A DNA stretch of 64,000 nt. Source: Methylocystis echinoides (GTDB taxonomy: Bacteria > Pseudomonadota > Alphaproteobacteria > Rhizobiales > Beijerinckiaceae). The stretch is from contig NZ_CP156084.1 of the NCBI RefSeq assembly GCF_040687965.1, forward strand, positions 448,501-512,500, read 5' to 3'. This document shows positions 1 to 64,000 of the stretch, piece after piece; position 1 is the stretch's first letter; every line of letters starts with the position of its first letter. Position numbers and translations under genes: made by a program. The notes under the pieces were generated by a model, which was not told the DNA's origin, made no database searches, and saw only the letters and a list, made by a program, of their open reading frames with translations.

Positions 1-702
1 AAGTTCGCGAGCAAGCTTCAAGCGGCCATTCATTATGGCTCTGTGTGTGATGACCATCTGGCCGCATCCCGCAGCGTATGGTTGCGAAAAAATGGACGAC
101 GCAAATTGAACAATTCTTCCTATTGGACGTTCAAAGAGATCGTTATTTCCAGGTCCAACGATTCCGATTCCATAGGAACCGATCTGGCCGGAATCGACAA
201 AACCCTCGAGAGATTCAACGATCTCGGCTCCAACTTCATGCGGGGCCCGCTCATGTAGAAGAAGGGCATCCACGTAGTCGGTCCTCAACCGCCGCAAACT
301 TTCCTCCAGGCCACGCCGAAGAATGACCCGGTCAAGTTTCTCACGCCCGGAAGCCAAGGCACCTCCAATACGCGCGGAGGTCTCTCTGAGGCGGCCCACG
401 CGTTGAAGCAAGGGCCGTACTGTGGAACGGACCACTGAAAGCTGATAACCCCAACGGGGGCGAGGCACGCCCACCTTGGTCGTGATCGTAATGCGATGAC
501 GACGACGGCTGAGCGTAGCGCCTACTACGTCCTCAGCTAGACCAAGACCATAGCTCGGCGCAACGTCGAAATGGCGGATCCCCGCGTCAAACGCCGCATC
601 GACAAGGCGCGCACTCTCGCCTGCGCTCGCACCGCCAACCAAGAACGCGCAGCCAAAGCCGATCCGTGATGTTTCAATATTAGAGCCTGGGAACCTCGTC
701 AC
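1..702 (-). CDS. Aldo/keto reductase family protein (3' end beyond window)
   Basis: Reverse-strand reading gives a protein that begins TRFPGSNIETSRIGFGCAF and continues off the left edge, so the C-terminus is missing. It has the aldo/keto reductase signatures in order: an Asp-Tyr active-site segment (FDVAPSYG, about residue 45), a Lys in ITTKVG (about residue 70) and a His in DALLLHE (about residue 140). Members of this family reduce or oxidise aldehyde, ketone or sugar carbonyls with NAD(P)H in the cytoplasm. The GTG start at 702 overlaps the TGA of the upstream GMC oxidoreductase by 4 bases (GTGA), so translation is probably coupled. Its place at the end of an EPS operon suggests action on a sugar or sugar-derived substituent; the substrate cannot be read from sequence. 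Confidence 0.85.
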   Translation of the reverse strand, partial: MTRFPGSNIETSRIGFGCAFLVGGASAGESARLVDAAFDAGIRHFDVAPSYGLGLAEDVVGATLSRRRHRITITTKVGVPRPRWGYQLSVVRSTVRPLLQRVGRLRETSARIGGALASGREKLDRVILRRGLEESLRRLRTDYVDALLLHERAPHEVGAEIVESLEGFVDSGQIGSYGIGIVGPGNNDLFERPIGRIVQFASSIFSQPYAAGCGQMVITHRAIMNGRLKLAREL

Positions 703-2273
703 AAAACACTCCTCGTCAAATGCTCACCAAGCCGAATGCCCAAGGATATAGCCGTAAGCGTGGGATTTTCAAAACCGGTTGTCGGAAACGTCGCTGCGCC
801 AGCTACGTAGAGATTCGTACTTCCGTGCACGCGCAGGTTCGCGTCAACCACCCCTTCTTCGGGAGTAAATCCCATACGCACGCCCCCCATCTGATGATAG
901 GCATCATCGGCCGTGTCTAGAAACGTAGCTTCTCCTTTCGCCAAACGGTCGTCAATCTCCACCTCGGCAAGGCCCTGCTTCCAAAGCTGGTTACGGATCG
1001 CTTTGGCCAGGAATGCCATCGACTCCAACTCTCGGCCATCGAGCGCCCAGTTCAATTGCACGAGCGGGATCCCGTTGGCATCCAACCGATCGCCTATGGT
1101 GACGCAACTCTCCCTTATGGGGATTTGCTCGCAGGTTAGCCGAAGCCGGATCCCTCTGTCCGAAAGGCTGAGGATCCGATTTGAGCGAACGTATCGGGTC
1201 ACCAGTGGAAACATTACTCGGCCCAATTGCCAAACGTGAAACGGTGCACTCATGGCATCCTTTGGCCAGCGACCGTGGAGAATCGCCTTCGCAAACGCCT
1301 TAAAATTCTGTAGATGGTCCTCTAGTAGAGAATCAAATATCATATGCCCAGCTACACCGACCATATGATTTGTTCGCTGCGATAGTGCCGACAGCTTGAG
1401 CCTCGGAAAGTACTTAACATTATCTAGGATCGCACTATCGAAGACGTCGTGGAAACGAGCCTTGTCAAGAGGACGTACCCTCCCTACAAAAGCGTCAATA
1501 TGATCAGTGAAATACGAGCCCAGCAGATTATTTTCAGACCACGTTGCGAATCGACCTCTGGACAGGCGGGTTTTCAACAGGCGAATAGTCTCAACGGTTC
1601 CCGTAGCCAAAACGAAACATGAGGCACTGGCGAGTCCAACTTTTCCTGCTTGATTTACGAAGGCAAGGCTATTGATAGTACCGTCTGGCGACGCGTCAAT
1701 CTCTGTAACTCTGGCGTGAAGCACGATCCGGGGTCCCGCTTTCGCCGAAAGCTCAGGGAAGAAAAGCGTTCCAAAATTTGGTTGACGGAGCCATTGCGTG
1801 AGGAGCGGCTCGATCTCCTCGCTCCAGTCTACGATTGGGATGCCAAGCTTTGACCATAGGCTTGCGCTTGGGACTAGCGGATCCTTCGCGTTGATCAACG
1901 CCGCAGCTTCTTGATAATAATAAGCAAGGCTGTCTGCACTTATGGGCCACTTTGCGCTCGAAACCCAGGGGCGGTGCTCGAAAACAATGGGATCAAACGG
2001 CACTAGTTGTCCGCCCCAAGCCGTAGTAGTCCCTCCAAGGCTGCTAAAGCGACCGGTTTCCAATCCTGCAAAAGGACGTCCCGTGGAAATCGCATTCCGC
2101 AAGAACGCCTGTGATCGTTCTTCCACCGATTCCCCGCCTGCTTCCAGCAGGACGACACTTTTCCCTGCTCGATAAAGGCATATCGCCACGGCGAGACCAA
2201 CCGCCCCCGCCCCCACCACCACCACGTCAGATTCCAGCTCGCCGCAATCGAATTGTTCAAAATCAGATATCAT
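699..2273 (-). CDS. GMC-family FAD-dependent oxidoreductase
   Basis: The 524-residue product opens with a dinucleotide-binding fold (VVVVGAGAVGLAVAI, about residues 17-31, followed by an acidic residue in VVLLEAGGES) that binds FAD. It ends with the GMC C-terminal signature, including a His in AYHQMGGVRMG and the NPT motif in GFENPTLTAISLG. GMC enzymes oxidise alcohols, including sugar hydroxyls. There is no signal peptide, so action on a cytosolic or lipid-linked sugar intermediate is likely. It overlaps the preceding glycosyltransferase by 11 bp and the following aldo/keto reductase by 4 bp, so the three form one translational unit. An oxidation followed by a carbonyl reduction, for example epimerisation of a sugar, is my inference. 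Substrate unknown. Confidence 0.85.
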   Translation of the reverse strand: MISDFEQFDCGELESDVVVVGAGAVGLAVAICLYRAGKSVVLLEAGGESVEERSQAFLRNAISTGRPFAGLETGRFSSLGGTTTAWGGQLVPFDPIVFEHRPWVSSAKWPISADSLAYYYQEAAALINAKDPLVPSASLWSKLGIPIVDWSEEIEPLLTQWLRQPNFGTLFFPELSAKAGPRIVLHARVTEIDASPDGTINSLAFVNQAGKVGLASASCFVLATGTVETIRLLKTRLSRGRFATWSENNLLGSYFTDHIDAFVGRVRPLDKARFHDVFDSAILDNVKYFPRLKLSALSQRTNHMVGVAGHMIFDSLLEDHLQNFKAFAKAILHGRWPKDAMSAPFHVWQLGRVMFPLVTRYVRSNRILSLSDRGIRLRLTCEQIPIRESCVTIGDRLDANGIPLVQLNWALDGRELESMAFLAKAIRNQLWKQGLAEVEIDDRLAKGEATFLDTADDAYHQMGGVRMGFTPEEGVVDANLRVHGSTNLYVAGAATFPTTGFENPTLTAISLGIRLGEHLTRSVL

Positions 2274-3528
2274 GTGTCTGTCTATCCGCCAAATCTATTG
2301 CAATGCGTTGCACCTTTTCCGCGTAGTTCGCGAAGCTGAGCCTTTCAGCAAACCCTCGAGCATTTGCCTTCCAAGAGGCCAACAGTTCCGGTGAATCAAT
2401 TATAGTCCTTATTGCGCTCAGCAGTTCCTCTACATTGAGCTGTTGTAGAGTCCATCCCACTGATGAATCAATCACAACGCCGGTGTTCTTAGATTGGATT
2501 ATGCCGAGCCCTGAAGCCAGCGCCTCGTATATCGAAATTGCTGACCCTTCAAAATAGCTGGGAAAAAGCAAACAATCTCCGTGCTCGAGGAAGCAAGACA
2601 CCTCGTCGCGCCTGACCGTCGGCACGATTTCTACGCGGTCTGCGAAAGGCGCGAACACTTCTCTTGGAACCTGCAGCGAACCAAGAATTGTGAGGTGGGC
2701 CGCGGATTTCTCAATCTTCTCAAAAGCGCGTAAAATCAGATGAATACCCTTCCGCGGGCCTGCCTGTCCGACGAATATGAAGCGGACGGGCCTCGCAACC
2801 GACGGAGTCTGTGAGCTTCTTGTTGTTTGTGGAAAGAAAACATCATCAAAACAATAGGGAACGACTTGCAGTTTCGCCTCGAGCTCCGGTCTCGCAGTTA
2901 CGATGCTTTCGCGGCAAAACTCAGAACCGGCCAGAATTCTATCTGCTAAATCGTACTCATGGTCTTGCCTGTCTATCGTAGACATTGGCAACCGGAACTT
3001 TCGCGTTTCGAAAAACTCTGGGAACTCCTCATAAACTTCTGCTATGATTTTGTTGAAAACGCGCGGGTCTCCTATAGTCTTATCTAGCACTGTTTGCACG
3101 TTTTGTTTTTTGGCTTGAGCGAATGCTTCGAGACAGCAACCGTCATATCCCCAAAGAACATCTATCGGTTCCGCGTTCAATATACTAGCAACCCTTTTCG
3201 CTAGATACTTATTGCTGACCTTGTTTAGCTTCTTCGCGGATTCAGCAAATCCAAAGCGCCGAGCCACTCTAAAGGCCCATTCGTATATCCCGGACGTTTG
3301 CACCAAAGCAGCGTCAAGGTCGGGATGATAAAACCGCTTAAAGTCTCTATGCAACAAATCCCGGAGTCGTCCCGGGGCATAGGCCTCGATACGATACGGC
3401 CACTTCTGCGGCTGGTAAAAGATAGACGTGACGTACCATTCAAGCATCCCCCGTTTTGCAAATGCACGAGCCGTTTGCCACGAATGTTGCGTCCCGGGGT
3501 GAAACACCCCAACCCGGGGTAAACTCAC
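2263..3528 (-). CDS. Glycosyltransferase, GT4-like (GT-B fold)
   Basis: The 421-residue protein has a GT-B architecture. Its C-terminal half carries the donor-binding hallmarks: FIFVGQAGPRKGIHLILRAF (about residue 255, with the Arg-Lys pair expected to bind the nucleotide phosphate) and an E-x7-E element in FEGSAISIYEALASGLGII. It probably transfers a sugar from a nucleotide donor to the growing polyprenyl-linked EPS repeat at the cytoplasmic membrane face. The GTG start at 3528 is supported by GGAGG six bases upstream. It is first in the coupled block with the GMC oxidoreductase and the aldo/keto reductase. The linkage and sugar cannot be assigned. Confidence 0.85.
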   Translation of the reverse strand: MSLPRVGVFHPGTQHSWQTARAFAKRGMLEWYVTSIFYQPQKWPYRIEAYAPGRLRDLLHRDFKRFYHPDLDAALVQTSGIYEWAFRVARRFGFAESAKKLNKVSNKYLAKRVASILNAEPIDVLWGYDGCCLEAFAQAKKQNVQTVLDKTIGDPRVFNKIIAEVYEEFPEFFETRKFRLPMSTIDRQDHEYDLADRILAGSEFCRESIVTARPELEAKLQVVPYCFDDVFFPQTTRSSQTPSVARPVRFIFVGQAGPRKGIHLILRAFEKIEKSAAHLTILGSLQVPREVFAPFADRVEIVPTVRRDEVSCFLEHGDCLLFPSYFEGSAISIYEALASGLGIIQSKNTGVVIDSSVGWTLQQLNVEELLSAIRTIIDSPELLASWKANARGFAERLSFANYAEKVQRIAIDLADRQTHDI

Positions 3529-3616
3529 AATCTGCCTCCAAGCAGTAGCGGAAGAATCATTCGAGTTGGATCCCCCATTTCACTAGGGCATGGTGGGCCT
3601 CCGCTTAGCGTTATTC

Positions 3617-4588
3617 TCACTTTTGCAGTTGCCAAACGCGAACCCAATCTACTCGCAATGGCTGATCCATTCCCGATCCAATGATGATCACCAAGTGCTG
3701 TCTATCGATTATACTAAAGATTGCATCTCCGGTTGGAGGAGGAGGAGTTCCCTCTTGGTATTTGCTCCAGCTCACACGCGAACGCGTTGGAAGGCCGTCA
3801 AAGTAATTTTGGATGTACCCCTTTGAATTCGGTTCGGACGTTGCTGGGATCCATAACTGTGCGATCCGGTGGAACTCTCTCCAATTTACGACCTCTCTAA
3901 TATGCACCACATGGTTGTCAAAACGGGAAGGCTTGCCGAAATTGCCAATCCTACAAAAGCCCTCGGAGCAGGTTTTACGCCATTTACCATACCAGTCGAG
4001 CATCGTGCTCGTAAAAGAGTTGGGACCCGCCCATGCTGAGATGTTATATTCAAATAAGTCATCCTCCGCGAAGTGCTCGAACTCTGGCTCTTGATCCTCC
4101 CAATGATCTGCGCCGTTCAACGTGAGCTTCTCGATCGCAATGCTCCAAAAAGCGGGCCAGCCTCTCTCGGCATTGCTCAGATTCGGTGAGAAGGAGATTC
4201 GCGCCTCGACAAAAAATCCCCCGCCGAACGCCTGGCCAACGTATCCAGTTCCATTTTGACTTGGCCCCGCAGAAGCCAAACTCCAATTGGTAGAGTCGGT
4301 GGGGGTTAGGGTAAGGACCCCATCCTTGACGACTAGTGATTCCGGCGGCGTCGGAACATGGCCTTTGATAAACTTTGTTAGATACCATCGATAACCGGGC
4401 TTGCCCGTGCGATTGAGATCTATCCCTGCGTTATCTATGAAATCATCCTCGAAAACTTTCCTGTAACCTGACGCGGACGGATCATTTGGATCAAATTGAT
4501 CCAATGGGCTGGCCCAGGCAAATTGCAGGGCAAAGCGCCACAATGCGCAGAGAAGCGAGAAGGCACGGAGACCGAATCTCATGAACAT
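3617..4588 (-). CDS. Secreted glycoside hydrolase family 16-like protein (EPS-modifying glycanase)
   Basis: The 323-residue product starts with a signal peptide (Arg near the N-terminus, hydrophobic stretch, likely cleavage after FAWA at residue 26). A concanavalin-like beta-sandwich fold is indicated by GFFVEARISF and GWPAFWS. The family 16 catalytic motif ExDxxE is present as E175-x-D177-x-x-E180 in AEDDLFEYN, so the nucleophile and acid/base Glu are retained. Family 16 enzymes cleave beta-glucans, galactans and related polysaccharides. In rhizobia a GH16 enzyme (ExoK) trims the EPS made by the same cluster, and that is the most likely role here. It sits between glycosyltransferase and methyltransferase genes and has no close downstream partner. 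Confidence 0.8.
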   Translation of the reverse strand: MFMRFGLRAFSLLCALWRFALQFAWASPLDQFDPNDPSASGYRKVFEDDFIDNAGIDLNRTGKPGYRWYLTKFIKGHVPTPPESLVVKDGVLTLTPTDSTNWSLASAGPSQNGTGYVGQAFGGGFFVEARISFSPNLSNAERGWPAFWSIAIEKLTLNGADHWEDQEPEFEHFAEDDLFEYNISAWAGPNSFTSTMLDWYGKWRKTCSEGFCRIGNFGKPSRFDNHVVHIREVVNWREFHRIAQLWIPATSEPNSKGYIQNYFDGLPTRSRVSWSKYQEGTPPPPTGDAIFSIIDRQHLVIIIGSGMDQPLRVDWVRVWQLQK

Positions 4589-5105
4589 ATTCTTATTCTT
4601 GCTCAGCGTTGCTATTCAAGGTCTAGGCAAGGAAACGCATAAGCTCACCCCTAGAGCACCTAACACCGAACTGGATGTGGGCAGGAGGACGGAGCCCAGG
4701 GGGATCAATCTGCTGCTTCCCTCCTTGACCTCATTATTTTTTTACCCCGAGGTCGTCGCTGACTTTAAGTGAGCTGACATGAAGGCGGTTGGTGCCCAGG
4801 TCTAGGGCGCACCTGGTGTTAACGGCCGGCACCCACTCGCCATCGCGCATGAGTTTACGGAAGGTATCTAGACAAGTGCAACGTGGCTAAAAATAGACGA
4901 TCCCCCGTAAATCTCGTAGATACGGGCCGCAGCCGAGGTAACAAATTCTCCTCAAGCCACGAACGGCCGTTGAAGATTTTTCGCAAGAGTTGTCGCGGTG
5001 TGTGCCCCGATGGACCTTCGCCGCTTCGATCCACCGACCCCTAAAATCAGGTTGATTAGTATCCTTTGCAAAATCATAAGCGGCCATTTAGCGACGTTTT
5101 TTCTA
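4589..5105. other. Intergenic stretch without a supported gene
   Basis: About 520 bases between the methyltransferase and the GH16 gene, locally AT-rich near 4730-4750. One short reverse reading frame (4887-5087) shows no recognisable domain or convincing ribosome site, so I do not call it. The part nearest 4588 should hold the promoter of the GH16 gene. Confidence 0.5.
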
Positions 5106-5777
5106 TTATTTCAACCTTCTGCAAACAAAAAAAACTTGGGAGTTTGCCCACCATGGAATCGGTAGCGGGGAGTAGAGCTCAGTCTCTATCACAAAGCTTT
5201 TGCAAAGAGTTTTCCGCAACAACCTGAAATCAAATCCTTTGTGAGTAGGTCGCCGATCCTCGGGCCGCTGCACATCGCAGCAGACTAACCCTAACAAAAT
5301 CTCCGACGTTGAGTAGTCGGACCGTCTTTGAAATAAAATAGTCCTACTCAGCTCCTTGATAGGGAGTGCCGCTCCAATCATGATCGGCACGGAAATAATC
5401 AGCTTTCCATCGGCACGAAGCTTTTTTTTACAATCGGCTAAAAATATGTCGATCTGATCGTCTGTCAGATGCTCACAAACTTCTAGAGCAGTTATTACAT
5501 CAAATTCCCTAGGAGTTCCTCTAAGATCGGAGATATATTGTATCCGCGGGTCCGCCGATGGTGGCATATAAGGCTCAATCGCGTAGAGTACGGCATCTAC
5601 TCTTACATCTCCGAGAGCGCTTAAGAAATAGCCATTTCCAGCGCCAAAATCCGCAACAGCGCCTCGGCATGGAAGATGCTTATCAGCTAACAAGATGGAT
5701 TTCGATAAGCGAGTCCTATGAGCGAAGCGAGCGATGGGATTGGGCGAGTTTACCGTTTGTCTATCATACGTCACCAT
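5106..5777 (-). CDS. Class I SAM-dependent methyltransferase
   Basis: The 223-residue protein has a Rossmann-type methyltransferase core. Motif I is VADFGAGNGYFLSAL (about residue 40), followed by an acidic motif II (YAIEPYMPP) and the motif IV/post-I region REFDVITALEVCEHL, typical of the Methyltransf_11/23-type fold. It transfers a methyl group from S-adenosylmethionine. Within an EPS locus it may methylate a sugar or a lipid-linked intermediate. The ATG at 5777 follows GAGGAGCGGGTGAT. It lies alone between the Wzy-like gene and the GH16 gene, with more than 90 bp to either side. The target is not deducible. Confidence 0.8.
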   Translation of the reverse strand: MVTYDRQTVNSPNPIARFAHRTRLSKSILLADKHLPCRGAVADFGAGNGYFLSALGDVRVDAVLYAIEPYMPPSADPRIQYISDLRGTPREFDVITALEVCEHLTDDQIDIFLADCKKKLRADGKLIISVPIMIGAALPIKELSRTILFQRRSDYSTSEILLGLVCCDVQRPEDRRPTHKGFDFRLLRKTLCKSFVIETELYSPLPIPWWANSQVFFVCRRLK

Positions 5778-5872
5778 ATCACCCGCTCCTCACTGAGATC
5801 CGTCTTCAGTCATAAGAACATGCCAACCATGCCAAGCCAGATAATCCTCGTCGTCTTGGCTTTGTAAGCCTC

Positions 5873-7147
5873 CTAAAATGGACTTCGGATTTCAATCATT
5901 TCTTTGTAATCATTGACTTCTTGGCTATTATGTTGCGTAACAAGTTCTGTCTTGGCGCACAAAAGTAAGAAAAGCACGGATAGTGGATTGCCGATAGCAA
6001 TCAGGTATCTGTTGAAGACCGATTCCGCAACGGTATATGTTATTAACATCAGAACCCCCGTATAAAGGCGCCATTCTCTTCCTTGCGGTGCTCTTATTTG
6101 ACGCCAAAGCCGAGATATCAATCTGCATATCGAAAAGATGAGAACCGTACCTACCAGAATCCCCGAATCTAACATAATTGTTAAGTAGGAGTTCTCCGTG
6201 TTGAATCCGAGTAACTCATAGGACGAGGATCGCAACCCCCCCCCCAAGAACAGCTGAATTGGGTCGCTAAATAGTCTGTCCAGAGCCATTTGCCACAGCT
6301 CAAGGCGCCCAGAGCCGCCCGAACCGATACCTCTTTGTTCGGAAGAGAGTTCAAATATCTCGCTGAGATAATCGAAGAGCGATTGAGTCTTTAATAGAAC
6401 AACGATAAAGGCAAGGGCTATTGTGCCACCTATCACCTTGGCACCTATTCGTTTCAGGTTCGCGAGAGATGCGATTGCCACGGCAAGCGCCAACGCCAGA
6501 AATGACGCACGTGAAGATGATGCCATCACAATTTGGAGGCTCAGCAGGGAAGCGCCAGCAAACAGGAGCCTATTCTTTCCTGTCGAAACCAGCGCCTGCG
6601 TTATCAGAACTGCAACTCCTCCCCCAAATATAAAGCCCGCCAAATTCGGATGCAAACCGAAAGGAGCATATCGCAAAGCCCAACGATTATCTAAGCTGAT
6701 ATTTAGAGCGTCAAACATCTCCTGGCGCGTGAGCAGGAAGCAAGCTGAAATCATGGCCAAGTAGGAATACGTGGCACCTGATAGAATGTCACTGAGCGTT
6801 ACTGTTCGAGCCACTACTATAGCAAGGCAAATAACATATAGGAAGGTCAACGAGTATAAGGACGTGTACTCTACTTCAGAAAAGATGGAAATTGCCATTG
6901 AAAGAGAAGCTGCAATTAACATAACGGTTTCAAATAAGCTTAACGGTTTTCGATCTATACCCTCCCGAAGCACTGCTACACTTGCCATCATCGTGATTAT
7001 CCCAATGCCCCCAAGCTGGAATAACATTGCGCTCCCCGCCTCAGCGTTAGCGAAGAGAAGGACGAATAGAGCTAAAGATAAAAGATACTTGGTCATATCA
7101 TCGAGCTCGCTCAAGCGCCCAATAGGTAGATTCAATGTGTCAGACAC
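5873..7147 (-). CDS. O-antigen ligase / Wzy-type polysaccharide polymerase
   Basis: The 424-residue protein is an integral membrane protein with roughly ten hydrophobic segments and a periplasmic loop containing GGGLRSSSYELLGFNTENSY. This agrees with the conserved Wzy_C / O-antigen ligase region (short motif with Arg, then an E-N-x-Y/F-L element). Such proteins polymerise undecaprenyl-linked repeat units or ligate glycans at the periplasmic face. Start is GTG at 7147; an in-frame ATG at 7096 (TKYLLSLALF) would still keep all membrane segments. A second member of the same superfamily lies at 16507-17955, so one may be the polymerase and the other have another role. No Wzx flippase is visible in the window. 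Confidence 0.8.
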   Translation of the reverse strand: MSDTLNLPIGRLSELDDMTKYLLSLALFVLLFANAEAGSAMLFQLGGIGIITMMASVAVLREGIDRKPLSLFETVMLIAASLSMAISIFSEVEYTSLYSLTFLYVICLAIVVARTVTLSDILSGATYSYLAMISACFLLTRQEMFDALNISLDNRWALRYAPFGLHPNLAGFIFGGGVAVLITQALVSTGKNRLLFAGASLLSLQIVMASSSRASFLALALAVAIASLANLKRIGAKVIGGTIALAFIVVLLKTQSLFDYLSEIFELSSEQRGIGSGGSGRLELWQMALDRLFSDPIQLFLGGGLRSSSYELLGFNTENSYLTIMLDSGILVGTVLIFSICRLISRLWRQIRAPQGREWRLYTGVLMLITYTVAESVFNRYLIAIGNPLSVLFLLLCAKTELVTQHNSQEVNDYKEMIEIRSPF

Positions 7148-7412
7148 GTTTATTAAGAACGGCCTCCGCTACGTGATCCGCTATAACATTTTCTGGCGGT
7201 CGACAAAATCTGCCAGCCGCTGCATGGCGAGCATCTGCTGGCACCACATTCCACTCCAGCGAACGCTCTACGACCGCGCGGAATCAGCACGCTCGCAGAG
7301 CGAGATGCTGTGACAGCCTCTGTCAACGAAGAAAGCAAAGCTGCGAAGTTCAAAGACCTCTCACCTGGCGCGTTGCAAAACAAGATTCTATAGAGGATTA
7401 AAGATAATTTCC

Positions 7413-8540
7413 TTAGCCAGCGGATGTAGATTGATCGCCGGCGATCAGCTGATAGAGACTAATTTCCTGGCATTTTGCTTCGTTCGCAAGTTCCAGGAAG
7501 CGGCAACGGGCAGCTGCGCGCTGTGAGCATCGAAAGGTCTCGTCTCTGGTCCACTCACGTACATATCTGTCCGTAAAGCTTATGAAATCAGAGGCGCCAA
7601 CGCCCGTCCCCAGCGGCGAGATAATTTCCTGAATGTAGCCATGATCAGTGGCAAGCACGGCGACGCCGTGGCTCAGAGCTTCAAGTATTACGAGCGGCTG
7701 CGCCTCAAAGCGGTATCGGGACGGGAAGAGAAACAAGTCTATACTCGAGAAAAAGCGATCCTTCGCTTCCCCCGATACCGACCCAAGCTCGATCAGAGCA
7801 TCCCCAAACTTCAAACGGGCGGCTGCAATCAAAGCATGTGCACGTTCGTCAACAATTGGGCCTGCGAGCAATAACTGTGCATCTAGGCCGTCAGAATATA
7901 TCGACTCGAACGCGTCAAGAACAGTATCCAAGCCTTTTTCTATCGTAAGATTAGATAGGAACCCCATAGTGAGCATCCCATTCTTATCAATGCGCTCGTG
8001 CTTCTCGCAAGCGAGAATGTGGCTCGCGTTGTGGGCCACAACGGTCTGAGCGCTATTATAATGCAATTTCAAGTCCTTTGCCATCTGCTCTGATAGCACT
8101 ATGTGAAGAGACCTCTCACCTGCCAGCCGACAAAGTGTAGCGAACCGTAAATCATAAGACTTAATGTACGACGAGGCGTGGTGGTGAAGGAACAGCTTGT
8201 AACCAAACAATCTGGCGAAGGTGACAGTCAGGAAGTTATAAAACATGCCCAATCCTGGTTCGATCACCGTGTAAAAGCTCCGCTTTTTATAACTAGTGTT
8301 ATATAGCAATACTAACGGTGAAAAGCATGTCCGTATGATGCGCCGAAAATGGTAAGTTCTTGTTCGTCGGTGGTTGCGAGGAGAGGTATCAACAAGCTTT
8401 ATAGCGACACGCGTCGACCTTTTTAGTCCTGAGACGATGCTCTCGTTGATAATCGTCTGGCCGTTTATGGGTGGAGGCAAGGCTAGCACTGCAACGACGA
8501 CACCGCCGGTGTTATGATGATACCCTTCAGAATTTCGCAT
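7413..8540 (-). CDS. Glycosyltransferase, GT4-like
   Basis: About 375 residues. The N-terminal half begins with an acceptor-domain strand followed by PPPINGQTIINESIVSGLK. The C-terminal half has GFLSNLTIEKGLDTVLDAF (phosphate-binding Lys) and the E-x7-E element in RFEAQPLVILEALSHGVAVL, both usual for GT4 enzymes. It should add one sugar to the lipid-linked EPS unit in the cytoplasm. I prefer the ATG at 8540 over the TTG one codon upstream. The gene overlaps the end of the next glycosyltransferase (8527-9762) by 14 bp, so the three genes 7413-10901 form a tightly packed operon. Confidence 0.85.
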   Translation of the reverse strand: MRNSEGYHHNTGGVVVAVLALPPPINGQTIINESIVSGLKRSTRVAIKLVDTSPRNHRRTRTYHFRRIIRTCFSPLVLLYNTSYKKRSFYTVIEPGLGMFYNFLTVTFARLFGYKLFLHHHASSYIKSYDLRFATLCRLAGERSLHIVLSEQMAKDLKLHYNSAQTVVAHNASHILACEKHERIDKNGMLTMGFLSNLTIEKGLDTVLDAFESIYSDGLDAQLLLAGPIVDERAHALIAAARLKFGDALIELGSVSGEAKDRFFSSIDLFLFPSRYRFEAQPLVILEALSHGVAVLATDHGYIQEIISPLGTGVGASDFISFTDRYVREWTRDETFRCSQRAAARCRFLELANEAKCQEISLYQLIAGDQSTSAG

Positions 8541-9762
8541 CAAAAGCTCTCGCCCCGCACAATTGTCCTACTCCGGCAGCGAACCGCGACACGTCTCCCT
8601 GGTTCGCAGCCTTTAGCGCCTCCGTCGCGACCCTCTCCCAAAGCGCTCGGTTCGAAGCGACTAAATCCATAAAGAAGGCGAGCCCCTCCGGATCATCTGG
8701 GCCGATGAGAAAGCCATTTATGCCAGAACGCAGTATTTCGTCCCGGGCACCAGATTCTGGCGAGTAGATCACGGGAACCCCCAAGGCTTGCGCCTTGATC
8801 ACGACCAGCCGGGATTGCTCCTCAGCACCCACAAGCAGCAACGCAAGTGTGCTCGCCAACGCACGCGAGCATGAATGCGAACGGACAGTGCCTCTGAAAA
8901 CTATTAACTCGTCAAGCTCCAATGAAGTAACCTTTTCTCTGAGCCGAGCTTCTAACGCTCCGATTCCGAAAAGGTGAAGTGGGCGAGGGTTTGAGCTTTT
9001 TTTTGCATAGAGAGCATAACCATCTATGACAGACGGAAGTCTCTCTTCTGTGCCAAAGCCTGAGATGACGGAGAAGTGGCGGGAAGAAAACGGGACGCCA
9101 CGTGGCGCGGGTTCAGTTTCTGCGAGCCCGCGGATGCGCTCTAAAGATAGCGAGTCATATCCATAAGCGATGCGGTCCGCTCGGAAGCGCATAAACTTCA
9201 TATACTCCTCGACCCGCCTGCTGGTGATGAGCGCGCCATGGTATGGCAGGAACACCAAACCCTTCAAAACTTCTCCCCACGCGCGTCTTGGCATGTCGTC
9301 GAACTTCGAATCAGTCATTATGTATACGTGACAACCCCTAAGTCTCAGTGCGAGAGCGGCTAAAAAAACTTCTGGTGCTTCATAATGACGGAAGAAGAAG
9401 TCTGCTGAGCCTATTGACCACGTTGCCTTGAGCAGACTAACTAGACGACGCACTAGGGAAACTTTGGCTGCACCGGAATTTCGAAATACGGTAAACTTTT
9501 GAAACCTGTTTGGACCCGGCGATGACCAAGCACTGGGGTCGCTGCTTTCAGCAAGCTCCAATGCTATCACCACTCTATGACCCGCGTAGTGTTCCGCGAC
9601 AGCGTCACAGCGATCTGCCTGTATTGGACCGAAGCTATCCCAAACGAATACGAGCGGCTTTCGCCTGCGTTCCCTTCCACATGGGTATTCCGTAATGTAA
9701 CGTCTTACGTAGTTAGTGGGAAAAGACATGGCAGAGCGTTCACCGCACTTTCGGGATTTCAC
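8527..9762 (-). CDS. GT4-like glycosyltransferase paralogue with degenerate donor site
   Basis: The 411-residue product aligns over its whole length with the next upstream gene product (9762-10901): shared FVWDxFGP, DRCDA, HYExP, FSxRHFS and QGDVxRF / RGDVxRF landmarks. Two features essential in GT4 enzymes are changed. Where the paralogue has ARFVPKKN, this protein has SGFGTEER (Arg to Gly, Lys to Glu). Where the paralogue has EEQFGNVVIEAQA, this one has EEQSRLVVIKAQA, losing the second Glu of the E-x7-E pair. It may therefore be inactive or serve as a partner of the paralogue. The GTG start at 9762 shares a base with the upstream stop (TAGTG) and has GAGG eight bases before it; an ATG at 9729 is the alternative. 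Confidence 0.8.
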   Translation of the reverse strand: MKSRKCGERSAMSFPTNYVRRYITEYPCGRERRRKPLVFVWDSFGPIQADRCDAVAEHYAGHRVVIALELAESSDPSAWSSPGPNRFQKFTVFRNSGAAKVSLVRRLVSLLKATWSIGSADFFFRHYEAPEVFLAALALRLRGCHVYIMTDSKFDDMPRRAWGEVLKGLVFLPYHGALITSRRVEEYMKFMRFRADRIAYGYDSLSLERIRGLAETEPAPRGVPFSSRHFSVISGFGTEERLPSVIDGYALYAKKSSNPRPLHLFGIGALEARLREKVTSLELDELIVFRGTVRSHSCSRALASTLALLLVGAEEQSRLVVIKAQALGVPVIYSPESGARDEILRSGINGFLIGPDDPEGLAFFMDLVASNRALWERVATEALKAANQGDVSRFAAGVGQLCGARAFDAKF

Positions 9763-10901
9763 TAGCTCACCCTCGGACGGCTATCCAGAGGCCCAATCAG
9801 CGAATTGACACCTTCAACAAATCTCTCCACGTCGCCGCGCCGTGCACTCTGTCGCGCTGCCAAGGCCATCGCCCTCCACAGGCCTTCATCCTCGGATAGA
9901 AGCGACATGAAATAGGCGTAACCAGGAGCGTTGTCTGACTCCGCTACGAAGCCATTCACCCCAGACTGCACCATTACTTCCCACGCCCCGCAACGGTCAG
10001 AAATGATGACTGGCAGCCCGGTCGCTTGTGCTTCGATAACAACGTTTCCGAACTGCTCTTCTATGCTTGTCAGTATCAGCGCAAGGGTCGTTGAGTACAT
10101 TTCTGAGACACCCTCGATTTGCAGCGCACCTCTGAAAATGACGTTATGGGACAAGCCTAAGTCGGAAACGAGCTTGCGCAATGCTGGTTCATCTGGACCA
10201 TAGCCCGCAATATGCAATGCGCGTGGCTGCGGGACAAGTTTGACATATTCTCCATAGGCCTCAATCGCTGTAGCCAAATTCTTCTTTGGAACGAATCGCG
10301 CGATGATTGAAAAGTGGCGATCGGAAAAAGGAGCTCCCTCTGGAGCCGGAGGCGCTTCGCAGAGGCGTTGAATGCGTTTGACCGAAACAGTATTATACCC
10401 CAGAGCAATCCGTGATTGTGACATTCCCAAGAATTCAAGATAGCTCCTACTTCCCTCTCCAGCTACCAGCGCGCCCTCGTACGGTAATAGGAACAAGGCC
10501 TTTGCAAGTTCCCTAAGCCGGAAACGCTCCTTGTCCTCAAACCTAGAATTATTCATGACAAAGACATGTCGTCCGCGCATCCGTGATATCGCGGCCGCCG
10601 CCCAGATAGCTGGGAGTTCATAGTGGCAAAAGAACACGGCAGATGGGTTGATTTCGCTTATTGCTCGGACAAGGGACTGGGTTAACCTAAGTTGGCGTTG
10701 ATAGAGCGGAAGTCCATTAGGGAAGAGGGTGACTTTTTCGAACGTTCGAGCTTTTGATGAGGGCCATATGTACGTTTCGCTCTTTCCGAATATCTCGACC
10801 CCGATGAGCAAAGCGCGGCCGCCCCATTCATGCACTAAGGCGTCGCACCTGTCGATATGCATCGGTCCAAAATTATCCCATACGAATGCAATTTTTTTCA
10901 A
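9762..10901 (-). CDS. Glycosyltransferase, GT4-like (intact paralogue)
   Basis: The 379-residue protein is GT-B. It has FSIIARFVPKKNLATAIEAY (Arg and Lys for donor phosphate) and a complete E-x7-E element in SIEEQFGNVVIEAQATGLPV, so it should be an active retaining-type transferase. The N-terminal acceptor domain starts KKIAFVWDNFGPMHIDRCDA, an opening shared with its tandem paralogue at 8527-9762. No ATG is found close by; the first usable codon is TTG at 10901. The stop codon overlaps the paralogue's start. Role: addition of a sugar to the EPS repeat on the cytoplasmic side; donor unknown. Confidence 0.85.
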   Translation of the reverse strand: MKKIAFVWDNFGPMHIDRCDALVHEWGGRALLIGVEIFGKSETYIWPSSKARTFEKVTLFPNGLPLYQRQLRLTQSLVRAISEINPSAVFFCHYELPAIWAAAAISRMRGRHVFVMNNSRFEDKERFRLRELAKALFLLPYEGALVAGEGSRSYLEFLGMSQSRIALGYNTVSVKRIQRLCEAPPAPEGAPFSDRHFSIIARFVPKKNLATAIEAYGEYVKLVPQPRALHIAGYGPDEPALRKLVSDLGLSHNVIFRGALQIEGVSEMYSTTLALILTSIEEQFGNVVIEAQATGLPVIISDRCGAWEVMVQSGVNGFVAESDNAPGYAYFMSLLSEDEGLWRAMALAARQSARRGDVERFVEGVNSLIGPLDSRPRVS

Positions 10902-10963
10902 TTTCAGCTCGCTGCCGCCGCCTTGGTTGCACCCTAGCCCGGTTAATGCATCGAAATGAGAGG

Positions 10964-11701
10964 TTAGGGGCCCTGACCCACCTCGACGCGCGGCAGAAAT
11001 AAGAGGTCCGCCTGCGTAGGCCCGTATTCTTTTGTGGTCGACATATTGAACACCCCGCGTAGCTCAAATTGGCGCTGGGCCAAGTACTGAATGATTTCCG
11101 TTGCGCGGGGCTGCCCTTTGTAGAGTTCGACGAAAGACACTTCGCAATAGATGGCATCAATGAAGCGCAGTATTTGTTCTGCACCCATTAGCACTTCCAG
11201 TTCAGCACCTTGGACGTCGAGTTTCATTAGTATAGGTCGCTTGAACGTCTCAACGTCAATGATCTCCGGGAGCCGAGCAACAGGGACAAGCATCGATGCC
11301 TTAGTCCGTATCCCATAAGCCTTCTCCTGGCCCAAATCGGGTTCCAAGAGTGAGGACGAGTCAGCGCGCGCTGTGACGAAGAAGTTCGCACTACCCGTGA
11401 CGTCCCCAAGCGCGGTAGCATGAAGTTGAGCGCGCCTTCCAATTAGCGACCGGTAGATTTGGAGTTCCCGGTCCAAAGGCTCGAAAGCTTGAATTTCAAT
11501 TGAAGGAAACAAGTACCGCGCCATCAGTGAGAATTGCCCCTTGTTAGCGCCGATATCGATCAGCGTCCTTGGCGCGAGCCGTTTAATCGCCCCGATATGT
11601 TCGACCGCTGGCATGACTCCCTTTGCAAGGGCTGGCCAAAACGACGGCGTCATCGCAGCCTTAAGATATTTGATGAAACGATTTATGGTCTGAGGCTCCA
11701 A
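10964..11701 (-). CDS. FkbM-family SAM-dependent methyltransferase
   Basis: The 245-residue protein contains the FkbM pattern: RTLIDIGANKGQFSLMARYL (SAM-binding motif I, about residue 43), an acidic strand end in IQAFEPLDREL and the characteristic MKLDVQGAELEVLMGAE (about residue 158). FkbM proteins O-methylate hydroxyls and are frequent in polysaccharide and capsule clusters, where they methylate sugar residues or chain ends. The start is TTG at 11701, with AAGGGTG five bases upstream. It lies 63 bp from both the WcaI-like gene and the intact GT4 paralogue and probably belongs to the same transcript. Confidence 0.85.
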   Translation of the reverse strand: MEPQTINRFIKYLKAAMTPSFWPALAKGVMPAVEHIGAIKRLAPRTLIDIGANKGQFSLMARYLFPSIEIQAFEPLDRELQIYRSLIGRRAQLHATALGDVTGSANFFVTARADSSSLLEPDLGQEKAYGIRTKASMLVPVARLPEIIDVETFKRPILMKLDVQGAELEVLMGAEQILRFIDAIYCEVSFVELYKGQPRATEIIQYLAQRQFELRGVFNMSTTKEYGPTQADLLFLPRVEVGQGP

Positions 11702-11764
11702 AACTGCACCCTTGGAAAGAGGGGATTTGCGCGAGCTTATCTAACGCGACGCACCCGCAAGCTT

Positions 11765-13111
11765 CTAAAGCTCAACATCGACCCTAAGGCCGGTTCCAAC
11801 GTCCGAGTCATCCTCCGCGGCTTCAAATAGCTCTCGTTCGAACATCGGCAATAATTGCGTGGCATCTAACATATCAGCAAGCATCAATCCTCTCTCTACC
11901 ATCGAAGAAAGCTCTTCTTCTCTAGCGCGACAAACAGCCTTGGCGAGCGCAACGTGGTCGCCTGCGGGCACGAGTAATGCAATGTCCGATAGAATGCGAA
12001 ACAGTTCTGTCCCGGTGTCGACGGCAGCGACGATTGGCCGTCCGCTAGCTAACATGCCACCGAGTTTGGACGGCAGTACTAAATCAGAGGCCCATTTTTG
12101 TTGGGGCAGTACGTGCAAATCCGCCATGGACAGCAGTTCGTTCAAACGATCCACCGGCTGCAAAGGAAGAAACGAAATATTAAGCAGTTCGGCACTGCTT
12201 TCCTTGAGACGTTCCTGCAACGGACCGTCACCTGCAATCACAAACACAATATCGTCTCGAAACTGCAGCTCCCGGGCGGCCGAAATAATTACGTCTAATC
12301 CTTGCTTTGCGCCTATATGACCGGCATACAAAGCGACAAATTTCATTTCATTTATCCCCAGCTCGAGGCGGAATAGATTTGGCTCGCTTCTCGGTATCGG
12401 CCTGATCGTCCTTGTGTCCACCCAGTTTCGCACCATAGTTATCCGGGTCGCGTCCAAGCCCTTTGCTATCAATCGCTCACGCATCCCCTGAGAGATTGTG
12501 ATGATACGGTCAAACTTCTTCAAAAGACTCCGTTCAGTTGCAGTCGCAAACTTTCGAAGCGCCTCGCCCCTTATGTGGCCCACTTCAAAGGCGGCATCCA
12601 CCTCAAGATCTTGGACGTGTAGAATGCATCGGGTGCCGACAAGTTTGGCAGCTATTATTGCTGTGGGAACCGAAAACATTGTTGGTTCCACACAGAGCAC
12701 GACCTCTGGCCGAAACCGCCAGATACGCCAAGCAACTACCGGCATCGAAGCGAGAGCGAACGATAGAGGGGCGATTAACCGCCAAATACCTCCGCCCTTG
12801 CCCTTCGCTAAAATTGGACACCTGTACACCTTAATAGAGTGGAGTGTCTCCTTTGCGTATAAAAACCCGCGGTATGGCGCCCACACAGACCAACCGGGAT
12901 AGTGTGGCGGCGCTGTAATAACTTCAACTATGTGGCCGCGCGATACAAGATATTGTGCCAGTTCCGCTGTGTATTTTGCGCAACCAATAAATTCTGGAGC
13001 AAAATTGATTGCTTGAACCAATATCTTCTTTGGCCTAACGCGACAGCTTTTGAGATCCATAACTAGCTCGTCTTTATTACCGCGGTAGAAGGAACCATCG
13101 CGCTGGGGCAT
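11765..13111 (-). CDS. WcaI-like glycosyltransferase (GT4)
   Basis: The product (448 residues) shows the N-terminal signature of the colanic-acid type WcaI transferases: KILVQAINFAPEFIGCAKYT, then HIVEVITAPPHYPGWSVW. It also has a GT4 donor domain with ALYAGHIGAKQGLDVIISAA and the late segment WASDLVLPSKLGGMLASGRP. In colanic acid synthesis WcaI adds fucose; here only the family can be stated. The ATG at 13111 lacks a clear ribosome site. An ATG at 13060, just before the conserved core (DLKSCRVRPKKILV), is a realistic alternative. It is the first gene of the run that continues to about 7.4 kb, and the 416-bp gap upstream probably holds its promoter. Confidence 0.85.
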   Translation of the reverse strand: MPQRDGSFYRGNKDELVMDLKSCRVRPKKILVQAINFAPEFIGCAKYTAELAQYLVSRGHIVEVITAPPHYPGWSVWAPYRGFLYAKETLHSIKVYRCPILAKGKGGGIWRLIAPLSFALASMPVVAWRIWRFRPEVVLCVEPTMFSVPTAIIAAKLVGTRCILHVQDLEVDAAFEVGHIRGEALRKFATATERSLLKKFDRIITISQGMRERLIAKGLDATRITMVRNWVDTRTIRPIPRSEPNLFRLELGINEMKFVALYAGHIGAKQGLDVIISAARELQFRDDIVFVIAGDGPLQERLKESSAELLNISFLPLQPVDRLNELLSMADLHVLPQQKWASDLVLPSKLGGMLASGRPIVAAVDTGTELFRILSDIALLVPAGDHVALAKAVCRAREEELSSMVERGLMLADMLDATQLLPMFERELFEAAEDDSDVGTGLRVDVEL

Positions 13112-13527
13112 AGAAGGGAGAGCATCCCGCCTGTTGGTGATGCCTGACTTGACATTGACTGAGATGATCAGGAAGTCTTGGCACCAACTTGGCTAGCGCC
13201 CATTCATGCGGCAATTGCGCCATCTTTCCTGGTGTAGGATAGATCATTTTACGTTTTGCGCCTCATTCCTCGGTCCGGATGAAAACCGCCAGAGCGCCAC
13301 TAATGCTATGTGCATGCGTAGCCTCCCTGTCGTCGCGAGGTGGCATCCTATGTAATTCATGTTTGCGCGCTACCGCACACAGGGTGACTTTCGCCCCGTG
13401 ATTCCTTTACTAAACCTCCTCGTCAAGGGTCCACAATAGTTCTTATTATTTGCTTCACAATTGACGCGTTGAACGCTCACCCCCCTGCACAGAGCAAGAC
13501 AAAACGCTATAGATCGATCGTAAAGTA
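13112..13527. other. Intergenic stretch, probable promoter region
   Basis: About 416 bases between the WcaI-like gene and the small membrane-anchored protein gene, both on the minus strand. I see no conserved reading frame, strong hairpin or repeat. The AT-rich part near 13420-13520 could hold a terminator or promoter. Confidence 0.4.
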
Positions 13528-14199
13528 TCACAACCCTATGGCTTTCATCCACTCATTTTTTCCCGGATGCAAAGGAGCGAGCCTCTGTTTGATAACCTGC
13601 CTTGATGTTGCATCCATTGCCGCAATGGTGGACCTTATGGTTTGCTTGGCTTGAACATCCATCAAAATCACGGCATCCGATAGTTCACTGAGAGCTAGCC
13701 TTTGTCTGCCTTCGGGTAAAGCATCCCAGATCAAAAGGTAAAAAACTATCCTCTGGACAACAGCATCCATCTCGCGTGGCTCAGTTAATTCTGACATTTC
13801 TAAAGCTGATAACGTAGCTTTACTACCTGACCCAAAGCGCGCCGCTCTTAATTTCGCGAGCTCAAGCCATTTGGTCCCGGAGGTGGGTTCTACTTTGAGG
13901 ATTTCCTTCGGGTGCACCTCCTCAACGCGCTTTGCCGCAGACACTAACTCATCCAGGGTCTGGAGCATCCTTCGCGCACCTCCGCTGGTACCCGGTAGAG
14001 AGCTGAAGACGCGAAATTTGGAAATCAGTTCCTCGGTCTCTGGTCCAGGAGTAACAAAGTTGGTTTTTTGCTCGATCGCAGGCCAGATCACGTAGGCTTC
14101 TTGCGCGCATAAGGCTTCATAGAAGAGAAGACTTGCCCCTTCTAAAAATACAATTAGCGACACTAGCATCACCGAGATTGCTAAAGCCTTGCTGGTCAC
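13528..14199 (-). CDS. Membrane-anchored hypothetical protein of the EPS locus
   Basis: The 223-residue protein starts with one hydrophobic segment (SVMLVSLIVFLEGASLLFYE, about residues 10-29), then a mostly helical, charged region with no domain I recognise. The membrane anchor probably places the rest in the periplasm. It begins 17 bp after the tyrosine autokinase gene and is on the same strand, so it is probably co-transcribed and could assist chain-length control or export. I do not assign a function. Confidence 0.65.
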   Translation of the reverse strand: MTSKALAISVMLVSLIVFLEGASLLFYEALCAQEAYVIWPAIEQKTNFVTPGPETEELISKFRVFSSLPGTSGGARRMLQTLDELVSAAKRVEEVHPKEILKVEPTSGTKWLELAKLRAARFGSGSKATLSALEMSELTEPREMDAVVQRIVFYLLIWDALPEGRQRLALSELSDAVILMDVQAKQTIRSTIAAMDATSRQVIKQRLAPLHPGKNEWMKAIGL

Positions 14200-14216
14200 G
14201 TTTCTCTGCTCTCGTA

Positions 14217-16445
14217 TCAGTTTTCATAGTAACGGCTATGATAATAACCCTTATACTCGGCATAGGCGCCGTAACGTGGGGCCTTGCTCTCGTCAACACG
14301 ATTTAAAACGATACCGCCGAGGGTTCCCGAAGCAGCGAAAACTCCAGCATTACGAGCCACAGTTTCTCTGGCTGTAAGCTGCCACTGCGTCACAAAAATC
14401 ACCTTATCTGCAAGATTGTTCAACACTCTGGCGTCAATAACCGGCTCAAGGGGAGGCGCGTCAATAATAATCCAGCCAAAGTTCCCGCGAAAATGCTCTA
14501 CCAAACTTTTCATACGCATGGAACTAAGTAATTCCGTCGGAGTTTGGGATTTCCTTCCCGCTGGTAGGAAACTCAAACCATTCATATGCAAGGTAGCCTC
14601 TTCGATAGTAGCTAATCCCGTAAGCACCTCGACCAGCCCCTTATGGTTTTCCGCGTCGAAATACTTCGTGCTTGAGGGATGTCTTAAGTCAGCATCTATT
14701 AGTAACACTTTCTGACCGCTTTTCACAGAAGAAAAACTGAGGCATTGCGCCAATGTTGATTTTCCCTCGGCAGAAACGGAGGAGGTGAGTAGGAAAACTT
14801 TCGGCGGCTGATCTACAGCTGCCATCTGAATCCCGACCCTAACTGCACGCACCGCTTCTGCGAAACGTGAGAGAGGCTTCTTAGCAAGGTAGCTCGCGGG
14901 GTCCATTACCTTATCGTTGACTCGAAGTTCTTTGTCAGTAAGCAGGGGTATAGTCGCCAGCACTGGATATCCAAGTTTTTCTTCAATTTCCCTTGCTGAT
15001 GTGAAGCCCGGGTTCAAGCGATCAAGGGCAACACTGCCCCCTATCCCAAGAATGATACCAAAAGCAGTAGCGAGCGAAAGAATGAGAACCTTCTTGGGGT
15101 GCGATGGCCTCACAGGCTTCGTAGCAGGGGATATAACGCGCGCTTCCCGCTCTTCTAAGCTTGACTCTTCCTGCGTGATTTTTGAGCGTGAAAGAAAGTT
15201 TTCGAAAATCATCTTGTTTGCAGCATTGATCCGTTCGAGTTCCCGAAGCCGCACACCAATGTTGTTATCGACGCCCGTCCTTCCTGTCGCCTGATCAAGA
15301 CTCGTCTCAAGCGATTTCTCGCGAGCTTCCGCTACCTCGTAATCGTTTTTGAGATTAAGCAATATACGCTGCACCTCGGCCGAGATTGATCGATCAATAT
15401 CACGACGCTCCGCGCGGGCGTTGATCAGAATTGGATTTCTGGCACCATAGCGGGCTGAAAGGTCTGCCTCCTTTCGAGTGACCTCTGCCTGCTGCTCGCG
15501 TAACCTGGAAATCGCCTCTGAGCGGACTGCGTCTGGGATCGCCTGCACATCTCCACCCTCGACAACAACCTTCTTAGCTTGCTCGTATTTGGCGCGCCGT
15601 TCTGCAGTGTCCGCCCGGGCAACGATCAGCTTTTCATTTAGCTCCGAAAGCTGCTGTTCGGTGACGGTTTGCTTCCCTTCGCTTGTCGTTGCAACCAAAT
15701 TATGGTCGCGTCTAAACTTTGCCACCTCCTCCTCAGACTGTCTTACTCGCCGGCGCAACTCCTCTATCCGTTCGCCGAGCCAGACCGAAGCATGTTTTGC
15801 CGCTTCATAACGGGCCTCGACGGTATTCAGCACAAACGCGTTAGCTATAGCGTTCGTTAGCCGCATTGCCTTTACCCGGTCCTTCGAAGTAACCGATATA
15901 GACAGGACAAACGTTCGATTCAGCCGCTGTACTTCCAACGCGTCTCTTAAATTCCTTATTGCGCGCGATATTTTTGGCGGAATGACGTCGGTCTTTGCGG
16001 CGTCTGGATCACCTTCCCCCGGTTCGCCTCCTAGTGAATCAAAGATGGAGGTGAGAAAGGAAAACAGACCTAACTCGCCCTTGCCGAATTCCTGGTCATC
16101 TGCAAGTCTTTCTGTCTCGACAACACGACGAAGTAGGTTAGTTGACTGTATTACAGACACTTGACTGTCAACGTTGCTAGTCTCAAGACTTAGTTCTGCG
16201 ACAATCTGTTCAGTCCCGAGGATTTTTTCTTTTCTCGGCTGGAGGAATACCTGCGCAGTAGCGGTATAGCGCGGCGTCATCATGAGCAACACAATCGTCG
16301 CTGATGCCACCACGACGGCCGTCACCGCCAGAATATTCTTCCACCTTCGCCAGAAGAAGTCCTGTACTTGGCGAAGATCCAATTCGCTGGTAGTGCCTGC
16401 ACCTACATTTGGCGAACGTTGGTTCACAAGGATCGGCTGATTCAT
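14217..16445 (-). CDS. Polysaccharide co-polymerase with tyrosine autokinase domain (Wzc/ExoP type)
   Basis: About 742 residues. An N-terminal Wzz domain with a membrane segment (about residues 36-56) is followed by a long periplasmic coiled-coil region, a second membrane segment, and a cytoplasmic BY-kinase domain. The kinase part has Walker A (TSSVSAEGKSTLAQ), Walker A' (VLLIDADLRHPS) and Walker B (WIIIDAPP). The C-terminus is a short Tyr cluster (YGAYAEYKGYYHSRYYEN), the expected autophosphorylation tail. Such proteins set EPS chain length and couple polymerisation to export through the OPX protein (20913-21521). I chose the ATG at 16445 because AGAGGAAAA stands directly before it; a TTG 15 codons upstream is unlikely. 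No low-molecular-weight tyrosine phosphatase (Wzb) is seen nearby. Confidence 0.92.
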   Translation of the reverse strand: MNQPILVNQRSPNVGAGTTSELDLRQVQDFFWRRWKNILAVTAVVVASATIVLLMMTPRYTATAQVFLQPRKEKILGTEQIVAELSLETSNVDSQVSVIQSTNLLRRVVETERLADDQEFGKGELGLFSFLTSIFDSLGGEPGEGDPDAAKTDVIPPKISRAIRNLRDALEVQRLNRTFVLSISVTSKDRVKAMRLTNAIANAFVLNTVEARYEAAKHASVWLGERIEELRRRVRQSEEEVAKFRRDHNLVATTSEGKQTVTEQQLSELNEKLIVARADTAERRAKYEQAKKVVVEGGDVQAIPDAVRSEAISRLREQQAEVTRKEADLSARYGARNPILINARAERRDIDRSISAEVQRILLNLKNDYEVAEAREKSLETSLDQATGRTGVDNNIGVRLRELERINAANKMIFENFLSRSKITQEESSLEEREARVISPATKPVRPSHPKKVLILSLATAFGIILGIGGSVALDRLNPGFTSAREIEEKLGYPVLATIPLLTDKELRVNDKVMDPASYLAKKPLSRFAEAVRAVRVGIQMAAVDQPPKVFLLTSSVSAEGKSTLAQCLSFSSVKSGQKVLLIDADLRHPSSTKYFDAENHKGLVEVLTGLATIEEATLHMNGLSFLPAGRKSQTPTELLSSMRMKSLVEHFRGNFGWIIIDAPPLEPVIDARVLNNLADKVIFVTQWQLTARETVARNAGVFAASGTLGGIVLNRVDESKAPRYGAYAEYKGYYHSRYYEN

Positions 16446-16506
16446 TTTTCCTCTGCGACTTGCAATTCGGAAACCTCCGGCAAAAGCCAATCATGTGCCA
16501 TTGACT

Positions 16507-17955
16507 CTAAAAGGAGCCGTCAGGATTTATTACACTGGGGGATTGCGCGAGTCCTGCCCCGAGCAGTGCCGACCAGGTCAGCGCCAGAGCCTGGACCTGC
16601 AAGCTAAAGTCAACAAAAGAGTGCAGGCAAACGACCACGCTTGTGGCGACGGCCGCGACGGGTGCCACAGCCTCCTGTTTCACCCCCAAAATGCAGTGCC
16701 CGACGATATTGGCTACGCTTAGCATAAAAAAGATTGCCACCGGAAACCCCAATCCTTGGAACAGCTCTAGGTAAGTATTATGTGCGCGATCCCAAAAAAA
16801 CAGCGATACGAGAGTTGCATCACGATACATCTTAAAGACGTCCTGGAAGGTACCATAACCAGTTCCAAGCCAGGGAGCGTCCAAGACCGCGCGCCATGTC
16901 AAAGCATAAACAGCAAGCCGACCTTCATCATCCATATGGTTCGTGTTTAACCTATGGGCGAGGAAATCGCCGAAATAAAGCAAGGTGACGCCTACCACAG
17001 AGACCATGACCAATAGGGTGACGCTAACAAAAATTGGGTTTTTACGGCCGCGGATGGCCGCCAGCACGAAAAAGACCGAAACGCCAGCCAGTGAGGATGC
17101 GATGCCCCCCCGCGAGCCTGTAAGCATAAGACCAGCGCCGATTATGAATGCACAGACAATCCAGAAGCCGCCGGGACCCAGTGCCGCTGCGATCAAAGCT
17201 GCGACTCGCTGCCCAACGGTAGCCATTCCAGGCGGAGTCAAGCGCTGAAACACGCGCAGCGCGCAAACTAGCGAGCAAACAAGTCCTATCGCGGAGTAGG
17301 TGGCATATGAATTCCGATTCACAAACGTCGACGTTACCGAGTCCCGATAATACTCCTTGTCGAACCAGAGAATAGTGTCGGGCCAGACAAAGAAGGCGAG
17401 GATTCCGTAGACCGCGTAGCCGAGGCCAATCAGGGCTATTCCCTTGACCATGGCGCGCGCGCGACGCTCGGAGCGGCAAAGCTGCAATGACAACCAAAAC
17501 ACCAGGCCGCAGGTCAAGAGCCTCGTCACCGCCAGAACCGTCAGGTCGGGGTTGACACTGATCGCGCCGGCGATCGGTTCGCCGAGCGCGTCGCTCGCCA
17601 TGCGCCAGATCGGGTGACGCCAGCTCTCCGGCATGAAGGGCGCAATCTGCAAGAGCGACCACACGACGACGCTCATGAAAGCGATCGCCGGAAACCAAAT
17701 ACGGCGCAAGGCGACGGGATGGGTTCTGCCGCTCCAGAGCAGCGCGGCCTCATAAAGGATGGCGAGCGCGCCATAGTAGATCGCATTTAGGCCCCAAGCG
17801 ATCGGGCGGTTGGAGCCCAACCAAAACGGCGCGAAGGCGAGGCCGAATATCAAGGCCGCAAACAGCTTGCGATCGAATGAGCGCTCTGTCGACGCAGATG
17901 AAGCTAATGGCGCCTCAGCTGCAGAGAGACCCGCCAAAGTTACGCTGCTAGGCAT
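16507..17955 (-). CDS. O-antigen ligase / polymerase-like membrane protein
   Basis: About 482 residues with around a dozen hydrophobic segments. A large periplasmic loop holds WFDKEYYRDSVTSTFVNRNS (an Arg-Asn element typical of the O-antigen ligase domain) and WRAVLDAPWLGTGYGTFQDV (the Wzy_C signature). It should polymerise or ligate lipid-linked glycans at the periplasmic face. ATG at 17955 is preferred over an upstream TTG at 17970. It lies between the autokinase gene and the initiating transferase gene. Base composition here is richer in G/C than in the glycosyltransferase block to the left. With the protein at 5873-7147 it gives two Wzy-like proteins in one locus. Confidence 0.85.
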   Translation of the reverse strand: MPSSVTLAGLSAAEAPLASSASTERSFDRKLFAALIFGLAFAPFWLGSNRPIAWGLNAIYYGALAILYEAALLWSGRTHPVALRRIWFPAIAFMSVVVWSLLQIAPFMPESWRHPIWRMASDALGEPIAGAISVNPDLTVLAVTRLLTCGLVFWLSLQLCRSERRARAMVKGIALIGLGYAVYGILAFFVWPDTILWFDKEYYRDSVTSTFVNRNSYATYSAIGLVCSLVCALRVFQRLTPPGMATVGQRVAALIAAALGPGGFWIVCAFIIGAGLMLTGSRGGIASSLAGVSVFFVLAAIRGRKNPIFVSVTLLVMVSVVGVTLLYFGDFLAHRLNTNHMDDEGRLAVYALTWRAVLDAPWLGTGYGTFQDVFKMYRDATLVSLFFWDRAHNTYLELFQGLGFPVAIFFMLSVANIVGHCILGVKQEAVAPVAAVATSVVVCLHSFVDFSLQVQALALTWSALLGAGLAQSPSVINPDGSF

Positions 17956-18033
17956 GCACGCATCCGGCAATTTTCCAACTCTTCATGCGGGCGCCCTTCG
18001 AAAGCGGCCCTTTTCGTTTCGAGGTTCTTTCTA

Positions 18034-19479
18034 TCAGTAAGCGTTCTTGTCCCACAAGACGATGACCGCCGTCTTCGTGATGATCTGGAGATCAAGCCAA
18101 AGGCTCCAGTGTTTGATGTAGTCGAGATCGTAGTCGATCCGCCGGCGCAATTTCTCCAGGCTGGTCAGCTCGCCGCGAAAGCCGCTCACCTGCGCGAGGC
18201 CGGTTATTCCCGGCTTGACGCGATGTCGAGCGGCATAATCGTCAAAAGCGTCCTCGAGCTGGAGATTCTCGGCCTTGGTCGCGAGCGCATGCGGCCTTGG
18301 CCCGACGATCGACATGTCGCCTTCGATGACATTGAGAAGCTGCGGCAGCTCATCGATGCTCAGGCGACGAATGAGGCGGCCCACCCGGGTCACGCGCGTG
18401 TCGCCCTTAGCGGTCTGAATTTGAGCGTGCGGGTCGGTGGCTTCGACATACATCGACCGGAACTTCCACAGCTGAAACCGTTCGCCGTTGAAGCCAACGC
18501 GCGTCTGCCGAAAAAACACCGGCCCCGGACTCTCGAGCTTGATCGCCAAGGACACGAGGATGAACAAGGGGGTCAGCAAAGCGAGCGCCACGCCGGCAAT
18601 AAAGATGTCTTCTACGCGCTTGAGCCAAAGCCCCCAACCGGCGATGGACTGATTACTGACGCAAAGCGCCAAGCGATCCCCGTCAAAGAGCGAAGCGTCG
18701 AGGATCGTCGACAGGGCTTTTTCGCGGGGGAGAATAAGTATTCTTACCGAGAGGTGTTTGAGCGCGCTGAGCGCGGAGGCGATCTCTGGGATCGCCTCCC
18801 AAGGCCCGGAGACGAACAGGCAATCGATCTGCCGTTCGGAAATGGTCTTGGCAAGCGCCGCGAGATCATGGTGGCTTTGGAGACGCCGTTCGACGATGAC
18901 CCGCACCTTCTTTTGCGTGGCGAACTCGATGTCATCACGCTCGATTGGGGCGCCGCCGACGCCAATCGACATGGCGCGGCTCATATGGTGGCCAGCGTCG
19001 ATCTTATTGTAGAAGCGTTTTGCCAAAAAGGCGCGCAGGGCCTGAGCAGATAGTACGCTGCTGAGCGCCCAGGTGAAAAACCAGAGCCTCGAATAGTGTC
19101 CGGCCTGTTTTGCCGCCGCCGCTGCAACCGCCAGCATGGCGAAGGTCGTCACTTGGGCGCAAATGGACGCCTTGACTGACGGCGTGAGGTCAAACGCTTT
19201 ATCGACGTCATAAGCGCCCACCGCTTTCGCCGTATTGAATTGCAATAGGATCCCAAATGTCATGGCGAAGATCTGCCATTGCTGCAGCTCCATCGAACTG
19301 TCGCGGGCGAATCCGATAGCCCAAGTTGCGACAATGCCGACGACCGCGATCGCAACCGCGTCGAGAACAACAAGTGCGGCGACGTGGTTATAGGGACATA
19401 TCTTCTTATGCTCGGAAAGAGCGTCATGAGCCTCGGCAAGCGAGAAACCATCCTGCGAGCTCAGATCGGTTTTCAACAT
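18034..19479 (-). CDS. Polyprenyl-phosphate glycosylphosphotransferase (initiating EPS transferase, WcaJ type)
   Basis: About 481 residues. Four to five N-terminal membrane spans and a central Rossmann-like region precede a further membrane hairpin and the catalytic bacterial sugar transferase domain. The catalytic part contains KLESPGPVFFRQTRVGFNGE, FQLWKFRSMY, LSIDELPQLLNVIEGDMSIV and GPRPHA, all hallmark elements. The enzyme transfers a hexose-1-phosphate (commonly glucose) to undecaprenyl phosphate, the first step of repeat-unit assembly. The ATG at 19479 has AAGG six bases upstream; a GTG at 19527 is less likely. It is the first gene of the leftward EPS arm and is divergent from the phosphatase gene. 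Confidence 0.92.
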   Translation of the reverse strand: MLKTDLSSQDGFSLAEAHDALSEHKKICPYNHVAALVVLDAVAIAVVGIVATWAIGFARDSSMELQQWQIFAMTFGILLQFNTAKAVGAYDVDKAFDLTPSVKASICAQVTTFAMLAVAAAAAKQAGHYSRLWFFTWALSSVLSAQALRAFLAKRFYNKIDAGHHMSRAMSIGVGGAPIERDDIEFATQKKVRVIVERRLQSHHDLAALAKTISERQIDCLFVSGPWEAIPEIASALSALKHLSVRILILPREKALSTILDASLFDGDRLALCVSNQSIAGWGLWLKRVEDIFIAGVALALLTPLFILVSLAIKLESPGPVFFRQTRVGFNGERFQLWKFRSMYVEATDPHAQIQTAKGDTRVTRVGRLIRRLSIDELPQLLNVIEGDMSIVGPRPHALATKAENLQLEDAFDDYAARHRVKPGITGLAQVSGFRGELTSLEKLRRRIDYDLDYIKHWSLWLDLQIITKTAVIVLWDKNAY

Positions 19480-19835
19480 GTTTAGCCTTAAAGTGAGCCG
19501 TAGTAACAATAAGTTAGAGTTGCACACTCAATGCGCGCGCGCAACCCACGCCGCGGTTCAGCATAGATACAATTTACAGGCCAGCTGCTCGGTGGCGCAA
19601 CAGCATCGAAATCTCTTTGGCCATTTTTTTGAGCGCCGCCGAGGCTTAAGTAAAACTACTTAACTCAACAAATTGACGTAAATCATTTCGCTAAAGCCTT
19701 CGACAGGACTTCTGCTAAGGTCAAGTGATATGACTTGAATAGCTTCCAGCTCGCGAGGCGAGGCGCCGTGCGCTCTTATTTATTGACACGCGAGCGACGC
19801 GCCAAGCGCTTGCCGGAGCGAGGATCCTCCGTATA
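19480..19835. promoter_or_regulatory. Divergent promoter region of the EPS locus
   Basis: A 356-bp gap separates two outward-facing genes, the initiating transferase (minus) and the PPP phosphatase (plus), so promoters for both arms must lie here. The stretch 19620-19700 is AT-rich for this genome and holds the palindrome at 19646-19663. No reading frame is supported. Confidence 0.6.
19646..19663. promoter_or_regulatory. Perfect inverted repeat, candidate operator
   Basis: TTAAGTA-AAAC-TACTTAA: two 7-base arms that match perfectly around a 4-base centre. It is placed 167 bp before the initiating transferase start and 173 bp before the phosphatase start. Its position and symmetry suit a dimeric regulator acting on both EPS arms; no regulator gene in the window can be linked to it. 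Confidence 0.45.
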
Positions 19836-20801
19836 ATGCTCATGCATTCGTTCAAGGCTATTCACATGATCGGCTTTCCGGACCGCTCCACTCCGATCGA
19901 CCCCTCGCCCGACGACGCTTTCCGTTTCTCCTGGGGCGCCGACGCCTTGCTGCAAAATCTGAGACGCTTCAAATTTGACGTTGGCGGCGCCGCCAACCTG
20001 CTTCCATCGGCATGGCGGCTGTTTCGAGGTCAACAGCGCCAAGCGGGCGGAGCGGATCAAAGCTTTCTGCCTGCTGGCTGTCGGGTCTATGCGATCGGCG
20101 ACATCCACGGACGGGCGGATTTATTGGACTGTCTCGGGGAACAAATATGGCGAGACGTGATCGAGAGACCGTGCGAGACCGTGCTCACGATCTTCCTGGG
20201 TGATTACGTGGACAGGGGTCCGGATTCCGCGACCGTGATCGAGCGCTTAGCGTCGAACAACTTCCCGACGTCTTTCATCCCGCTCCGCGGCAATCACGAA
20301 GCGGTCATGCTTCAGTTTCTCGAGGATGAGAGCGTTTTAGATAAATGGCGCCACTTCGGCGGCGTCGAGACGCTCGCCTCTTATAATGTCGAAGTTACGG
20401 AGGTCATGCGGGGCCGGGGTTTCAAAGCCGCCCAGGATCGTCTGCGCCACAACCTGCCCGATCTGCACCGCGAATTTTTAGAGCAAACGTGCCTCTCTTA
20501 TACGCTTGGGGAGTATTTCTTCTGCCATGCGGGCGTTCGCCCGGGGGTCGCTCTCGATCAGCAACAACCACGAGATCTGTTGTGGATAAGAGACGAGTTT
20601 CTTGGCGCCTCCGAGAGTTTCGGCAAAATCATTGTTCACGGGCATAATGCCGTACCGACTGTCGAAATCTTGCCGAACCGCATCAACGCCGACACCGGCG
20701 CTTACGCGACGAATGTGTTGACAGCCGTGGTGCTCGAGGGAAATGATTCGTGGATTTTGGACACCGCTGGAGGCGCCGCGATCAGTCTTACCAATGGCTA
20801 A
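19836..20801 (+). CDS. Metallophosphoesterase, PPP-type serine/threonine phosphatase family
   Basis: The 321-residue protein carries the complete metallophosphatase signature: GDIHGR (about residue 87), GDYVDRG (about residue 125) and RGNHE (about residue 156), with later metal-binding His residues in FFCHAG and VHGHN. These ligate a dinuclear metal centre for phosphate ester hydrolysis. The first 80 residues are not part of the catalytic core. No signal peptide is evident, so it should act in the cytoplasm. It begins the rightward EPS arm just before the export lipoprotein gene. It could reverse phosphorylation of EPS proteins (inference), since no classical Wzb phosphatase is present. The ATG at 19836 is followed by several in-frame alternatives, such as 19866. 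Confidence 0.88.
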   Translation: MLMHSFKAIHMIGFPDRSTPIDPSPDDAFRFSWGADALLQNLRRFKFDVGGAANLLPSAWRLFRGQQRQAGGADQSFLPAGCRVYAIGDIHGRADLLDCLGEQIWRDVIERPCETVLTIFLGDYVDRGPDSATVIERLASNNFPTSFIPLRGNHEAVMLQFLEDESVLDKWRHFGGVETLASYNVEVTEVMRGRGFKAAQDRLRHNLPDLHREFLEQTCLSYTLGEYFFCHAGVRPGVALDQQQPRDLLWIRDEFLGASESFGKIIVHGHNAVPTVEILPNRINADTGAYATNVLTAVVLEGNDSWILDTAGGAAISLTNG

Positions 20802-20912
20802 CTATAACGCTTGTGAGAAGTAGCGCACTTTTGTAGTTGCAGGTTAAATGACTTGCGGGCAAGAGGGCGTGGCACTATTAAAAATCACCAATTCCTTTTG
20901 GAGTGTTCATCG

Positions 20913-21521
20913 TTGAGCTTTAGATCGTTCAGACAGACACATTCAGTACTGTTGAGCTTTTTGCTCGCAGGAAGTCTGGCGGGCTGCGACACTATCGAGA
21001 TGAGCACGGAGCCCTGCGTCGGGATCGAGTCGCACCAGATCGGGCCTGGCGGGGCCACAGGGCCGATCGAGGTGAGGGCTGGCGACAGACTGCGTGTCAC
21101 CGTCTATGGCGAAGCGCAATTGACCGGCGACTATTTCGTGGATCCCGGGGGCAGCCTGTCGCTGCCGCTCGTCGGAACCGTGCAGGTCGCCGGGATGACG
21201 AAGGCTGAACTTGAACGGCTGCTCACCGAGCGGCTGCGCCGGGCGCAATATGTCATTGACCCCAAGGTCACCGTCGACATTGCGTCGTTCAAGCCGTTCT
21301 ACGTGCTCGGGGAAGTCGAAAAGCCGGGTGAGTATCCTTATCAGGGCGGACTCAACGTCGAAAGCGCCGTCGCGGTCGCCGGGGGCCACACCTATCGCGC
21401 TAGTGAAACGCGGGTTCTCATTCAGCGTCTCGGCGACACGGGCTACCGCGAATGCCCGAGATCTCCGAAGATCCTGGTTTATCCCGGAGACGTCGTTCGC
21501 TTGCCTGAGCGATATTTTTAG
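20913..21521 (+). CDS. Outer-membrane polysaccharide export lipoprotein (OPX/Wza family)
   Basis: About 202 residues. A lipoprotein signal peptide ends in the lipobox LAGC (LLSFLLAGSLAGC), giving an acylated Cys. The export domain follows with IEVRAGDRLRVTVYGE, then an SLBB-type region including YVLGEVEKPGEYPYQG. OPX proteins form the channel that takes EPS through the envelope, driven by the co-polymerase (14217-16445). I chose the TTG at 20913, which has GGAG nine bases upstream and leaves a compact signal peptide. A TTG at 20853 would add 20 residues before it. It is shorter than E. coli Wza (about 380 aa), so the barrel protein at 21644-23122 may supply the outer-membrane pore. Confidence 0.9.
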   Translation: MSFRSFRQTHSVLLSFLLAGSLAGCDTIEMSTEPCVGIESHQIGPGGATGPIEVRAGDRLRVTVYGEAQLTGDYFVDPGGSLSLPLVGTVQVAGMTKAELERLLTERLRRAQYVIDPKVTVDIASFKPFYVLGEVEKPGEYPYQGGLNVESAVAVAGGHTYRASETRVLIQRLGDTGYRECPRSPKILVYPGDVVRLPERYF

Positions 21522-21643
21522 GTTGGGCTGGGTTCTGCGTTGTGCACAATTGGCGCTTGTCCTATCTCCCGCCAAAGTTTCGTGAGAATCACTGGTTAGA
21601 TTATGGACGCACGATGATTAGTTAAGCTTTTCTCATTTGCCGC

Positions 21644-23122
21644 ATGGTAGGTTGCGTGTTTGCAAAACGATCACATCGGCGTCGCTTTGGCGTCCTCGCT
21701 TTCTTTTGCGCTGCGCTATCGATACGTGATGGCGTCGCGCAGACTGTTATTTTGCCCCAGGTGAGTTCGGGAAGCGGCTTTAATGCGTTTGGCTACCAGG
21801 AAGACACGCTCAGTCTTCTTGCGCCGACCCCCTTCGCCCATAGAATTCGGCGTCGGCCGACCCGCAATTATCATGGGGTGTCGCTTGCAGGCTGGATGTT
21901 ATCCGGCGAACTGACAGTCGGCGCGACCTATAGTGACAATATCTATTATTCGAGCGTCAAGCCCATCGCCGCCGCAGGGATACGTCTGCAGCCTAGGTTT
22001 GTCGCGATTCGCGACACCGGCATTCATCGAACCAAGGTCTATGGCTCCGGCGATCTCACGATCGTGCCGGACGTCAATAATTACAATCTGATCAATGGGC
22101 AGCTGGGTCTCTCTCATGTCTGGGAGGTGAGACGAGACTTGCTTGTCAAGTTCCATGGGCAAGCGGATCACTTTACCAGCGTCTATGGCTCTGGGGCGTT
22201 TCTGTTTGGCGAGAGCGGTTTGGGCGTGCTGCCGATATCGACGTCATCGTCTTTGGGCCGGAAACGCGATCTGCAAAAGTGGAACGTGCTGACCGGATCC
22301 GTCGCCGCGCTCAAGAGCTTCGACCGTCTGTTCGTCGGCGCGAGCCTCAATACTGCGCTATTGGATTTTGAGCCGATCAATCCGCGCGTCGCTTATTACG
22401 CCTCGAGTCGGCGCCATGATTTCGTCAATTGGGTCACTGCTCGCGTCGGCTACCGGCTGATCCCGTCGTTTTACGTCTTCTCCGAGGGCTCGGGCAGCAT
22501 TCGCGATTTTTATAATTTCACGACGCCTGACTTCTCCCAGGGACTCCCGCCACTCACCACGCCGTTCGGCACAGCCGATTTTGCGGCGCATGGCTATCGG
22601 GCCGTTGCGGGTTTGGGGGTTGACCGGGGCGAGGACCGTGAAACCGGCGAACGTTTGTTGCGCGGCGAGGTCTATGCGGGGTTTCAGCAGCAATTCTATC
22701 AGGGGGCGCGCTACAAGTCGGTCGAGATGCCTGTCATTGGGGGGAGCGCCTCTTGGAGCCCGACACGGGCGTGGACGATATCGGCTCTCGCCACGCAATA
22801 TATTCAAGACGCCTTCATGCCAACGACCGGCAATGTCCTGGGGAGCCCGGCAAAGGCCTTCCTGTCGCAGGTCAGGATCGACTACGCCTTATCACGCAGC
22901 TGGCGGACATCGATTTTTGGCGGCTACCTCGATTTCAAATACGTCAAGGACGCCAATCACAGTCACTCTCGTTACTGGCAGGCCGGCCTAAATGTTTCTT
23001 ATGAAATTTGGCGGAATCTCGACGCCAGGTTCGAATACAGTTATTTCTCTGTAATATCTAGCCTTGCCAATAATACTTGGGACCGAAACCAGATCACGCT
23101 TGGCGCGACTTATAAATACTAA
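21644..23122 (+). CDS. Outer-membrane beta-barrel protein of the EPS locus
   Basis: The 492-residue product has a signal peptide (Arg-rich start, FGVLAFFCAALSIRDGVAQ). It continues in alternating polar/aromatic strands such as GELTVGATYSDNIYYSSV, YNLINGQLGLSHVWEV and ARFEYSYFSVISSL, and ends in an aromatic-terminated strand (ITLGATYKY). This pattern is that of a large beta-barrel related to the BBP2 group found in EPS loci. It may act as the outer-membrane pore or a secretin-like partner of the short OPX lipoprotein, from which it is separated by 122 bp on the same strand. A short AT-rich hairpin just after the stop probably ends the transcript. Confidence 0.82.
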   Translation: MVGCVFAKRSHRRRFGVLAFFCAALSIRDGVAQTVILPQVSSGSGFNAFGYQEDTLSLLAPTPFAHRIRRRPTRNYHGVSLAGWMLSGELTVGATYSDNIYYSSVKPIAAAGIRLQPRFVAIRDTGIHRTKVYGSGDLTIVPDVNNYNLINGQLGLSHVWEVRRDLLVKFHGQADHFTSVYGSGAFLFGESGLGVLPISTSSSLGRKRDLQKWNVLTGSVAALKSFDRLFVGASLNTALLDFEPINPRVAYYASSRRHDFVNWVTARVGYRLIPSFYVFSEGSGSIRDFYNFTTPDFSQGLPPLTTPFGTADFAAHGYRAVAGLGVDRGEDRETGERLLRGEVYAGFQQQFYQGARYKSVEMPVIGGSASWSPTRAWTISALATQYIQDAFMPTTGNVLGSPAKAFLSQVRIDYALSRSWRTSIFGGYLDFKYVKDANHSHSRYWQAGLNVSYEIWRNLDARFEYSYFSVISSLANNTWDRNQITLGATYKY

Positions 23123-23142
23123 AAAACCACCGTCGCGGTTTT
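23123..23142 (+). terminator. Possible Rho-independent terminator after the barrel gene
   Basis: AAAACC (23123-23128) can pair with GGTTTT (23137-23142) around an 8-base loop, directly after the stop codon of the barrel protein. The stem is short, so this is only suggestive. Confidence 0.4.
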
Positions 23143-23280
23143 CAGACTAGCATCTAATCTCACGGCACATACTCCGTTACTCGCAAAAACAAAAAACCTA
23201 TTGCCACGCTAATGCATTGGCCGGCCGATTGACGCCAAGTCGTCGGAGGGCGGCCGGCCCTGACAGACGCCGTGCTAGAG

Positions 23281-23316
23281 AAAAAAAACGCGAACTCCAT
23301 CCGGCAGGAGTTCGCG
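23281..23316 (-). terminator. Rho-independent terminator
   Basis: A 10-bp perfect stem (CGCGAACTCC at 23289-23298 with GGAGTTCGCG at 23307-23316, 8-base loop) is followed on the minus strand by eight T residues (23281-23288). This ends the small secreted-protein gene at 23351-23578 and supports that gene being expressed. Confidence 0.88.
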
Positions 23317-23350
23317 CATAACATCGGCTCTGTATCGCGCCTGTCCGTGC

Positions 23351-23578
23351 TCAGTTCGGCGATGGACAGTTGCGGAACCAGCAACCCGGGCCGGGCGGCG
23401 GGAAATTTCCCGGCGGGTTACCAGGAAACGGATTGGGGAGGTGACCAGGAAAACGGACGAAGATCGGCCGCAGAATCCAGCCCAAGAATCCCCCAAACGG
23501 CGCCGCCTCAGCGGCAGACGGCACGGCGACCATTGATAGCGCGACGGCAAGAAGGCCGTATCTCAAATAAACTTTCAT
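23351..23578 (-). CDS. Small secreted Pro/Gly-rich hypothetical protein
   Basis: A 75-residue product with a clean signal peptide (MKVYLRYGLLAVALSMV, Ala-rich cleavage near SAAEA, about residue 26). The short mature part is rich in Pro, Gly and Phe (FPGHLPNPFPGNPPGNFPPP) and ends with two Cys (GCWFRNC), which could form a disulphide. The start is fixed by GGAGG five bases upstream of ATG 23578, and a strong terminator lies 35 bp after the stop. It is a single-gene transcript. No family or function is recognised. Confidence 0.72.
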   Translation of the reverse strand: MKVYLRYGLLAVALSMVAVPSAAEAAPFGGFLGWILRPIFVRFPGHLPNPFPGNPPGNFPPPGPGCWFRNCPSPN

Positions 23579-23925
23579 GACATCCTCCACCTGCTAATAA
23601 TCTCACTTTACAGGATATTTTACACAAGGACAATAAGCACAACGCATCAAAAAGCTGCACGTCAAACTCTCGCGGCTGCGTAGGACTTCTTGGCCCCGCT
23701 TACAATAGCGGACGGGAGGCTCCAGCGTACGACGGCCTTTTCAATTCTTGCGGCGAAGCGACGAGAAAACAGACGATTATGCGTCAGGCCAGAACGTGAC
23801 AACCACCACCCCTATCTGATTCTTATTGTACAGGACGCGGTTTCACCCTCTATTGTAAAGGATACGGTCGAGCGAACGCTTAGCAGTACAAAACTACTCA
23901 GCTTTTGCTGAACGGCACATTCGCC
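23579..23925. other. Intergenic stretch without a supported gene
   Basis: About 347 bases. The side near 23579 must hold the promoter of the small secreted-protein gene. I see no coding pattern or strong hairpin. Confidence 0.4.
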
Positions 23926-24507
23926 TCAAAGCGGCGGCGTTTCCCGCCGACTTCCGGCCGACCGGCGGCGCAGCTCCGGCTCCACCAGCGCATATCTGAT
24001 CAGAAACTTCAGCGCGCGGCTCCATGATTCGTCGGTTTCTCCGCGCAAGTCGGTCTGCGAGACATTCAGCAATTCCCCGCTGCGCGCGTCACGAATACGA
24101 AATTCGAGATTTTGCTCCATCACGCTGATCTTACGATAGAAGCCGATGAAGGACATTTCGGCGCCGAGGTCGCGGGCGGCGTCGGCCTCGCAGCCGTTGC
24201 ATTTTCGCAGCCAATGCTCCTTGGCCATCTCATGGCGCGACGCACGGCCATCGATGATTTTGAATAGCCCTGAGCTGGCGAGGCGTTCGCGCGCCAGATC
24301 GGTCATGCGCTCGAGCCGCGCGGTTTCCGTTGGGCTTTCCCCGGCGAGCGGGCCGCCGGCGCTGAAATCGTCGAGCTCCATTGCGAAGACGGCAAGTTGG
24401 ATCGGACGGGCATTCTCGCCTAACCCCACTGAGGGAAGCGTCGCCAACGCCATGACCCCAACCGCCAACGCTCGCAGCAGCCCCCGAAAACTAGAAGTCA
24501 TCGGCAT
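23926..24507 (-). CDS. DUF3280/DUF2380-like exported protein
   Basis: The 193-residue protein has a signal peptide (LLRALAVGVMALATLPSVG). It then has a domain with IQLAVFAMELDDFS, a GLFKIID segment and a Cys pair in WLRKCNGCEAD, ending in WSRALKFLIRYALVEPEL. This pattern fits the DUF3280/DUF2380 group of small exported proteins, which I recognise only by overall resemblance. It lies about 120 bp beyond the response regulator gene on the same strand, so it is probably part of, or controlled by, that two-component system. Function unknown. Confidence 0.7.
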   Translation of the reverse strand: MPMTSSFRGLLRALAVGVMALATLPSVGLGENARPIQLAVFAMELDDFSAGGPLAGESPTETARLERMTDLARERLASSGLFKIIDGRASRHEMAKEHWLRKCNGCEADAARDLGAEMSFIGFYRKISVMEQNLEFRIRDARSGELLNVSQTDLRGETDESWSRALKFLIRYALVEPELRRRSAGSRRETPPL

Positions 24508-24630
24508 TTGGCCCTCCCCTTCGACGCGACTTCGTCACATCCAAAGAGAGCGTAACGCCGAAGCGACGAAGCGCGCCTAGGCGCGGCGCCTGATCTCGCC
24601 TGGGCAAATCGCCTGCGCGCGCCGACGGAG

Positions 24631-25302
24631 TCAAAAGCTCTGGAAGATTGGAGAAATGGCGCTGTCGCGCTCGACGAGGCCGGCGCCCATCGCCAGCCAG
24701 ACAAGATGCGCGTCGGTGCGCGCGCCGATCTTGGACTTGATCTGATAGTGGTAGTTTTGCACCGTTTTGGCGCTGAGATGGAGAAGCGCGGCGATCTCTT
24801 CCGTGGTGCGGCCAGACGCCACGAGCCGCAAGATCTCAGTTTCACGCGGCCCAAGTTCGCTCGCGAGCGCGGCGCCGTCGCCCAGCCGCTCAGCGGCGAT
24901 TTCGCGGGCGACGTCGTCGCTCAAGGCCCGACCGCCCCGGGCCACGATTGTCACCGCGCGGACGAGCTCAGCGGCGTCGCTACTTTTCGTCACATAGCCG
25001 GATGCGCCGGCTTCGAAAGCCTTGAGCGCGAAAGCCGCCGCGCTATGCATGGTGAAAACGAGGATGCGCGCGCCTTTGTCCCACTGCCGAATATGCCGGA
25101 TCGCCTCGAGCCCGCCGACGCCCGGCAAGGAGAGATCCATCAGCGCCAGATCAGGCGCCGTAGCTTTATAGGCCTGATAGGCCGTGGCCGCCGTGTCCGC
25201 TTCTGCGACGATCGACAGCCCCGGCTGGCGCTCCAGGAGGCGTCGATAGCCCTCCCGCACAATGGGATGATCGTCGACAAGAAGAATTCGGATCGTGCTC
25301 AC
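24631..25302 (-). CDS. NarL/FixJ-family response regulator
   Basis: The 223-residue protein has an N-terminal receiver domain. The acidic pocket is in ILLVDDHPIVREG, the phosphoacceptor Asp in LALMDLSLPGVGG (about residue 56), and the conserved Lys in GYVTKSSD. A LuxR-type helix-turn-helix follows (LGPRETEILRLVASGRTTEE, then TVQNYHYQIKSKIG). It binds DNA when phosphorylated by its partner kinase. The GTG start at 25302 overlaps the kinase stop codon by four bases (GTGA), so the pair is translationally coupled. The target genes are unknown; the DUF3280-like gene downstream is a candidate. Confidence 0.92.
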   Translation of the reverse strand: MSTIRILLVDDHPIVREGYRRLLERQPGLSIVAEADTAATAYQAYKATAPDLALMDLSLPGVGGLEAIRHIRQWDKGARILVFTMHSAAAFALKAFEAGASGYVTKSSDAAELVRAVTIVARGGRALSDDVAREIAAERLGDGAALASELGPRETEILRLVASGRTTEEIAALLHLSAKTVQNYHYQIKSKIGARTDAHLVWLAMGAGLVERDSAISPIFQSF

Positions 25303-26678
25303 GCTTCCACCAATCGGCTGGCCGCGCAGGGGATGCGCGCGGAGATCCTTACGCCGCGCGCAGCGCCGCAGATCGACAGGCTTCCGCCAAAAGCGGCGAT
25401 CCGCTCGCGCACGCCGAGAATGCCGCGCCCCGAGGACGCGTGGATTTTCTGCGGATCGCCGCCTCCGTCGTCCTCGACGACCAGGGAGACCGCGTCTTCA
25501 TCCGAGCCGGCGCGCTCAACGCGCAAGTGAATCTCTTTCGGCGCGCCATGGCGCATCGCGTTCGTCAGACATTCCTGAGCGATTCGATAGACGCTGGTCG
25601 AAACCGCAACCGGCAAGGCCCCGAGATCGCCCACGAGGCCGAGATGCACAACGGCCTTGGGAGCAGTTCGCGCGTTCCAGCTGGCGGCGAGCCGCACGAG
25701 GCAGGCTTCAAGGCCAAGCTCCTCCAAATCCTGCGACCGCAGTCGCGCAAGCGTCTCCCGCAATGACGCCATCATGCGTTTGGCGACTTTCGCGATGGCG
25801 CGGGCGTCTTCCGCCAGGTCTGGCCGATCCTTCGCGCTAGACTCGATCGCCGCCGCAAAGGCGATCATGGCCGTCAGACACTGGCCGAATTCGTCGTGCA
25901 GATCGCGCGCAAGCGCGCGGCGCTCGTCTTCCTGAACCTCGAACAGGCGTTTGGTCAGCGCCACCCGCTCGGCCGTCGTCTGCGCAAGACGTTCGGCAAG
26001 GTCGTTGACGGCCGCGGCGATCAGGCCGAATTCCTCCTTGGTGAACACAGCGATCCGGTGGCGATAGTCCCCCTCCCCTAGCTTGCGCAGTCCATCGACG
26101 ATGGCTCTTGTGGGCGCAAGCGCCTGCCAGATGGCGATCCCCGAAAGAACGCAGATGCCGACGGCCATCGTCGCGGCGACGCTGAGCACGACGGAAATCC
26201 GACGCCAGGCCTGACGAATCGCCGCTTGCGGATCAGCTCTGGCCACGACGAGGCCCGTATCCGGCGCGCGCACGGTTAAGAGGCGCGTCGCCGAGCCCGG
26301 CGCGCCGAAAGCGCTTTCGTAAAGGTCGGAGAACCATGGGGGCGCGGCCGAGCCAACGTTTTCGGTCTGGCTGCAGAGCGTGCGCGGCGTATCCCCCGCT
26401 GGGGCGTAAGAGATGCACACGCCCGGGGAGATGAGGCGGAGAGTCGAAAAGGATTCCCAGTCAGGCGTCGGGAGGACATTGTCGCGCCGCATCGTCGCGC
26501 GCCACAAAATCGCGCGCCAGAACAAATTCTCGAGCCCATGAGCGACGCGCTCCGCCGAGGCCGTCGTTTCCGCCTCTATCGCCTTGTGCGCGTCGACCAT
26601 AACGAAGCTTGCGGTGAGAACCAGACACGCGAGCGCAATCGCGGTGAGACGCAGAACCAGTCGGAAGATCAGCCGCAT
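25299..26678 (-). CDS. NarX/UhpB-type sensor histidine kinase
   Basis: About 459 residues. A membrane segment at the N-terminus, a periplasmic sensor region with two Cys (PGVCISYAPAGDTPRTLCSQ) and a second membrane segment (VVLSVAATMAVGICVLSGIA) are followed by a HAMP-like linker. The HisKA_3 dimerisation domain has the phosphoaccepting His in RALARDLHDEFGQCL. The ATPase domain has an N-box (QECLTNAMRHG) and G-box (VVEDDGGGDPQ, GRGILGVRERI). It phosphorylates the response regulator encoded immediately downstream. The ATG at 26678 is chosen over a TTG at 26693. The nature of the signal is not evident. Confidence 0.9.
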   Translation of the reverse strand: MRLIFRLVLRLTAIALACLVLTASFVMVDAHKAIEAETTASAERVAHGLENLFWRAILWRATMRRDNVLPTPDWESFSTLRLISPGVCISYAPAGDTPRTLCSQTENVGSAAPPWFSDLYESAFGAPGSATRLLTVRAPDTGLVVARADPQAAIRQAWRRISVVLSVAATMAVGICVLSGIAIWQALAPTRAIVDGLRKLGEGDYRHRIAVFTKEEFGLIAAAVNDLAERLAQTTAERVALTKRLFEVQEDERRALARDLHDEFGQCLTAMIAFAAAIESSAKDRPDLAEDARAIAKVAKRMMASLRETLARLRSQDLEELGLEACLVRLAASWNARTAPKAVVHLGLVGDLGALPVAVSTSVYRIAQECLTNAMRHGAPKEIHLRVERAGSDEDAVSLVVEDDGGGDPQKIHASSGRGILGVRERIAAFGGSLSICGAARGVRISARIPCAASRLVEA

Positions 26679-26955
26679 GGGCGCCGCCGTCAAATAGTGT
26701 CAGGACGCCGCGATTAGATCAGCGAACGGCTGAAACGCCAAGACGACCGCGCCTCATCGACAGGATGTCGGGCAAATTGCCCAACGGGCCGCGTCCGCGC
26801 GCCATCCACAGAAACGCGCGCATGGCCTTGCCTGCCCCCCGCCCTGCGCGGCCTTGCCTCCAGGGTCTGCAACAATAATTGGAGCCTTCTGACTGTCTTG
26901 GGCGGTCCACATAAATTCTACCAACGGGCCGGTTTTCGCGAAGCAGGAGAGGCCC

Positions 26956-27393
26956 ATGATCCGCAGAGCACAAGCCGTCTGGCGCGGCGCCGGCAAAGAT
27001 GGCCGCGGGGAGCTGACGACCGATTCCGGCGTGCTCTCGCATACGCCCTATTCCTACAAGACGCGTTTCGAGAACGAACGCGGGACAAATCCGGAAGAAC
27101 TGATCGCCGCCGCGCATGCGGGCTGCTTCACAATGGCGCTCGCCTTTCTCCTTCAGACGGCCGGCCATACGCCTGATGAATTACACACGGAAGCGGCGGT
27201 GACGCTCGAGCCGGAGGGACAAGGCTTTCGCATTCGAAGCTCAGCTTTGACTCTACGGGGGAGCGTGCCGGGGCTCGACGAGGCGGCTTTTGTCGAGATG
27301 GCCAAAACCGCCGAAACGAACTGTCCGGTATCGAAGCTCCTCAACGCTGAGATCACCTTGGACGCCAAGCTGGGGAGCTCAGTTAAAGGCTAG
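26956..27393 (+). CDS. OsmC/Ohr-family peroxiredoxin
   Basis: The 145-residue protein carries the two redox Cys of the OsmC family: one in AAAHAGCFTMALAF (about residue 56) and one in TNCPVSKLLNAEI (about residue 120). Members reduce organic hydroperoxides using lipoyl or thiol donors in the cytoplasm; the N-terminus (RRAQAVWRGAGKDGRGELTT) is typical of the OsmC branch. GGAGAGG is placed just before the ATG. Eight bases after its stop begins the HtrA-like protease gene, so they probably form a stress-protection operon. Confidence 0.9.
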   Translation: MIRRAQAVWRGAGKDGRGELTTDSGVLSHTPYSYKTRFENERGTNPEELIAAAHAGCFTMALAFLLQTAGHTPDELHTEAAVTLEPEGQGFRIRSSALTLRGSVPGLDEAAFVEMAKTAETNCPVSKLLNAEITLDAKLGSSVKG

Positions 27394-27401
27394 AGCGAAA
27401 C

Positions 27402-28334
27402 GTGACCAACGGGCTCGATCCCTATTCGAGAATGCTCAGCGACGCCGTCGAGGCCGTTTCGCCGTCGGTCGTTCGAATTGACGTGCGTCGCGGGGCCGAG
27501 CGGGCGGGCTCCGGCTCTGGCGTGATCGTTTCCCCTGATGGCCTGCTCTTGACCAACAGCCATGTCGTCCACGGAGCCCGCCGCGTGGAAGCTTCGACGA
27601 TGGAGGGGCGCGCGCTCTCGGCCCGCGTCCTCGGCGACGATCCTGACACGGACCTCGCTTTGCTGCGCATCGACGAGAGCGCGGCTTTGCCGGCCGCGAG
27701 ACTCAGTGATTCGACGCGCCTCAAGCGCGGCCAGCTGGTGTTGGCGATCGGAAACCCTCTCGGCCTCGAGGCGAGCGTAACGGTCGGCGTCATATCGGCG
27801 CTCGGTCGAAGCCTCGCTGCGCGAACGGGACGTCAGATCGAAGACGTCATCCAGACCGACGCGGCGCTCAACCCGGGAAATTCGGGCGGGCCGTTGATCA
27901 CCACCGCCGGCGAGGTCGTCGGCGTCAACACCGCCATCATTCGAGCGGCGCAGGGGATTTGCTTCGCGGTCTCGTCCAACACGGCGGAATTCGTCATGAG
28001 CGAGATTCTTCAGCATGGTCGCGTGCGACGGGGTCATATCGGCGTCGGCGCCGCCACGGTCTCGGTGCCGCGTCGGATCGCGCTGCGGCTCGGCATCGGA
28101 CAGGAGCTGGGCGCCTCGATCATCAGCATCGAACCCGACGGCCCCGCCTGGGAAGGGGGGCTGATGACGCGGGATATTATTCTAAGCGTCGACAACAAGA
28201 CCGTCTCCGGGGCGAATGATCTCATCCGATTCCTCGGTCCGGAGGTGATCGGCCGCGTCGTCGCGTTCGACGTTCTGCGGCGCTCCGAGCTCAAGCGCTT
28301 TTGGGTTGGACCGAAGGAGCGTCAGGCGGCGTGA
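27402..28334 (+). CDS. HtrA/DegP-like trypsin-family protease with PDZ domain, no signal peptide
   Basis: The 310-residue protein has the full Ser protease triad: His in LLLTNSHVVHGARR, Asp in DTDLALLRID, and Ser in NPGNSGGPLI. A C-terminal PDZ domain follows (GASIISIEPDGPAWEGGLMT). DegP relatives are normally periplasmic; here the catalytic domain starts within 20 residues of the N-terminus and no signal peptide or membrane segment is seen, so a cytosolic location is likely. The start is GTG at 27402 (an ATG at 27432 would cut into the domain start). Co-expression with OsmC suggests removal of oxidatively damaged proteins, which is an inference. Confidence 0.88.
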   Translation: MTNGLDPYSRMLSDAVEAVSPSVVRIDVRRGAERAGSGSGVIVSPDGLLLTNSHVVHGARRVEASTMEGRALSARVLGDDPDTDLALLRIDESAALPAARLSDSTRLKRGQLVLAIGNPLGLEASVTVGVISALGRSLAARTGRQIEDVIQTDAALNPGNSGGPLITTAGEVVGVNTAIIRAAQGICFAVSSNTAEFVMSEILQHGRVRRGHIGVGAATVSVPRRIALRLGIGQELGASIISIEPDGPAWEGGLMTRDIILSVDNKTVSGANDLIRFLGPEVIGRVVAFDVLRRSELKRFWVGPKERQAA

Positions 28335-28371
28335 AATCATAGATCTCAGCGATCTGATCGAGGAGGCGGCG

Positions 28372-28455
28372 ATGATGAACCAAAAAACGGTTATGGGCGC
28401 GGTGGCGCTCCTCTACGCTCTTGCCCTGATCGAAATTTTCATTCTTGGGTGGTAG
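28372..28455 (+). CDS. 27-residue single-span membrane microprotein
   Basis: Reading from ATG 28372: a short polar start (MMNQKT) and a continuous hydrophobic helix (VMGAVALLYALALIEIFILG, one Glu inside) ending at TAG 28453. GAGGAGG stands five bases before the ATG. The gene lies 37 bp after the HtrA-like protease gene on the same strand. Function unknown; such peptides often bind and modulate membrane enzymes. Confidence 0.6.
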   Translation: MMNQKTVMGAVALLYALALIEIFILGW

Positions 28456-28594
28456 AGTTGCAGGATGGATCATGCGCGCCGCCGTCGTTGGGCGGACCGC
28501 GCGGGACTAGGTAGGATCACGTATTACGAACCCGTTCTCGGCTTCGTATTGTCCTGGCGAAGTTGATGGTCGATCTTAAGATTCGGAGGCGAGC

Positions 28595-29206
28595 ATTTCT
28601 AATCTGGATATCCGGCGGCTGACGCCCGCCGACCCGCGCAAGGGCGACGTGATCCTTCTACTTGCCGATACCTTCCAAAACCATCCGCTTTTCGACTTCG
28701 CCTTTCCCCGCGTCGCGTCAAGACGCGCGATTTTGCGCCGGCTTTTTCGCCCCATCGTCGAGGACGCGTTGATTTTCGGTCGCGTCGACGTCGCGGTCGC
28801 GGACGATATTGTCGGCGTCCTTTTGTGGTACCCGCCGGGGGCCTATCCGATGACGACCCGCCGCGCCTTGCGGGGCCTCCCGGATTATCTGCGCATCGCC
28901 TGCCGTGATCCCCTCGGCCTATTCAAACTGTACCGCATCCAGGCCGCGCTCGATCGCCTGCGGCCGAAACAGCCGCATTGCCATGGCTACTTTCTCGGCG
29001 GTCGCGCCGGGGCCCGCATTGGGGCGATCCTAGCCCGCAAATTGCTCGAAGAAGTCGACGCGAACGGATGGCCGGCCTATCTGGAAACGCAGGACTCCCG
29101 GACGGTCGCGCTCTATCTCAAACTCGGCTTTGATCTCATCAAGAGCGCGTTTCCGACGCTTCCCGGCGCGCCGCTCACCTCCACGATGTGGCGAAGCGCT
29201 CGTTAG
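28595..29206 (+). CDS. GNAT-family N-acetyltransferase, probable ATT start
   Basis: The protein begins with SNLDIRRLTPADP and has a GNAT fold. A central beta-strand and pyrophosphate loop are in CHGYFLGGRAGARIGAILAR, followed by the late strand and helix in AYLETQDSRTVALYLKLGF. It should transfer an acetyl group from acetyl-CoA to an unknown amine. No ATG, GTG or TTG lies between the in-frame stop at 28577 and a GTG at 28649, yet the coding pattern continues upstream of that GTG. A GGAGG at 28585-28589 is placed five bases before ATT 28595, giving about 203 residues. GTG 28649 (185 residues) would lose the first beta-strand. Confidence 0.78.
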   Translation: MSNLDIRRLTPADPRKGDVILLLADTFQNHPLFDFAFPRVASRRAILRRLFRPIVEDALIFGRVDVAVADDIVGVLLWYPPGAYPMTTRRALRGLPDYLRIACRDPLGLFKLYRIQAALDRLRPKQPHCHGYFLGGRAGARIGAILARKLLEEVDANGWPAYLETQDSRTVALYLKLGFDLIKSAFPTLPGAPLTSTMWRSAR

Positions 29207-29240
29207 CAGGCAAAGATAGCGGCGATCGGTCCGAGCGGCG

Positions 29241-30959
29241 TCAGGCCGCCGCATCGGTTCTCCTGTCCATTGCGGCCATATCGAGACCACGAAAGATCGC
29301 ACAACGTCGAAAGACGCTCAGATCCGGCGGAACCTGTTTGTGGTGGCAGAATTTGGCGACCAGCTTCGTCAGACCTTTGATATCGCGCCCTGTCGCCTCG
29401 GGGAATGCGCGCACCAGCGCGTCGATGATCCGGTCATCCAGGCCGAGTGCGAACTGATCCGACATGACGCGCCAGATGCGGCGTCGGGCTTCCTCGTCGG
29501 GTGGATAATAACGAATCAAGGCGATGCAGCGGGATACGATGGCTTCATCGATGTCGTCGACCCGGTTGGTGGTGAGGAAGAGCAAGCCGTTGAAATATTC
29601 GAGCACCCGCAGGAAAACGCCGACGACGGCGTTCATCGCCATATTGTCGTCGCGCCGCCGGATATAGACATCCGCCTCGTCGATCAGCATGACCGCGCCC
29701 CAGCGCTGCGCGCGCGTGAGAACCTCCTTGAGCGCCGTCTCCATGGTCGAGACATTGAGCCCGAGCTGACCCGAGTGCACGCGATAGAGCGGGCGCTGGA
29801 TGATTTCAGAATAGACTTCCGCCGTCAGGGTCTTGCCGACTCCGGGCGGCCCGGCGCAGAGCACAGTCGTTCCGCCCGACTTCCCCTTCACAATGTCATC
29901 CATCAGCAGATCCATCTCCGCCGTGAGAATGTCGATCAGGTCCGTCTGCTCGGGCGGAAGCACCAGCTTGTCCTTGAGCTCTGGCTGATAGCGGTAAGGC
30001 TGCATTTCGTCGACATGCACCCAAAGATGCTGGTGCAGATCGAGATGGAACATCAAGATGTACGGATGGACCGGAATGCGCGTGAAGAGGCCCTCCGGTA
30101 TATGCCCGCGCAGTTCCGCGATCTCGTCCTCCGCTGCGAAGCGATTGCTCTTGCCGGCTTTGCGCAGGAAATGGCCCAGAATGTCTCCCGGCGCCTCGAG
30201 CGTCAGGCTGCGGTTCGAGAGCACGCCTTCATCATTGACAAGGCGCGCGTCGGCGCCGCTCGTCGACAGGACCACAATATCCTTACGCGCCCAATCCGTG
30301 TCCCGATGCGTCGCACTCGGGTCCTCGGCGTGAAATCCGATGCCTTTGCCGCTGAATTGCTGGCCATATCGGGAGCGCCACTCGAAATAGGTCGCACTCG
30401 CTGCTTCGAAGGCCTCGACGAGTTGCGGCGTCTCGCGCAGGAATCCCTTCGCCGCGAGAACCTCGCTGATCGTGCGGCCGCTGATGTCCCCCGCCATGAT
30501 GCGGATGAGACTCGACTGGAGCGTCCCCTTGGCGTTGGCCTTCAACTCGATCAGAATCTTTCCAGCTTCGTCGTTCGACGCCGGCACGTAATCGATGCGC
30601 GTAATCACATATGGCAACGCCTTGGTGGTGACGTTTGCGGTGAACAGCCAGCCATGGATCGGCGCCACTGTCAGATATCTGACCAAGGCAGGCAGCGCGT
30701 CCTCGAGATCGCCGGCTTCGAACCGGACGCCCTCGGTCGCCAACGCGCCCCGCAAGGTCGCGAGCTGCGCCGCGCGAGCCCGCAATTCCGGCCCTGCGCG
30801 CCGGTAGCGTTCCTCAAGGAAATCCAGTTGCTCGCTGGAGAGATGCGATAGATTGACGTCGACGCGGTCGCTGAAGCGCAGTTGCGCGGCGAGGCCTTCC
30901 TGAGAAGGAAAACGCGCGATCAACGCTTCGACATCGCCTCTTGCTATTTCAATATTCAT
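29241..30959 (-). CDS. AAA+ ATPase of unknown process
   Basis: The 572-residue protein has about 330 N-terminal residues of no family I recognise, then an AAA+ module. Walker A is CAGPPGVGKTLTAEVYSE, Walker B is GAVMLIDEADVYI, sensor 1 is GLLFLTTNRVDDI, and the arginine-finger region is DEAIVSRCIALIRY. The C-terminal lid contains GRDIKGLTKLVAKF. Such proteins remodel or disassemble other proteins using ATP. It is 36 bp downstream of the Rieske ferredoxin gene and co-directional, so it may act on an iron-sulphur or oxygenase partner (inference). ATG 30959 is well placed. No signal peptide or transmembrane segment is seen. Confidence 0.85.
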   Translation of the reverse strand: MNIEIARGDVEALIARFPSQEGLAAQLRFSDRVDVNLSHLSSEQLDFLEERYRRAGPELRARAAQLATLRGALATEGVRFEAGDLEDALPALVRYLTVAPIHGWLFTANVTTKALPYVITRIDYVPASNDEAGKILIELKANAKGTLQSSLIRIMAGDISGRTISEVLAAKGFLRETPQLVEAFEAASATYFEWRSRYGQQFSGKGIGFHAEDPSATHRDTDWARKDIVVLSTSGADARLVNDEGVLSNRSLTLEAPGDILGHFLRKAGKSNRFAAEDEIAELRGHIPEGLFTRIPVHPYILMFHLDLHQHLWVHVDEMQPYRYQPELKDKLVLPPEQTDLIDILTAEMDLLMDDIVKGKSGGTTVLCAGPPGVGKTLTAEVYSEIIQRPLYRVHSGQLGLNVSTMETALKEVLTRAQRWGAVMLIDEADVYIRRRDDNMAMNAVVGVFLRVLEYFNGLLFLTTNRVDDIDEAIVSRCIALIRYYPPDEEARRRIWRVMSDQFALGLDDRIIDALVRAFPEATGRDIKGLTKLVAKFCHHKQVPPDLSVFRRCAIFRGLDMAAMDRRTDAAA

Positions 30960-30995
30960 CCTGTCCGCCGTCGTTCCTGGCTTCGCCCTGATCTT

Positions 30996-31349
30996 CTAAG
31001 CGGAGGTGACGCCCGCCGGCGAACGTGCTGGCTTGATCGGTCCAACGTCGACCTGAATCTGATCGCCTTCAATGCGCAAGTCGTAGGGATGAAGGGCGTT
31101 GCGAACCACATGCGTCACGCATTTGCCGCTGACGCCGTCGAAACCCCATTGATGAAGCGGGCAGGTAACGGTCTTCCCGTTGAACGTCGCGTCGGTCAAC
31201 GGCATATCCGCATGTGGACAGCGCCCACGAAAGGCCTTGAGCTCACCCCCCGTGGGCCAAACCAGGAGCACGCTTTTCTTACCGGCATGAAAAAGGCCCA
31301 TGCCGCCCTCAGCCACGTCGCTTGTGTGACAGATAGAGGTGAACGCCAT
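30996..31349 (-). CDS. Rieske [2Fe-2S] ferredoxin-like protein
   Basis: The 117-residue soluble protein has both Rieske cluster motifs: C-x-H in GRCPHADMPLTDATF (about residue 45) and C-x2-H in TCPLHQWGFDGVSG (about residue 65). It is the size of the ferredoxin components of aromatic oxygenases (TmoC/NdoA type), which pass electrons to an oxygenase or reductase partner. No oxygenase gene is nearby. It is the first gene of a probable two-gene operon with the AAA+ ATPase. ATG 31349 leaves no leader sequence, so it is cytosolic. Confidence 0.88.
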   Translation of the reverse strand: MAFTSICHTSDVAEGGMGLFHAGKKSVLLVWPTGGELKAFRGRCPHADMPLTDATFNGKTVTCPLHQWGFDGVSGKCVTHVVRNALHPYDLRIEGDQIQVDVGPIKPARSPAGVTSA

Positions 31350-31738
31350 CGCCGCCGCCTTTTCGAGACGCAGATGGACACGATCGCTGCAAATAGCAGG
31401 CCAGCAGACAAGCCGGCGTAAGGAGCAGAGGATCAGGCCGCCGCGTCGACGCGAACGACGCGCCTTATTCAGGGTGTGCAGCGTCTGCGTCGCAGGCCAA
31501 TGCCCTGCCCTGCCCCAGCGGAAAGCCTGTCAATAGAGTACAAGGCTTCGCACTGTGTTGCGAAGCCGACAAATAGGCGCTCTTACCGTTAGGCAAGCCG
31601 AGCCGGGAAGCTTCGTGGCGCCCCTGCTCTCCAAAACGCCCCAGAAGCCGCCGCATGTTTGGCTGATAACCTACCGCGCGCGCCGCTCAGAGCAGCAGCC
31701 AAACACGCGTTTAACGCCGTCGAACGGTTGAAAACACC
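31350..31738. other. Intergenic stretch with one hairpin
   Basis: About 390 bases between the divergent Rieske and PAS-kinase genes. A 9-bp perfect inverted repeat lies at 31544-31567; no coding frame is supported. Promoters for both genes should be here. Confidence 0.45.
31544..31567. repeat. Inverted repeat (9-bp arms)
   Basis: GGCTTCGCA (31544-31552) and TGCGAAGCC (31559-31567) around the loop CTGTGT. No T-run follows on either strand, so it is not a standard terminator. It may be an operator or a fragment of a dispersed palindrome. Confidence 0.5.
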
Positions 31739-31783
31739 GTGGCGAAAGCTACGTTTTCCCTGTGTGAAAACGGGACCCGCGAC

Positions 31784-32866
31784 ATGGACGAGGGCTACTC
31801 CTGGCTCCGACTGATGATCGACAGCTCTTTCGCAAGTCGGTTGCTCGTCGACCGCGAAGGCGCCGTCGTCTTCGCCAATCGGGCCGCCGAAACTTTGTTC
31901 GGCTACTCACCGGGCGAATTGGTGGGCAAGCCGGTGGACGTCATTTTCAAGTCCCCGAAAGATCGCAATCTTGCTGTGCCTCGACGCTATTTCCCGGGGC
32001 GGAGGATCGTCGGAGACGATGAGGAGATCAAAGGCCGAACGAAACAAGGCGACGAGCTGACCTTACGCGTCGGCACGTCCCGGATCGAGACCGATGCGGC
32101 GTCGTATCTGTCCGTCACCATCTTCGACATCACAAAATACAAGCAGACTGAGCTGGAGCTGCTTTTTCGAGGCAGCCAGCTCGAGGAGGCCAAGCGTCGC
32201 GTTTCGAAATTCGCCTATCTCGCCACCCACGACCTTCGCGATCGTTTACGCATGATCGCGTCCTGCTGCGACGCCGTTACGACGGCTCTGGCGCAGGGCG
32301 ACGCAAAGGCGGCGGCAAACGCAGGCGAGATTGCCCTCGACTCGGCGTCGCGGGCCGAGCGGCTCGTCGGCGCGCTGATGGAATACAGCCTGGAAGCCTC
32401 CGCCATTCTCAATCTGGAATTTATTCATCTCAGAAGCGAAATCGATCTCATTATTGCAAAGCTCGCGCAGCAAGGCGACGCCAGCGTAAAGATCGCCAAT
32501 AATGTCCCGGTCGATCTGACGATAAAAGCTGACCGCAACCAATTCATGCGCCTCGTCGGCAATCTCATCGAGAGATCTATGGCTGTCGCGCGCAGGCCCG
32601 CCGCGCCTCAGATCAACATTTCGGCGGTGCTGAACAAAGAACATAATCGCATCCGGCTGGCGATTGGCGGGCGCGATGTTGGTAAGGACGGACCGAGCGC
32701 TTCGCTTCAAACCCTGTCGCAAATCCCCTCCGAAGCAGGGCTCGCGGCGGTCAAATCGATTTGCGAACAGAATGGCTGGACGGTCAAAATCGAAACTTTG
32801 CCCGACCATGGCGCTGGGTTCCAGGTGGATATTCCGCTCAACCAGCCTTTAGCCGCCATGCATTAG
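31784..32866 (+). CDS. PAS-domain histidine-kinase-like protein with degenerate ATPase domain
   Basis: About 360 residues. A PAS domain (LLVDREGAVVFANRAAETLF, FGYSPGELVGKP) is followed by a HisKA-like segment with the His kept in KFAYLATHDLRDRLRMI, although the usual Pro after the acidic residue is Arg. The ATPase part is eroded: the N-box region reads RLVGNLIERSMAVA (the second Asn is lost) and the G1 region reads LAIGGRDVGKDG in place of D-x-G-x-G. Only the final strand pattern (LAAVKSICEQNGW, HGAGFQVDIPL) is near normal. It is soluble, with no response regulator beside it. Start: ATG 31784 directly before the PAS core; a GTG at 31739 would add 15 residues. Confidence 0.75.
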   Translation: MDEGYSWLRLMIDSSFASRLLVDREGAVVFANRAAETLFGYSPGELVGKPVDVIFKSPKDRNLAVPRRYFPGRRIVGDDEEIKGRTKQGDELTLRVGTSRIETDAASYLSVTIFDITKYKQTELELLFRGSQLEEAKRRVSKFAYLATHDLRDRLRMIASCCDAVTTALAQGDAKAAANAGEIALDSASRAERLVGALMEYSLEASAILNLEFIHLRSEIDLIIAKLAQQGDASVKIANNVPVDLTIKADRNQFMRLVGNLIERSMAVARRPAAPQINISAVLNKEHNRIRLAIGGRDVGKDGPSASLQTLSQIPSEAGLAAVKSICEQNGWTVKIETLPDHGAGFQVDIPLNQPLAAMH

Positions 32867-32924
32867 TTTAACGCCCTGGCCTGGCCGTAGCGCCCGCGGA
32901 TGAGCGAATGGTTGAGAGCCGAAC

Positions 32925-33581
32925 ATGCCGAAGCCCGCCCTTCTCTTCATCATTCTCCTCTCGTCGCTGCTCTGGTTTGGCCTCGCGGTTCTCGGCTGGG
33001 GCGGGCTCGCGGCCTTCTTCGCCCATCCGGCGCGCGTCGCGCTCGTGATAATCGGCTTCGCGTTCGCCGTCGCCGGCTCCTTTAGCGAAGCGGGCCTGCG
33101 GACAGGCGAGCGGGAAGATCGCAGCAACCGCTGGATCTTCATCCCCTTTCTGATCATCGGCCTGTTGTCCGGTTGGCTGCCGGCATGGTCCGATCGCCAC
33201 GACTTTCTGGTGATTGACGGCGATAGCGTGCGCTGGCTTGGCGTCTTGCTGTTTGCCGCCGGCGGCGCTCTGCGCCTCGCTCCGACTTTCGTGCTCGGTC
33301 GTCGCTTCAGCGGATTGGTGGCGATCCAGCCGGGGCATACGCTGGAGACCGGCGGGCTTTACGGCATCATTCGTCATCCCTCTTATCTGGGCCTTATTGT
33401 GATGATGCTCGGCTGGGGGCTGACCTTCCGTTCGCTGGCGGGGGTGGCGCTGACGGCGCTGTTCATCCCGCCGCTGATCGCGCGCATCCATTCCGAGGAG
33501 GCGCTGCTCGAAGACCATTTCGGCGACGCCTATCGGGCCTATCGCGCCCGCACCTATCGGCTGATGCCCGGGGTATATTGA
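32925..33581 (+). CDS. Isoprenylcysteine/phospholipid methyltransferase-family membrane protein
   Basis: The 218-residue protein has five or so hydrophobic segments. The C-terminal ICMT/PEMT-type signature is GGLYGIIRHPSYLGLIVMML, followed by the terminal segment EEALLEDHFGDAYRAYRAR, which forms the SAM-binding site at the membrane surface. Members methylate lipid or prenyl-protein substrates in the inner membrane. The bacterial substrate of this subgroup is not known. It precedes the CDF exporter gene by 42 bp and may share its transcript. Confidence 0.82.
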   Translation: MPKPALLFIILLSSLLWFGLAVLGWGGLAAFFAHPARVALVIIGFAFAVAGSFSEAGLRTGEREDRSNRWIFIPFLIIGLLSGWLPAWSDRHDFLVIDGDSVRWLGVLLFAAGGALRLAPTFVLGRRFSGLVAIQPGHTLETGGLYGIIRHPSYLGLIVMMLGWGLTFRSLAGVALTALFIPPLIARIHSEEALLEDHFGDAYRAYRARTYRLMPGVY

Positions 33582-33623
33582 CGCCTTTGCTGCGAAACAG
33601 TGGAAGGATGTTAGACAATAGAG

Positions 33624-34541
33624 ATGCCGCACGACCATCGCCGCCATGATGAGGGCCACGCCCACGCGCCGCGAGGCTATGATTTCGCCTTCGCTCTCGG
33701 CGTCGCGCTCAATCTCGCGCTCGTGCTTGCGGAACTGGCTTTTGGCTTTCTGTCGAATTCCCTCGCCCTGATCTCGGACGGGGTGCACAATCTCTCCGAT
33801 GTGCTCGGGCTGCTCCTCGCTTGGGGCGGATCCTGGCTCGCGACGCGCCAGCCGAGCGCCTCCCGCACTTACGGCTATCGGCGCGCATCGATTTTGGCGG
33901 CGCTTGGCAACGCCTCCCTGCTGCTGGTGGCCACGGGCGGCCTCCTCGCCGAAGCTGCGCAACGGCTCGCCGACCCCCCGCCCGTCGCAAGCAGCACCGT
34001 GCTATGGGTCGCTTCGATCGCGATCGCCATCAATACCGCGACGGCGCTGATGTTCATGCGCGGTCGCGAAAAGGACCTGAACATCAAGGGCGCGTTCCTG
34101 CACATGGCGGCGGACGCCGCGGTGTCGCTCGGCGTCGTCATCGCCGCGCTGCTTATTGGTCAAACGGGATGGTTATGGCTCGACCCCGTAACGAGCGTCG
34201 CAGTCGCTGTCGTCCTCCTCTGGAGCGGCTGGGGCGTGATGCGCGATGCGCTCAATCTGGCGCTCGACGCCGTCCCGGCAGGAATAGACCGACCCGCGGT
34301 GGAAGCCTATTTGGCAGGCCTGCCCGGCGTCATCGAAGTCCACGACCTCCACATCTGGGGCATGAGCACGACTGAAACCGCGTTGACGGCGCATCTCGTG
34401 CGTCCACACGCCGGATTGGACGACCCGCTTCTGGCGGACGTCGCGCGAGAGCTCGATCGTCGCTTTTGCATCCATCACGCCACGATCCAGATTGAAAGCG
34501 GCGCGACGGAATGCCGCCTCGCGCCGAGCCATGTCGTGTGA
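33624..34541 (+). CDS. Cation diffusion facilitator (CDF) family metal exporter
   Basis: The 305-residue protein starts with a His-rich stretch (PHDHRRHDEGHAHAP) followed by six membrane segments. The metal-site residues are visible in NSLALISDGVHNLSDVLGLL (helix II, with H-x3-D) and KGAFLHMAADAAVSLGVVIA (helix V, with H-x3-D). A cytosolic C-terminal domain with EVHDLHIWGMSTTETAL closes the protein. It exports Zn2+, or a related divalent ion, in exchange for protons, in the CzcD/ZitB branch. It is the last core-like gene before the XRE/integrase region. The ATG at 33624 is the natural start. Confidence 0.92.
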   Translation: MPHDHRRHDEGHAHAPRGYDFAFALGVALNLALVLAELAFGFLSNSLALISDGVHNLSDVLGLLLAWGGSWLATRQPSASRTYGYRRASILAALGNASLLLVATGGLLAEAAQRLADPPPVASSTVLWVASIAIAINTATALMFMRGREKDLNIKGAFLHMAADAAVSLGVVIAALLIGQTGWLWLDPVTSVAVAVVLLWSGWGVMRDALNLALDAVPAGIDRPAVEAYLAGLPGVIEVHDLHIWGMSTTETALTAHLVRPHAGLDDPLLADVARELDRRFCIHHATIQIESGATECRLAPSHVV

Positions 34542-34561
34542 TTTGGAATCATCCACTCCTG

Positions 34562-34577
34562 CGTTCCTTTAGGAACG
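34562..34577. repeat. Short inverted repeat after the CDF gene
   Basis: CGTTCCT and AGGAACG with two bases between, 21 bp after the CDF stop codon. It may be a weak terminator or mark the edge of the accessory region. Confidence 0.35.
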
Positions 34578-34687
34578 GAGGCATCGCCGGCCTCCCTCTT
34601 CCGAGTACGGGCCGGAGCTATACGTGAAAACGCGCACTGGCGACAGGCCCGCGAGGAGGCCTTGCTACCTAAAGGCAAAGCTAAATA

Positions 34688-34939
34688 TCATCCTTCGTTT
34701 GGCTCTTTCTTCAACCGGACGCCGGCGCCTCCGCCATTGGCAGGAATAAACACGACGCCCGCAGCTTCAAGCGCCGCTCTTAACGACGAAAGCGTAGTCT
34801 GATCTCCACCGGACTTCCCGGTTTCGAAATTTGTAATTGTGTTTCGATGCACCCCTGAACGTGCGGAAAGCTCTCGAACACTCCAATCCACCAGCGCTCT
34901 ACCGGCGCGTATCTGTGCTCTTGTCACATGCTTCGGCAT
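34688..34939 (-). CDS. XRE-family helix-turn-helix regulator
   Basis: The 83-residue protein is almost entirely one HTH domain: RAQIRAGRALVDWSVRELSA, then RSGVHRNTITNFETGKSGG (recognition helix region), and a short tail with GVVFIPANGGGAGVRLKK. That tail is typical of small Cro/CI-like regulators of mobile elements in alphaproteobacteria. It is divergent from the tyrosine integrase gene, from which it is 237 bp away, and may control it. ATG 34939. Confidence 0.85.
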   Translation of the reverse strand: MPKHVTRAQIRAGRALVDWSVRELSARSGVHRNTITNFETGKSGGDQTTLSSLRAALEAAGVVFIPANGGGAGVRLKKEPNEG

Positions 34940-35176
34940 GTGCTATTTCCATATGCGAAAATCGATCACTCTGCGCTTACCACAAACCTGAGCAGACACA
35001 TAATTCGGTGAACCGACAGGTTTGCTCATGTGCCACGCCTACATTCCGCTTCTCCCCCTCGTCCCAGCGCGAGGATGGGCCCTCCGCGCGGCGATCAAAG
35101 AGACCGGACGCGATGGTTGCAAGCCCGACGCCGAGCGGAGTGGTGGGCTAAGACCGCCCTGCATTGCGGAGTCGCT

Positions 35177-36247
35177 ATGGCAACGAACAAAAAGCCGGCA
35201 CGCCTCAGCCAGACCCAGTTGGCGCGCGCTTTGAAGGCAGTCAAATCGGTCGGCTTCAATCTCTCCGGGATCGAAATCGCCTCCAATGGAAAGGTTTCCC
35301 TCTCTCTTAGCGAGGATAATAGGGACACGTTCGCGGAGCTGAGAGGCGGCCCCATGCGCCCGAGCGAACGCCGCGGCGCGGCGCGCTACGAAACGCTCGG
35401 CGCGGTCTTGTGCGCCTTCGAGGACAGCGCCGATTTCCTGCGCCTCGCGCCGCGCTCTCGCGCCGATTACACGCGGCAAATTGCAAAAATCCAAACCGAC
35501 TTTGCAGATTTTCCCCTGGCGCGGCTGACGGATCGGCGCACGCGTGGCGAGTTCCTTGCTTGGCGCGATCGGCTTGCTATTCGCTCCGTTCGGCAGGCTG
35601 ATTATGCCTATACGGTCTTGGCGCGGACGCTCTCGTGGGCCTGTGAGCGGGGGCTTGTTCCGCTTAACCCCTGCGAGAAAGGCGGCCGCCTTTATCGCGG
35701 CAACCGTGCGGATAAGGTTTGGACCGAAAAAGATGAAGCTGCCTTCGTGGCGGCGGCAAGTCCGCCCTTACGGCTCGCTTTGCAACTGGCGCTGTGGACG
35801 GGCCAGCGCCAAGGCGACCTATTGCGCCTGACGTGGTCGGCTTATGACGGCGCGCGCATACGGCTCTCTCAAAGTAAGACCGGCGTCCGGGTCGTCTTGC
35901 CGGTTGGCGGGCCCCTTAAGGCGACGCTCGACTCCGCCAAACGCGAAAGCTCCGTCATCCTCGTCAATCTAGACGGCAAGCCCTGGACCCCGGACGGCTT
36001 TCGCGCCTCTTGGGCGAAGGCGTGCAAACGCGCGGGCGTCGAAGGCTTGACCTTCCACGATTTACGGGGGACGGCCGTTACTCGGCTTGCGCTCGCGGGC
36101 GCGACCGAGGCGGAGATTGCAACCCTTACGGGCCACTCGTTGCGCGACGTAAGAAGCATCTTGGACGCGAATTACCTACAGCGCGATCCGGCGCTCGCTG
36201 AAAGCGCCATTCGCAAGCTTGAAATGCGGGCAAGAACATTAGCGTGA
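35177..36247 (+). CDS. Tyrosine site-specific recombinase (integrase)
   Basis: About 356 residues. The N-terminal core-binding region (FLRLAPRSRADYTRQIAKIQ) leads into the catalytic domain with the expected residues: Arg in LALWTGQRQGDLLRL, Lys in RLSQSKTGVRVVL, H-x2-R in TFHDLRGTAVTRLAL, His in ATLTGHSLRDV, and the Tyr nucleophile in LDANYLQR. It cuts and joins att sites of a mobile element. ATG 35177 is preferred; the reading frame stays open upstream, but that part looks non-coding. No tRNA gene is next to it. Together with the XRE gene it marks the left part of an accessory region. Whether the element is still mobile is unknown. Confidence 0.92.
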   Translation: MATNKKPARLSQTQLARALKAVKSVGFNLSGIEIASNGKVSLSLSEDNRDTFAELRGGPMRPSERRGAARYETLGAVLCAFEDSADFLRLAPRSRADYTRQIAKIQTDFADFPLARLTDRRTRGEFLAWRDRLAIRSVRQADYAYTVLARTLSWACERGLVPLNPCEKGGRLYRGNRADKVWTEKDEAAFVAAASPPLRLALQLALWTGQRQGDLLRLTWSAYDGARIRLSQSKTGVRVVLPVGGPLKATLDSAKRESSVILVNLDGKPWTPDGFRASWAKACKRAGVEGLTFHDLRGTAVTRLALAGATEAEIATLTGHSLRDVRSILDANYLQRDPALAESAIRKLEMRARTLA

Positions 36248-36494
36248 TCGCGCGATTGGCTCACGTCTTTTCACGTGGGCGGGGCAGCTTGGAAAGTATG
36301 GCGCTACGCCCGCTCGAAGGGCTGACGCCTGGGTGCAGACGACCCACGAACTTGGGCGCGCGGGCGCCGGTTCGCCCGCCCAGGCGCGCTCCTTGGGCCT
36401 CGAGCCGCCCTAGGAGCCATCTGAGGCGCTCAAAAAGCAGGCACATGAGCGCCCCCTCTCCCCGTTTTCCGTCCCCCCCCCACAGAAATCGTGA

Positions 36495-36626
36495 TCACGG
36501 TTCCATGAAGTAGCAGGCGCTGCCATCAAAATTGTTGAAGCCTTCGGGGGCCGCGGAGGCGGTGCTGGCGAAGCCGACGCTCAGGGTCAGAGCGATGGCG
36601 GCGACGATAGTGGTCAGCTTGGTCAT
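36495..36626 (-). CDS. 43-residue secreted peptide
   Basis: From ATG 36626 (GGGAG six bases upstream): a good signal peptide (MTKLTTIVAAIALTLSVGFA) with Ala-rich cleavage near ASAAP, leaving a mature peptide of only about 18 residues (EGFNNFDGSACYFMEP). Its size excludes an enzyme. Family unknown; the clear signal peptide and ribosome site support expression. Confidence 0.5.
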   Translation of the reverse strand: MTKLTTIVAAIALTLSVGFASTASAAPEGFNNFDGSACYFMEP

Positions 36627-36780
36627 GATCGGCTCCCTCATTTCTCTCTTCTCGTTCGATGGGCTGAGAGAAGCCGAACCCAAACCAGTTGGAGGTGCGC
36701 TGCCGCACGCACACGCAGCATCGGGCGCCATGACTTCTGGCGCGGGAGCATGAGTCGCAGAAAGGCGCGCCGACACAGGA

Positions 36781-36822
36781 CGCCCGCGACCTGGGATGGA
36801 CAGGCGCGGGCGCTTTGTTTGT
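36781..36822 (+). terminator. Strong Rho-independent terminator with no recognised gene before it
   Basis: CGCCCGCG (36781-36788), a bulged A, CCTG, a 7-base loop, CAGG, then CGCGGGCG (805-812) make a 12-bp stem. CTTTGTTTGTT follows on the plus strand. No plus-strand gene is recognised between the integrase (ends 36247) and this point. Confidence 0.65.
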
Positions 36823-36902
36823 TATTTCAGCAACTGTTTGGAACTGAACACGATTTCTTGCATTAGCTCTCAGGGGGTCCCTCGCTTGCCTGAGAGCTTG
36901 CC

Positions 36903-36989
36903 ATGTCGGAACAAGTCATAGCCCTGGCCGTCACCCTGGAGGCATTTTTGCTGATGATCCTCGCAGCGATGCGGATTGTGGCAGTTTGA
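36903..36989 (+). CDS. 28-residue single-span membrane microprotein
   Basis: ATG 36903 to TGA 36987: a polar start (MSEQV) and one hydrophobic helix (IALAVTLEAFLLMILAAM) with a short basic tail (RIVAV). The ribosome site is weak (GAGAG upstream). A bidirectional terminator begins 11 bp after the stop, which argues for a real transcript. Function unknown. Confidence 0.5.
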   Translation: MSEQVIALAVTLEAFLLMILAAMRIVAV

Positions 36990-36999
36990 ACGCCGTCAA

Positions 37000-37031
37000 A
37001 ACGCCCCGACCGTACTCAACGACGGGGCGTT
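37000..37031. terminator. Bidirectional terminator between two convergent microgenes
   Basis: AACGCCCCG (37000-37008) pairs with CGGGGCGTT (37023-37031). On the minus strand the stem is followed by TTTTGACG. It sits exactly between the stop codons of the plus-strand 28-residue gene and the minus-strand 40-residue gene. Confidence 0.7.
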
Positions 37032-37040
37032 CTTGCTCTG

Positions 37041-37163
37041 CTAATCGCCGCGGGCGTGCTTCTCCATGGCTGCGGCCAGCATATCCGGTAAACCAATCAG
37101 ACGCCGGAGCGCATAGGCGGCGTAGATACGAGCGATGCGGAGTGAGCGTCTAGCCTTCATCAT
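37041..37163 (-). CDS. 40-residue basic hypothetical protein
   Basis: ATG 37163 with GGAG nine bases upstream; ends at TAG 37041. The sequence has a coding look: a basic start (MMKARRSLRIARIYAAYALR) and an acidic/amphipathic end (LAAAMEKHARGD), with strand-appropriate codon use. The downstream terminator supports it. No family recognised. Confidence 0.5.
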   Translation of the reverse strand: MMKARRSLRIARIYAAYALRRLIGLPDMLAAAMEKHARGD

Positions 37164-37438
37164 GGGACTAAGCTCCAAAGGGCCCCAGCTTCCATCAGGA
37201 ATCCACTATTCAGTGAAGGGAGACTTAACTTGGCGTTTCCAGCTGTTCTTGCCTCCGCGGCCGATCCGACGCGGAAACAACTCCACCGCAAGCATTGTTA
37301 CACAAACGGAGCCTCAGCGATATTTCGCGAGTTTTTCTAGATCGTGTCCGTTGACAAAACTCGGCCCGATGCAAAGCGCGCCCGCACAGATCACCAGGCC
37401 GAGCCGTCTTCATTTTGCGATTGGCCTTCGGAGCGCCT

Positions 37439-37528
37439 TCAGCCGTTCGCGATCCACAGAATGATCGCCAGCGCTGCGACAAGCACAGACAGCATGATGG
37501 CGTAGCTGATTTCGTCTCGGATGATCAT
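37439..37528 (-). CDS. 29-residue single-span membrane microprotein
   Basis: ATG 37528 to TGA 37439: MIIRDEISYAIM, then a hydrophobic helix (LSVLVAALAIILWIANG). The ribosome-binding site is weak, so the call rests on composition and on similar small genes nearby. Confidence 0.4.
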   Translation of the reverse strand: MIIRDEISYAIMLSVLVAALAIILWIANG

Positions 37529-37611
37529 CCGCAAAGGATGTCATATCCGGAAGCGGCGCGGAAGGCCTGAATGGTTGTGCAAGACGAGATGGCTCGTTTC
37601 GTCTTAGCGAT

Positions 37612-37704
37612 TCATAGGTAGAGAAGCACCAGCATCACCCCGCCGAGGATGACGGCGACGAGAATGGACCCAAGCACGGAATCTGCGACGGGAGCACGGA
37701 GCAT
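37612..37704 (-). CDS. 30-residue single-span membrane microprotein
   Basis: ATG 37704 to TGA 37612: a short start (MLRAPVADSV), then a helix (LGSILVAVILGGVMLVLLYL) ending at the stop. It sits 84 bp upstream of the 29-residue gene on the same strand, and they may be co-transcribed. Confidence 0.42.
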   Translation of the reverse strand: MLRAPVADSVLGSILVAVILGGVMLVLLYL

Positions 37705-37954
37705 GCCGAACTTTCGGCCTTCGTGGACCGACAGTCAATCAGCCATGTGGACGCACCCCAGCGGATGCCAAGCATTATCCTTCGCCCGAGGCAGGTCAGA
37801 CGGACTCGATCCTATCGGGCGTGAGGCAAGCGCCGTCGCCGCCATCGGAGGGGACGAGTTTCGGGCGTTGAATGGATCCATCATTCTGCAAACCAGTAAA
37901 ATGCAGTAGCATAGGGTCCAATCATTCCCGAGCGCCCGCTGGAGTTTAAAGTCA

Positions 37955-38257
37955 ATGAATTTGCCAGACAATCTTTCTGCCTCTCAAGGATCGAAGAGTC
38001 TGACAGCCAAGATGGCGGCTTTGACTGCTTTCTTGGTAGCGGCCGTTGCCTTGATCGACGCGATAAGCGCCTTTGCAGCCAAGACACAGCCATTTTTGTG
38101 CAGAGCAGCGCCGTCGCTTTGGTGGTGTCCCGCAGCGCCGACGGCGCCGTCGTCGCCTATAATTCCCGATCATCTGGCGCCGCTGCCGTTTCCCAATCAA
38201 ATGCAGGTTCCAAACAAAATGCTGCCGCCTACAGTCCCGGATAAAATGCACCGTTGA
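37955..38257 (+). CDS. Small hypothetical with one membrane helix (possibly a remnant)
   Basis: A frame of 100 residues with one hydrophobic segment (MAALTAFLVAAVALIDAISA) and a following KTQPFLC, then SLWWC. The rest is a Pro-rich tail of low complexity (PLPFPNQMQVPNKMLPPTVP). The N-terminal half resembles short membrane leaders of larger envelope proteins, so this may be a truncated gene. No function assigned. Confidence 0.35.
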   Translation: MNLPDNLSASQGSKSLTAKMAALTAFLVAAVALIDAISAFAAKTQPFLCRAAPSLWWCPAAPTAPSSPIIPDHLAPLPFPNQMQVPNKMLPPTVPDKMHR

Positions 38258-38811
38258 GTCGTGACTGTCGGAAACGACGGGCGGGTTCAGGGAACGTTAG
38301 AGAGCCGTAGTCGCAGCCCTTGTGGGAAGCACAGCGGCCGGCAGCAAGCCAGTGGGCGCTATACCGAAAAGAGCGAAAGCATCGGCAAGAGGCGGGACCT
38401 CTGGCGATCCGATGTGTCGTTGTCACGCCAGGGATGTGCAACGCGCGGACTGGGCCTTTTGATAAGGCGCTTGCACTCGCCGACATTTGCGCTTTTGATG
38501 ACTCCTGGCCGATGGGTTTATTGGCCGCTTGTGCGACATCGGAACGCTACGTCTAGCCTGCGCTGCGTGCGCCGGGCGACCCCGATAACAATCGTAATGA
38601 TTAAGATCTGCCAGTTCAGATACGCGGAATCGGCTAAGGTCCCAGGGTGAAATTGCTCTTGTAACCCAATATTTCATTGCATTACGCCGCCGCCACTATG
38701 GCTAAGAGAAAAGCTCGCGGCTTCGAAAGCGGCTCGGACACGTTGGCAGAAAAGCGAGCGGACTAAGTGCAAGCTGCGCAGACTTAGCGCACATTGATTT
38801 CGAGGGTCATC
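38258..38811. other. Intergenic stretch without a supported gene
   Basis: About 550 bases with several open frames on both strands but none with a recognisable domain or ribosome site. The promoter of the di-haem lipoprotein gene should lie near its right end. Confidence 0.4.
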
Positions 38812-40929
38812 ATGAACAAATTGCTCGCGATCCTGTTGCTCGCGCTGTCAATCGCAGGCTGCGAGAAAGAAAAAAGCCAGGGCATTTCGGAAGACATCAG
38901 CGCATGGCGGGTTGCGGAAAGCGACCCGATCGCAACTGTGGGGCATGGCGCGATTTTCAATCGCGAAGGGGAAGAAATCAATCCGTCGCCCGAGGCCGTC
39001 ATCGACGCGCAGAGGTTTTACCTCAAGAAATTATACGGTTTGATGGACGAGCGGCGGCGCGGCGAATTCATCGCGGCCCAGCGTGGCCTGAACGAATTCA
39101 AATCCCGGTCCCAGTCTGAAGACATCCTGGCCAACGCCGCGCTGATCGCGCGCTTCATCGATGCGGCAGAACAGCGGGAGGCGCCGTTTTTAGCCAGCAA
39201 GAACGCCGCCCTGCTGGCGCGTTTCGTGCGGATAACGGATGATGGAGTTGAGACGAAGGACCCGCCTTCGGGCGGAATCCGTAAGGAGTTCTTTGATTAT
39301 CTCAGGCGTCAAAATCTGCTGACTTTTTACGCCGCCACGAATGCCGGGGGAGCAAGCTATCTGGAGGAATGCCGCAAGTCGGGCGTGCCGCTGCCGTCGG
39401 ATTGGGGAAGTCCAAATTGGCAATCGCGCGGCAAATTAAACATGAAGTTCATCAGCAGCGGCATCGAAGCGGAACTGTTCGCAATCGAGAGCGAGTCGCC
39501 CCGCGGCGTTTGCTTCGCTTTGCCGAGATCGGCGGGCGACACGATCAGCCTTCTCGGGATCATCTGTCTTGGCGTCGACACAAGCAAATCCTGCTATTGG
39601 GACAACCAACGCAACAAGCAGCAATATGATATTCCAAAAAATACGCCTGTTTCGATATCGGGCTTTGCTGGCGGGGCCGACCTGCAGGGCGGCACGGGAG
39701 GCGTTTGCACAGACTGTCACGCCGGAGAAAATCCCTACATCGTGCATCCCGCAGAGCCGATGGATCTGGGTTCCAAAATCATTCCCAAGACTTGGCTGGA
39801 ACCGCTGGTTCATCCGAGCTGGCCGCAAAACCCCGGGCCGACCAACGCTCTGCAGGGAATCACGTTGACTTCAGGCGAGAGTTCCTGCTCCTCCTGTCAC
39901 GACAGGCCTCCGGGCCGCCGTTTTCCCGAGGTTTCGACGGCGACGCCGGGCTATTGTTCGATCATCCTGCCCAAGGCGATCAAATTCACGATGCCGCCGA
40001 GCAATCCTGGCAACAACGCGTCTTACGCCAAGCATAAGGACGCGCTGACCGCCGCCTGCGCACAACCGCCCTCAGGCGGCATCGTCATCAATGGCGCCAC
40101 GCAAACGGAGCCGACGTCGAGCCGCAGCGACACCGGCGGCGACCTCAGCGCCTGCGCGCCAAGCGGGGACTGTCCGCTCGGATTCTGCTACTGGCGTACG
40201 TTACATGGACCGTTTTGGCAAACGACGAAGTCCGAAATCCCGATTGGCGACGCCAATTATCGCGGCGGGTTCGCCCGCATCTACGCCGACGGCGGCAAAT
40301 GGAAGTGGCGCGCCTTCGTCGATCCCACCGGTGGACCAGCCACCGCGCCGCCGGGCGGAACGGCCGAATGTGTCAATTACAATCAGATTGCCTCGGTTCC
40401 AGACCCCAAGAACTGCTACGCAAACATGTTCACTGTTTTCGATCCCGATGGCTCTCGCCTGGCGCAAAACATCGACGCCACCGTCACCGGCGCGGCGTCA
40501 GCAAACGTATTGTCGGGTTTTATCGGCAACGTTGCGATCGCCAATGCAGACAAGCGTCCTGACAAGCTCCACGTCTTCGAGACGGCCGGCAAAATCGCAT
40601 TGCTGCAGGAGCACGCGCCGCCCTCCGGACTCAGACCCATGACCGGCGAATCCTGGACAAACGGATGCGCCGCGTGGTCGCCGCCGTTTGCAGCGACCGA
40701 GGTCCTTTCCACGTCGGATGTGCAGCTCGCGCCGTCCGACCAAGCCAATGATGTGCGATGCTACATCACCGGAATCACCGGCGCCTGGGCCAGCACGCGC
40801 GACGGCGGAAAAGCTCAACCCTTCGCGGAAATCTATAAGGGGCCGAACAAGGATATCCGGCTGCGCGTCTCGCCCGCAGGAGAAAACGACCGGGTAGGAG
40901 CCTATGCGTCGTGCGTTCGTTTGAAGTAA
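38812..40929 (+). CDS. Large lipoprotein with two c-type haem motifs
   Basis: About 705 residues. MNKLLAILLLALSIAGC is a lipoprotein signal with the lipobox IAGC, so the protein is probably anchored to an envelope membrane. Two C-x2-C-H motifs, CTDCHAGE (about residue 303) and CSSCHDRP (about residue 363), predict two covalently bound haems. The remaining segments show no domain I know; many other Cys residues could form disulphides. ATG 38812 has GAGGG nearby. It stands alone between gene-poor stretches. A role in electron transfer or envelope redox chemistry is plausible, but no partner enzyme is encoded close by. Confidence 0.75.
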   Translation: MNKLLAILLLALSIAGCEKEKSQGISEDISAWRVAESDPIATVGHGAIFNREGEEINPSPEAVIDAQRFYLKKLYGLMDERRRGEFIAAQRGLNEFKSRSQSEDILANAALIARFIDAAEQREAPFLASKNAALLARFVRITDDGVETKDPPSGGIRKEFFDYLRRQNLLTFYAATNAGGASYLEECRKSGVPLPSDWGSPNWQSRGKLNMKFISSGIEAELFAIESESPRGVCFALPRSAGDTISLLGIICLGVDTSKSCYWDNQRNKQQYDIPKNTPVSISGFAGGADLQGGTGGVCTDCHAGENPYIVHPAEPMDLGSKIIPKTWLEPLVHPSWPQNPGPTNALQGITLTSGESSCSSCHDRPPGRRFPEVSTATPGYCSIILPKAIKFTMPPSNPGNNASYAKHKDALTAACAQPPSGGIVINGATQTEPTSSRSDTGGDLSACAPSGDCPLGFCYWRTLHGPFWQTTKSEIPIGDANYRGGFARIYADGGKWKWRAFVDPTGGPATAPPGGTAECVNYNQIASVPDPKNCYANMFTVFDPDGSRLAQNIDATVTGAASANVLSGFIGNVAIANADKRPDKLHVFETAGKIALLQEHAPPSGLRPMTGESWTNGCAAWSPPFAATEVLSTSDVQLAPSDQANDVRCYITGITGAWASTRDGGKAQPFAEIYKGPNKDIRLRVSPAGENDRVGAYASCVRLK

Positions 40930-41174
40930 GCGCGGGGTAACGCCCCTCCTTGACATGTAGCCCAAACTCGAGCGCCGAAGCACATCTGCGCATGTGAGGA
41001 GGCCAAGCTAAACGAGCGACGCCAACCGAAGCAGCCACGAGGCCAGCGATGGCGCTCACGGTTGACGCGCTGCACATGAGCGGCCCGCCCTCTTGTCGGG
41101 CAGACCGCTCACGGCCGGAGATGCAATTTATACTGAACCCCCGTCAGTTAAGCGACCAAGCGCCTGCCCGTGAA

Positions 41175-41190
41175 TTCGTAGAACTACGAA
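41175..41190. promoter_or_regulatory. Perfect inverted repeat, candidate operator
   Basis: TTCGTAG-AA-CTACGAA, about 200 bp before the secreted repeat-protein gene. Symmetry and position suit a dimeric regulator. No regulator can be linked to it here. Confidence 0.4.
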
Positions 41191-41343
41191 CTACGCAGCG
41201 CACCCATCCGGCGAGGCGCGCGCGGTAACCACCTAGGAAAAATACTTACCCAATTTGGGTGCCCTCCCGACCCTGCAGGGTAATCCGAATTTAGCCAAAG
41301 AGGCGTCTAGCGCTTCCACGGAGCGGAGATAAAATTCCTAGCA

Positions 41344-41364
41344 GAAGCTAAGAAACGTAGCTTC
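41344..41364 (+). promoter_or_regulatory. Leader hairpin before the repeat-protein gene
   Basis: GAAGCTA and TAGCTTC with a 7-base loop end 23 bp before ATG 41388. It could stabilise the mRNA or affect translation. Confidence 0.35.
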
Positions 41365-41387
41365 TTTGAAGCCCGGAGGATTCTTTT

Positions 41388-41693
41388 ATGAAAAAGCTGC
41401 TTCTCGTTTCGGCCGCTCTGGCCCTTTCCACCACCTTCGCTCTGGCAGGCGGTCTCGACATCAGCCAGTCGCTGAAGCTGAACCAGACGATCGGCGACAC
41501 CTCGAAGGGCGGCTTCGCGCTCAATAAGGCTTTCATCGTGCAGGCGCAGGTTCCGGTCAACCCCGGCCACGGCGACATTACGCAGAAGTTGGACGTTGGC
41601 CAGAGCATCGGCGACACGTCGAAGGGTGGCACGGCCATCAACAAGGGCACGGTTATCCAGGCTCAGGTTCCGCTGAATTTCGGCGCTCCGTGA
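41388..41693 (+). CDS. Secreted protein built of two tandem repeats (curlin-like candidate)
   Basis: The 101-residue product has a signal peptide (MKKLLLVSAALALSTTFALA). The mature part is two near-identical units of about 36 residues, each with Q-x5-GDTSKGG followed by N-K and V/I-QAQVP. Compare LNQTIGDTSKGGFALNKAFI with VGQSIGDTSKGGTAINKGTV. Regularly spaced Gln, Gly and Asn recall curlin-type strand-loop repeats that form amyloid, but the exact curlin consensus is not met. GGAGG lies eight bases before the ATG. It is followed on the same strand by a second secreted Gln/Asn-rich gene, with a strong hairpin between. No curli secretion genes (CsgG/E/F) are visible. Confidence 0.68.
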   Translation: MKKLLLVSAALALSTTFALAGGLDISQSLKLNQTIGDTSKGGFALNKAFIVQAQVPVNPGHGDITQKLDVGQSIGDTSKGGTAINKGTVIQAQVPLNFGAP

Positions 41694-41717
41694 GAATAGC
41701 TCTGCGGTCTTGAAGTT

Positions 41718-41742
41718 GATCGCGGCCACATTGGCCGCGATC
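41718..41742 (+). repeat. Strong hairpin between two secreted-protein genes
   Basis: GATCGCGGCCA (41718-41728) and TGGCCGCGATC (41732-41742) pair perfectly around CAT. There is no T-run after it. Its place between the two genes suggests mRNA processing or differential stability. Confidence 0.6.
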
Positions 41743-41803
41743 GCATCTCCAAAAATACTGAAGCGACCTGTCGTCGCCATTGACGACGGAAGGGAATAGA
41801 CGA

Positions 41804-42139
41804 ATGAAATATTGGCTTATTCCCGTCCTTGCTTGCATTGGCCTGGGCCAGGCGCACGCGGGCGACTTCATCAGCGTCAAGCCGAGCTTCATCGGCGTCA
41901 ACTTCGGCAACAACCCGCTCTTGAGCGCCAAGGCCGGCGTGTCGCTGGGGCAACACAACACCGACAACGCCACCCAGACCAGCCTCGTCAATTTCTACGG
42001 CGTCCAACAAGTCGCCATTGGCAAGGCAGGAAGCTCGCTCAGCAACGATACGACGGTCACTCAAGTCGGGAACCAAAGCTACGCGGGCGTTGGCCAGCAC
42101 ATTGAGTCTTTGCCTCCTTTGCCATCCGGTCAACCCTAG
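41804..42139 (+). CDS. Secreted Gln/Asn-rich protein (curlin-like candidate)
   Basis: About 111 residues. A signal peptide (MKYWLIPVLACIGLGQAHA) precedes a part with regularly placed Gln, Asn and Gly: VSLGQHNTDNATQTSLVN and SNDTTVTQVGNQSYAGVGQ. In the latter, Gln residues 11 apart with Q-x-G inside match the spacing of curlin repeats. The ATG at 41804 has an A/G-rich ribosome site (GGAAGGG) upstream. It is probably co-transcribed with the repeat protein at 41388-41693. It may form a surface fibre or matrix with it, which is an inference. Confidence 0.65.
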   Translation: MKYWLIPVLACIGLGQAHAGDFISVKPSFIGVNFGNNPLLSAKAGVSLGQHNTDNATQTSLVNFYGVQQVAIGKAGSSLSNDTTVTQVGNQSYAGVGQHIESLPPLPSGQP

Positions 42140-42203
42140 TTGACCCCGGCGGGCCGATAAATGGGACGCAGGACACTGACGATGGCGTGCGGAGGTGGGG
42201 GCC

Positions 42204-42632
42204 ATGTTCAAATCAGATTGGCCACATCACGAGCACGAATGGCGCAACTCTAAACGCGCTATTTTAGCTTATCACGTCGGCGGCTGGCGCGAGGGCGAGT
42301 CGCCGCTCGACGCCCTCGCCCGGGCTCTCGGCGTTTCGACGCACAATATTCAATTAGAGTCGACCGACTCCGCGGCCGACGAACTTGATCACCTTTCGGC
42401 CTGTCTCGGCGAAGACTGGGTCGACTTGTCGGGGCTTAACATCGCCGAAAGCGTCGCCCTCGCAATATCGGTGCTCAACGAAAAGCTCCGAGTCATTCCG
42501 CCTGAGGTCCGCGCCTTCTTTGATGCGCCGCGCAAGCTCGAGCCTTTACAGACCACCCATATTTTTAACGAGCCACGCGCCCGCTTGAATTGTGGCTCGG
42601 TTCGATACAGGAGCGAGCCACGGAACAGGTAG
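42204..42632 (+). CDS. Hypothetical protein
   Basis: About 142 residues starting MFKSDWPHHEHEWRNSKRAI, with GGAGGTG upstream of ATG 42204. A helical segment (LDALARALGVSTHNIQLEST) and an acidic middle (DELDHLSACLGEDWVDLSGL) give a cytosolic, soluble look. No recognised domain or motif. It follows the curlin-like pair on the same strand by 64 bp and may be part of that unit. Confidence 0.55.
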   Translation: MFKSDWPHHEHEWRNSKRAILAYHVGGWREGESPLDALARALGVSTHNIQLESTDSAADELDHLSACLGEDWVDLSGLNIAESVALAISVLNEKLRVIPPEVRAFFDAPRKLEPLQTTHIFNEPRARLNCGSVRYRSEPRNR

Positions 42633-42649
42633 CCTTATTTACCGAGCGC

Positions 42650-43012
42650 TTATTTCGAAAAGGCTCGTTTGACGGCGATGGGCAGCAGTTCAGCCAATAG
42701 CTCGCGCGCTCGATCAACGGGCATTTCCGCCTTCTCTGCCATCGTGCGGAGGTCCCTCCAGCCCATGAGCTGCAACGCCTCGACGGAGTTGATGGGGAGG
42801 GGGCGATCTGAATCCCAGGAACGCACCTTGCCGATGAAGCCGGCGCTTTCAAAACGCCGCCTCACTTCGTCAATTCCACCCTGGGACTTAATGTAATCCT
42901 GCAGCAGGCCGAGCACTTTATCCCGTTCGTTCCGTTCGACCGTAACGATAACGGCTGAGGCCGGAACAAATGCGAAGGAGAAAAACTCGAAGAGGCGATT
43001 GATCCAGTTCAT
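42650..43012 (-). CDS. YidB-like (DUF937) protein
   Basis: About 120 residues beginning MNWINRLFEFFSFAF. The C-terminal half has VRSWDSDRPLPINSVEALQL followed by MAEKAEMPVDRARELLAELL, the pattern of the YidB/DUF937 family. These small proteins are of unknown function, often several per genome. ATG 43012 with GAGGGTGAC before it is clearly the start. It converges with the hypothetical gene at 42204-42632. Confidence 0.7.
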   Translation of the reverse strand: MNWINRLFEFFSFAFVPASAVIVTVERNERDKVLGLLQDYIKSQGGIDEVRRRFESAGFIGKVRSWDSDRPLPINSVEALQLMGWRDLRTMAEKAEMPVDRARELLAELLPIAVKRAFSK

Positions 43013-43043
43013 GTCACCCTCTAGCTTCATGCAACGGCTTCGG

Positions 43044-43280
43044 TTAACTGCCCCCATTATTGGGGCCAGAATAGGTCGCGTTCCTTGTGACTTCGTAAAT
43101 GCCGGCCCGGTTGCAGCGACTGATTCCGATCTCGTGGCAATCTTTGCATGTGGCGACCTCGCCCTTGCGCACTTGTGCGCCGGCCTCGGCCCATTGCTTA
43201 TAGGCCAACCAGGCGCCGGAGCCCGATACGCGCGAGGTCCTTGCTGGGAGCGCCCACAGCGCGAACCTCGCGGAGAGCAT
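43044..43280 (-). CDS. Possible small c-type cytochrome-like protein
   Basis: The frame from ATG 43280 gives 78 residues with one haem-binding motif, CKDCH, in GEVATCKDCHEIGISRCNRA. There is no convincing signal peptide or ribosome site, so either the start is wrong or the gene is decayed. It lies between the YidB-like gene and the small Cys-rich secreted protein gene. Confidence 0.3.
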   Translation of the reverse strand: MLSARFALWALPARTSRVSGSGAWLAYKQWAEAGAQVRKGEVATCKDCHEIGISRCNRAGIYEVTRNATYSGPNNGGS

Positions 43281-43362
43281 GGCGGCTATGAGTGGTTCAA
43301 AGGTTGTCGACAGCGACCGCCTGTGCGCCACTTCAGCTTGGCTTAAGCTTCGGGGAAACTGC

Positions 43363-43581
43363 TCACCTGAAACAACGAAGCGTGCCGTTTGGCATGCGAG
43401 TGGCTGGATGGCCGGTCCTTCTGAGGCACCAATCCTGATTTTGGCCGCCGAACACGCAATAACCCCACGCATTGCGGTGCCCGTTTGGACCGCAGCCGCC
43501 CAACGCCAAAGCAGGCGTAGCTACCGAAGATAACGAGGCCGAAAGAATTGCGGCGCAAAGCACAGCGGACAATTTCTTCAT
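43363..43581 (-). CDS. Small secreted Cys-rich hypothetical protein
   Basis: The 72-residue product has a signal peptide (KLSAVLCAAILSASLSSVA, cleavage near TPALA) and a mature part of about 47 residues with four Cys (GCGPNGHRNAWGYCVFGGQN, DWCLRR, LRCF). These could make two disulphides. AGGTGG precedes the ATG at 43581. The GCGPNGHRN-type start is common in short alphaproteobacterial exported proteins of unknown role. Confidence 0.68.
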   Translation of the reverse strand: MKKLSAVLCAAILSASLSSVATPALALGGCGPNGHRNAWGYCVFGGQNQDWCLRRTGHPATRMPNGTLRCFR

Positions 43582-43905
43582 GATCCACCTATTTTTTTCG
43601 CCATCGTCACAAATGGCGATTTTGATGTTATCATGAGGAATTAACCTGGCTAGGTCAGGTAGAATTTTCAGTCAGGAGGCTTACCCGCCCCTCGCCGTTC
43701 TCAAGAGAGATTGAAGTCCGCCGCTCGCGCGCTCGCGTGGAAGGGTTCCAGCGTGCTTGCAATGAGCAAGACAGCCGGCGCGACGAGAGCAAGATTGCTG
43801 CGCTCTTTGTCAAGTCCGCACGAAACAAGGCTCGCAAGCCTCCCGGGGTTTGCCTGAAAAAGGAAGACAAACACCTTAACCAGCTACACTTCTGCTTAAG
43901 CAGCG
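43582..43905. other. Intergenic stretch without a supported gene
   Basis: About 324 bases. The promoter of the Cys-rich protein gene must lie near 43600-43680, where the sequence is AT-rich. I see nothing else. Confidence 0.4.
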
Positions 43906-44172
43906 TCACAGTGGGTAGTCGCGAATAGGATCGATGCCGGCCTCTGCAAGGAATTTACGCAGGGCTGCAACCTCGTCTTTTGAAAGGCTATGGTGGGTGT
44001 CGTGAAACCCATGTGCGACGCCATTCAACGTGACCAACAAATGGTTGTGCCGGCTATGGGTGACTTCAGCGCCAAGTTCTTCCAGCATTGATTTGACGAT
44101 CTTCGGATCGATATTGCTGCTCATAGGGTGCGAAAACAAGGCATGCAGAGCTGTCCGATGCTTATGGTTCAT
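43906..44172 (-). CDS. Small His-rich hypothetical protein (weakly HicA-like)
   Basis: The 88-residue protein has a compact alpha/beta pattern: VKSMLEELGAEVTHSRHNHL, then LLVTLNGVAHGFHDTHHSLS and VAALRKFLAEAGIDP. The helix, His-containing strand and closing helix recall HicA-type small RNA-binding folds, but no HicB partner is adjacent and the resemblance is weak. GGGA lies seven bases before ATG 44172; a second ATG lies at 44124. Function not assigned. Confidence 0.55.
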   Translation of the reverse strand: MNHKHRTALHALFSHPMSSNIDPKIVKSMLEELGAEVTHSRHNHLLVTLNGVAHGFHDTHHSLSKDEVAALRKFLAEAGIDPIRDYPL

Positions 44173-44367
44173 TCGCGTTCCCTTCTTACCGCAAGAGTCC
44201 TTTCGTAATTAATTGCATGACGCAGATGCGATCCGCTGCAATAAAGAGACGTGGCCTATCCCCAGCGCCCGCTGAGCACAGCCGCAACATGCCCCGGGCC
44301 GAGTTGCTAATTGCGAGGGGCGACCGTTGACGATCTGCTTTGAGCAAACATAGAGCCACGCCCTGGT

Positions 44368-44439
44368 TTAGAGGCGCGTTAGGGTCACCGCGAGAATTAT
44401 GACCATAGCCAGCATGCAAATTGGAATGAGCCATCCCAT
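44368..44439 (-). CDS. 23-residue single-span membrane microprotein
   Basis: ATG 44439 with a perfect GGAGG five bases upstream; the product is MGWLIPICMLAMVIILAV plus TLTRL. It is almost only a membrane helix with a basic end. The frame is also open upstream, but the ribosome site favours the short form. Confidence 0.5.
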   Translation of the reverse strand: MGWLIPICMLAMVIILAVTLTRL

Positions 44440-44631
44440 TCGAACCTCCCTGGGCTGAGGGCCGTCTACTTGTCTTAGCCACTTCACGCGATCATCCCAA
44501 CTGAGCGGCCGGTTTCTGTCAAGCGCTACCGGCTCAACCCTGGCTGCCAAGGTGAAGAACCCCGTCCGAGCAAGCCTCAGCGAGGCACTCGACATGGGCC
44601 TGAGAGCGAGGCCGATATCGGTTCGCGTTCG

Positions 44632-44910
44632 CTAGCGTATTGATCCTTCACTTCGCGCTTGCATCCTGTTCCACACCCACGCGCCGGTGTAGCCGATGAC
44701 ATAGCCGAACACAGCCGTCATCAGGACGAGTGTCGCTGCCGCCGAAGGATTGAAAGGCCCGATCACGATGCTAAGACGGATCATGTGCGCCCACAGGATG
44801 AAGTCATAGATCGCCTGACCAACTCCTGTGGCGACCAGGACCGACCACACGAGGTGCCATCCTCCGAGCAGCGCGGCTCCGACTAAACCGACCCTATTCT
44901 TGTCCGCCAT
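44632..44910 (-). CDS. Small membrane protein with three hydrophobic segments
   Basis: The 92-residue product has hydrophobic helices at about residues 8-27, 33-52 and 58-80 (segments VGLVGAALLGGWHLVWSVLV, DFILWAHMIRLSIVI, LVLMTAVFGYVIGYTGAWVW). GGAGG lies five bases before ATG 44910. A widespread type of small inner-membrane protein of unknown function; no motif beyond the helices is visible. Confidence 0.68.
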   Translation of the reverse strand: MADKNRVGLVGAALLGGWHLVWSVLVATGVGQAIYDFILWAHMIRLSIVIGPFNPSAAATLVLMTAVFGYVIGYTGAWVWNRMQARSEGSIR

Positions 44911-44986
44911 CGTCTCCTCCCCTCCCCCCTCGATAGTGAGAAGAGTTAGCGCGGTTGTGAAAGGCGCAGAGGTACGATGCCGGTAG

Positions 44987-45139
44987 ATGCACCCTGTGCA
45001 GTCCCTCTATGACTGGATCGAAACGGCTTCGACGCTGTCGGTAGACTTTTGGTTTGGCAGACTTTTGGGCGGCGTCGTTTCAGCCCATGCCGTGGCAGTT
45101 CAACTCGTGATCCTCCCCCGCAAGCGCTTTGATCAATAA
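44987..45139 (+). CDS. 50-residue hypothetical (low confidence)
   Basis: ATG 44987 to TAA 45137 encodes a peptide with an acidic/aromatic start (MHPVQSLYDWIETAS) and a modestly hydrophobic middle (FGRLLGGVVSAHAVAVQLV). There is no good ribosome site. It is divergent from the small membrane protein gene. The call rests on composition only. Confidence 0.3.
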   Translation: MHPVQSLYDWIETASTLSVDFWFGRLLGGVVSAHAVAVQLVILPRKRFDQ

Positions 45140-45324
45140 CTGCATGAGGCTGGGTGTATGGGGGGGCAAAGAGACCACCGCCCGCTTTCGCTACGCGGAG
45201 CGATGCTCCCTTATCGGACTTAAGCTGCTAAGCCCACAACCTCAGATGTCTGTCATTCGATGAGTTCCGCGCCATCATAATTGTTCATCCTGGCCAAATA
45301 GCGGCCCCGTGATGGCAAAGGCCA

Positions 45325-45582
45325 ATGACTACTCTCAAACCAACCGTTCTGACGCTGGCGCTTTTAGTAACGCCTACAGCTGTCGCGGCACAAGGCTTCG
45401 CTCAGTTCGGATTCAATCCGACTGTTCTAGCGCCATCGGCACGACTCTGGCTGCCACAGGGAGGCATAATAATCGTACCTCCGCAGAGGGCAGTACGATG
45501 GGGTGCAGCCCCGTTGGGACGAAGGATCTATCCCGCAGTGCGCATCTACAGCTACAAACCGTTTATCGACGAGAAACCTTGA
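45325..45582 (+). CDS. Small secreted hypothetical protein
   Basis: The 85-residue product has a signal peptide (LKPTVLTLALLVTPTAVAAQ) and a mature part of about 62 residues with no Cys, several Arg and Pro (IIIVPPQRAVRWGAAPLGRR), and a terminal segment VRIYSYKPFIDEKP. AAAGG lies before the ATG. Family unknown. It is one of several short exported proteins in the 43-46 kb stretch. Confidence 0.55.
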   Translation: MTTLKPTVLTLALLVTPTAVAAQGFAQFGFNPTVLAPSARLWLPQGGIIIVPPQRAVRWGAAPLGRRIYPAVRIYSYKPFIDEKP

Positions 45583-45994
45583 TTTCAGCAACTCTCATCA
45601 AGTCTCGTGACCGAGACGGCCCGCTGCTGCTGCCTCGGAGCGGGCACGGTTCAGGGCAATGGTCAGGCTGAAACTGATCCAGTGCGGAAAGTACGACGCA
45701 ACCCCGATCGGAGGCGCCGCTAGCGCCATGGCTCAGCGTAATTGATCTGATGGGCACCCGCTGATAGGTCCAATTGGAGTATGCGCGTGTCGGACATGGC
45801 TGCATCGCAGCGAGCAGGTTCTTGTTGCAAGTCAGAAAGAGGTTCGGACTGCCAAGCCAACCTGATTAAGCTTCCGTTCACCGTCTCGTCGTTGCCCTGT
45901 TCGCTCCTGGCATAGAATAATTTATGATTTTCCAGTCGAGCTCTCCCCCGCTTCACGAAAGGCGAGTCGCAGAGTTCAAATTGGAAAGAGCAAA
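45583..45994. other. Intergenic stretch without a supported gene
   Basis: About 410 bases. Short frames are present on the minus strand, but none has a domain or a clear ribosome site. Confidence 0.4.
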
Positions 45995-46435
45995 ATGCAA
46001 AAATACCTCGGTGTTTTTGTGATTGGTGGAATAGTAGGCTTTGCCTGCGCGACCACCTTCAGCCCGAAGGTGGTCGTCAGCCAAAACCCTGTGCAAGCAG
46101 CCCCGGCTCTGACGATTGCAGTCGACGATCCACCCAATGAACACGTCCGGCACATGCGTGTCCATAAGACACCCACAGAGATAGAGGAAGCCCCGAAAGC
46201 GAGCCAAGCTTCGGCTGCCGATGAGCAAGCCAAACTATCAGTCGATGAAACACCCACCGGTTTGATCAAGCACTCCAAGCCCAGGAAGGTTAAGCTCGCT
46301 TCAAACAAGAAAAGGAAGATTGAAGGCGAGCAGGAGGCGGCCACCGGACAAGCGCCTCCAGCTGAAATCGAAAGTCCACCTCCTCGTGGCTTTTTCGAGA
46401 CACTGTTTCAAGGCAATTTCACTAACCCGCGTTGA
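45995..46435 (+). CDS. Membrane-anchored, charged hypothetical protein
   Basis: The 146-residue protein has one N-terminal hydrophobic segment (YLGVFVIGGIVGFACATTF), then a long Pro-, Glu- and Lys-rich low-complexity region and a short aromatic end (GFFETLFQGNFTN). The helix probably acts as an anchor or an uncleaved signal, placing the flexible part in the periplasm. GGAAAGAG is upstream of the ATG. It converges with the min operon, and a hairpin lies between. No function assigned. Confidence 0.6.
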   Translation: MQKYLGVFVIGGIVGFACATTFSPKVVVSQNPVQAAPALTIAVDDPPNEHVRHMRVHKTPTEIEEAPKASQASAADEQAKLSVDETPTGLIKHSKPRKVKLASNKKRKIEGEQEAATGQAPPAEIESPPPRGFFETLFQGNFTNPR

Positions 46436-46457
46436 TTAGAGCGGATAGGCTCATTCA

Positions 46458-46476
46458 CGCGGCCGCCTTTGCCGCG
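46458..46476. terminator. Hairpin between convergent genes
   Basis: CGCGGC (46458-46463) and GCCGCG (46471-46476) with a 7-base loop, located between the ends of the charged protein gene and the min operon. No long T-run, so termination is only probable. Confidence 0.4.
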
Positions 46477-46485
46477 AGTCTCATC

Positions 46486-47544
46486 TCACTTTGTGACGGT
46501 AAGCGAAACGCGCTGCCCTTGCCCACTGGTTTCCGTTGCATCGCCTGAGCGTTCGACGCGGTCGCGTCTGACTACCTGGGCGGTTATGCGCGATTTGTAG
46601 CCGCTGCGCGACAGCGCGCGAATGACGCTGTTCGCGCGAGCCCTCGAGAGCTTTGAGCCCGGCGCTCCTTTTGTGAATCCGTCGACATAGGCGTTCACGG
46701 AGATTCTGAGTTTCGGTCGCTGCGCCAAAATATTCGCAATATTCTGCAACTGCTCAGCAGACGCGGGGGTCAATATGGCGCTCGTCGGGCCAAAGCCAAT
46801 CCTATCGAGATCGAATTCGCTGGAGCCGACTGACTCCTGTTTTAAAAAATCAGCGAGTCTTGTCTCGACGCTGAAGGCGGGAATGACGGTTTCCTTGTTG
46901 CTCTGAACCTTCATCTGCTCGCCGCTATCGAGGCTGCGAGTCATGGGCTGCACTGGCGTCGCATGGCCTTCCTCTCCCCGCGCCATGAGTTCTGACGACG
47001 AGGGCGACGACGGGCTCACGGCCGCTTCGCTCGTTTTCGTCGGAACAGGTTCATCGAGAGGCGGAAGCGATATTTTTTCCGATTGCGCCGACAACGCTGT
47101 CTCGGGCGAGCCCGTCGTCGCTTCGCTCTTATTGAGCCACCATGCCGCACCGCCCATGACGAGAATTACCGCAGCAGCCGAGAGCAAGGAAAGTTGTGAA
47201 CGAAATGCTCCACCCATGTTTGCCGACGCAGCGATCGGTTGACTGATCGTTTCGGCCGCAGCCGCTCCGGTCGATGGCGGAAAAGCGCTCTGCAACGGCG
47301 CGATCTCCGATGGCTCGGCCGACTTTTCATTTTTGACCTCGATCTCGCGAGCGCAAGGATCGTCGCACCCCGAGGGCTTCACGTCATTTTTGTCCGGGAC
47401 GACCGGGACATGCTCGATCGGTGCAGACAGAGCCTGCTGTTGCGCGCCGCCGACGATGGGCGGCTCCTCGGTTGCGGTGTTCCGCTCGCGTGCAAAGATT
47501 GTTTGCAGGCGCCCGCGCGCGATCGACGCCGAGGTGTCACTCAT
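46486..47544 (-). CDS. MinE-like N-terminal peptide fused to membrane anchor and OmpA-like domain
   Basis: A 352-residue protein encoded directly after minD, with an ATGA overlap (start 47544, minD stop 47541). Residues 4-22 read TSASIARGRLQTIFARERN and match the anti-MinCD helix of MinE (SA-x2-AR-x-RLQ-x3-A-x-ER in rhizobial MinE). The dimerisation (topological specificity) domain of MinE is absent. A disordered Pro/Glu-rich linker (about 25-115) leads to one membrane span (about 117-137), a second linker and an OmpA-like domain (about 244-352). There Asp288 and Arg303 occupy the positions that bind diaminopimelate of peptidoglycan. The predicted topology puts the MinE-like helix in the cytoplasm and the OmpA domain in the periplasm. 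It probably replaces MinE in the Min system. The alternative is an unrelated PG-binding protein with a chance match, which the gene position makes unlikely. Confidence 0.85.
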   Translation of the reverse strand: MSDTSASIARGRLQTIFARERNTATEEPPIVGGAQQQALSAPIEHVPVVPDKNDVKPSGCDDPCAREIEVKNEKSAEPSEIAPLQSAFPPSTGAAAAETISQPIAASANMGGAFRSQLSLLSAAAVILVMGGAAWWLNKSEATTGSPETALSAQSEKISLPPLDEPVPTKTSEAAVSPSSPSSSELMARGEEGHATPVQPMTRSLDSGEQMKVQSNKETVIPAFSVETRLADFLKQESVGSSEFDLDRIGFGPTSAILTPASAEQLQNIANILAQRPKLRISVNAYVDGFTKGAPGSKLSRARANSVIRALSRSGYKSRITAQVVRRDRVERSGDATETSGQGQRVSLTVTK

Positions 47545-48356
47545 GCCGCCCTCCGACCTAACAATCTGCCAAGGAGACCCTGCCTCTTTGTGGGGGTATC
47601 GAAAGCTGTGCCGGCGCCGCACAACCGCCGCGCGGCCTCAGCATAGGCGCGGGCTGGAGCGCTCGCGGGCTTATGCAGCGTGATGGGTGAGCCGAGATTC
47701 GAAGCGGATAAAACCTCTTCGCTTTCAGGCACGACGCCGAGAAGCGGGAGCGCCAAAATCTCGACCACGTCGTCGACGCTCAACATGCTTCTGTGGGCGG
47801 CGCGGCCGGCGTCATAGCGTGTGAGCAGCAAATGCTTCTCGAGCTGCTCGCCTCTCTCGGCGCGTTCGGTCTTGGCGTCGAGCAGGCCAATAATTCGATC
47901 GGAATCGCGCACCGAAGAAACTTCGGCGTTGGTGACGATGACCGCGATGTCCGCGAAGCGCATCGCCAAAGTAGCCCCAACTTCGATTCCCGCCGGGCTA
48001 TCGCAAATAACCCAGTCGAATTGCTCGCGCAGCTCGTCGACGACGCGGCGCACGCCGGATTCTGTGAGGGCATCCTTGTCCTGCGTCTGCGAGGCTGGCA
48101 GGAGATGCAAATTGTTAAGGTCTGCGCAAGGGATCAGCGCATCGTTCAGCTTCGCGTCGCCTTGCATCACGTTAATGAGGTCGTGGGCGACGCGCTGCTC
48201 CACGCCCATCACGAGATCAAGGTTCCGCAGGCCGATGTCGAAATCGACAACGACGACCTTCTGGCCCGCTTGGGCCAGAGCGGTTCCGAGAGCGGCGGTT
48301 GACGTCGTCTTTCCAACGCCTCCCTTACCGGAGGTAACGACCACAACTTTGGGCAT
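47541..48356 (-). CDS. minD: Septum site-determining protein MinD
   Basis: The 271-residue protein shows the deviant Walker A of MinD (VVVTSGKGGVGKTTSTAALG), the switch region VVVVDFDIGLRNLDLVMGVE and the ATP-site segment FDWVICDSPAGIEVGATLAM. The C-terminus, KRQGLLGRLLGRRAA, is the amphipathic membrane-targeting helix. MinD binds the membrane in its ATP form, recruits MinC to block FtsZ ring formation away from mid-cell, and is released by MinE. It lies 12 bp after minC and overlaps the MinE-like fusion gene by 4 bp, so minC, minD and the fusion form one operon. Confidence 0.97.
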   Translation of the reverse strand: MPKVVVVTSGKGGVGKTTSTAALGTALAQAGQKVVVVDFDIGLRNLDLVMGVEQRVAHDLINVMQGDAKLNDALIPCADLNNLHLLPASQTQDKDALTESGVRRVVDELREQFDWVICDSPAGIEVGATLAMRFADIAVIVTNAEVSSVRDSDRIIGLLDAKTERAERGEQLEKHLLLTRYDAGRAAHRSMLSVDDVVEILALPLLGVVPESEEVLSASNLGSPITLHKPASAPARAYAEAARRLCGAGTAFDTPTKRQGLLGRLLGRRAA

Positions 48357-48368
48357 GTGTTGCGCCTC

Positions 48369-49169
48369 TCAGTCAAACCTTGCGATTCTGATCTTCTGGT
48401 CCTCCAACCAAACTTGGACGGCCTGGCCGACGAGATTCGCGTCGATTTTTTCCGCCGTCATATAGACGCCGTTGACGGCTATGAGTTCGGCTTCGAGCCG
48501 GCGGCAAAAAATGCGGGCGCGCGCGTCGCCGTAGGCCCCGGCCATGACTCGTCCGCGTGCGGTTCCGTAAATATGGATCGATCCGCCGGCGACGACCTCG
48601 GAGCCCCAGGCGACCGAACCGATCACCGTCACGTCGTTCCTGCAAACGATAGATTGTCCGGAGCGCACCGGCTCTTCTACGACAAGCGGCGCGACGACCG
48701 CCGCGGGGGCGCCAGCATAGTCGGGCGATGAACGTCTTTGTTCCGCCTGCGGTCCGTTTCGAGTTTCGGCCGTCTCGTCGAAGCCGAGCGGTTCCTCTCG
48801 AGCAATCGCACCGGAAGTCCCGTCGCTTGAAGTTGCGAGGCCTGGTTTGCCGACGGTTGCAGGGGCGCGACCGCAGCTCAGGATTGGAGGAAGATCATCC
48901 GACGCCCACGAGGAATCTAAGCCTGAAAGGCCTATGATGCGAATGCGTCGCCGAGACAGGGATTCTACTAACGCCATCAAATCGGCGCGCCCGATGCTCA
49001 GTTTCGACACGTCGACGACGATCGGCTTCTTGGCGAACGACACCGGGAAGCGCGCCAAATATTCGTCGAGCCGGACGATCCAGTCGGGGACCGGCGCTTC
49101 CGGCTCGAGCGCGAGAAGAGGAAAGGACAGGCCTCGAAATCGGATGTGCTGAGCGAAAGATTGTGTCAT
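48369..49169 (-). CDS. minC: Septum site-determining protein MinC
   Basis: The 266-residue protein has an N-terminal MinC domain (FRGLSFPLLALEPEAPVPDW; FAKKPIVVDVSKLS) and a linker of about 60 residues rich in Ser, Gly and Glu. The C-terminal beta-helix domain includes PVRSGQSIVCRNDVTVIGSV, GGSIHIYGTARGRVMAG, AELIAVNGVY, and a MinD-contact region. MinC inhibits FtsZ polymerisation at the poles. First gene of the min operon; a CtrA-type site lies 43 bp upstream of its ATG (49169). Confidence 0.95.
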   Translation of the reverse strand: MTQSFAQHIRFRGLSFPLLALEPEAPVPDWIVRLDEYLARFPVSFAKKPIVVDVSKLSIGRADLMALVESLSRRRIRIIGLSGLDSSWASDDLPPILSCGRAPATVGKPGLATSSDGTSGAIAREEPLGFDETAETRNGPQAEQRRSSPDYAGAPAAVVAPLVVEEPVRSGQSIVCRNDVTVIGSVAWGSEVVAGGSIHIYGTARGRVMAGAYGDARARIFCRRLEAELIAVNGVYMTAEKIDANLVGQAVQVWLEDQKIRIARFD

Positions 49170-49549
49170 GTCCGACTCTCGACGGGATAGAAGAGTTTCG
49201 CCTCGATATGGTTAACTGAGTGTTAACGCCTTGTCTTCGAGGCTTAAATTGTGTCGCAAACGCCAATTCTGATTTGTGGGCGATGCATCGGGGACGCACG
49301 CGACCCTTTGTCGAGCGCGCGGAAGGCAAAGAAATACTTCGAACCTCGAGATTTAAAGAATCAATCCGGTCGTGTCCAATCGCAATTGCGTTGGGGATTT
49401 GAGTGCGCTCGGAAATCTTTCGAGCGGCGCCTTGTCATCTTTCATGGCGCGCAGATCGTGTCGCGAAGATGCAATTCGGCCTGGGGCAGCCTTGCTCTTT
49501 TGTATGCCTTCGCGCCGACTCGCGCCAAGCGGCCTTCGTCTCGCGTCGT
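49170..49549. promoter_or_regulatory. Promoter region of the min operon
   Basis: About 380 bases between the min operon and the next gene on the same strand. The part next to minC contains the CtrA-type site at 49212-49227. No coding frame is supported in the rest. Confidence 0.55.
49212..49227. promoter_or_regulatory. CtrA-type binding site, TTAA-N7-TTAAC
   Basis: TTAACTGAGTGTTAAC reads as TTAA-N7-TTAAC on both strands, the established consensus of the alphaproteobacterial cell-cycle regulator CtrA. It lies 43 bp upstream of the minC start, a distance fitting a promoter-proximal activator or repressor site. Confidence 0.65.
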
Positions 49550-49852
49550 TTAATTGCCACCTGCTTTTTCGATGAATGTCGCTCTCATCTCGCTGGCCCT
49601 CGTTGTGGCTAAGGTTTGTTCTCGCTCGCCGGAGAAGGACAGCGCGTTGCAAGCGACGCTTGGCGGGAAAAAGCCGTCGACCAGAGCTTTGGCTTGGGTC
49701 ACCACTTCGCTGCGTTGATTCGATTCGCGCGTCGAGGGAGGTTCTTTGCAGGCAAACATGTCGCCGGGAGGATAAATAAAGACGATCCACCCAGGCCCGA
49801 ACGTCCGTATTTCCAACCGGTGGCCCCGGTAATATTCTATTTCTTCCGCCAT
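49550..49852 (-). CDS. Small hypothetical protein
   Basis: The 100-residue protein begins MAEEIEYYRGHRLEIRTFG and has a central beta pattern (GPGWIVFIYPPGD) followed by SEVVTQAKALVDGFF. That YRGHRLEIR...VIYPP...AKALVD pattern recalls short conserved hypotheticals of methylobacteria and bradyrhizobia. The remainder (after about residue 65) is polar and perhaps disordered. ATG 49852 is the first in frame. Cytosolic, no signal peptide. No function known to me. Confidence 0.6.
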   Translation of the reverse strand: MAEEIEYYRGHRLEIRTFGPGWIVFIYPPGDMFACKEPPSTRESNQRSEVVTQAKALVDGFFPPSVACNALSFSGEREQTLATTRASEMRATFIEKAGGN

Positions 49853-49947
49853 CGTCTTTCTCGCATTTAACCCCGCTCACGAGGCGATGAGCATGATTTC
49901 CCTGCCGACAACCGACCGCCGGAGGCGTGGGATGATCCCGTTGTGGC

Positions 49948-50361
49948 TTATGTCGCGTATTCTTGTTTCGAGAACTTGTGAACGCCTCGAAGGTCACAAG
50001 TCTCGATGGCTTTGGCAAGCTCTGGCGCCAACTGGCGCAGGCCCATCTTTGCTCTGTGATCGTCAAACTGCATCGTACTCTCGCCCTTGAGCGCCTCTGC
50101 TAATCCCATTGATCGAATAAAGGCGGCGAGCGCGACGTAGCTGTCGTCAGCCCTGCTTCGGGGCGGCATCGTCGCGACAGCTCTGTCCCGAAGCTCGGTC
50201 AGCTTACCCTCGACGTAGTCCATTGCTTCGGGCCTCAGGACCTTGTGCAAGGTTCGATAGGTCACGAGCGCAGCCAAGGCGAAGCGGCTGTCCTGGGTCA
50301 AGCCATATCGCAACGCACAGACGACCAAGATGTCATAGAGTTTCCGCCGGTCCTCGCTCAT
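49948..50361 (-). CDS. Hypothetical soluble protein
   Basis: A 137-residue protein starting SEDRRKLYDILVVCALRYG, all helical in appearance, with a central segment AALVTYRTLHKVLRPEAMDY and a C-terminal half that reads LAPELAKAIETCDLRGVHKF. I chose ATG 50361 because the frame upstream does not look coding. A weak AAAGGG lies nine bases before it. No domain recognised and no neighbours that suggest a role. Confidence 0.55.
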   Translation of the reverse strand: MSEDRRKLYDILVVCALRYGLTQDSRFALAALVTYRTLHKVLRPEAMDYVEGKLTELRDRAVATMPPRSRADDSYVALAAFIRSMGLAEALKGESTMQFDDHRAKMGLRQLAPELAKAIETCDLRGVHKFSKQEYAT

Positions 50362-50927
50362 GTCAGGCGGCCCTTTATTGGAGGGGAAGCGATTTGCAGC
50401 CGCGTCCGCGCGTCGCCGACAGCAGCGTGACCGATAGATCGTTCGGCGACCCGCGACGGCCCGGCTATCGTCTTCATAATATCGCCTGTCATCATGGGAC
50501 CATTGCTTATGCGGAAGCGCGTCAGCGTTTGGAGTCGCGCGAATCAACACACAAAAAATATCCCTCTCCTTTGAGACAAGATAAGGGCGTCAACCACGCC
50601 ATTCGCACATATACAGAGCGTGCTGACGATCGCCACATAAGCGTTCGAAGCGGAACTATCGCTGCGCGCTCACTGAACTGCGCAAGGTTCCCGGTTTTGG
50701 TCGATGCTGCGCGGGAAGCAGGATTCTCGCTTTACCGACGAGCAGGAAAAGCCTCTCGCATGCTACCGAGCTGGGGAGCTCGAGCGGATCAAGGTTACGT
50801 CTTGGATCCGCAGCGATGGCTCAGGAGCATGGGCGAGCTGGAGCTTCTGCATCACACAAGGGCAGTTCCGCCGCGATTCTACTGCTCGATTATATGAATT
50901 TCGCGAGCGCTGCGTTGATGGCCAAAT
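50362..50927. other. Intergenic stretch without a supported gene
   Basis: About 565 bases with several open frames but no recognisable domain, signal or structure. It must carry the promoter of the 137-residue protein gene at its left end. Confidence 0.4.
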
Positions 50928-51188
50928 TTGAAGGTGTTTTTCAACGTCGGCAAACTCGCGGTTCTTGGGGTTTTAATCTGCGCGGGCTTCCTACTCGGGA
51001 GTGACGGCTTCGATCTGATCTCAAACGCTTCGGCGCGCATTCGGAATCCAGCACAAGCCCGCCAACCGCGTTCTATAGAAATAAGAGATATTAAGGCGGG
51101 CGCGGGCCGAGTCGAAAACCCAGTTCGACCTGCGGCCGTCAAGGAGCAAGATGCACTTCGAATGACGAGCGGGGACGCGACAACCTAA
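50928..51188 (+). CDS. Small membrane-anchored or secreted hypothetical protein
   Basis: The 86-residue product starts at a TTG (50928) and has a hydrophobic leader (LAVLGVLICAGFLLGSDGF). A charged C-terminal part follows (RQPRSIEIRDIKAGAGRVEN). The ribosome site is weak and no ATG lies close by, so the start is uncertain. No family recognised. Confidence 0.4.
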   Translation: MKVFFNVGKLAVLGVLICAGFLLGSDGFDLISNASARIRNPAQARQPRSIEIRDIKAGAGRVENPVRPAAVKEQDALRMTSGDATT

Positions 51189-51528
51189 ATCCGCAGTGCC
51201 TTGAGCCAAGGTCGAGTCGATCAAGAGCGACGCCAAGAGAATGAATCCAGCCCACCAGTTCATCTCGTATTTCCGACGAGCCCTACCGTCGGAGTGAAAG
51301 CCTACGTACCGGTGAAAACGAGGGAGAAGGCTGGCCACGACGACAGAGTTGAAGCGATGGCTGCACGGCTGTGGCTACGGCGGGATTATCTCGCTGTGCT
51401 GCTGCGCCTGTCCTAGCTGGGCCATCCTCGCCAGTCAGCGCCCGGTCGAGTTGACGCCGCGCGTCTCATCGCCCAGTCGCGAGGTTTGCCGCACGAATGG
51501 CGGAGACACAGGAAATCAGGGGGTTAGC
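51189..51528. other. Intergenic stretch 3' of the tRNA gene
   Basis: About 340 bases between the small secreted-protein gene and tRNA-Gln. Open frames on the plus strand run into the tRNA antisense and are not credible. No T-rich terminator hairpin for the tRNA was identified by eye. Confidence 0.4.
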
Positions 51529-51602
51529 TGGCTGGGGGACCTGGATTCGAACCAAGATTAACGGAGTCAGAGTCCGCTGTTCTACCGTTGAACTATCCCC
51601 CA
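51529..51602 (-). tRNA. tRNA-Gln (anticodon CTG)
   Basis: Reverse complement of 51529-51602 folds as a tRNA. The acceptor stem is TGGGGGA/TCCCCCA, the T-arm contains GGTTCGAATCC, and the anticodon stem-loop is GCGGA-CTCTGAC-TCCGT with anticodon CTG (reads CAG, glutamine). The CCA end is encoded. tRNA 3' ends are common integration targets, but the only integrase in the window is 15 kb away. Confidence 0.95.
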
Positions 51603-51815
51603 ACGGGTTCGGCTTTTTGCGCCGAAGCGAGACGTGATCTAGAGAGAGCCGCGCGCGCTGTCAACCGCCCCGCCGCGGGATCGCGCCGCCGGACCATGAG
51701 CCAAGCCCGGGCGGGCCGCCCCTTGCGGGCGGGTCCGCAATCCTGCATTTAGGATAATGACGCGAATGGGGTCGCGCGAGCGGCGAAGGCGCGAGAAACC
51801 GGTTATCGCGGGAGC

Positions 51816-52931
51816 ATGAACTTGGCAGGGACCGAGCGGCCCGCGCGTGCGGAGCCAGGTCTGGAGGCAATGGTGGCGACACGGACGCAGGCCCGTGTCG
51901 CGGCCGCGGATGCGGCCGGCCCGGGTCCCTCGGCCACCTGGACCGGCCATACTTACGCGGCGCTCGACCTCGGAACGAACAATTGCCGGTTGCTCATCGC
52001 GCGCCCCGAACGTCGGCCGCGCCGCCGCAATTCCGATTTTCTGCGCGTCGTCGACGCCTTTTCGCGGATCGTGCGGCTCGGCGAGGGCCTCGGCCGCGCC
52101 GGGCGAATCAGCGAAGCCGCCATCGAGCGCACCATCGCCGCGCTCGACGTCTGCCGCGCCAAGATGGAGGCGCGGAGCGTCACGCGCGCCAGGCTCGTCG
52201 CCACCCAGGCCTGCCGGGGGGCCGCCAATGGCGAGGAGTTCGTCGCCCGCGTCCGCGAGCGCACCGGCCTCGAGCTCGAGGTCATCGACCGGGAAACCGA
52301 GGCGCGCTTCGCGGCCCGCGGTTGCGGCTCGCTCGCCGACCCCCACGCGGCCAGCGTGCTCCTGTTCGACATCGGCGGGGGCTCGACAGAGCTCGTCTGG
52401 CTCACGCGCTCGCCCGTTTCCGGCGAGGCCCGCGAGCTGCACAGCTGGACCTCTTTGGAGCTCGGCGTGGTGACGCTCGCCGAGCATTTTGGCGGCCGGC
52501 TGGTCGACGCCCGCACCTTCGCGGCCATGAAAGAGCACGCGCGTGCGGCCCTGGTCCATTTCGTCGACGAAACCGCAGAGATCGCCCGCTGCTCGCGCTT
52601 CCATCTTCTCGGCACCTCCGGCACGGTGACGACGCTCGCGGGCGTGCACCTCGGGCTCGAACGCTACGATCGCTGGCGCGTCGACGGGCTGTGGATGAGC
52701 GACGCCGAGGCGACGCGGGCGATCGAGCGGCTGCGCGCCATGGATTTCGACGAGCGCGTGGCGAACGGCTGCATCGGTCCGCAGCGCGCCGATCTCGTCC
52801 TCGCGGGCTGTGCGATTTTCGAGGCCATCCGCGAGATGTTTCCAGCGACGCGCACCCGAATCGCCGATCGCGGGCTGCGCGAAGGCATGCTCTTGGAGCT
52901 GATGGAAGCCGACGGCGTGCTCGGCGCTTGA
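51816..52931 (+). CDS. Ppx/GppA-family exopolyphosphatase/pppGpp phosphatase-like
   Basis: The 371-residue protein has the ASKHA-fold motifs of the Ppx/GppA family: YAALDLGTNNCRLLIARP (phosphate 1 loop), LVATQACRGAANGEEFVARV, and VLLFDIGGGSTELVWL (phosphate 2 loop). It is shorter than E. coli Ppx (513 aa) because the C-terminal HD-like region is absent; this short form is common in alphaproteobacteria. It hydrolyses polyphosphate ends or pppGpp. ATG 51816. It lies 214 bp after the tRNA-Gln gene, on the other strand, and 92 bp before the deacetylase-like gene. Confidence 0.92.
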   Translation: MNLAGTERPARAEPGLEAMVATRTQARVAAADAAGPGPSATWTGHTYAALDLGTNNCRLLIARPERRPRRRNSDFLRVVDAFSRIVRLGEGLGRAGRISEAAIERTIAALDVCRAKMEARSVTRARLVATQACRGAANGEEFVARVRERTGLELEVIDRETEARFAARGCGSLADPHAASVLLFDIGGGSTELVWLTRSPVSGEARELHSWTSLELGVVTLAEHFGGRLVDARTFAAMKEHARAALVHFVDETAEIARCSRFHLLGTSGTVTTLAGVHLGLERYDRWRVDGLWMSDAEATRAIERLRAMDFDERVANGCIGPQRADLVLAGCAIFEAIREMFPATRTRIADRGLREGMLLELMEADGVLGA

Positions 52932-53023
52932 GCGCCCCCAGGCTCGACGGGACCAGGCTGAAACTTCACAATAGGCGCTGATTCGCCAAAGGCTTTCGCC
53001 TTGAACTGCGAGCGGGCGCCCCG

Positions 53024-54217
53024 ATGACCGACGAATTGAACGCGCCGCTTGGCGGCAAGCCGAGACCGCCGCGCCGGGCGCGCGCCCTGCGCGGCTCGCC
53101 GCTTACCCTCGCCGCCGGCGCCCTCATGGCGGGGGGCGTCGCCGCGCTCTACCTTGCTCCCGTCGATCCGGGCGGGGGGCAACCCTACGCCCTCGCCCGA
53201 ATCGAGCCCGCGCCGGACCCGCCCTCTCGCGCGCCGCCGCCGGCCGCCGTGCGCCCGTCGGAAACCCCACAAGGGGACAACGCCGCCGCGGACATGGAAT
53301 TCGTTTCCGGCGTCAAGGTCACCCGCCGCGGCGAGGCCGGGTCGGCCCGAATCATCCGCGTCGAACCCGCTTCCGGCGCGCGGCTCGCGCCCGCGCCGGA
53401 TCGCCGGGTGACCGAAAAGGGCCGCTACGGTCTGCTGCCGAAGACCGGGGACGACGGGGCGCGGCCGATGGACGTCTACGCCCGCCCCTTCGTGGCCCGC
53501 GCAGCGCTCAAGGCCGGCGCGCCGCGCCTGGCGATCGTCGTCGGCGGCGTGGGGCTCAATCCACAATCCTCGCAGGCGGCGATCGAAGAGCTTCCCGAGG
53601 ACGTGACCCTGGCCTTCGCGCCCTATGGCGCTGAGCTGAATCGCCTCGTCGCGCAGGCCCGCGGGCGCGGCCATGAAGCCCTGTTGCAGGCGCCGATGGA
53701 GCCTTTCGACTATCCGCGAAACAACCCGGGGCCGCATACGCTCGTCACTGGCGCAGGCGACGGCGGCGCGGACGATCTGGACTGGCTGATGAGCCGGTTT
53801 GCGGGTTATGCTGGCGTCATGAATTATCTTGGCGGACGCTTCACGGCCGATGAGACGGCCATGTCTGTCGCATTGGGCGAGATCGCCCGGCGCGGGCTGT
53901 TCTATCTCGACGACGGGCTGTCTCCGCAGTCGCAAGCCGCTGGAATCGCAAAGAAATTGGCGGCCCCTTACGCGAAGGTCGACATTGTCGTCGACGCGCG
54001 CGGCGCTCCGCAGGCCATGGATGCGGCCCTGGCGCGGCTGGAGGCCGTCGCGCGTGAGAAGGGAGTCGCCATCGGCTTCGCCAACGCCAGCTCGGCGGCG
54101 ATCGCGAGAATCGCGCCTTTCGCGCGCGATCTCGAGCGCCGCGGCGTTGCGCTCGTCCCGGTATCCGCCGCCCTGGCCCCGCGCAGCGCCGCGGCCGCCG
54201 CGAGCGACACCCGATGA
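53024..54217 (+). CDS. Divergent polysaccharide deacetylase family protein (YibQ type)
   Basis: The 397-residue protein begins with a cytosolic tail and one membrane segment ([20 protein letters not shown]). A Pro-rich linker leads to the catalytic-fold domain: [54 protein letters not shown], and [19 protein letters not shown]. The pattern matches the divergent polysaccharide deacetylase family (Pfam PF04748, YibQ), thought to act on envelope glycans. Its stop overlaps the ATG of rppH by four bases, a common pairing in alphaproteobacteria. Confidence 0.9.
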
Positions 54218-54720
54218 ACGCGCCGGACACGCGCTACCGCCCCTGTGTCGGCGTCGCTCTGTTCAACGCGCAGGGCCTCGTTTTCGTCGGCCATCGGAAA
54301 GCCAAGGGCGCCTTCGATCAGGTGGCCGAACCCTATATGTGGCAGATGCCGCAGGGCGGGATCGACGAGGGCGAAACGCCGTTCCAAGCGGCGATCCGCG
54401 AGCTCTACGAGGAAACGAACGTCTCCAGCGTCGAATTTCTCGCCGAAGCGCCGGCCTGGCTCTCCTACGACTTGCCCCCGGACGCCAAGAAGCGCTGGAG
54501 CGGCAAATACATCGGCCAGTCGCAGCGCTGGTTCGCCCTGCGTTTTCTCGGGGTCGACAGCGAAATTGACATTCACGCCCCCGGCGGCGGCGGCCACAAG
54601 CCCGAGTTCGACGACTGGCGATGGGAGAGGCTCGAGACTCTTCCCGATCTCATCGTGCCCTTCAAGCGGCAAGTCTACCGCGACGTCGTCGAAGCGTTCT
54701 CGCCTTTCGCGGCGCGTTGA
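54214..54720 (+). CDS. rppH: RNA pyrophosphohydrolase RppH
   Basis: The 168-residue protein has the Nudix box [20 protein letters not shown] (G-x5-E-x7-R-E-x2-E-E), preceded by YMWQMPQ. The N-terminus, [20 protein letters not shown], is typical of RppH. The enzyme removes pyrophosphate from 5' triphosphorylated mRNA and so starts decay. Overlap with the upstream deacetylase-like gene suggests coupled translation. ATG 54214. Confidence 0.95.
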
Positions 54721-54782
54721 TCCGGCGCCTCAAAACTGCCAAGACCTGGTCCTATCAGGCTTTTTTGGAATAGTCCTTGTTG

Positions 54783-56759
54783 ATGCAGGGCCGCGTTGGC
54801 GCGCGGGCCTGGACCGCGAGCCCGATTTTGAAGAACGCATTCGCTCATCGCGCGCGCCACATCGCCGCGCCCTACGCCGTCGCGGTCCTGGCCGCGGCCG
54901 TCGGCACCGCCGTTCCTTATTTCTACGGCGGCATCTTCGCCGAACGCCCTTTTATCCTCTACTTTTTCTTGGCTATTCTGACGACGGTCGTCGCGGGGCC
55001 GGCCCCCGGCGCTTTGAGCACGATTCTCGCCGCGATCAGCGGCGCATACTTCTTCCTCGAGCCGCGGGGTTCGCTTCAAATCGGCGCCGACGCCGATGTT
55101 CTGCGCGTCGTGGTTTTCATAGCGTTCGGCTTCGTCTTCGCACTCGGGGTCGGGTGGTATGGCGCGCGACAGCGCACGCTGGTCGCAGCCGAAATCGGAC
55201 GCACCCGCAGCCTCCTGCGGGAAGAAACCAACGAGACGCTGCGCGAGAGCGAGGAGCGGTACCGTCGATTGTTCGAGACCAGCCGGGACGGCATCGTGAC
55301 GATCGATTTGGATAGAAGAATACAAGACGCCAATGCGGCTTTCGTCTCGATGTTCGGTTATGAGCTCGAGGAATTACGGACGATGGGGTGTCACGACCTT
55401 ACGCCTGAAAGCTGGCGGGACGCCGATGAGCGCATCATGCGAGAGCGCATTCTGCCCCTCGGCGACTCCGGCGAATACGAGAAGGAGTGCATACGCAAGA
55501 ACGGCTCGGTCTTCCCCGTTAGCGTGCGTTCCTGGCCCATCCACGACGGACAGGGAAACGTCGTCGGCGTGCGCGCCTTCGTGCGCGACATCACCGAACG
55601 CAAACGCGCCCAGGAGGCGCTGAGAACGGCGGACCGGCGCAAGGACGAATTCATCGCCACGCTGGCGCATGAGCTGCGCAATCCCTTGTCGCCGATTCGC
55701 AACGTCATTTACGTCTTGCGCCACGACGGGGCTTTGACGCGTCAGCGCGACAAGGACCTTCTCGCCATGGCCGAACGCCAGGTCGAGCACTTGATTCGCC
55801 TCGTCAACGAGCTTCTGGATTTCTCGCGCATCTCGCGCGGGAAAATCGAACTGAAGAAAGGAGCGATCGACCTCCGCCAGGTCCTTCGGCACGCCATTGA
55901 GACGGCGCAACCCGCTATTCAGGCGGGCGGTCACGCGCTGCAGGCGGAGTTCCCCTGCGTACCCCTTACTGTCGACGGCGACGTCGTTCGACTGACCCAG
56001 GTCTTTACCAATCTGCTCGACAACGCCGCCAAATACACCGAACATGGCGGCACGATCTCCCTCGCCGCCGAAAGACGCGAGAATGACGTCGTCGTCACGG
56101 TCAGAGACACGGGCGTCGGCATTCCCCCGGACATGCTTCCACATATTTTCCACTATTTCGCGCAGGTCGACAGGACCCTCGGGCGCGCGAAAGGCGGGCT
56201 CGGGATCGGTCTCGCGCTGGTGCGCACCCTCTTGCATCTGCATGGCGGCGCAGTGGAGGCGCAAAGCGACGGCGTCGGCTGCGGCAGCGTCTTCGTCGTC
56301 CGTTTGCCAGCGGCGCCCGGGGAAGCGGCGCGCCCTGCGGCGCCCAGGCGCGCGCCAGCGCGGGAAGCGCGCCGTGCCCTTGTCATCGACGACGAGAGGG
56401 ATGTGGCCGACAGTTTCGCTGCGCTGCTTGGAGAGCTTGGAGCGGTCGCCAAGGCGGCCTATTCCGGAGAGACGGGGCTTGCGCGCGTCGTGGAATTCGA
56501 GCCGGAAATTGTCCTGCTCGACCTCGGCATGCCCGGCCTCGACGGTTTTGAGACCGCGCGCCGCATTCGCGCTTTGCCCAGGGGCCGCGACATCCTCCTG
56601 GTCGCGCTCAGCGGCTGGGGAAAAGACCAGGTGGACGCGCGGGTGCGCGCAGCCGGTTTCGACCGGCATCTCACCAAGCCCGCGGAGCTCGAGGCGCTCG
56701 ACGCGCTGCTCGGGGCCTGCGCGACTCAGCAGGTCGCCCTCGCCGCGGTGGGCGAGTAA
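54783..56759 (+). CDS. Hybrid sensor histidine kinase (DUF4118-PAS-HisKA-HATPase-REC)
   Basis: About 658 residues. The N-terminal membrane region resembles the KdpD-like DUF4118 module (AVLAAAVGTAVPYFYGGIFA; FILYFFLAILTTVVAGPAPG). A PAS domain (SRDGIVTIDLDRRIQDANAA) follows, then HisKA with the His in DEFIATLAHELRNPLSPIRN. The HATPase domain has VFTNLLDNAAKYTEHGG, VRDTGVGIP and GGLGIGLALVRTL. The C-terminal receiver holds RALVIDDERDVADSFAALLG and the phosphoacceptor Asp in EIVLLDLGMPGLDGFE, with Lys in HLTKPAE. A complete phosphorelay entry unit; no cognate output regulator is adjacent. ATG 54783 follows two TTG codons. Confidence 0.93.
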   Translation: MQGRVGARAWTASPILKNAFAHRARHIAAPYAVAVLAAAVGTAVPYFYGGIFAERPFILYFFLAILTTVVAGPAPGALSTILAAISGAYFFLEPRGSLQIGADADVLRVVVFIAFGFVFALGVGWYGARQRTLVAAEIGRTRSLLREETNETLRESEERYRRLFETSRDGIVTIDLDRRIQDANAAFVSMFGYELEELRTMGCHDLTPESWRDADERIMRERILPLGDSGEYEKECIRKNGSVFPVSVRSWPIHDGQGNVVGVRAFVRDITERKRAQEALRTADRRKDEFIATLAHELRNPLSPIRNVIYVLRHDGALTRQRDKDLLAMAERQVEHLIRLVNELLDFSRISRGKIELKKGAIDLRQVLRHAIETAQPAIQAGGHALQAEFPCVPLTVDGDVVRLTQVFTNLLDNAAKYTEHGGTISLAAERRENDVVVTVRDTGVGIPPDMLPHIFHYFAQVDRTLGRAKGGLGIGLALVRTLLHLHGGAVEAQSDGVGCGSVFVVRLPAAPGEAARPAAPRRAPAREARRALVIDDERDVADSFAALLGELGAVAKAAYSGETGLARVVEFEPEIVLLDLGMPGLDGFETARRIRALPRGRDILLVALSGWGKDQVDARVRAAGFDRHLTKPAELEALDALLGACATQQVALAAVGE

Positions 56760-56767
56760 TTTGCGGA

Positions 56768-58180
56768 TCAGGCCTGTCGTACGAGCCGCGCCGCGAAAAA
56801 CCCGTCTATGCCGGCAAGTCGAGCGTCGTCATTCGGCCAATAGCAGGGGAGCGTGCGCAAATCGCCGTCGCGGTTGACGAATTCCGCCGGGACGCCGTCC
56901 TCGGACTTCACCGGCTCACGCCGAAAGTCTGGATTGCGCCGCAGGAAGCTTGCGATCTGCTGCTCGCCCTCCTCCGGCTCGAGCGAACAGGTGCAATAGA
57001 CGATGCGCCCGCCCGCCTTCGTGAGCAACGCGGCGCGGGCGAGCATTTTCGTCTGCAACGCGGCGAGCGCGTCGATGTCGCCGGGCTTTTTGGTCCAGGG
57101 CACGTCGGGATGGCGGCGCGCCGTGCCGGTCGCCGAACAGGGCGCGTCTATGAGAATGGCGTCGAAGGGCTGCGCCTGATAGCCGGTCGCGTCGGCGACC
57201 GCGACGTCGGCGCGCAACCCGAGGCGCGCAAGATTGGCCGCGAGGATCTTGAGACGCTCGGCCGAACGGTCGAGCGCCACCACATGGGCGCGCGCCAGAG
57301 CGAGCTGCGCCGTCTTGCCGCCGGGCGCGGCGCACATGTCGAGGATGCGTTCGTCGGGCTTCGGGGCGAGGAGTCGCGCGGGCAGCGCCGCCGCCGCGTC
57401 CTGCACCCACCATTCGCCTTCATCATAGCCGGGAAGTTCGGCGATGGGCGCATGCGTGCGCAGCCGCACGGAGCCGGTCGGCAGCACGACGCCGTCGAGG
57501 CGCTCGGCCCAGTCTTCCGGATCGGATTTGACCGACAGATCCAGCGGCGGCTCGCGCATGTGCATGGCGGCGATGGCGCGGGCCGTCTCCTCGCCATAAT
57601 GCTTGCGCCAGCGCTGCAGGAGCCAGGCGGGGCTATCGAAATCGCCGCTCGCCGCGAGTTCCAGAAACTCTTCGCGCCGGCGCAGCAGATTGCGCAGCAC
57701 GCCATTGACCAGTCCCGAATAGGGGCTGGTCTTCGGTTCGAGCTTGGTCGCGCGGACCGCGAGGTCGATCGCCGCATGGTCGGCCGCGTCGAGGAAGAGA
57801 AGCTGTGCGGCTGCGGCGATCAGCGTGAATTCGAGCCGGCCGGCCTGACGCGGCAGACCCGTCTCCAGAAGCGCAGCCAGCGCATGGCGAATGACGCCGA
57901 GGCGGCGCAGCGCGACAGTGGCGATGGAGCGCGCCAGCGCGACGTCGCGGGCGTCGAAGCCCGTCAGACGGCTCGGCACGGCCTGTGGGGAGAAACATTC
58001 ATCCAGGCGATGCCCGCCCTGCGCCACGTCGGCGATAATCGCCGCGGCGGCGAGGCGCGCCGGAAGGCCAGGAATCTTCGCGGCCTCCGCCTCGCGGGCG
58101 GCTTCCGCCGGAACGAAACCCTGCCTTGTCGATTGACGCCCTGTTTTCGGCCGCCCGCGGAATGATCTACTATCGCTCAA
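56768..58180 (-). CDS. rsmB: 16S rRNA (cytosine-C5)-methyltransferase RsmB
   Basis: An N-terminal NusB-like domain (LPARLAAAAIIADVAQGGHR; VRATKLEPKTSPYSGLVNGV) is fused to the RsmB methyltransferase domain. The latter has ERILDMCAAPGGKTAQLALA (SAM motif I), DAILIDAPCSATGTARRHPD (motif IV, with the Pro-Cys) and GGRIVYCTCSLEPEEGEQQI (motif VI, catalytic Cys). It methylates C967 of 16S rRNA. There is no ATG near the N-terminus. I propose TTG 58180, which has GGAG eight bases upstream and does not overlap the divergent SDHAF4-like gene. A longer frame to 58279 would overlap it and is unlikely. Confidence 0.9.
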   Translation of the reverse strand: MSDSRSFRGRPKTGRQSTRQGFVPAEAAREAEAAKIPGLPARLAAAAIIADVAQGGHRLDECFSPQAVPSRLTGFDARDVALARSIATVALRRLGVIRHALAALLETGLPRQAGRLEFTLIAAAAQLLFLDAADHAAIDLAVRATKLEPKTSPYSGLVNGVLRNLLRRREEFLELAASGDFDSPAWLLQRWRKHYGEETARAIAAMHMREPPLDLSVKSDPEDWAERLDGVVLPTGSVRLRTHAPIAELPGYDEGEWWVQDAAAALPARLLAPKPDERILDMCAAPGGKTAQLALARAHVVALDRSAERLKILAANLARLGLRADVAVADATGYQAQPFDAILIDAPCSATGTARRHPDVPWTKKPGDIDALAALQTKMLARAALLTKAGGRIVYCTCSLEPEEGEQQIASFLRRNPDFRREPVKSEDGVPAEFVNRDGDLRTLPCYWPNDDARLAGIDGFFAARLVRQA

Positions 58181-58257
58181 GCGGCCGTCTCCGCTGCCCC
58201 GTCTGGCGAAATCATAGCACAAGCCGGCGTCGGCGGGCGAGAACCTCGGTGGTAGCC

Positions 58258-58470
58258 ATGTCCGAGACAGCAAAAACAAAAGAACCTGCAGCGGCGCCCG
58301 AAGCGGATCGCCGTTTGTCCCCCGCCGCGCGGCGCGCGCTGGCCGAGGCCGAAGCGCGCCGGCGAGCCGCCGCCGCCGATCGACCGCCGGAGGAGCTCGG
58401 CGGCCGCGGCGGGCTCGATCCCGCCCGCTACGGCGACTGGGAGGTCAAGGGCTTGGCGAGCGATTTCTAA
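58258..58470 (+). CDS. SDHAF4-like (DUF1674) succinate dehydrogenase assembly factor
   Basis: The 70-residue protein has an Ala/Glu-rich helix (LSPAARRALAEAEARRRAAA) and the strongly conserved C-terminal signature GGLDPARYGDWEVKGLASDF of the DUF1674/SDHAF4 family. In mitochondria the family helps flavinylated SdhA assemble; in alphaproteobacteria it is a common divergent neighbour of rsmB, as here. It is soluble and cytosolic. ATG 58258. Confidence 0.9.
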   Translation: MSETAKTKEPAAAPEADRRLSPAARRALAEAEARRRAAAADRPPEELGGRGGLDPARYGDWEVKGLASDF

Positions 58471-58479
58471 AAAAACGCG

Positions 58480-59274
58480 TCAGCCGACCCCATACGCCCG
58501 AAACCAAGCGAGCATCCGCCCCCAGGCGTCTTTCGCCTCCTGCTCCCGGTAGCTCGCTCGGTAATCGGCGAAGAAGCCGTGCGGCGCGTCGTCATAGACC
58601 ATGATGTCCGCCGGCGCGCCCGCTTCGGCGAGCCGCTGCATCATCTGCTGAACCAAGTCGAGCGGAATGCTGGGGTCCGCGCCGCCGTAGAGGCCGAGCG
58701 TCGGGACCTTGATCTCCCCCGCGACGTCGATCGGCCAGCGCGGCTGCTCTGGCGTGTGCGGGCCGTCGAGACGGCCGTACCAGGGAACGCAGGCCGCAAG
58801 CTCCGGACGATGCGCGGCGTAGAGCCAGGCGATGCGGCCGCCCCAGCAGAAGCCGGTGATCGCTGCGCGCTTCGGGTCGGCGTCGCGACTCTCCGCAAAG
58901 GCCAGCGCCTCATCGAAGAACGCCATCGTTTCCGGGTCCGGGGCGCGGGCGACAATGGCGCGGATCGCGTCGACGTCAGGCGCCGCCATGGGGTCGCCGT
59001 AGCGAATGAGATAGTCGGGCGCGACGGAGAAATAGCCGAGCTTTGCCAGACGGCGGACGATGTCGCGAATATGTTCGTGCAGCCCGAAGATTTCCTGCGC
59101 CACCAGAACCACCGGCAGATCCCGGCCGCCCTCGGGCAGCGCGTAATAGGCCGGGGAGCCGCTGGGCAGAGTGGCGAGACCGGCCTCCAGCCCCTCGGCG
59201 CTGGTGTGAACGACATGGGCCGAAATCGCGCCCGCCGCGGCGGCAAAGCCTTCCTCTCGAGACCCTTGCGTCAT
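58480..59274 (-). CDS. Dienelactone hydrolase family protein
   Basis: The 264-residue alpha/beta hydrolase has the family's catalytic Cys in ITGFCWGGRIAWLY (about residue 145), an Asp in GLYGGADPSIPLDLVQ and a His in VYDDAPHGFFADYR. Dienelactone hydrolases open lactones of chlorocatechol pathways, but most family members have unknown natural substrates. ATG 59274 gives a short N-terminal extension (TQGSREEGFAAAAGA) before the core. It converges with the SDHAF4-like gene (10 bp apart). Confidence 0.9.
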   Translation of the reverse strand: MTQGSREEGFAAAAGAISAHVVHTSAEGLEAGLATLPSGSPAYYALPEGGRDLPVVLVAQEIFGLHEHIRDIVRRLAKLGYFSVAPDYLIRYGDPMAAPDVDAIRAIVARAPDPETMAFFDEALAFAESRDADPKRAAITGFCWGGRIAWLYAAHRPELAACVPWYGRLDGPHTPEQPRWPIDVAGEIKVPTLGLYGGADPSIPLDLVQQMMQRLAEAGAPADIMVYDDAPHGFFADYRASYREQEAKDAWGRMLAWFRAYGVG

Positions 59275-59541
59275 GGCGGCTCCCTCCCCTGCTGCGCGCC
59301 CCTTCAGAAGATAGGTTGGGCGTCCCGCCGCGCGACGGCGAGCCTAAACGATTTTGCGGCGCAAAACTCGGCCTTCTCATCCTGCCCAAAAAAGCGTATA
59401 TGGCCGCTCCGTTTGCGGAAGGACGCCCTTTCGCGCTGAGAGGGCTTTGTCCGTGTTTGCCCGGAAGCTTGTCGTCGAGCGGCCCCTCCCCCCTCGCGCG
59501 TCCTGCGACGCGCCCGACTGTTTTTCCAAAAGGAACGCTTT

Positions 59542-61473
59542 ATGACCCAGCAGATGGGGGCGGAGCCGCGCGCCGCCGCAGGAGCGGCCGGCCATCATGA
59601 ACAGGGGCATGAGCACGGCAAGGGGGGATTTCTCGGTCTCATCGTCGGCTCGATCGGAGTCGTTTACGGCGACATCGGCACGAGCCCGCTTTACGCTCTA
59701 CGCGAGTCGCTCGCCCATGAGGCGCAGGCCGACGCATTGACGGAAGAAGGCGTTATCGGCTCGATCTCGCTACTGATCTTCGCGCTGATTTTCACCGTCA
59801 CGATCAAATATATTTTCTTCGTCATGCGCGCCGACAACCGCGGCGAAGGCGGCATTCTCTCGCTGATGGCGCTGGCGCAGACGGCGCTCGGCCGCCAGAC
59901 GCGGATCGCCTTCCTGCTCGGCGTCGGCGGCGCGGCGTTATTCGCCGGCGAGGCGATGATTACGCCGGCGATCTCGGTGCTCTCCGCCATTGAGGGCCTC
60001 GAACTGGTGACGCATCGCTTCAGCGAATATGTGATGCCGATCACCATTTTCATTCTGGTGACGCTGTTCTGGGTGCAAAGCCACGGCACGGCGCGGGTGG
60101 CCGCCCTGTTCGGGCCGATAATGCTGGTGTTTTTCCTCACGCTCGGCGTGCTCGGCGCGTCGCATATCGCCGACGCGCCGCAGGTGGTCGGGGCTTTCGA
60201 TCCGCGCCGCGGCGTCGTCTTTCTCCTCACCCATGGCTGGCTCGGCTTCGCCGTGCTCGGCTCCGTTTTTCTGGCGGTCACGGGCGTCGAGGCGCTTTAC
60301 GCCGACATGGGCCACTTCGGCCGCCGCCCGATCCAGTTCGCCTGGCTGTTCTTCGTATTGCCGGCGCTACTCTTGAATTATCTGGGCCAGGGGGCGCTGG
60401 TTTTGTCGCGGCCGGAGGCGGTCGGCAATCCATTCTTTCTGATGGCGCCCGACTGGCTGCTGCTGCCGCTCGTCATCCTCTCGACCCTGGCGACGACGAT
60501 CGCGGCGCAAGCGGTCATCACCGGCGCGTTTTCGCTCTCGCGGCAGGCGATCCAGCTCGGGCTGCTGCCGCGCCTCGAAATCACCCACACCTCCGCGATG
60601 CTGGAAGGCCAGATCTACATCGGCCGCATTAATCGCCTGCTGCTGGTCGGCGTGCTGCTCCTGGTCATCGCCTTCAAGAGCTCGTCGGCGCTCGCTTCCG
60701 CTTATGGCATCGCCGTCACGGGCACCATGGTGCTCTCCACCTCATTGCTCTTTATCGTCGCCTGGCGCAAATGGGGCTGGCCGCTCTGGCTCGCGATCGT
60801 CTTCGCGGCCTCCTTCCTCATCGTCGAATTCACCTTCCTTGCCGCGAACATGCTCAAGATCAAGGAGGGCGGCTGGGTGCCGTTGGTGCTCGGCGGCTGC
60901 GTGATGATTGTCATGTGGACCTGGGTGCGCGGCACGCGGCTTCTTGCGGAAAAGACCCATCGCGACTCGATTCCGATCATGGATCTGATCGGCATGCTGC
61001 AGAAATCGAAACCGACCCGGGTGCCGGGAACAGCGATCTTTTTGACCAGCGATCCCAAGGTGGCGCCGGCGGCGCTCATGCACAACATCAAGCACAACAA
61101 GGTGCTGCACGAACGCGTGCTGATCATCTGCGTGCGAACCGAGAACCGCCCGCGCGTTGCGCCCGAAAAGCGCTTCGAGCTGCAGAAGCTCTCCGACGAC
61201 TTCGCCAGCGCCGTTTTGCATTTCGGCTTCATGGAAAGCCCGCGCGTGCCGGCCGCCTTGGCGCTGATGCGCAAGTCGGGCTTCAAATATGACATCATGA
61301 CGACGAGCTTCTTCCTCGGCCGGCGCACAATCAAGGAGAGCGCGGCGTCCGAGATGCCCGTCTGGCAGGACAAGCTCTATGTCGCCTTGACGAAGCAGGC
61401 GGCGAACGCCACGGACTTTTTCTCGATCCCCTCCGACCGCGTCGTCGAGCTTGGCGCGCAGGTCACGATCTGA
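59542..61473 (+). CDS. kup: Kup-family potassium uptake protein (copy 1)
   Basis: The 643-residue protein has twelve hydrophobic segments and the KUP hallmarks: SIGVVYGDIGTSPLYALRES, then MRADNRGEGGILSLMALAQT, SVLSAIEGLELVTHR, GSVFLAVTGVEALYADMGHF and a cytosolic C-terminal part of about 180 residues. KUP proteins import K+ with protons. It is followed in the same direction by a close paralogue (61668-63584) after 194 bp. ATG 59542. Confidence 0.95.
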   Translation: MTQQMGAEPRAAAGAAGHHEQGHEHGKGGFLGLIVGSIGVVYGDIGTSPLYALRESLAHEAQADALTEEGVIGSISLLIFALIFTVTIKYIFFVMRADNRGEGGILSLMALAQTALGRQTRIAFLLGVGGAALFAGEAMITPAISVLSAIEGLELVTHRFSEYVMPITIFILVTLFWVQSHGTARVAALFGPIMLVFFLTLGVLGASHIADAPQVVGAFDPRRGVVFLLTHGWLGFAVLGSVFLAVTGVEALYADMGHFGRRPIQFAWLFFVLPALLLNYLGQGALVLSRPEAVGNPFFLMAPDWLLLPLVILSTLATTIAAQAVITGAFSLSRQAIQLGLLPRLEITHTSAMLEGQIYIGRINRLLLVGVLLLVIAFKSSSALASAYGIAVTGTMVLSTSLLFIVAWRKWGWPLWLAIVFAASFLIVEFTFLAANMLKIKEGGWVPLVLGGCVMIVMWTWVRGTRLLAEKTHRDSIPIMDLIGMLQKSKPTRVPGTAIFLTSDPKVAPAALMHNIKHNKVLHERVLIICVRTENRPRVAPEKRFELQKLSDDFASAVLHFGFMESPRVPAALALMRKSGFKYDIMTTSFFLGRRTIKESAASEMPVWQDKLYVALTKQAANATDFFSIPSDRVVELGAQVTI

Positions 61474-61667
61474 GGCGGGACGCGCTCCTTGTAAATTGTC
61501 GCAATGAAGCGGTCTACGGATTAAGCCGTTCATCGCGTGGAGATGTTGTTGCTGCTTAACCGCGGCTCGGGAATTAAGGGCGCGACGACGGTTTTTGCAC
61601 GCGCGCCGCCTGCGCCGAAATCAGTTAATCCCGCGGTCACGGGTTCGATTTCCAGCGGAGCGTCACG

Positions 61668-63584
61668 ATGAAACATGAACGGATCGGGGCCCGGGCGACG
61701 GACGACGCCGCGACAGATTCGGGGCATGCCAGACATTCATCGGCCGGACTGATCCTCGGTTCAATCGGCGTGGTTTTCGGCGACATCGGCACGAGCCCGC
61801 TCTATGCGCTGCGCGAGTCGCTTTCCCATAGCGTGAAGGCCGACATGCTGACGGAGGAGGCGGTGATCGGCGCGATCTCGCTGCTGATCTGGGCCCTGCT
61901 GTTCACCGTCACCCTCAAATATGTTCTGTTCCTGATGCGCGCCGATAACCGTGGCGAAGGCGGCACGCTGTCGCTGATGGCGCTGGCCGAATCGTCTGTC
62001 GGCGGCAGGTCGGCCGCCATCTTTCTCCTGGGCGTCGCCGGCGCGGCGCTCTTCTCCGGCGACGCCATCATCACCCCGGCGATTTCTGTCCTGTCCGCGG
62101 TCGAGGGCCTCGAACTCGTGACCCATCGCTTCAGCGATTACGTCGTGCCGATCACGCTCGTTATCCTCATCAGCCTGTTCTGGGTGCAGAGTCACGGCAC
62201 GGCGCGCGTCGCCAGCTTCTTCGGGCCGATCATGGTCGCCTTCTTCGCCGCCATCGGCGGGCTCGGCGCGATGCATATCGCCGACGCGCCGCAGGTGCTC
62301 ACGGCCTTCGACCCACGTTCGGGCGTGAGCTTCCTCCTGGAGCACGGCTGGCTCGGCTTCGCCGTTCTCGGCTCGGTCTTTCTCGGCGTCACGGGCGCGG
62401 AGGCGCTTTACGCCGACATGGGCCATTTCGGACGCTTCCCAATCCAGGCGGCGTGGCTCTGTTTCGTGCTGCCCGCGCTGCTCCTGAATTATCTCGGCCA
62501 GGGCGCGTTGATGCTGTCGCGGCCGGAGACCGTCGCCAATCCCTTCTTCCTGCTCGCGCCCGACTGGGCGCTGCTGCCGCTGGTGCTGCTGGCGACGGCG
62601 GCGACCGTCATCGCCAGCCAGGCGGTGATCACCGGCGCTTTTTCGATCGTCCGCCAGGCGATCCAGCTCGGGCTTCTGCCGCGCCTCGACATCACCCATA
62701 CCTCGGCCATGCAGGAAGGGCAGATTTACATCTCGCGTGTCAACCGGCTGCTGCTCCTGGGCGTGCTGCTGCTCGTCATCGCCTTCAGAAGCTCCTCGGC
62801 GCTCGCCTCCGCCTATGGCATCGCGGTGACCGGGACCATGGTCGTGACGACGGCGCTGGCCTTCGTCGTCGTCCGCTATCACTGGAAATGGCCGCTCTGG
62901 ACGAGCCTCCTCGTCATCGCGTCGTTTCTTGCGATCGACGGCGCCTTCCTGACAGCCAATCTCTTGAAAATCGTCGACGGCGGCTGGGTCCCGGTGGCGC
63001 TCGGCGGCTGCTCGATGATCGTCATATGGACGTGGGTGCGCGGCACGCGGCTTCTCAACGAGAAGACTCACCGCGATTCGATACCGATCATGGAGCTCAT
63101 TCCCATGCTCGAGAAATCGAAGCCGATGCGCGCGCCCGGCACGGCGATCTTTCTGACCAACGACCCCAACATCGCGCCCGCCTCGCTCATGCACAACATC
63201 AAGCACAACAAGGTGCTGCACGAACAGGTGCTGCTCCTTTGCGTGCGCACCGAGAACTGCCCGCGCGTACCGGTCGGGAAACGTTTTGAAATCGAGCGGC
63301 TGTCATCGGATTTTGCCGTCGCCACGCTGCATTTCGGCTTCATGGAAAGCCCGCGCGCGCCGGCCGCCCTCGCCCTGATGCGCAAGGCGGGCTTCCAATA
63401 TGACGTCATGACGACGAGCTTCTTCGTCGGCCGGCGCACGGTAAAGGAGAGCCCCTCCTCCGAAATGCCGCCCTGGCAGGACAAGCTCTATGTCTCGCTC
63501 ACCAAGCAGGCCTCCAGCGCGCCCGACTTTTTCGCCATCCCGCCCGACCGCGTCGTTGAGCTCGGCGCGCAAGTGACAATTTAG
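61668..63584 (+). CDS. kup: Kup-family potassium uptake protein (copy 2)
   Basis: The 638-residue protein is a close paralogue of copy 1 over its whole length: SIGVVFGDIGTSPLYALRES, VLFLMRADNRGEGGTLSLMA, EGLELVTHRFSDYVVP and GVTGAEALYADMGHFGRFPI. The N-terminus and the cytosolic C-terminal domain differ most. Tandem kup copies are known in several proteobacteria and may differ in affinity or regulation. ATG 61668 has the usual A/G-rich upstream bases. Confidence 0.95.
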   Translation: MKHERIGARATDDAATDSGHARHSSAGLILGSIGVVFGDIGTSPLYALRESLSHSVKADMLTEEAVIGAISLLIWALLFTVTLKYVLFLMRADNRGEGGTLSLMALAESSVGGRSAAIFLLGVAGAALFSGDAIITPAISVLSAVEGLELVTHRFSDYVVPITLVILISLFWVQSHGTARVASFFGPIMVAFFAAIGGLGAMHIADAPQVLTAFDPRSGVSFLLEHGWLGFAVLGSVFLGVTGAEALYADMGHFGRFPIQAAWLCFVLPALLLNYLGQGALMLSRPETVANPFFLLAPDWALLPLVLLATAATVIASQAVITGAFSIVRQAIQLGLLPRLDITHTSAMQEGQIYISRVNRLLLLGVLLLVIAFRSSSALASAYGIAVTGTMVVTTALAFVVVRYHWKWPLWTSLLVIASFLAIDGAFLTANLLKIVDGGWVPVALGGCSMIVIWTWVRGTRLLNEKTHRDSIPIMELIPMLEKSKPMRAPGTAIFLTNDPNIAPASLMHNIKHNKVLHEQVLLLCVRTENCPRVPVGKRFEIERLSSDFAVATLHFGFMESPRAPAALALMRKAGFQYDVMTTSFFVGRRTVKESPSSEMPPWQDKLYVSLTKQASSAPDFFAIPPDRVVELGAQVTI

Positions 63585-63815
63585 CGCAGCCGCCCACCAA
63601 GCCGCTCCCTGGCGTCCAGCGCGGCGCGCGACGGCCGCCTTCCCCGTACGGGGGAGGATGGCGGCGGCAGGTCTGCTCGAGGCGCATCGCCGCCGCGGCG
63701 AGGCCAGCGCTTCCGAACCGGGACGCAAAAGGAGTGGACGGGAGCCGGGCCAGGGACTAAGCCATCAGCGAAATCGGGCGGGCCAACCGCCGAACCGGAA
63801 AGACCGCAACTTCTT

Positions 63816-64000
63816 ATGTCCACCCGTATCGACGACCGATTTGCCGCCCTCGCCGCCGAGGGGCGCGCCGCTCTCGTGACTTTCGTCATGGCCGGCGATC
63901 CCGATCCGGCGACCTCGCTCGCCCTCGTCAAGGCCCTGCCCGCCGCCGGCGCCGACGTCATCGAAGTCGGCATGCCCTTCACCGATCCCATGGCCGACGG
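63816..64000 (+). CDS. trpA: Tryptophan synthase alpha subunit TrpA (start only)
   Basis: Reading from ATG 63816 gives [20 protein letters not shown], then [20 protein letters not shown] and [19 protein letters not shown] up to the window edge. The start and the Glu (in IEVG) and Asp (in FTDPMADG) of the active site match TrpA, which splits indole-3-glycerol phosphate and passes indole to TrpB. trpB is not directly upstream; a Kup gene is there, 231 bp before the start. Confidence 0.93.

Follow-up and report, generated by a model that had tools for sequence, protein, structure and literature searches.

The best-studied biological oscillator, the Min system, has the mobility of MinE as its basis, and a static counterpart is found in the MinJ-DivIVA Min system of Bacillus subtilis, in which the cue for MinCD is membrane-anchored and an adaptor does the recruiting. 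As described in the accessible text of PMC6803595, MinE uses its contact helix to bind MinD and set off hydrolysis, at a site on MinD helix 7 that overlaps the MinC site. In the available part of PMC6922632, the peptide MinE(13-31) is reported to stimulate MinD and to form no patterns alone, patterns being restored by MinE(1-31) with its membrane-targeting sequence or by a dimer module. The accessible text of PMC7993993 presents ParA/MinD ATPase activators as modular, with a short N-terminal extension: in PomX, ParB/Spo0J, SopB and MinE alike, the activating peptide is short, N-terminal and attached to an unrelated body. A natural MinE bolted to the envelope would be the experiment that synthetic biologists have approximated with membrane-bound MinE peptides.

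Here we analyze a gene predicted to encode such a protein in Methylocystis echinoides. It lies in a 64,000-nucleotide stretch of contig NZ_CP156084.1 (positions 448,501 to 512,500), which we call the window and to which coordinates refer unless stated otherwise. The host assembly comprises 4 contigs (4.35 Mb, estimated 100% complete) and contains two pmoA/amoA-type genes (PF02461, E=2.1e-107 each), and the organism is therefore probably a methanotroph. Three genes on the minus strand, with all three reading frames intact, form an operon that we call min2. The first, minC2 (48369-49169), encodes a 266-aa protein that scores 152.5 bits against TIGR01222, above the curated cut-off of 95.25, and 100.3 bits against PF03775, with the N-domain model PF05209 reaching 22.0 bits, under its cut-off of 27.3. 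The second, minD2 (47541-48356), encodes a 271-aa protein with 318.7 bits against TIGR01968 (curated cut-off 212.9), which also aligns with the MinD encoded elsewhere in the same genome. MinD2 has the Walker A motif GKGGVGKT, the helix 7 segment EVSSVRDSDR and a basic C-terminal tail GLLGRLLGRRAA; alignment and reading of the sequence show that MinD2 retains VSSVRDSDR and MinC2 its RSGQ motif, and that the Pro preceding VSSVRDSDR is replaced by Ala in both of the MinDs linked to a fusion. Among the PADLOC defence models, only a partial match to MinD was obtained, at its P-loop end, with two models of one candidate system.

The third gene runs from an ATG at 47544 to a stop at 46486 and overlaps minD2 by ATGA. 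A preliminary description of this DNA had placed a 352-aa protein at these coordinates as the third gene of a minC-minD operon with this overlap, and the open reading frames confirm it, adding the minus strand, which had not been given. A second genome of the genus (G018) has the same minD-ATGA-fusion gene order and the same order of domains within the protein, so the fusion is not an assembly artefact.

The hydrophilic N-terminus of the protein carries the contact-helix pattern of MinE, SASIARGRLQTIFARERN. When both fusions are aligned with 13 canonical MinEs, the residues A-R-x-R-L-Q...A-x-E-R are kept in both, and the window's contact helix spans residues 4-22 (47479-47535, minus strand), an assignment that also draws on a predicted helix and on the NCBIfam model PRK00296. 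Scores against single family models are low. PF03776 gives the window fusion 12.1 bits with hmmscan and 14.7 in a genome search (cut-off 25), and PRK00296 gives E=5.1e-4 on the whole protein and E=6.2e-5 on its N-terminal piece (residues 3-59; 22.9 bits, cut-off 58). The preliminary description had made a match to MinE profiles a test of its claim, and the outcome is divided: Pfam does not support it, and NCBIfam does by E-value, though below the model cut-off. The G018 fusion scores higher, with 33.3 bits against PRK00296 (E=3.5e-8; cut-off 58) and, against PF03776 (cut-off 25), 24.8 bits in a genome search, 25.5 with the neighbours in frame and 22.6 with hmmscan. Residues 5-87 of the window fusion align with the host's own MinE at 34% identity (29/85 columns). 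In a PDB search, a profile built from the N-termini of the two fusions matched MinE structures best (6u6p, 1.3e-5; 2kxo, 3.6e-5; 6u6q, 6.4e-5; 3r9j, 0.0036), and no other family appeared below 0.1. The MinE identity of the N-terminus, weak in any single family model, is firm in combination, because the alignment with the host MinE, the PDB matches of the profile, the position of the gene where minE is expected and the scores of the G018 fusion all agree. The MinE peptide put forward in the preliminary description is thereby borne out.

The remainder of the MinE part has decayed. Both fusions lose regularity past the contact helix, and the G018 protein has a gap of 12 aligned residues where the first strand region of that domain would lie, in the dimer part. 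The hydrophobic-basic membrane-targeting start, present in 13 of 13 canonical MinEs, is found in neither fusion. The dimerisation domain had been described as missing. A MinE part of only 22 residues is rejected, as homology extends to about residue 87, and we instead recognize a remnant at residues 23-88 (47281-47478, minus strand), for which, however, the structure prediction gives no fold. From 39 aligned rows, AlphaFold2 predicts helix 4-22 (block-mean pLDDT 72 and 79) and leaves residues 23-121 unstructured and free of strands (block means 43-56). With only 15 rows, the control prediction for the host's own MinE returned a contact helix at 13-31, a further helix at 34-49 and strands at 59-66 and 69-76 (block means about 66-85, no residue above 90); the missing dimer fold of the fusion is therefore not simply an effect of a shallow alignment, with the caveat that the control rows include more close relatives than those of the fusion. 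Within the contact helix, the window fusion has Thr and Gly at the positions that we take to be I24 and E20 of E. coli MinE, respectively, and the G018 fusion leaves ARERLQIL unchanged and keeps Ile at the I24-equivalent position.

Beyond the MinE part, the anatomy proposed in the preliminary description, a linker, one hydrophobic helix and an OmpA-like domain with D288 and R303, is upheld by hydropathy, PF00691 and the predicted fold, and we regard it as secure. The single hydrophobic, transmembrane helix occupies residues 119-137 (47134-47190, minus strand; hydropathy 1.83) and is predicted at low confidence as helix 122-136 (block means 54 and 53). It is followed by a linker rich in Pro, Ser and Ala at residues 138-220 (46885-47133, minus strand; block-mean pLDDT 40-56). 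The OmpA-like domain, together with a conserved pre-segment, spans residues 222-352 (46489-46881, minus strand) and exceeds the PF00691 cut-off (34.2 against 27.2 bits); its predicted fold has block means of 75-96 except for 51 at residues 331-340. Foldseek matches this domain to 6jfw, 5u1h and 3td5, the last being a complex with a peptidoglycan stem peptide. D288 and R303, which we take to be the peptidoglycan-contact pair, are present, and the equivalent Asp and Arg-Ala are invariant in all 11 aligned tails. The window domain is without the Asn that many relatives have ahead of the LSxxRA motif.

When the locus is set beside the described systems, its resemblance to canonical MinE (PF03776, TIGR01215) lies in the position after minC-minD, the ATGA overlap, the contact helix and the alignable residues 5-87, whereas it differs in lacking the membrane-targeting start, in its decayed dimer domain and in the added helix, linker and OmpA-like domain, which bring it to 352 aa against about 95 aa. 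With the known OmpA-like peptidoglycan-binding domains (PF00691; 3td5, 6jfw and YiaD 2k1s) it shares the fold and the Asp/Arg pair, but here a hydrophobic helix connects the domain with a MinE peptide. Like the synthetic MinE(1-31) and MinE(13-31)-GCN4 of PMC6922632, as these are described in its accessible text, it combines the contact peptide with a membrane or dimer module; unlike them it is natural, and its anchor is a transmembrane helix with a domain of wall-binding type rather than a reversible membrane-targeting sequence. It also resembles the activators treated in the available part of PMC7993993 in placing a short activating peptide at the N-terminus of a body unrelated to it, but the body is membrane-anchored and probably wall-anchored, and the peptide is a true MinE homologue. 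The likeness to MinJ-DivIVA is that of a static, anchored MinCD cue, with the difference that here the anchored part bears a MinE activator peptide.

The tail is not peculiar to this protein. We found related tails on 15 proteins of other kinds (G000:C2:80632-81072, which is L147, together with L148, L149-L156, L158-L160, L162 and L042). Pfam scans of eight of them identified three P-type ATPases (two with Cation_ATPase_C and one without), an FeoAB protein, a TauE/SafE permease, a DUF937 protein from an Acidobacteria MAG, a DUF6692 protein (L155) that has no TM-like segment, and a protein whose only other feature is a single TM-like segment. In all 12 tail proteins that were compared, both MinE fusions included, a hydrophobic helix precedes the linker. 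In the two proteins with Cation_ATPase_C it lies beyond the end of that Pfam match and is therefore an additional helix, and in the TauE protein it may be the last helix of the permease itself. Lys and Arg are commoner in the 25 residues before the helix than after it in nine of the 12 proteins, the exceptions being the window fusion (1 before, 2 after), FeoAB (4 and 6) and the one-TM protein, which ties. This comparison of sequences supports, without proving, a cytoplasmic N-terminus and a periplasmic C-terminus. In its long form, which combines the pre-segment with the OmpA domain, the tail occurs at 16 places (E of at most 2.2e-39) spread over 11 of the 39 genus genomes, some of these places being rows of the search profile itself, and in the host genome it is found only on FeoAB and the MinE fusion. 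The occurrence of these tails on P-type ATPases, FeoAB, TauE and DUF937 proteins points to what is apparently a reusable wall-anchoring module. An origin of the tail from DUF748 (AsmA-like) proteins, suggested by a DUF748 score of 33.3 bits on the fusion (below the cut-off of 50), was rejected, as the full open reading frames scanned are those of P-type ATPases, FeoAB, TauE and others. A 294-aa frame in G031 (L157, on C4), with a P-type-ATPase-like end and an OmpA-like tail, appears to be a fragment of a degraded gene. Among the matches listed from open-access PMC literature, titles and the starts of abstracts describe no P-type ATPase with an OmpA domain.

The fusion had been proposed to replace MinE in this organism. 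This is not the case: the search for a separate minE, whose presence the preliminary description had itself named as speaking against its claim, found one at C1:2520952-2521152 (PF03776, E=1.9e-17), directly after minC and minD. As a complete canonical minCDE is thus present elsewhere in the same genome, min2 is an accessory second Min operon and not a replacement, and the fusion is a real, rare and structurally clear MinE variant within it. MinD2 and the host's canonical MinD share 74% identity, and the canonical MinCDE presumably performs ordinary mid-cell selection.

Full-length fusions were found in only two of the 39 genus genomes, the host and G018, and relics in two more (G025 and G037). 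A protein search of 150 genomes, comprising the host's own and relatives, and a two-row profile search of 397 genomes of the family both returned only the host and G018 over most or all of the length. The sample searches thus find just two full-length carriers, and the fusion is therefore rare. The two proteins are 32% identical in our alignment and 27% by BLAST, with the same domain order. A full-length MinE over the cut-off is present in 21 of the 39 genus genomes, both fusion carriers included, and a MinE over the cut-off in 29 of 385 genomes of the class sample and 157 of 398 of the phylum sample (the samples overlap). None of the 15 class-sample MinE matches with an open frame of at least 200 aa, nor one of 183 aa, runs into a TM/OmpA region, and the same holds for 19 such long-frame MinEs among the matches listed for the phylum (3 shared with the class). 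Three long-frame MinEs considered as further fusions (G222, G277 and G415) were rejected once their frames had been read, as were 16 class-sample loci, of which 15 are ordinary minE genes and one (L114) falls under the cut-off and is not MinE. One of these 15, in G637 (L111), has a longer C-terminal tail rich in Lys, Glu and Ala, its frame extending for 151 aa counted from where the match begins. The viral contigs searched contained no fusion, and the plasmids searched with the window protein likewise contained none, one record matching through the OmpA part of a heavy-metal P-type ATPase of Methylocystis rosea. A scan of genome contigs returned two loci, a relic of the G025 type and the Acidobacteria DUF937-OmpA protein. 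The preliminary description knew of no account of such a fusion, and we too found no MinE-OmpA fusion or membrane-spanning MinE described in the titles and abstract starts of open-access PMC literature, among the matches listed.

The relics, in G037, G025 and RXIY01000027.1, cover residues 54-163 or less at 70-75% identity, and those in G025 and G037 are frames without the MinE start and without the OmpA end. They adjoin a sensor-kinase-like gene, whose frame in G025 runs antisense into the relic. In a midpoint-rooted tree of 27 of the 28 MinD sequences chosen, the MinD of G031 being absent, the two fusion-linked MinDs group together in a single clade (support 99/96), and the MinD2 branch is longer than that of its G018 relative (0.25 vs 0.094). 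Between these two, minD shows dN 0.134 and dS 0.86. For the fusions themselves, pN and pS are 0.35 and 0.61 over residues 1-30, 0.44 and 0.55 over residues 31-112, and 0.42 and 0.80 over the OmpA part (221-352), so that constraint is lowest in the middle part, where the MinE remnant lies. Synonymous sites approach saturation, and ratios of this type are therefore rough.

From the predicted anatomy, which rests on sequence and structure modeling, we lean towards min2 being an accessory minC2-minD2-minE2 operon in which MinE2 would act as an anchored activator of the MinD ATPase. In such a mechanism the cytoplasmic N-terminus would bind membrane-bound MinD2-ATP, and perhaps MinD1 as well, and the contact helix would displace MinC and trigger ATP hydrolysis, while the OmpA-like domain would hold MinE2 to peptidoglycan. 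MinD2 and MinC2 would then be cleared wherever anchored MinE2 is concentrated. The ATPase chemistry would be the same, and the expected pattern would be static instead of a pole-to-pole oscillation, because an anchored activator could not cycle through the cytosol. The Thr at the I24 position of the window fusion is compatible with a contact helix that is permanently open: a truncated I24N MinE has been crystallised with MinD, a truncated I24N form is described as the active state, and L3E/I24N MinE is reported to be a non-switching mutant. The G018 fusion, however, has Ile there.

A one-dimensional Min model behaves in keeping with this expectation. With cytosolic MinE, both of two runs gave pole-to-pole oscillation (8 sign changes in 160 s), and with anchored MinE none of seven did. 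At the lower dose the anchored runs gave a single static or slowly drifting patch (four runs, 2 polar and 2 off-centre), at two higher doses they reached a uniform state (two runs), and with the anchored MinE placed at mid-cell they gave unequal static polar zones with depletion at mid-cell (one run). The rate constants are literature values, and the model describes the effect of anchoring within it and not the behaviour of the protein. The idea, raised in the preliminary description, of a fixed or slowly moving partner is supported, and the different mode of division-site selection that it predicted is a possible consequence.

Three other readings of the same evidence were weighed. The fusion might chiefly clear the canonical MinC1D1 from one envelope site, with MinC2D2 secondary; this overlaps with the anchored-activator reading, so the likelihoods attached to these readings do not sum to one, and we judge it rather unlikely as the main role. 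MinD1 and MinD2 share 74% identity and have the VSSVRDSDR segment in common, MinCD inhibition in E. coli can be suppressed by nothing more than the anti-MinCD domain according to the available part of PMC6803595, and the single simulated run with mid-cell MinE produced a static depletion there, but the order of the genes, with minD2 directly before the fusion, and the joint clade of the fusion-linked MinDs favour a private partner. A recruiter of the MinJ kind, holding MinD2 (and MinC2) at a wall site without triggering hydrolysis, seems improbable to us. Membrane-anchored MinCD adaptors do exist, MinJ among them, and the contact helix of the window fusion deviates twice from the canonical one, with Gly for E20 and Thr for I24; against this, ARERLQIL is unchanged in the G018 fusion, the contact region is the MinD-stimulating part of MinE in the accessible text of PMC6803595 and PMC6922632, and MinE forms carrying I24N, each of them truncated or bearing a second mutation, are reported as crystallised with MinD, as the active state or as non-switching mutants.

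The last reading, that min2 is a decaying duplicate, draws on the distribution and we consider it unlikely. On this view a Min set gained by horizontal transfer or by duplication had its MinE captured by a TM-OmpA tail, has no present function and is being lost. Only two of the 39 genus genomes carry the fusion and two more hold relics, most of minC is gone in G018, the MinE dimer domain has decayed, the MinD2 branch is the longer one and a full canonical minCDE is available. The largely missing G018 minC and the relics in G025 and G037 do indicate that cells can dispense with the system, which may be in decay. Agrobacterium, also an alphaproteobacterium, tolerates the loss of Min but misplaces its constrictions (abstract of PMC5900048), and an accessory Min set therefore need not be lethal or essential. 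Against a loss of function in the window stand the three intact reading frames, the retained Walker A and helix 7 segments of MinD2, a dN well under dS for minD and a pN under pS for the OmpA part, and a domain order common to two fusions that have diverged to 32% or 27% identity.

A broader possibility, which we offer tentatively and hold to be somewhat doubtful, is a natural Min module that does not oscillate and in which the signal for clearing MinD would reside in the cell wall itself. A MinE peptide anchored to peptidoglycan would remove MinCD from wall-facing membrane, so that the state of the wall or the identity of the membrane would be read out as a MinD pattern, the wall-facing membrane being told apart from the internal membranes expected in such methanotrophs. 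This would be a single application of a general tail for wall anchoring that these bacteria would add to many inner-membrane proteins.

The genomic surroundings of min2 differ between relatives. The window matches G037 from 53797 down to 51529, where a tRNA-Gln(CTG) gene (51529-51602, minus strand) ends, and its homology to G031 stops at the same gene (to 51503). The operon lies left of this gene and, since homology ends at the tRNA, within a stretch that is unshared there in these two relatives: past the tRNA gene, no homology to the window is seen over 15.8 kb in G037 or over 17 kb in G031, except for one 169-base match. This match, at 36494-36661, is in the opposite orientation and belongs to a repeat with 7 copies in G025 and G037; the repeat is about 145-169 bases long, its copies are 82-88% identical, and it occurs in two of the four genomes searched. 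Pieces of the window between 30000 and 36700 are found elsewhere in the genomes of these relatives. The GC content is 0.55-0.64 across 36-51.5 kb against 0.64-0.73 right of the tRNA gene. A genomic island with two defined borders is unsupported, as its supposed left border is the inverted copy of the 169-base repeat; no second copy of the tRNA 3' end was found in the genome with up to 3 mismatches, no flanking repeat was seen around the unshared stretch, and a 14-base probe gave no match, a result that carries no weight. In G037 the relic (C2, 455 kb) and the region of the tRNA neighbours (1,443 kb) are separate places.

The minD-fusion pair of G018 (C67) sits on a 19.8-kb contig with ParB-type, ArdC, RecD2-type and 1695-aa genes, which suggests a mobile context. 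Most of the minC before minD is gone there, and about 200 bases separate minD from a remnant resembling the start of minC; the corresponding interval in the window is about 700 bases. Around the operon, none of six open reading frames tested at 38794-49852 had a Pfam match at E 1e-4. At 59542-61473 and 61668-63584 the window holds two adjoining Kup-type potassium transporter genes (K_trans and K_trans_C).
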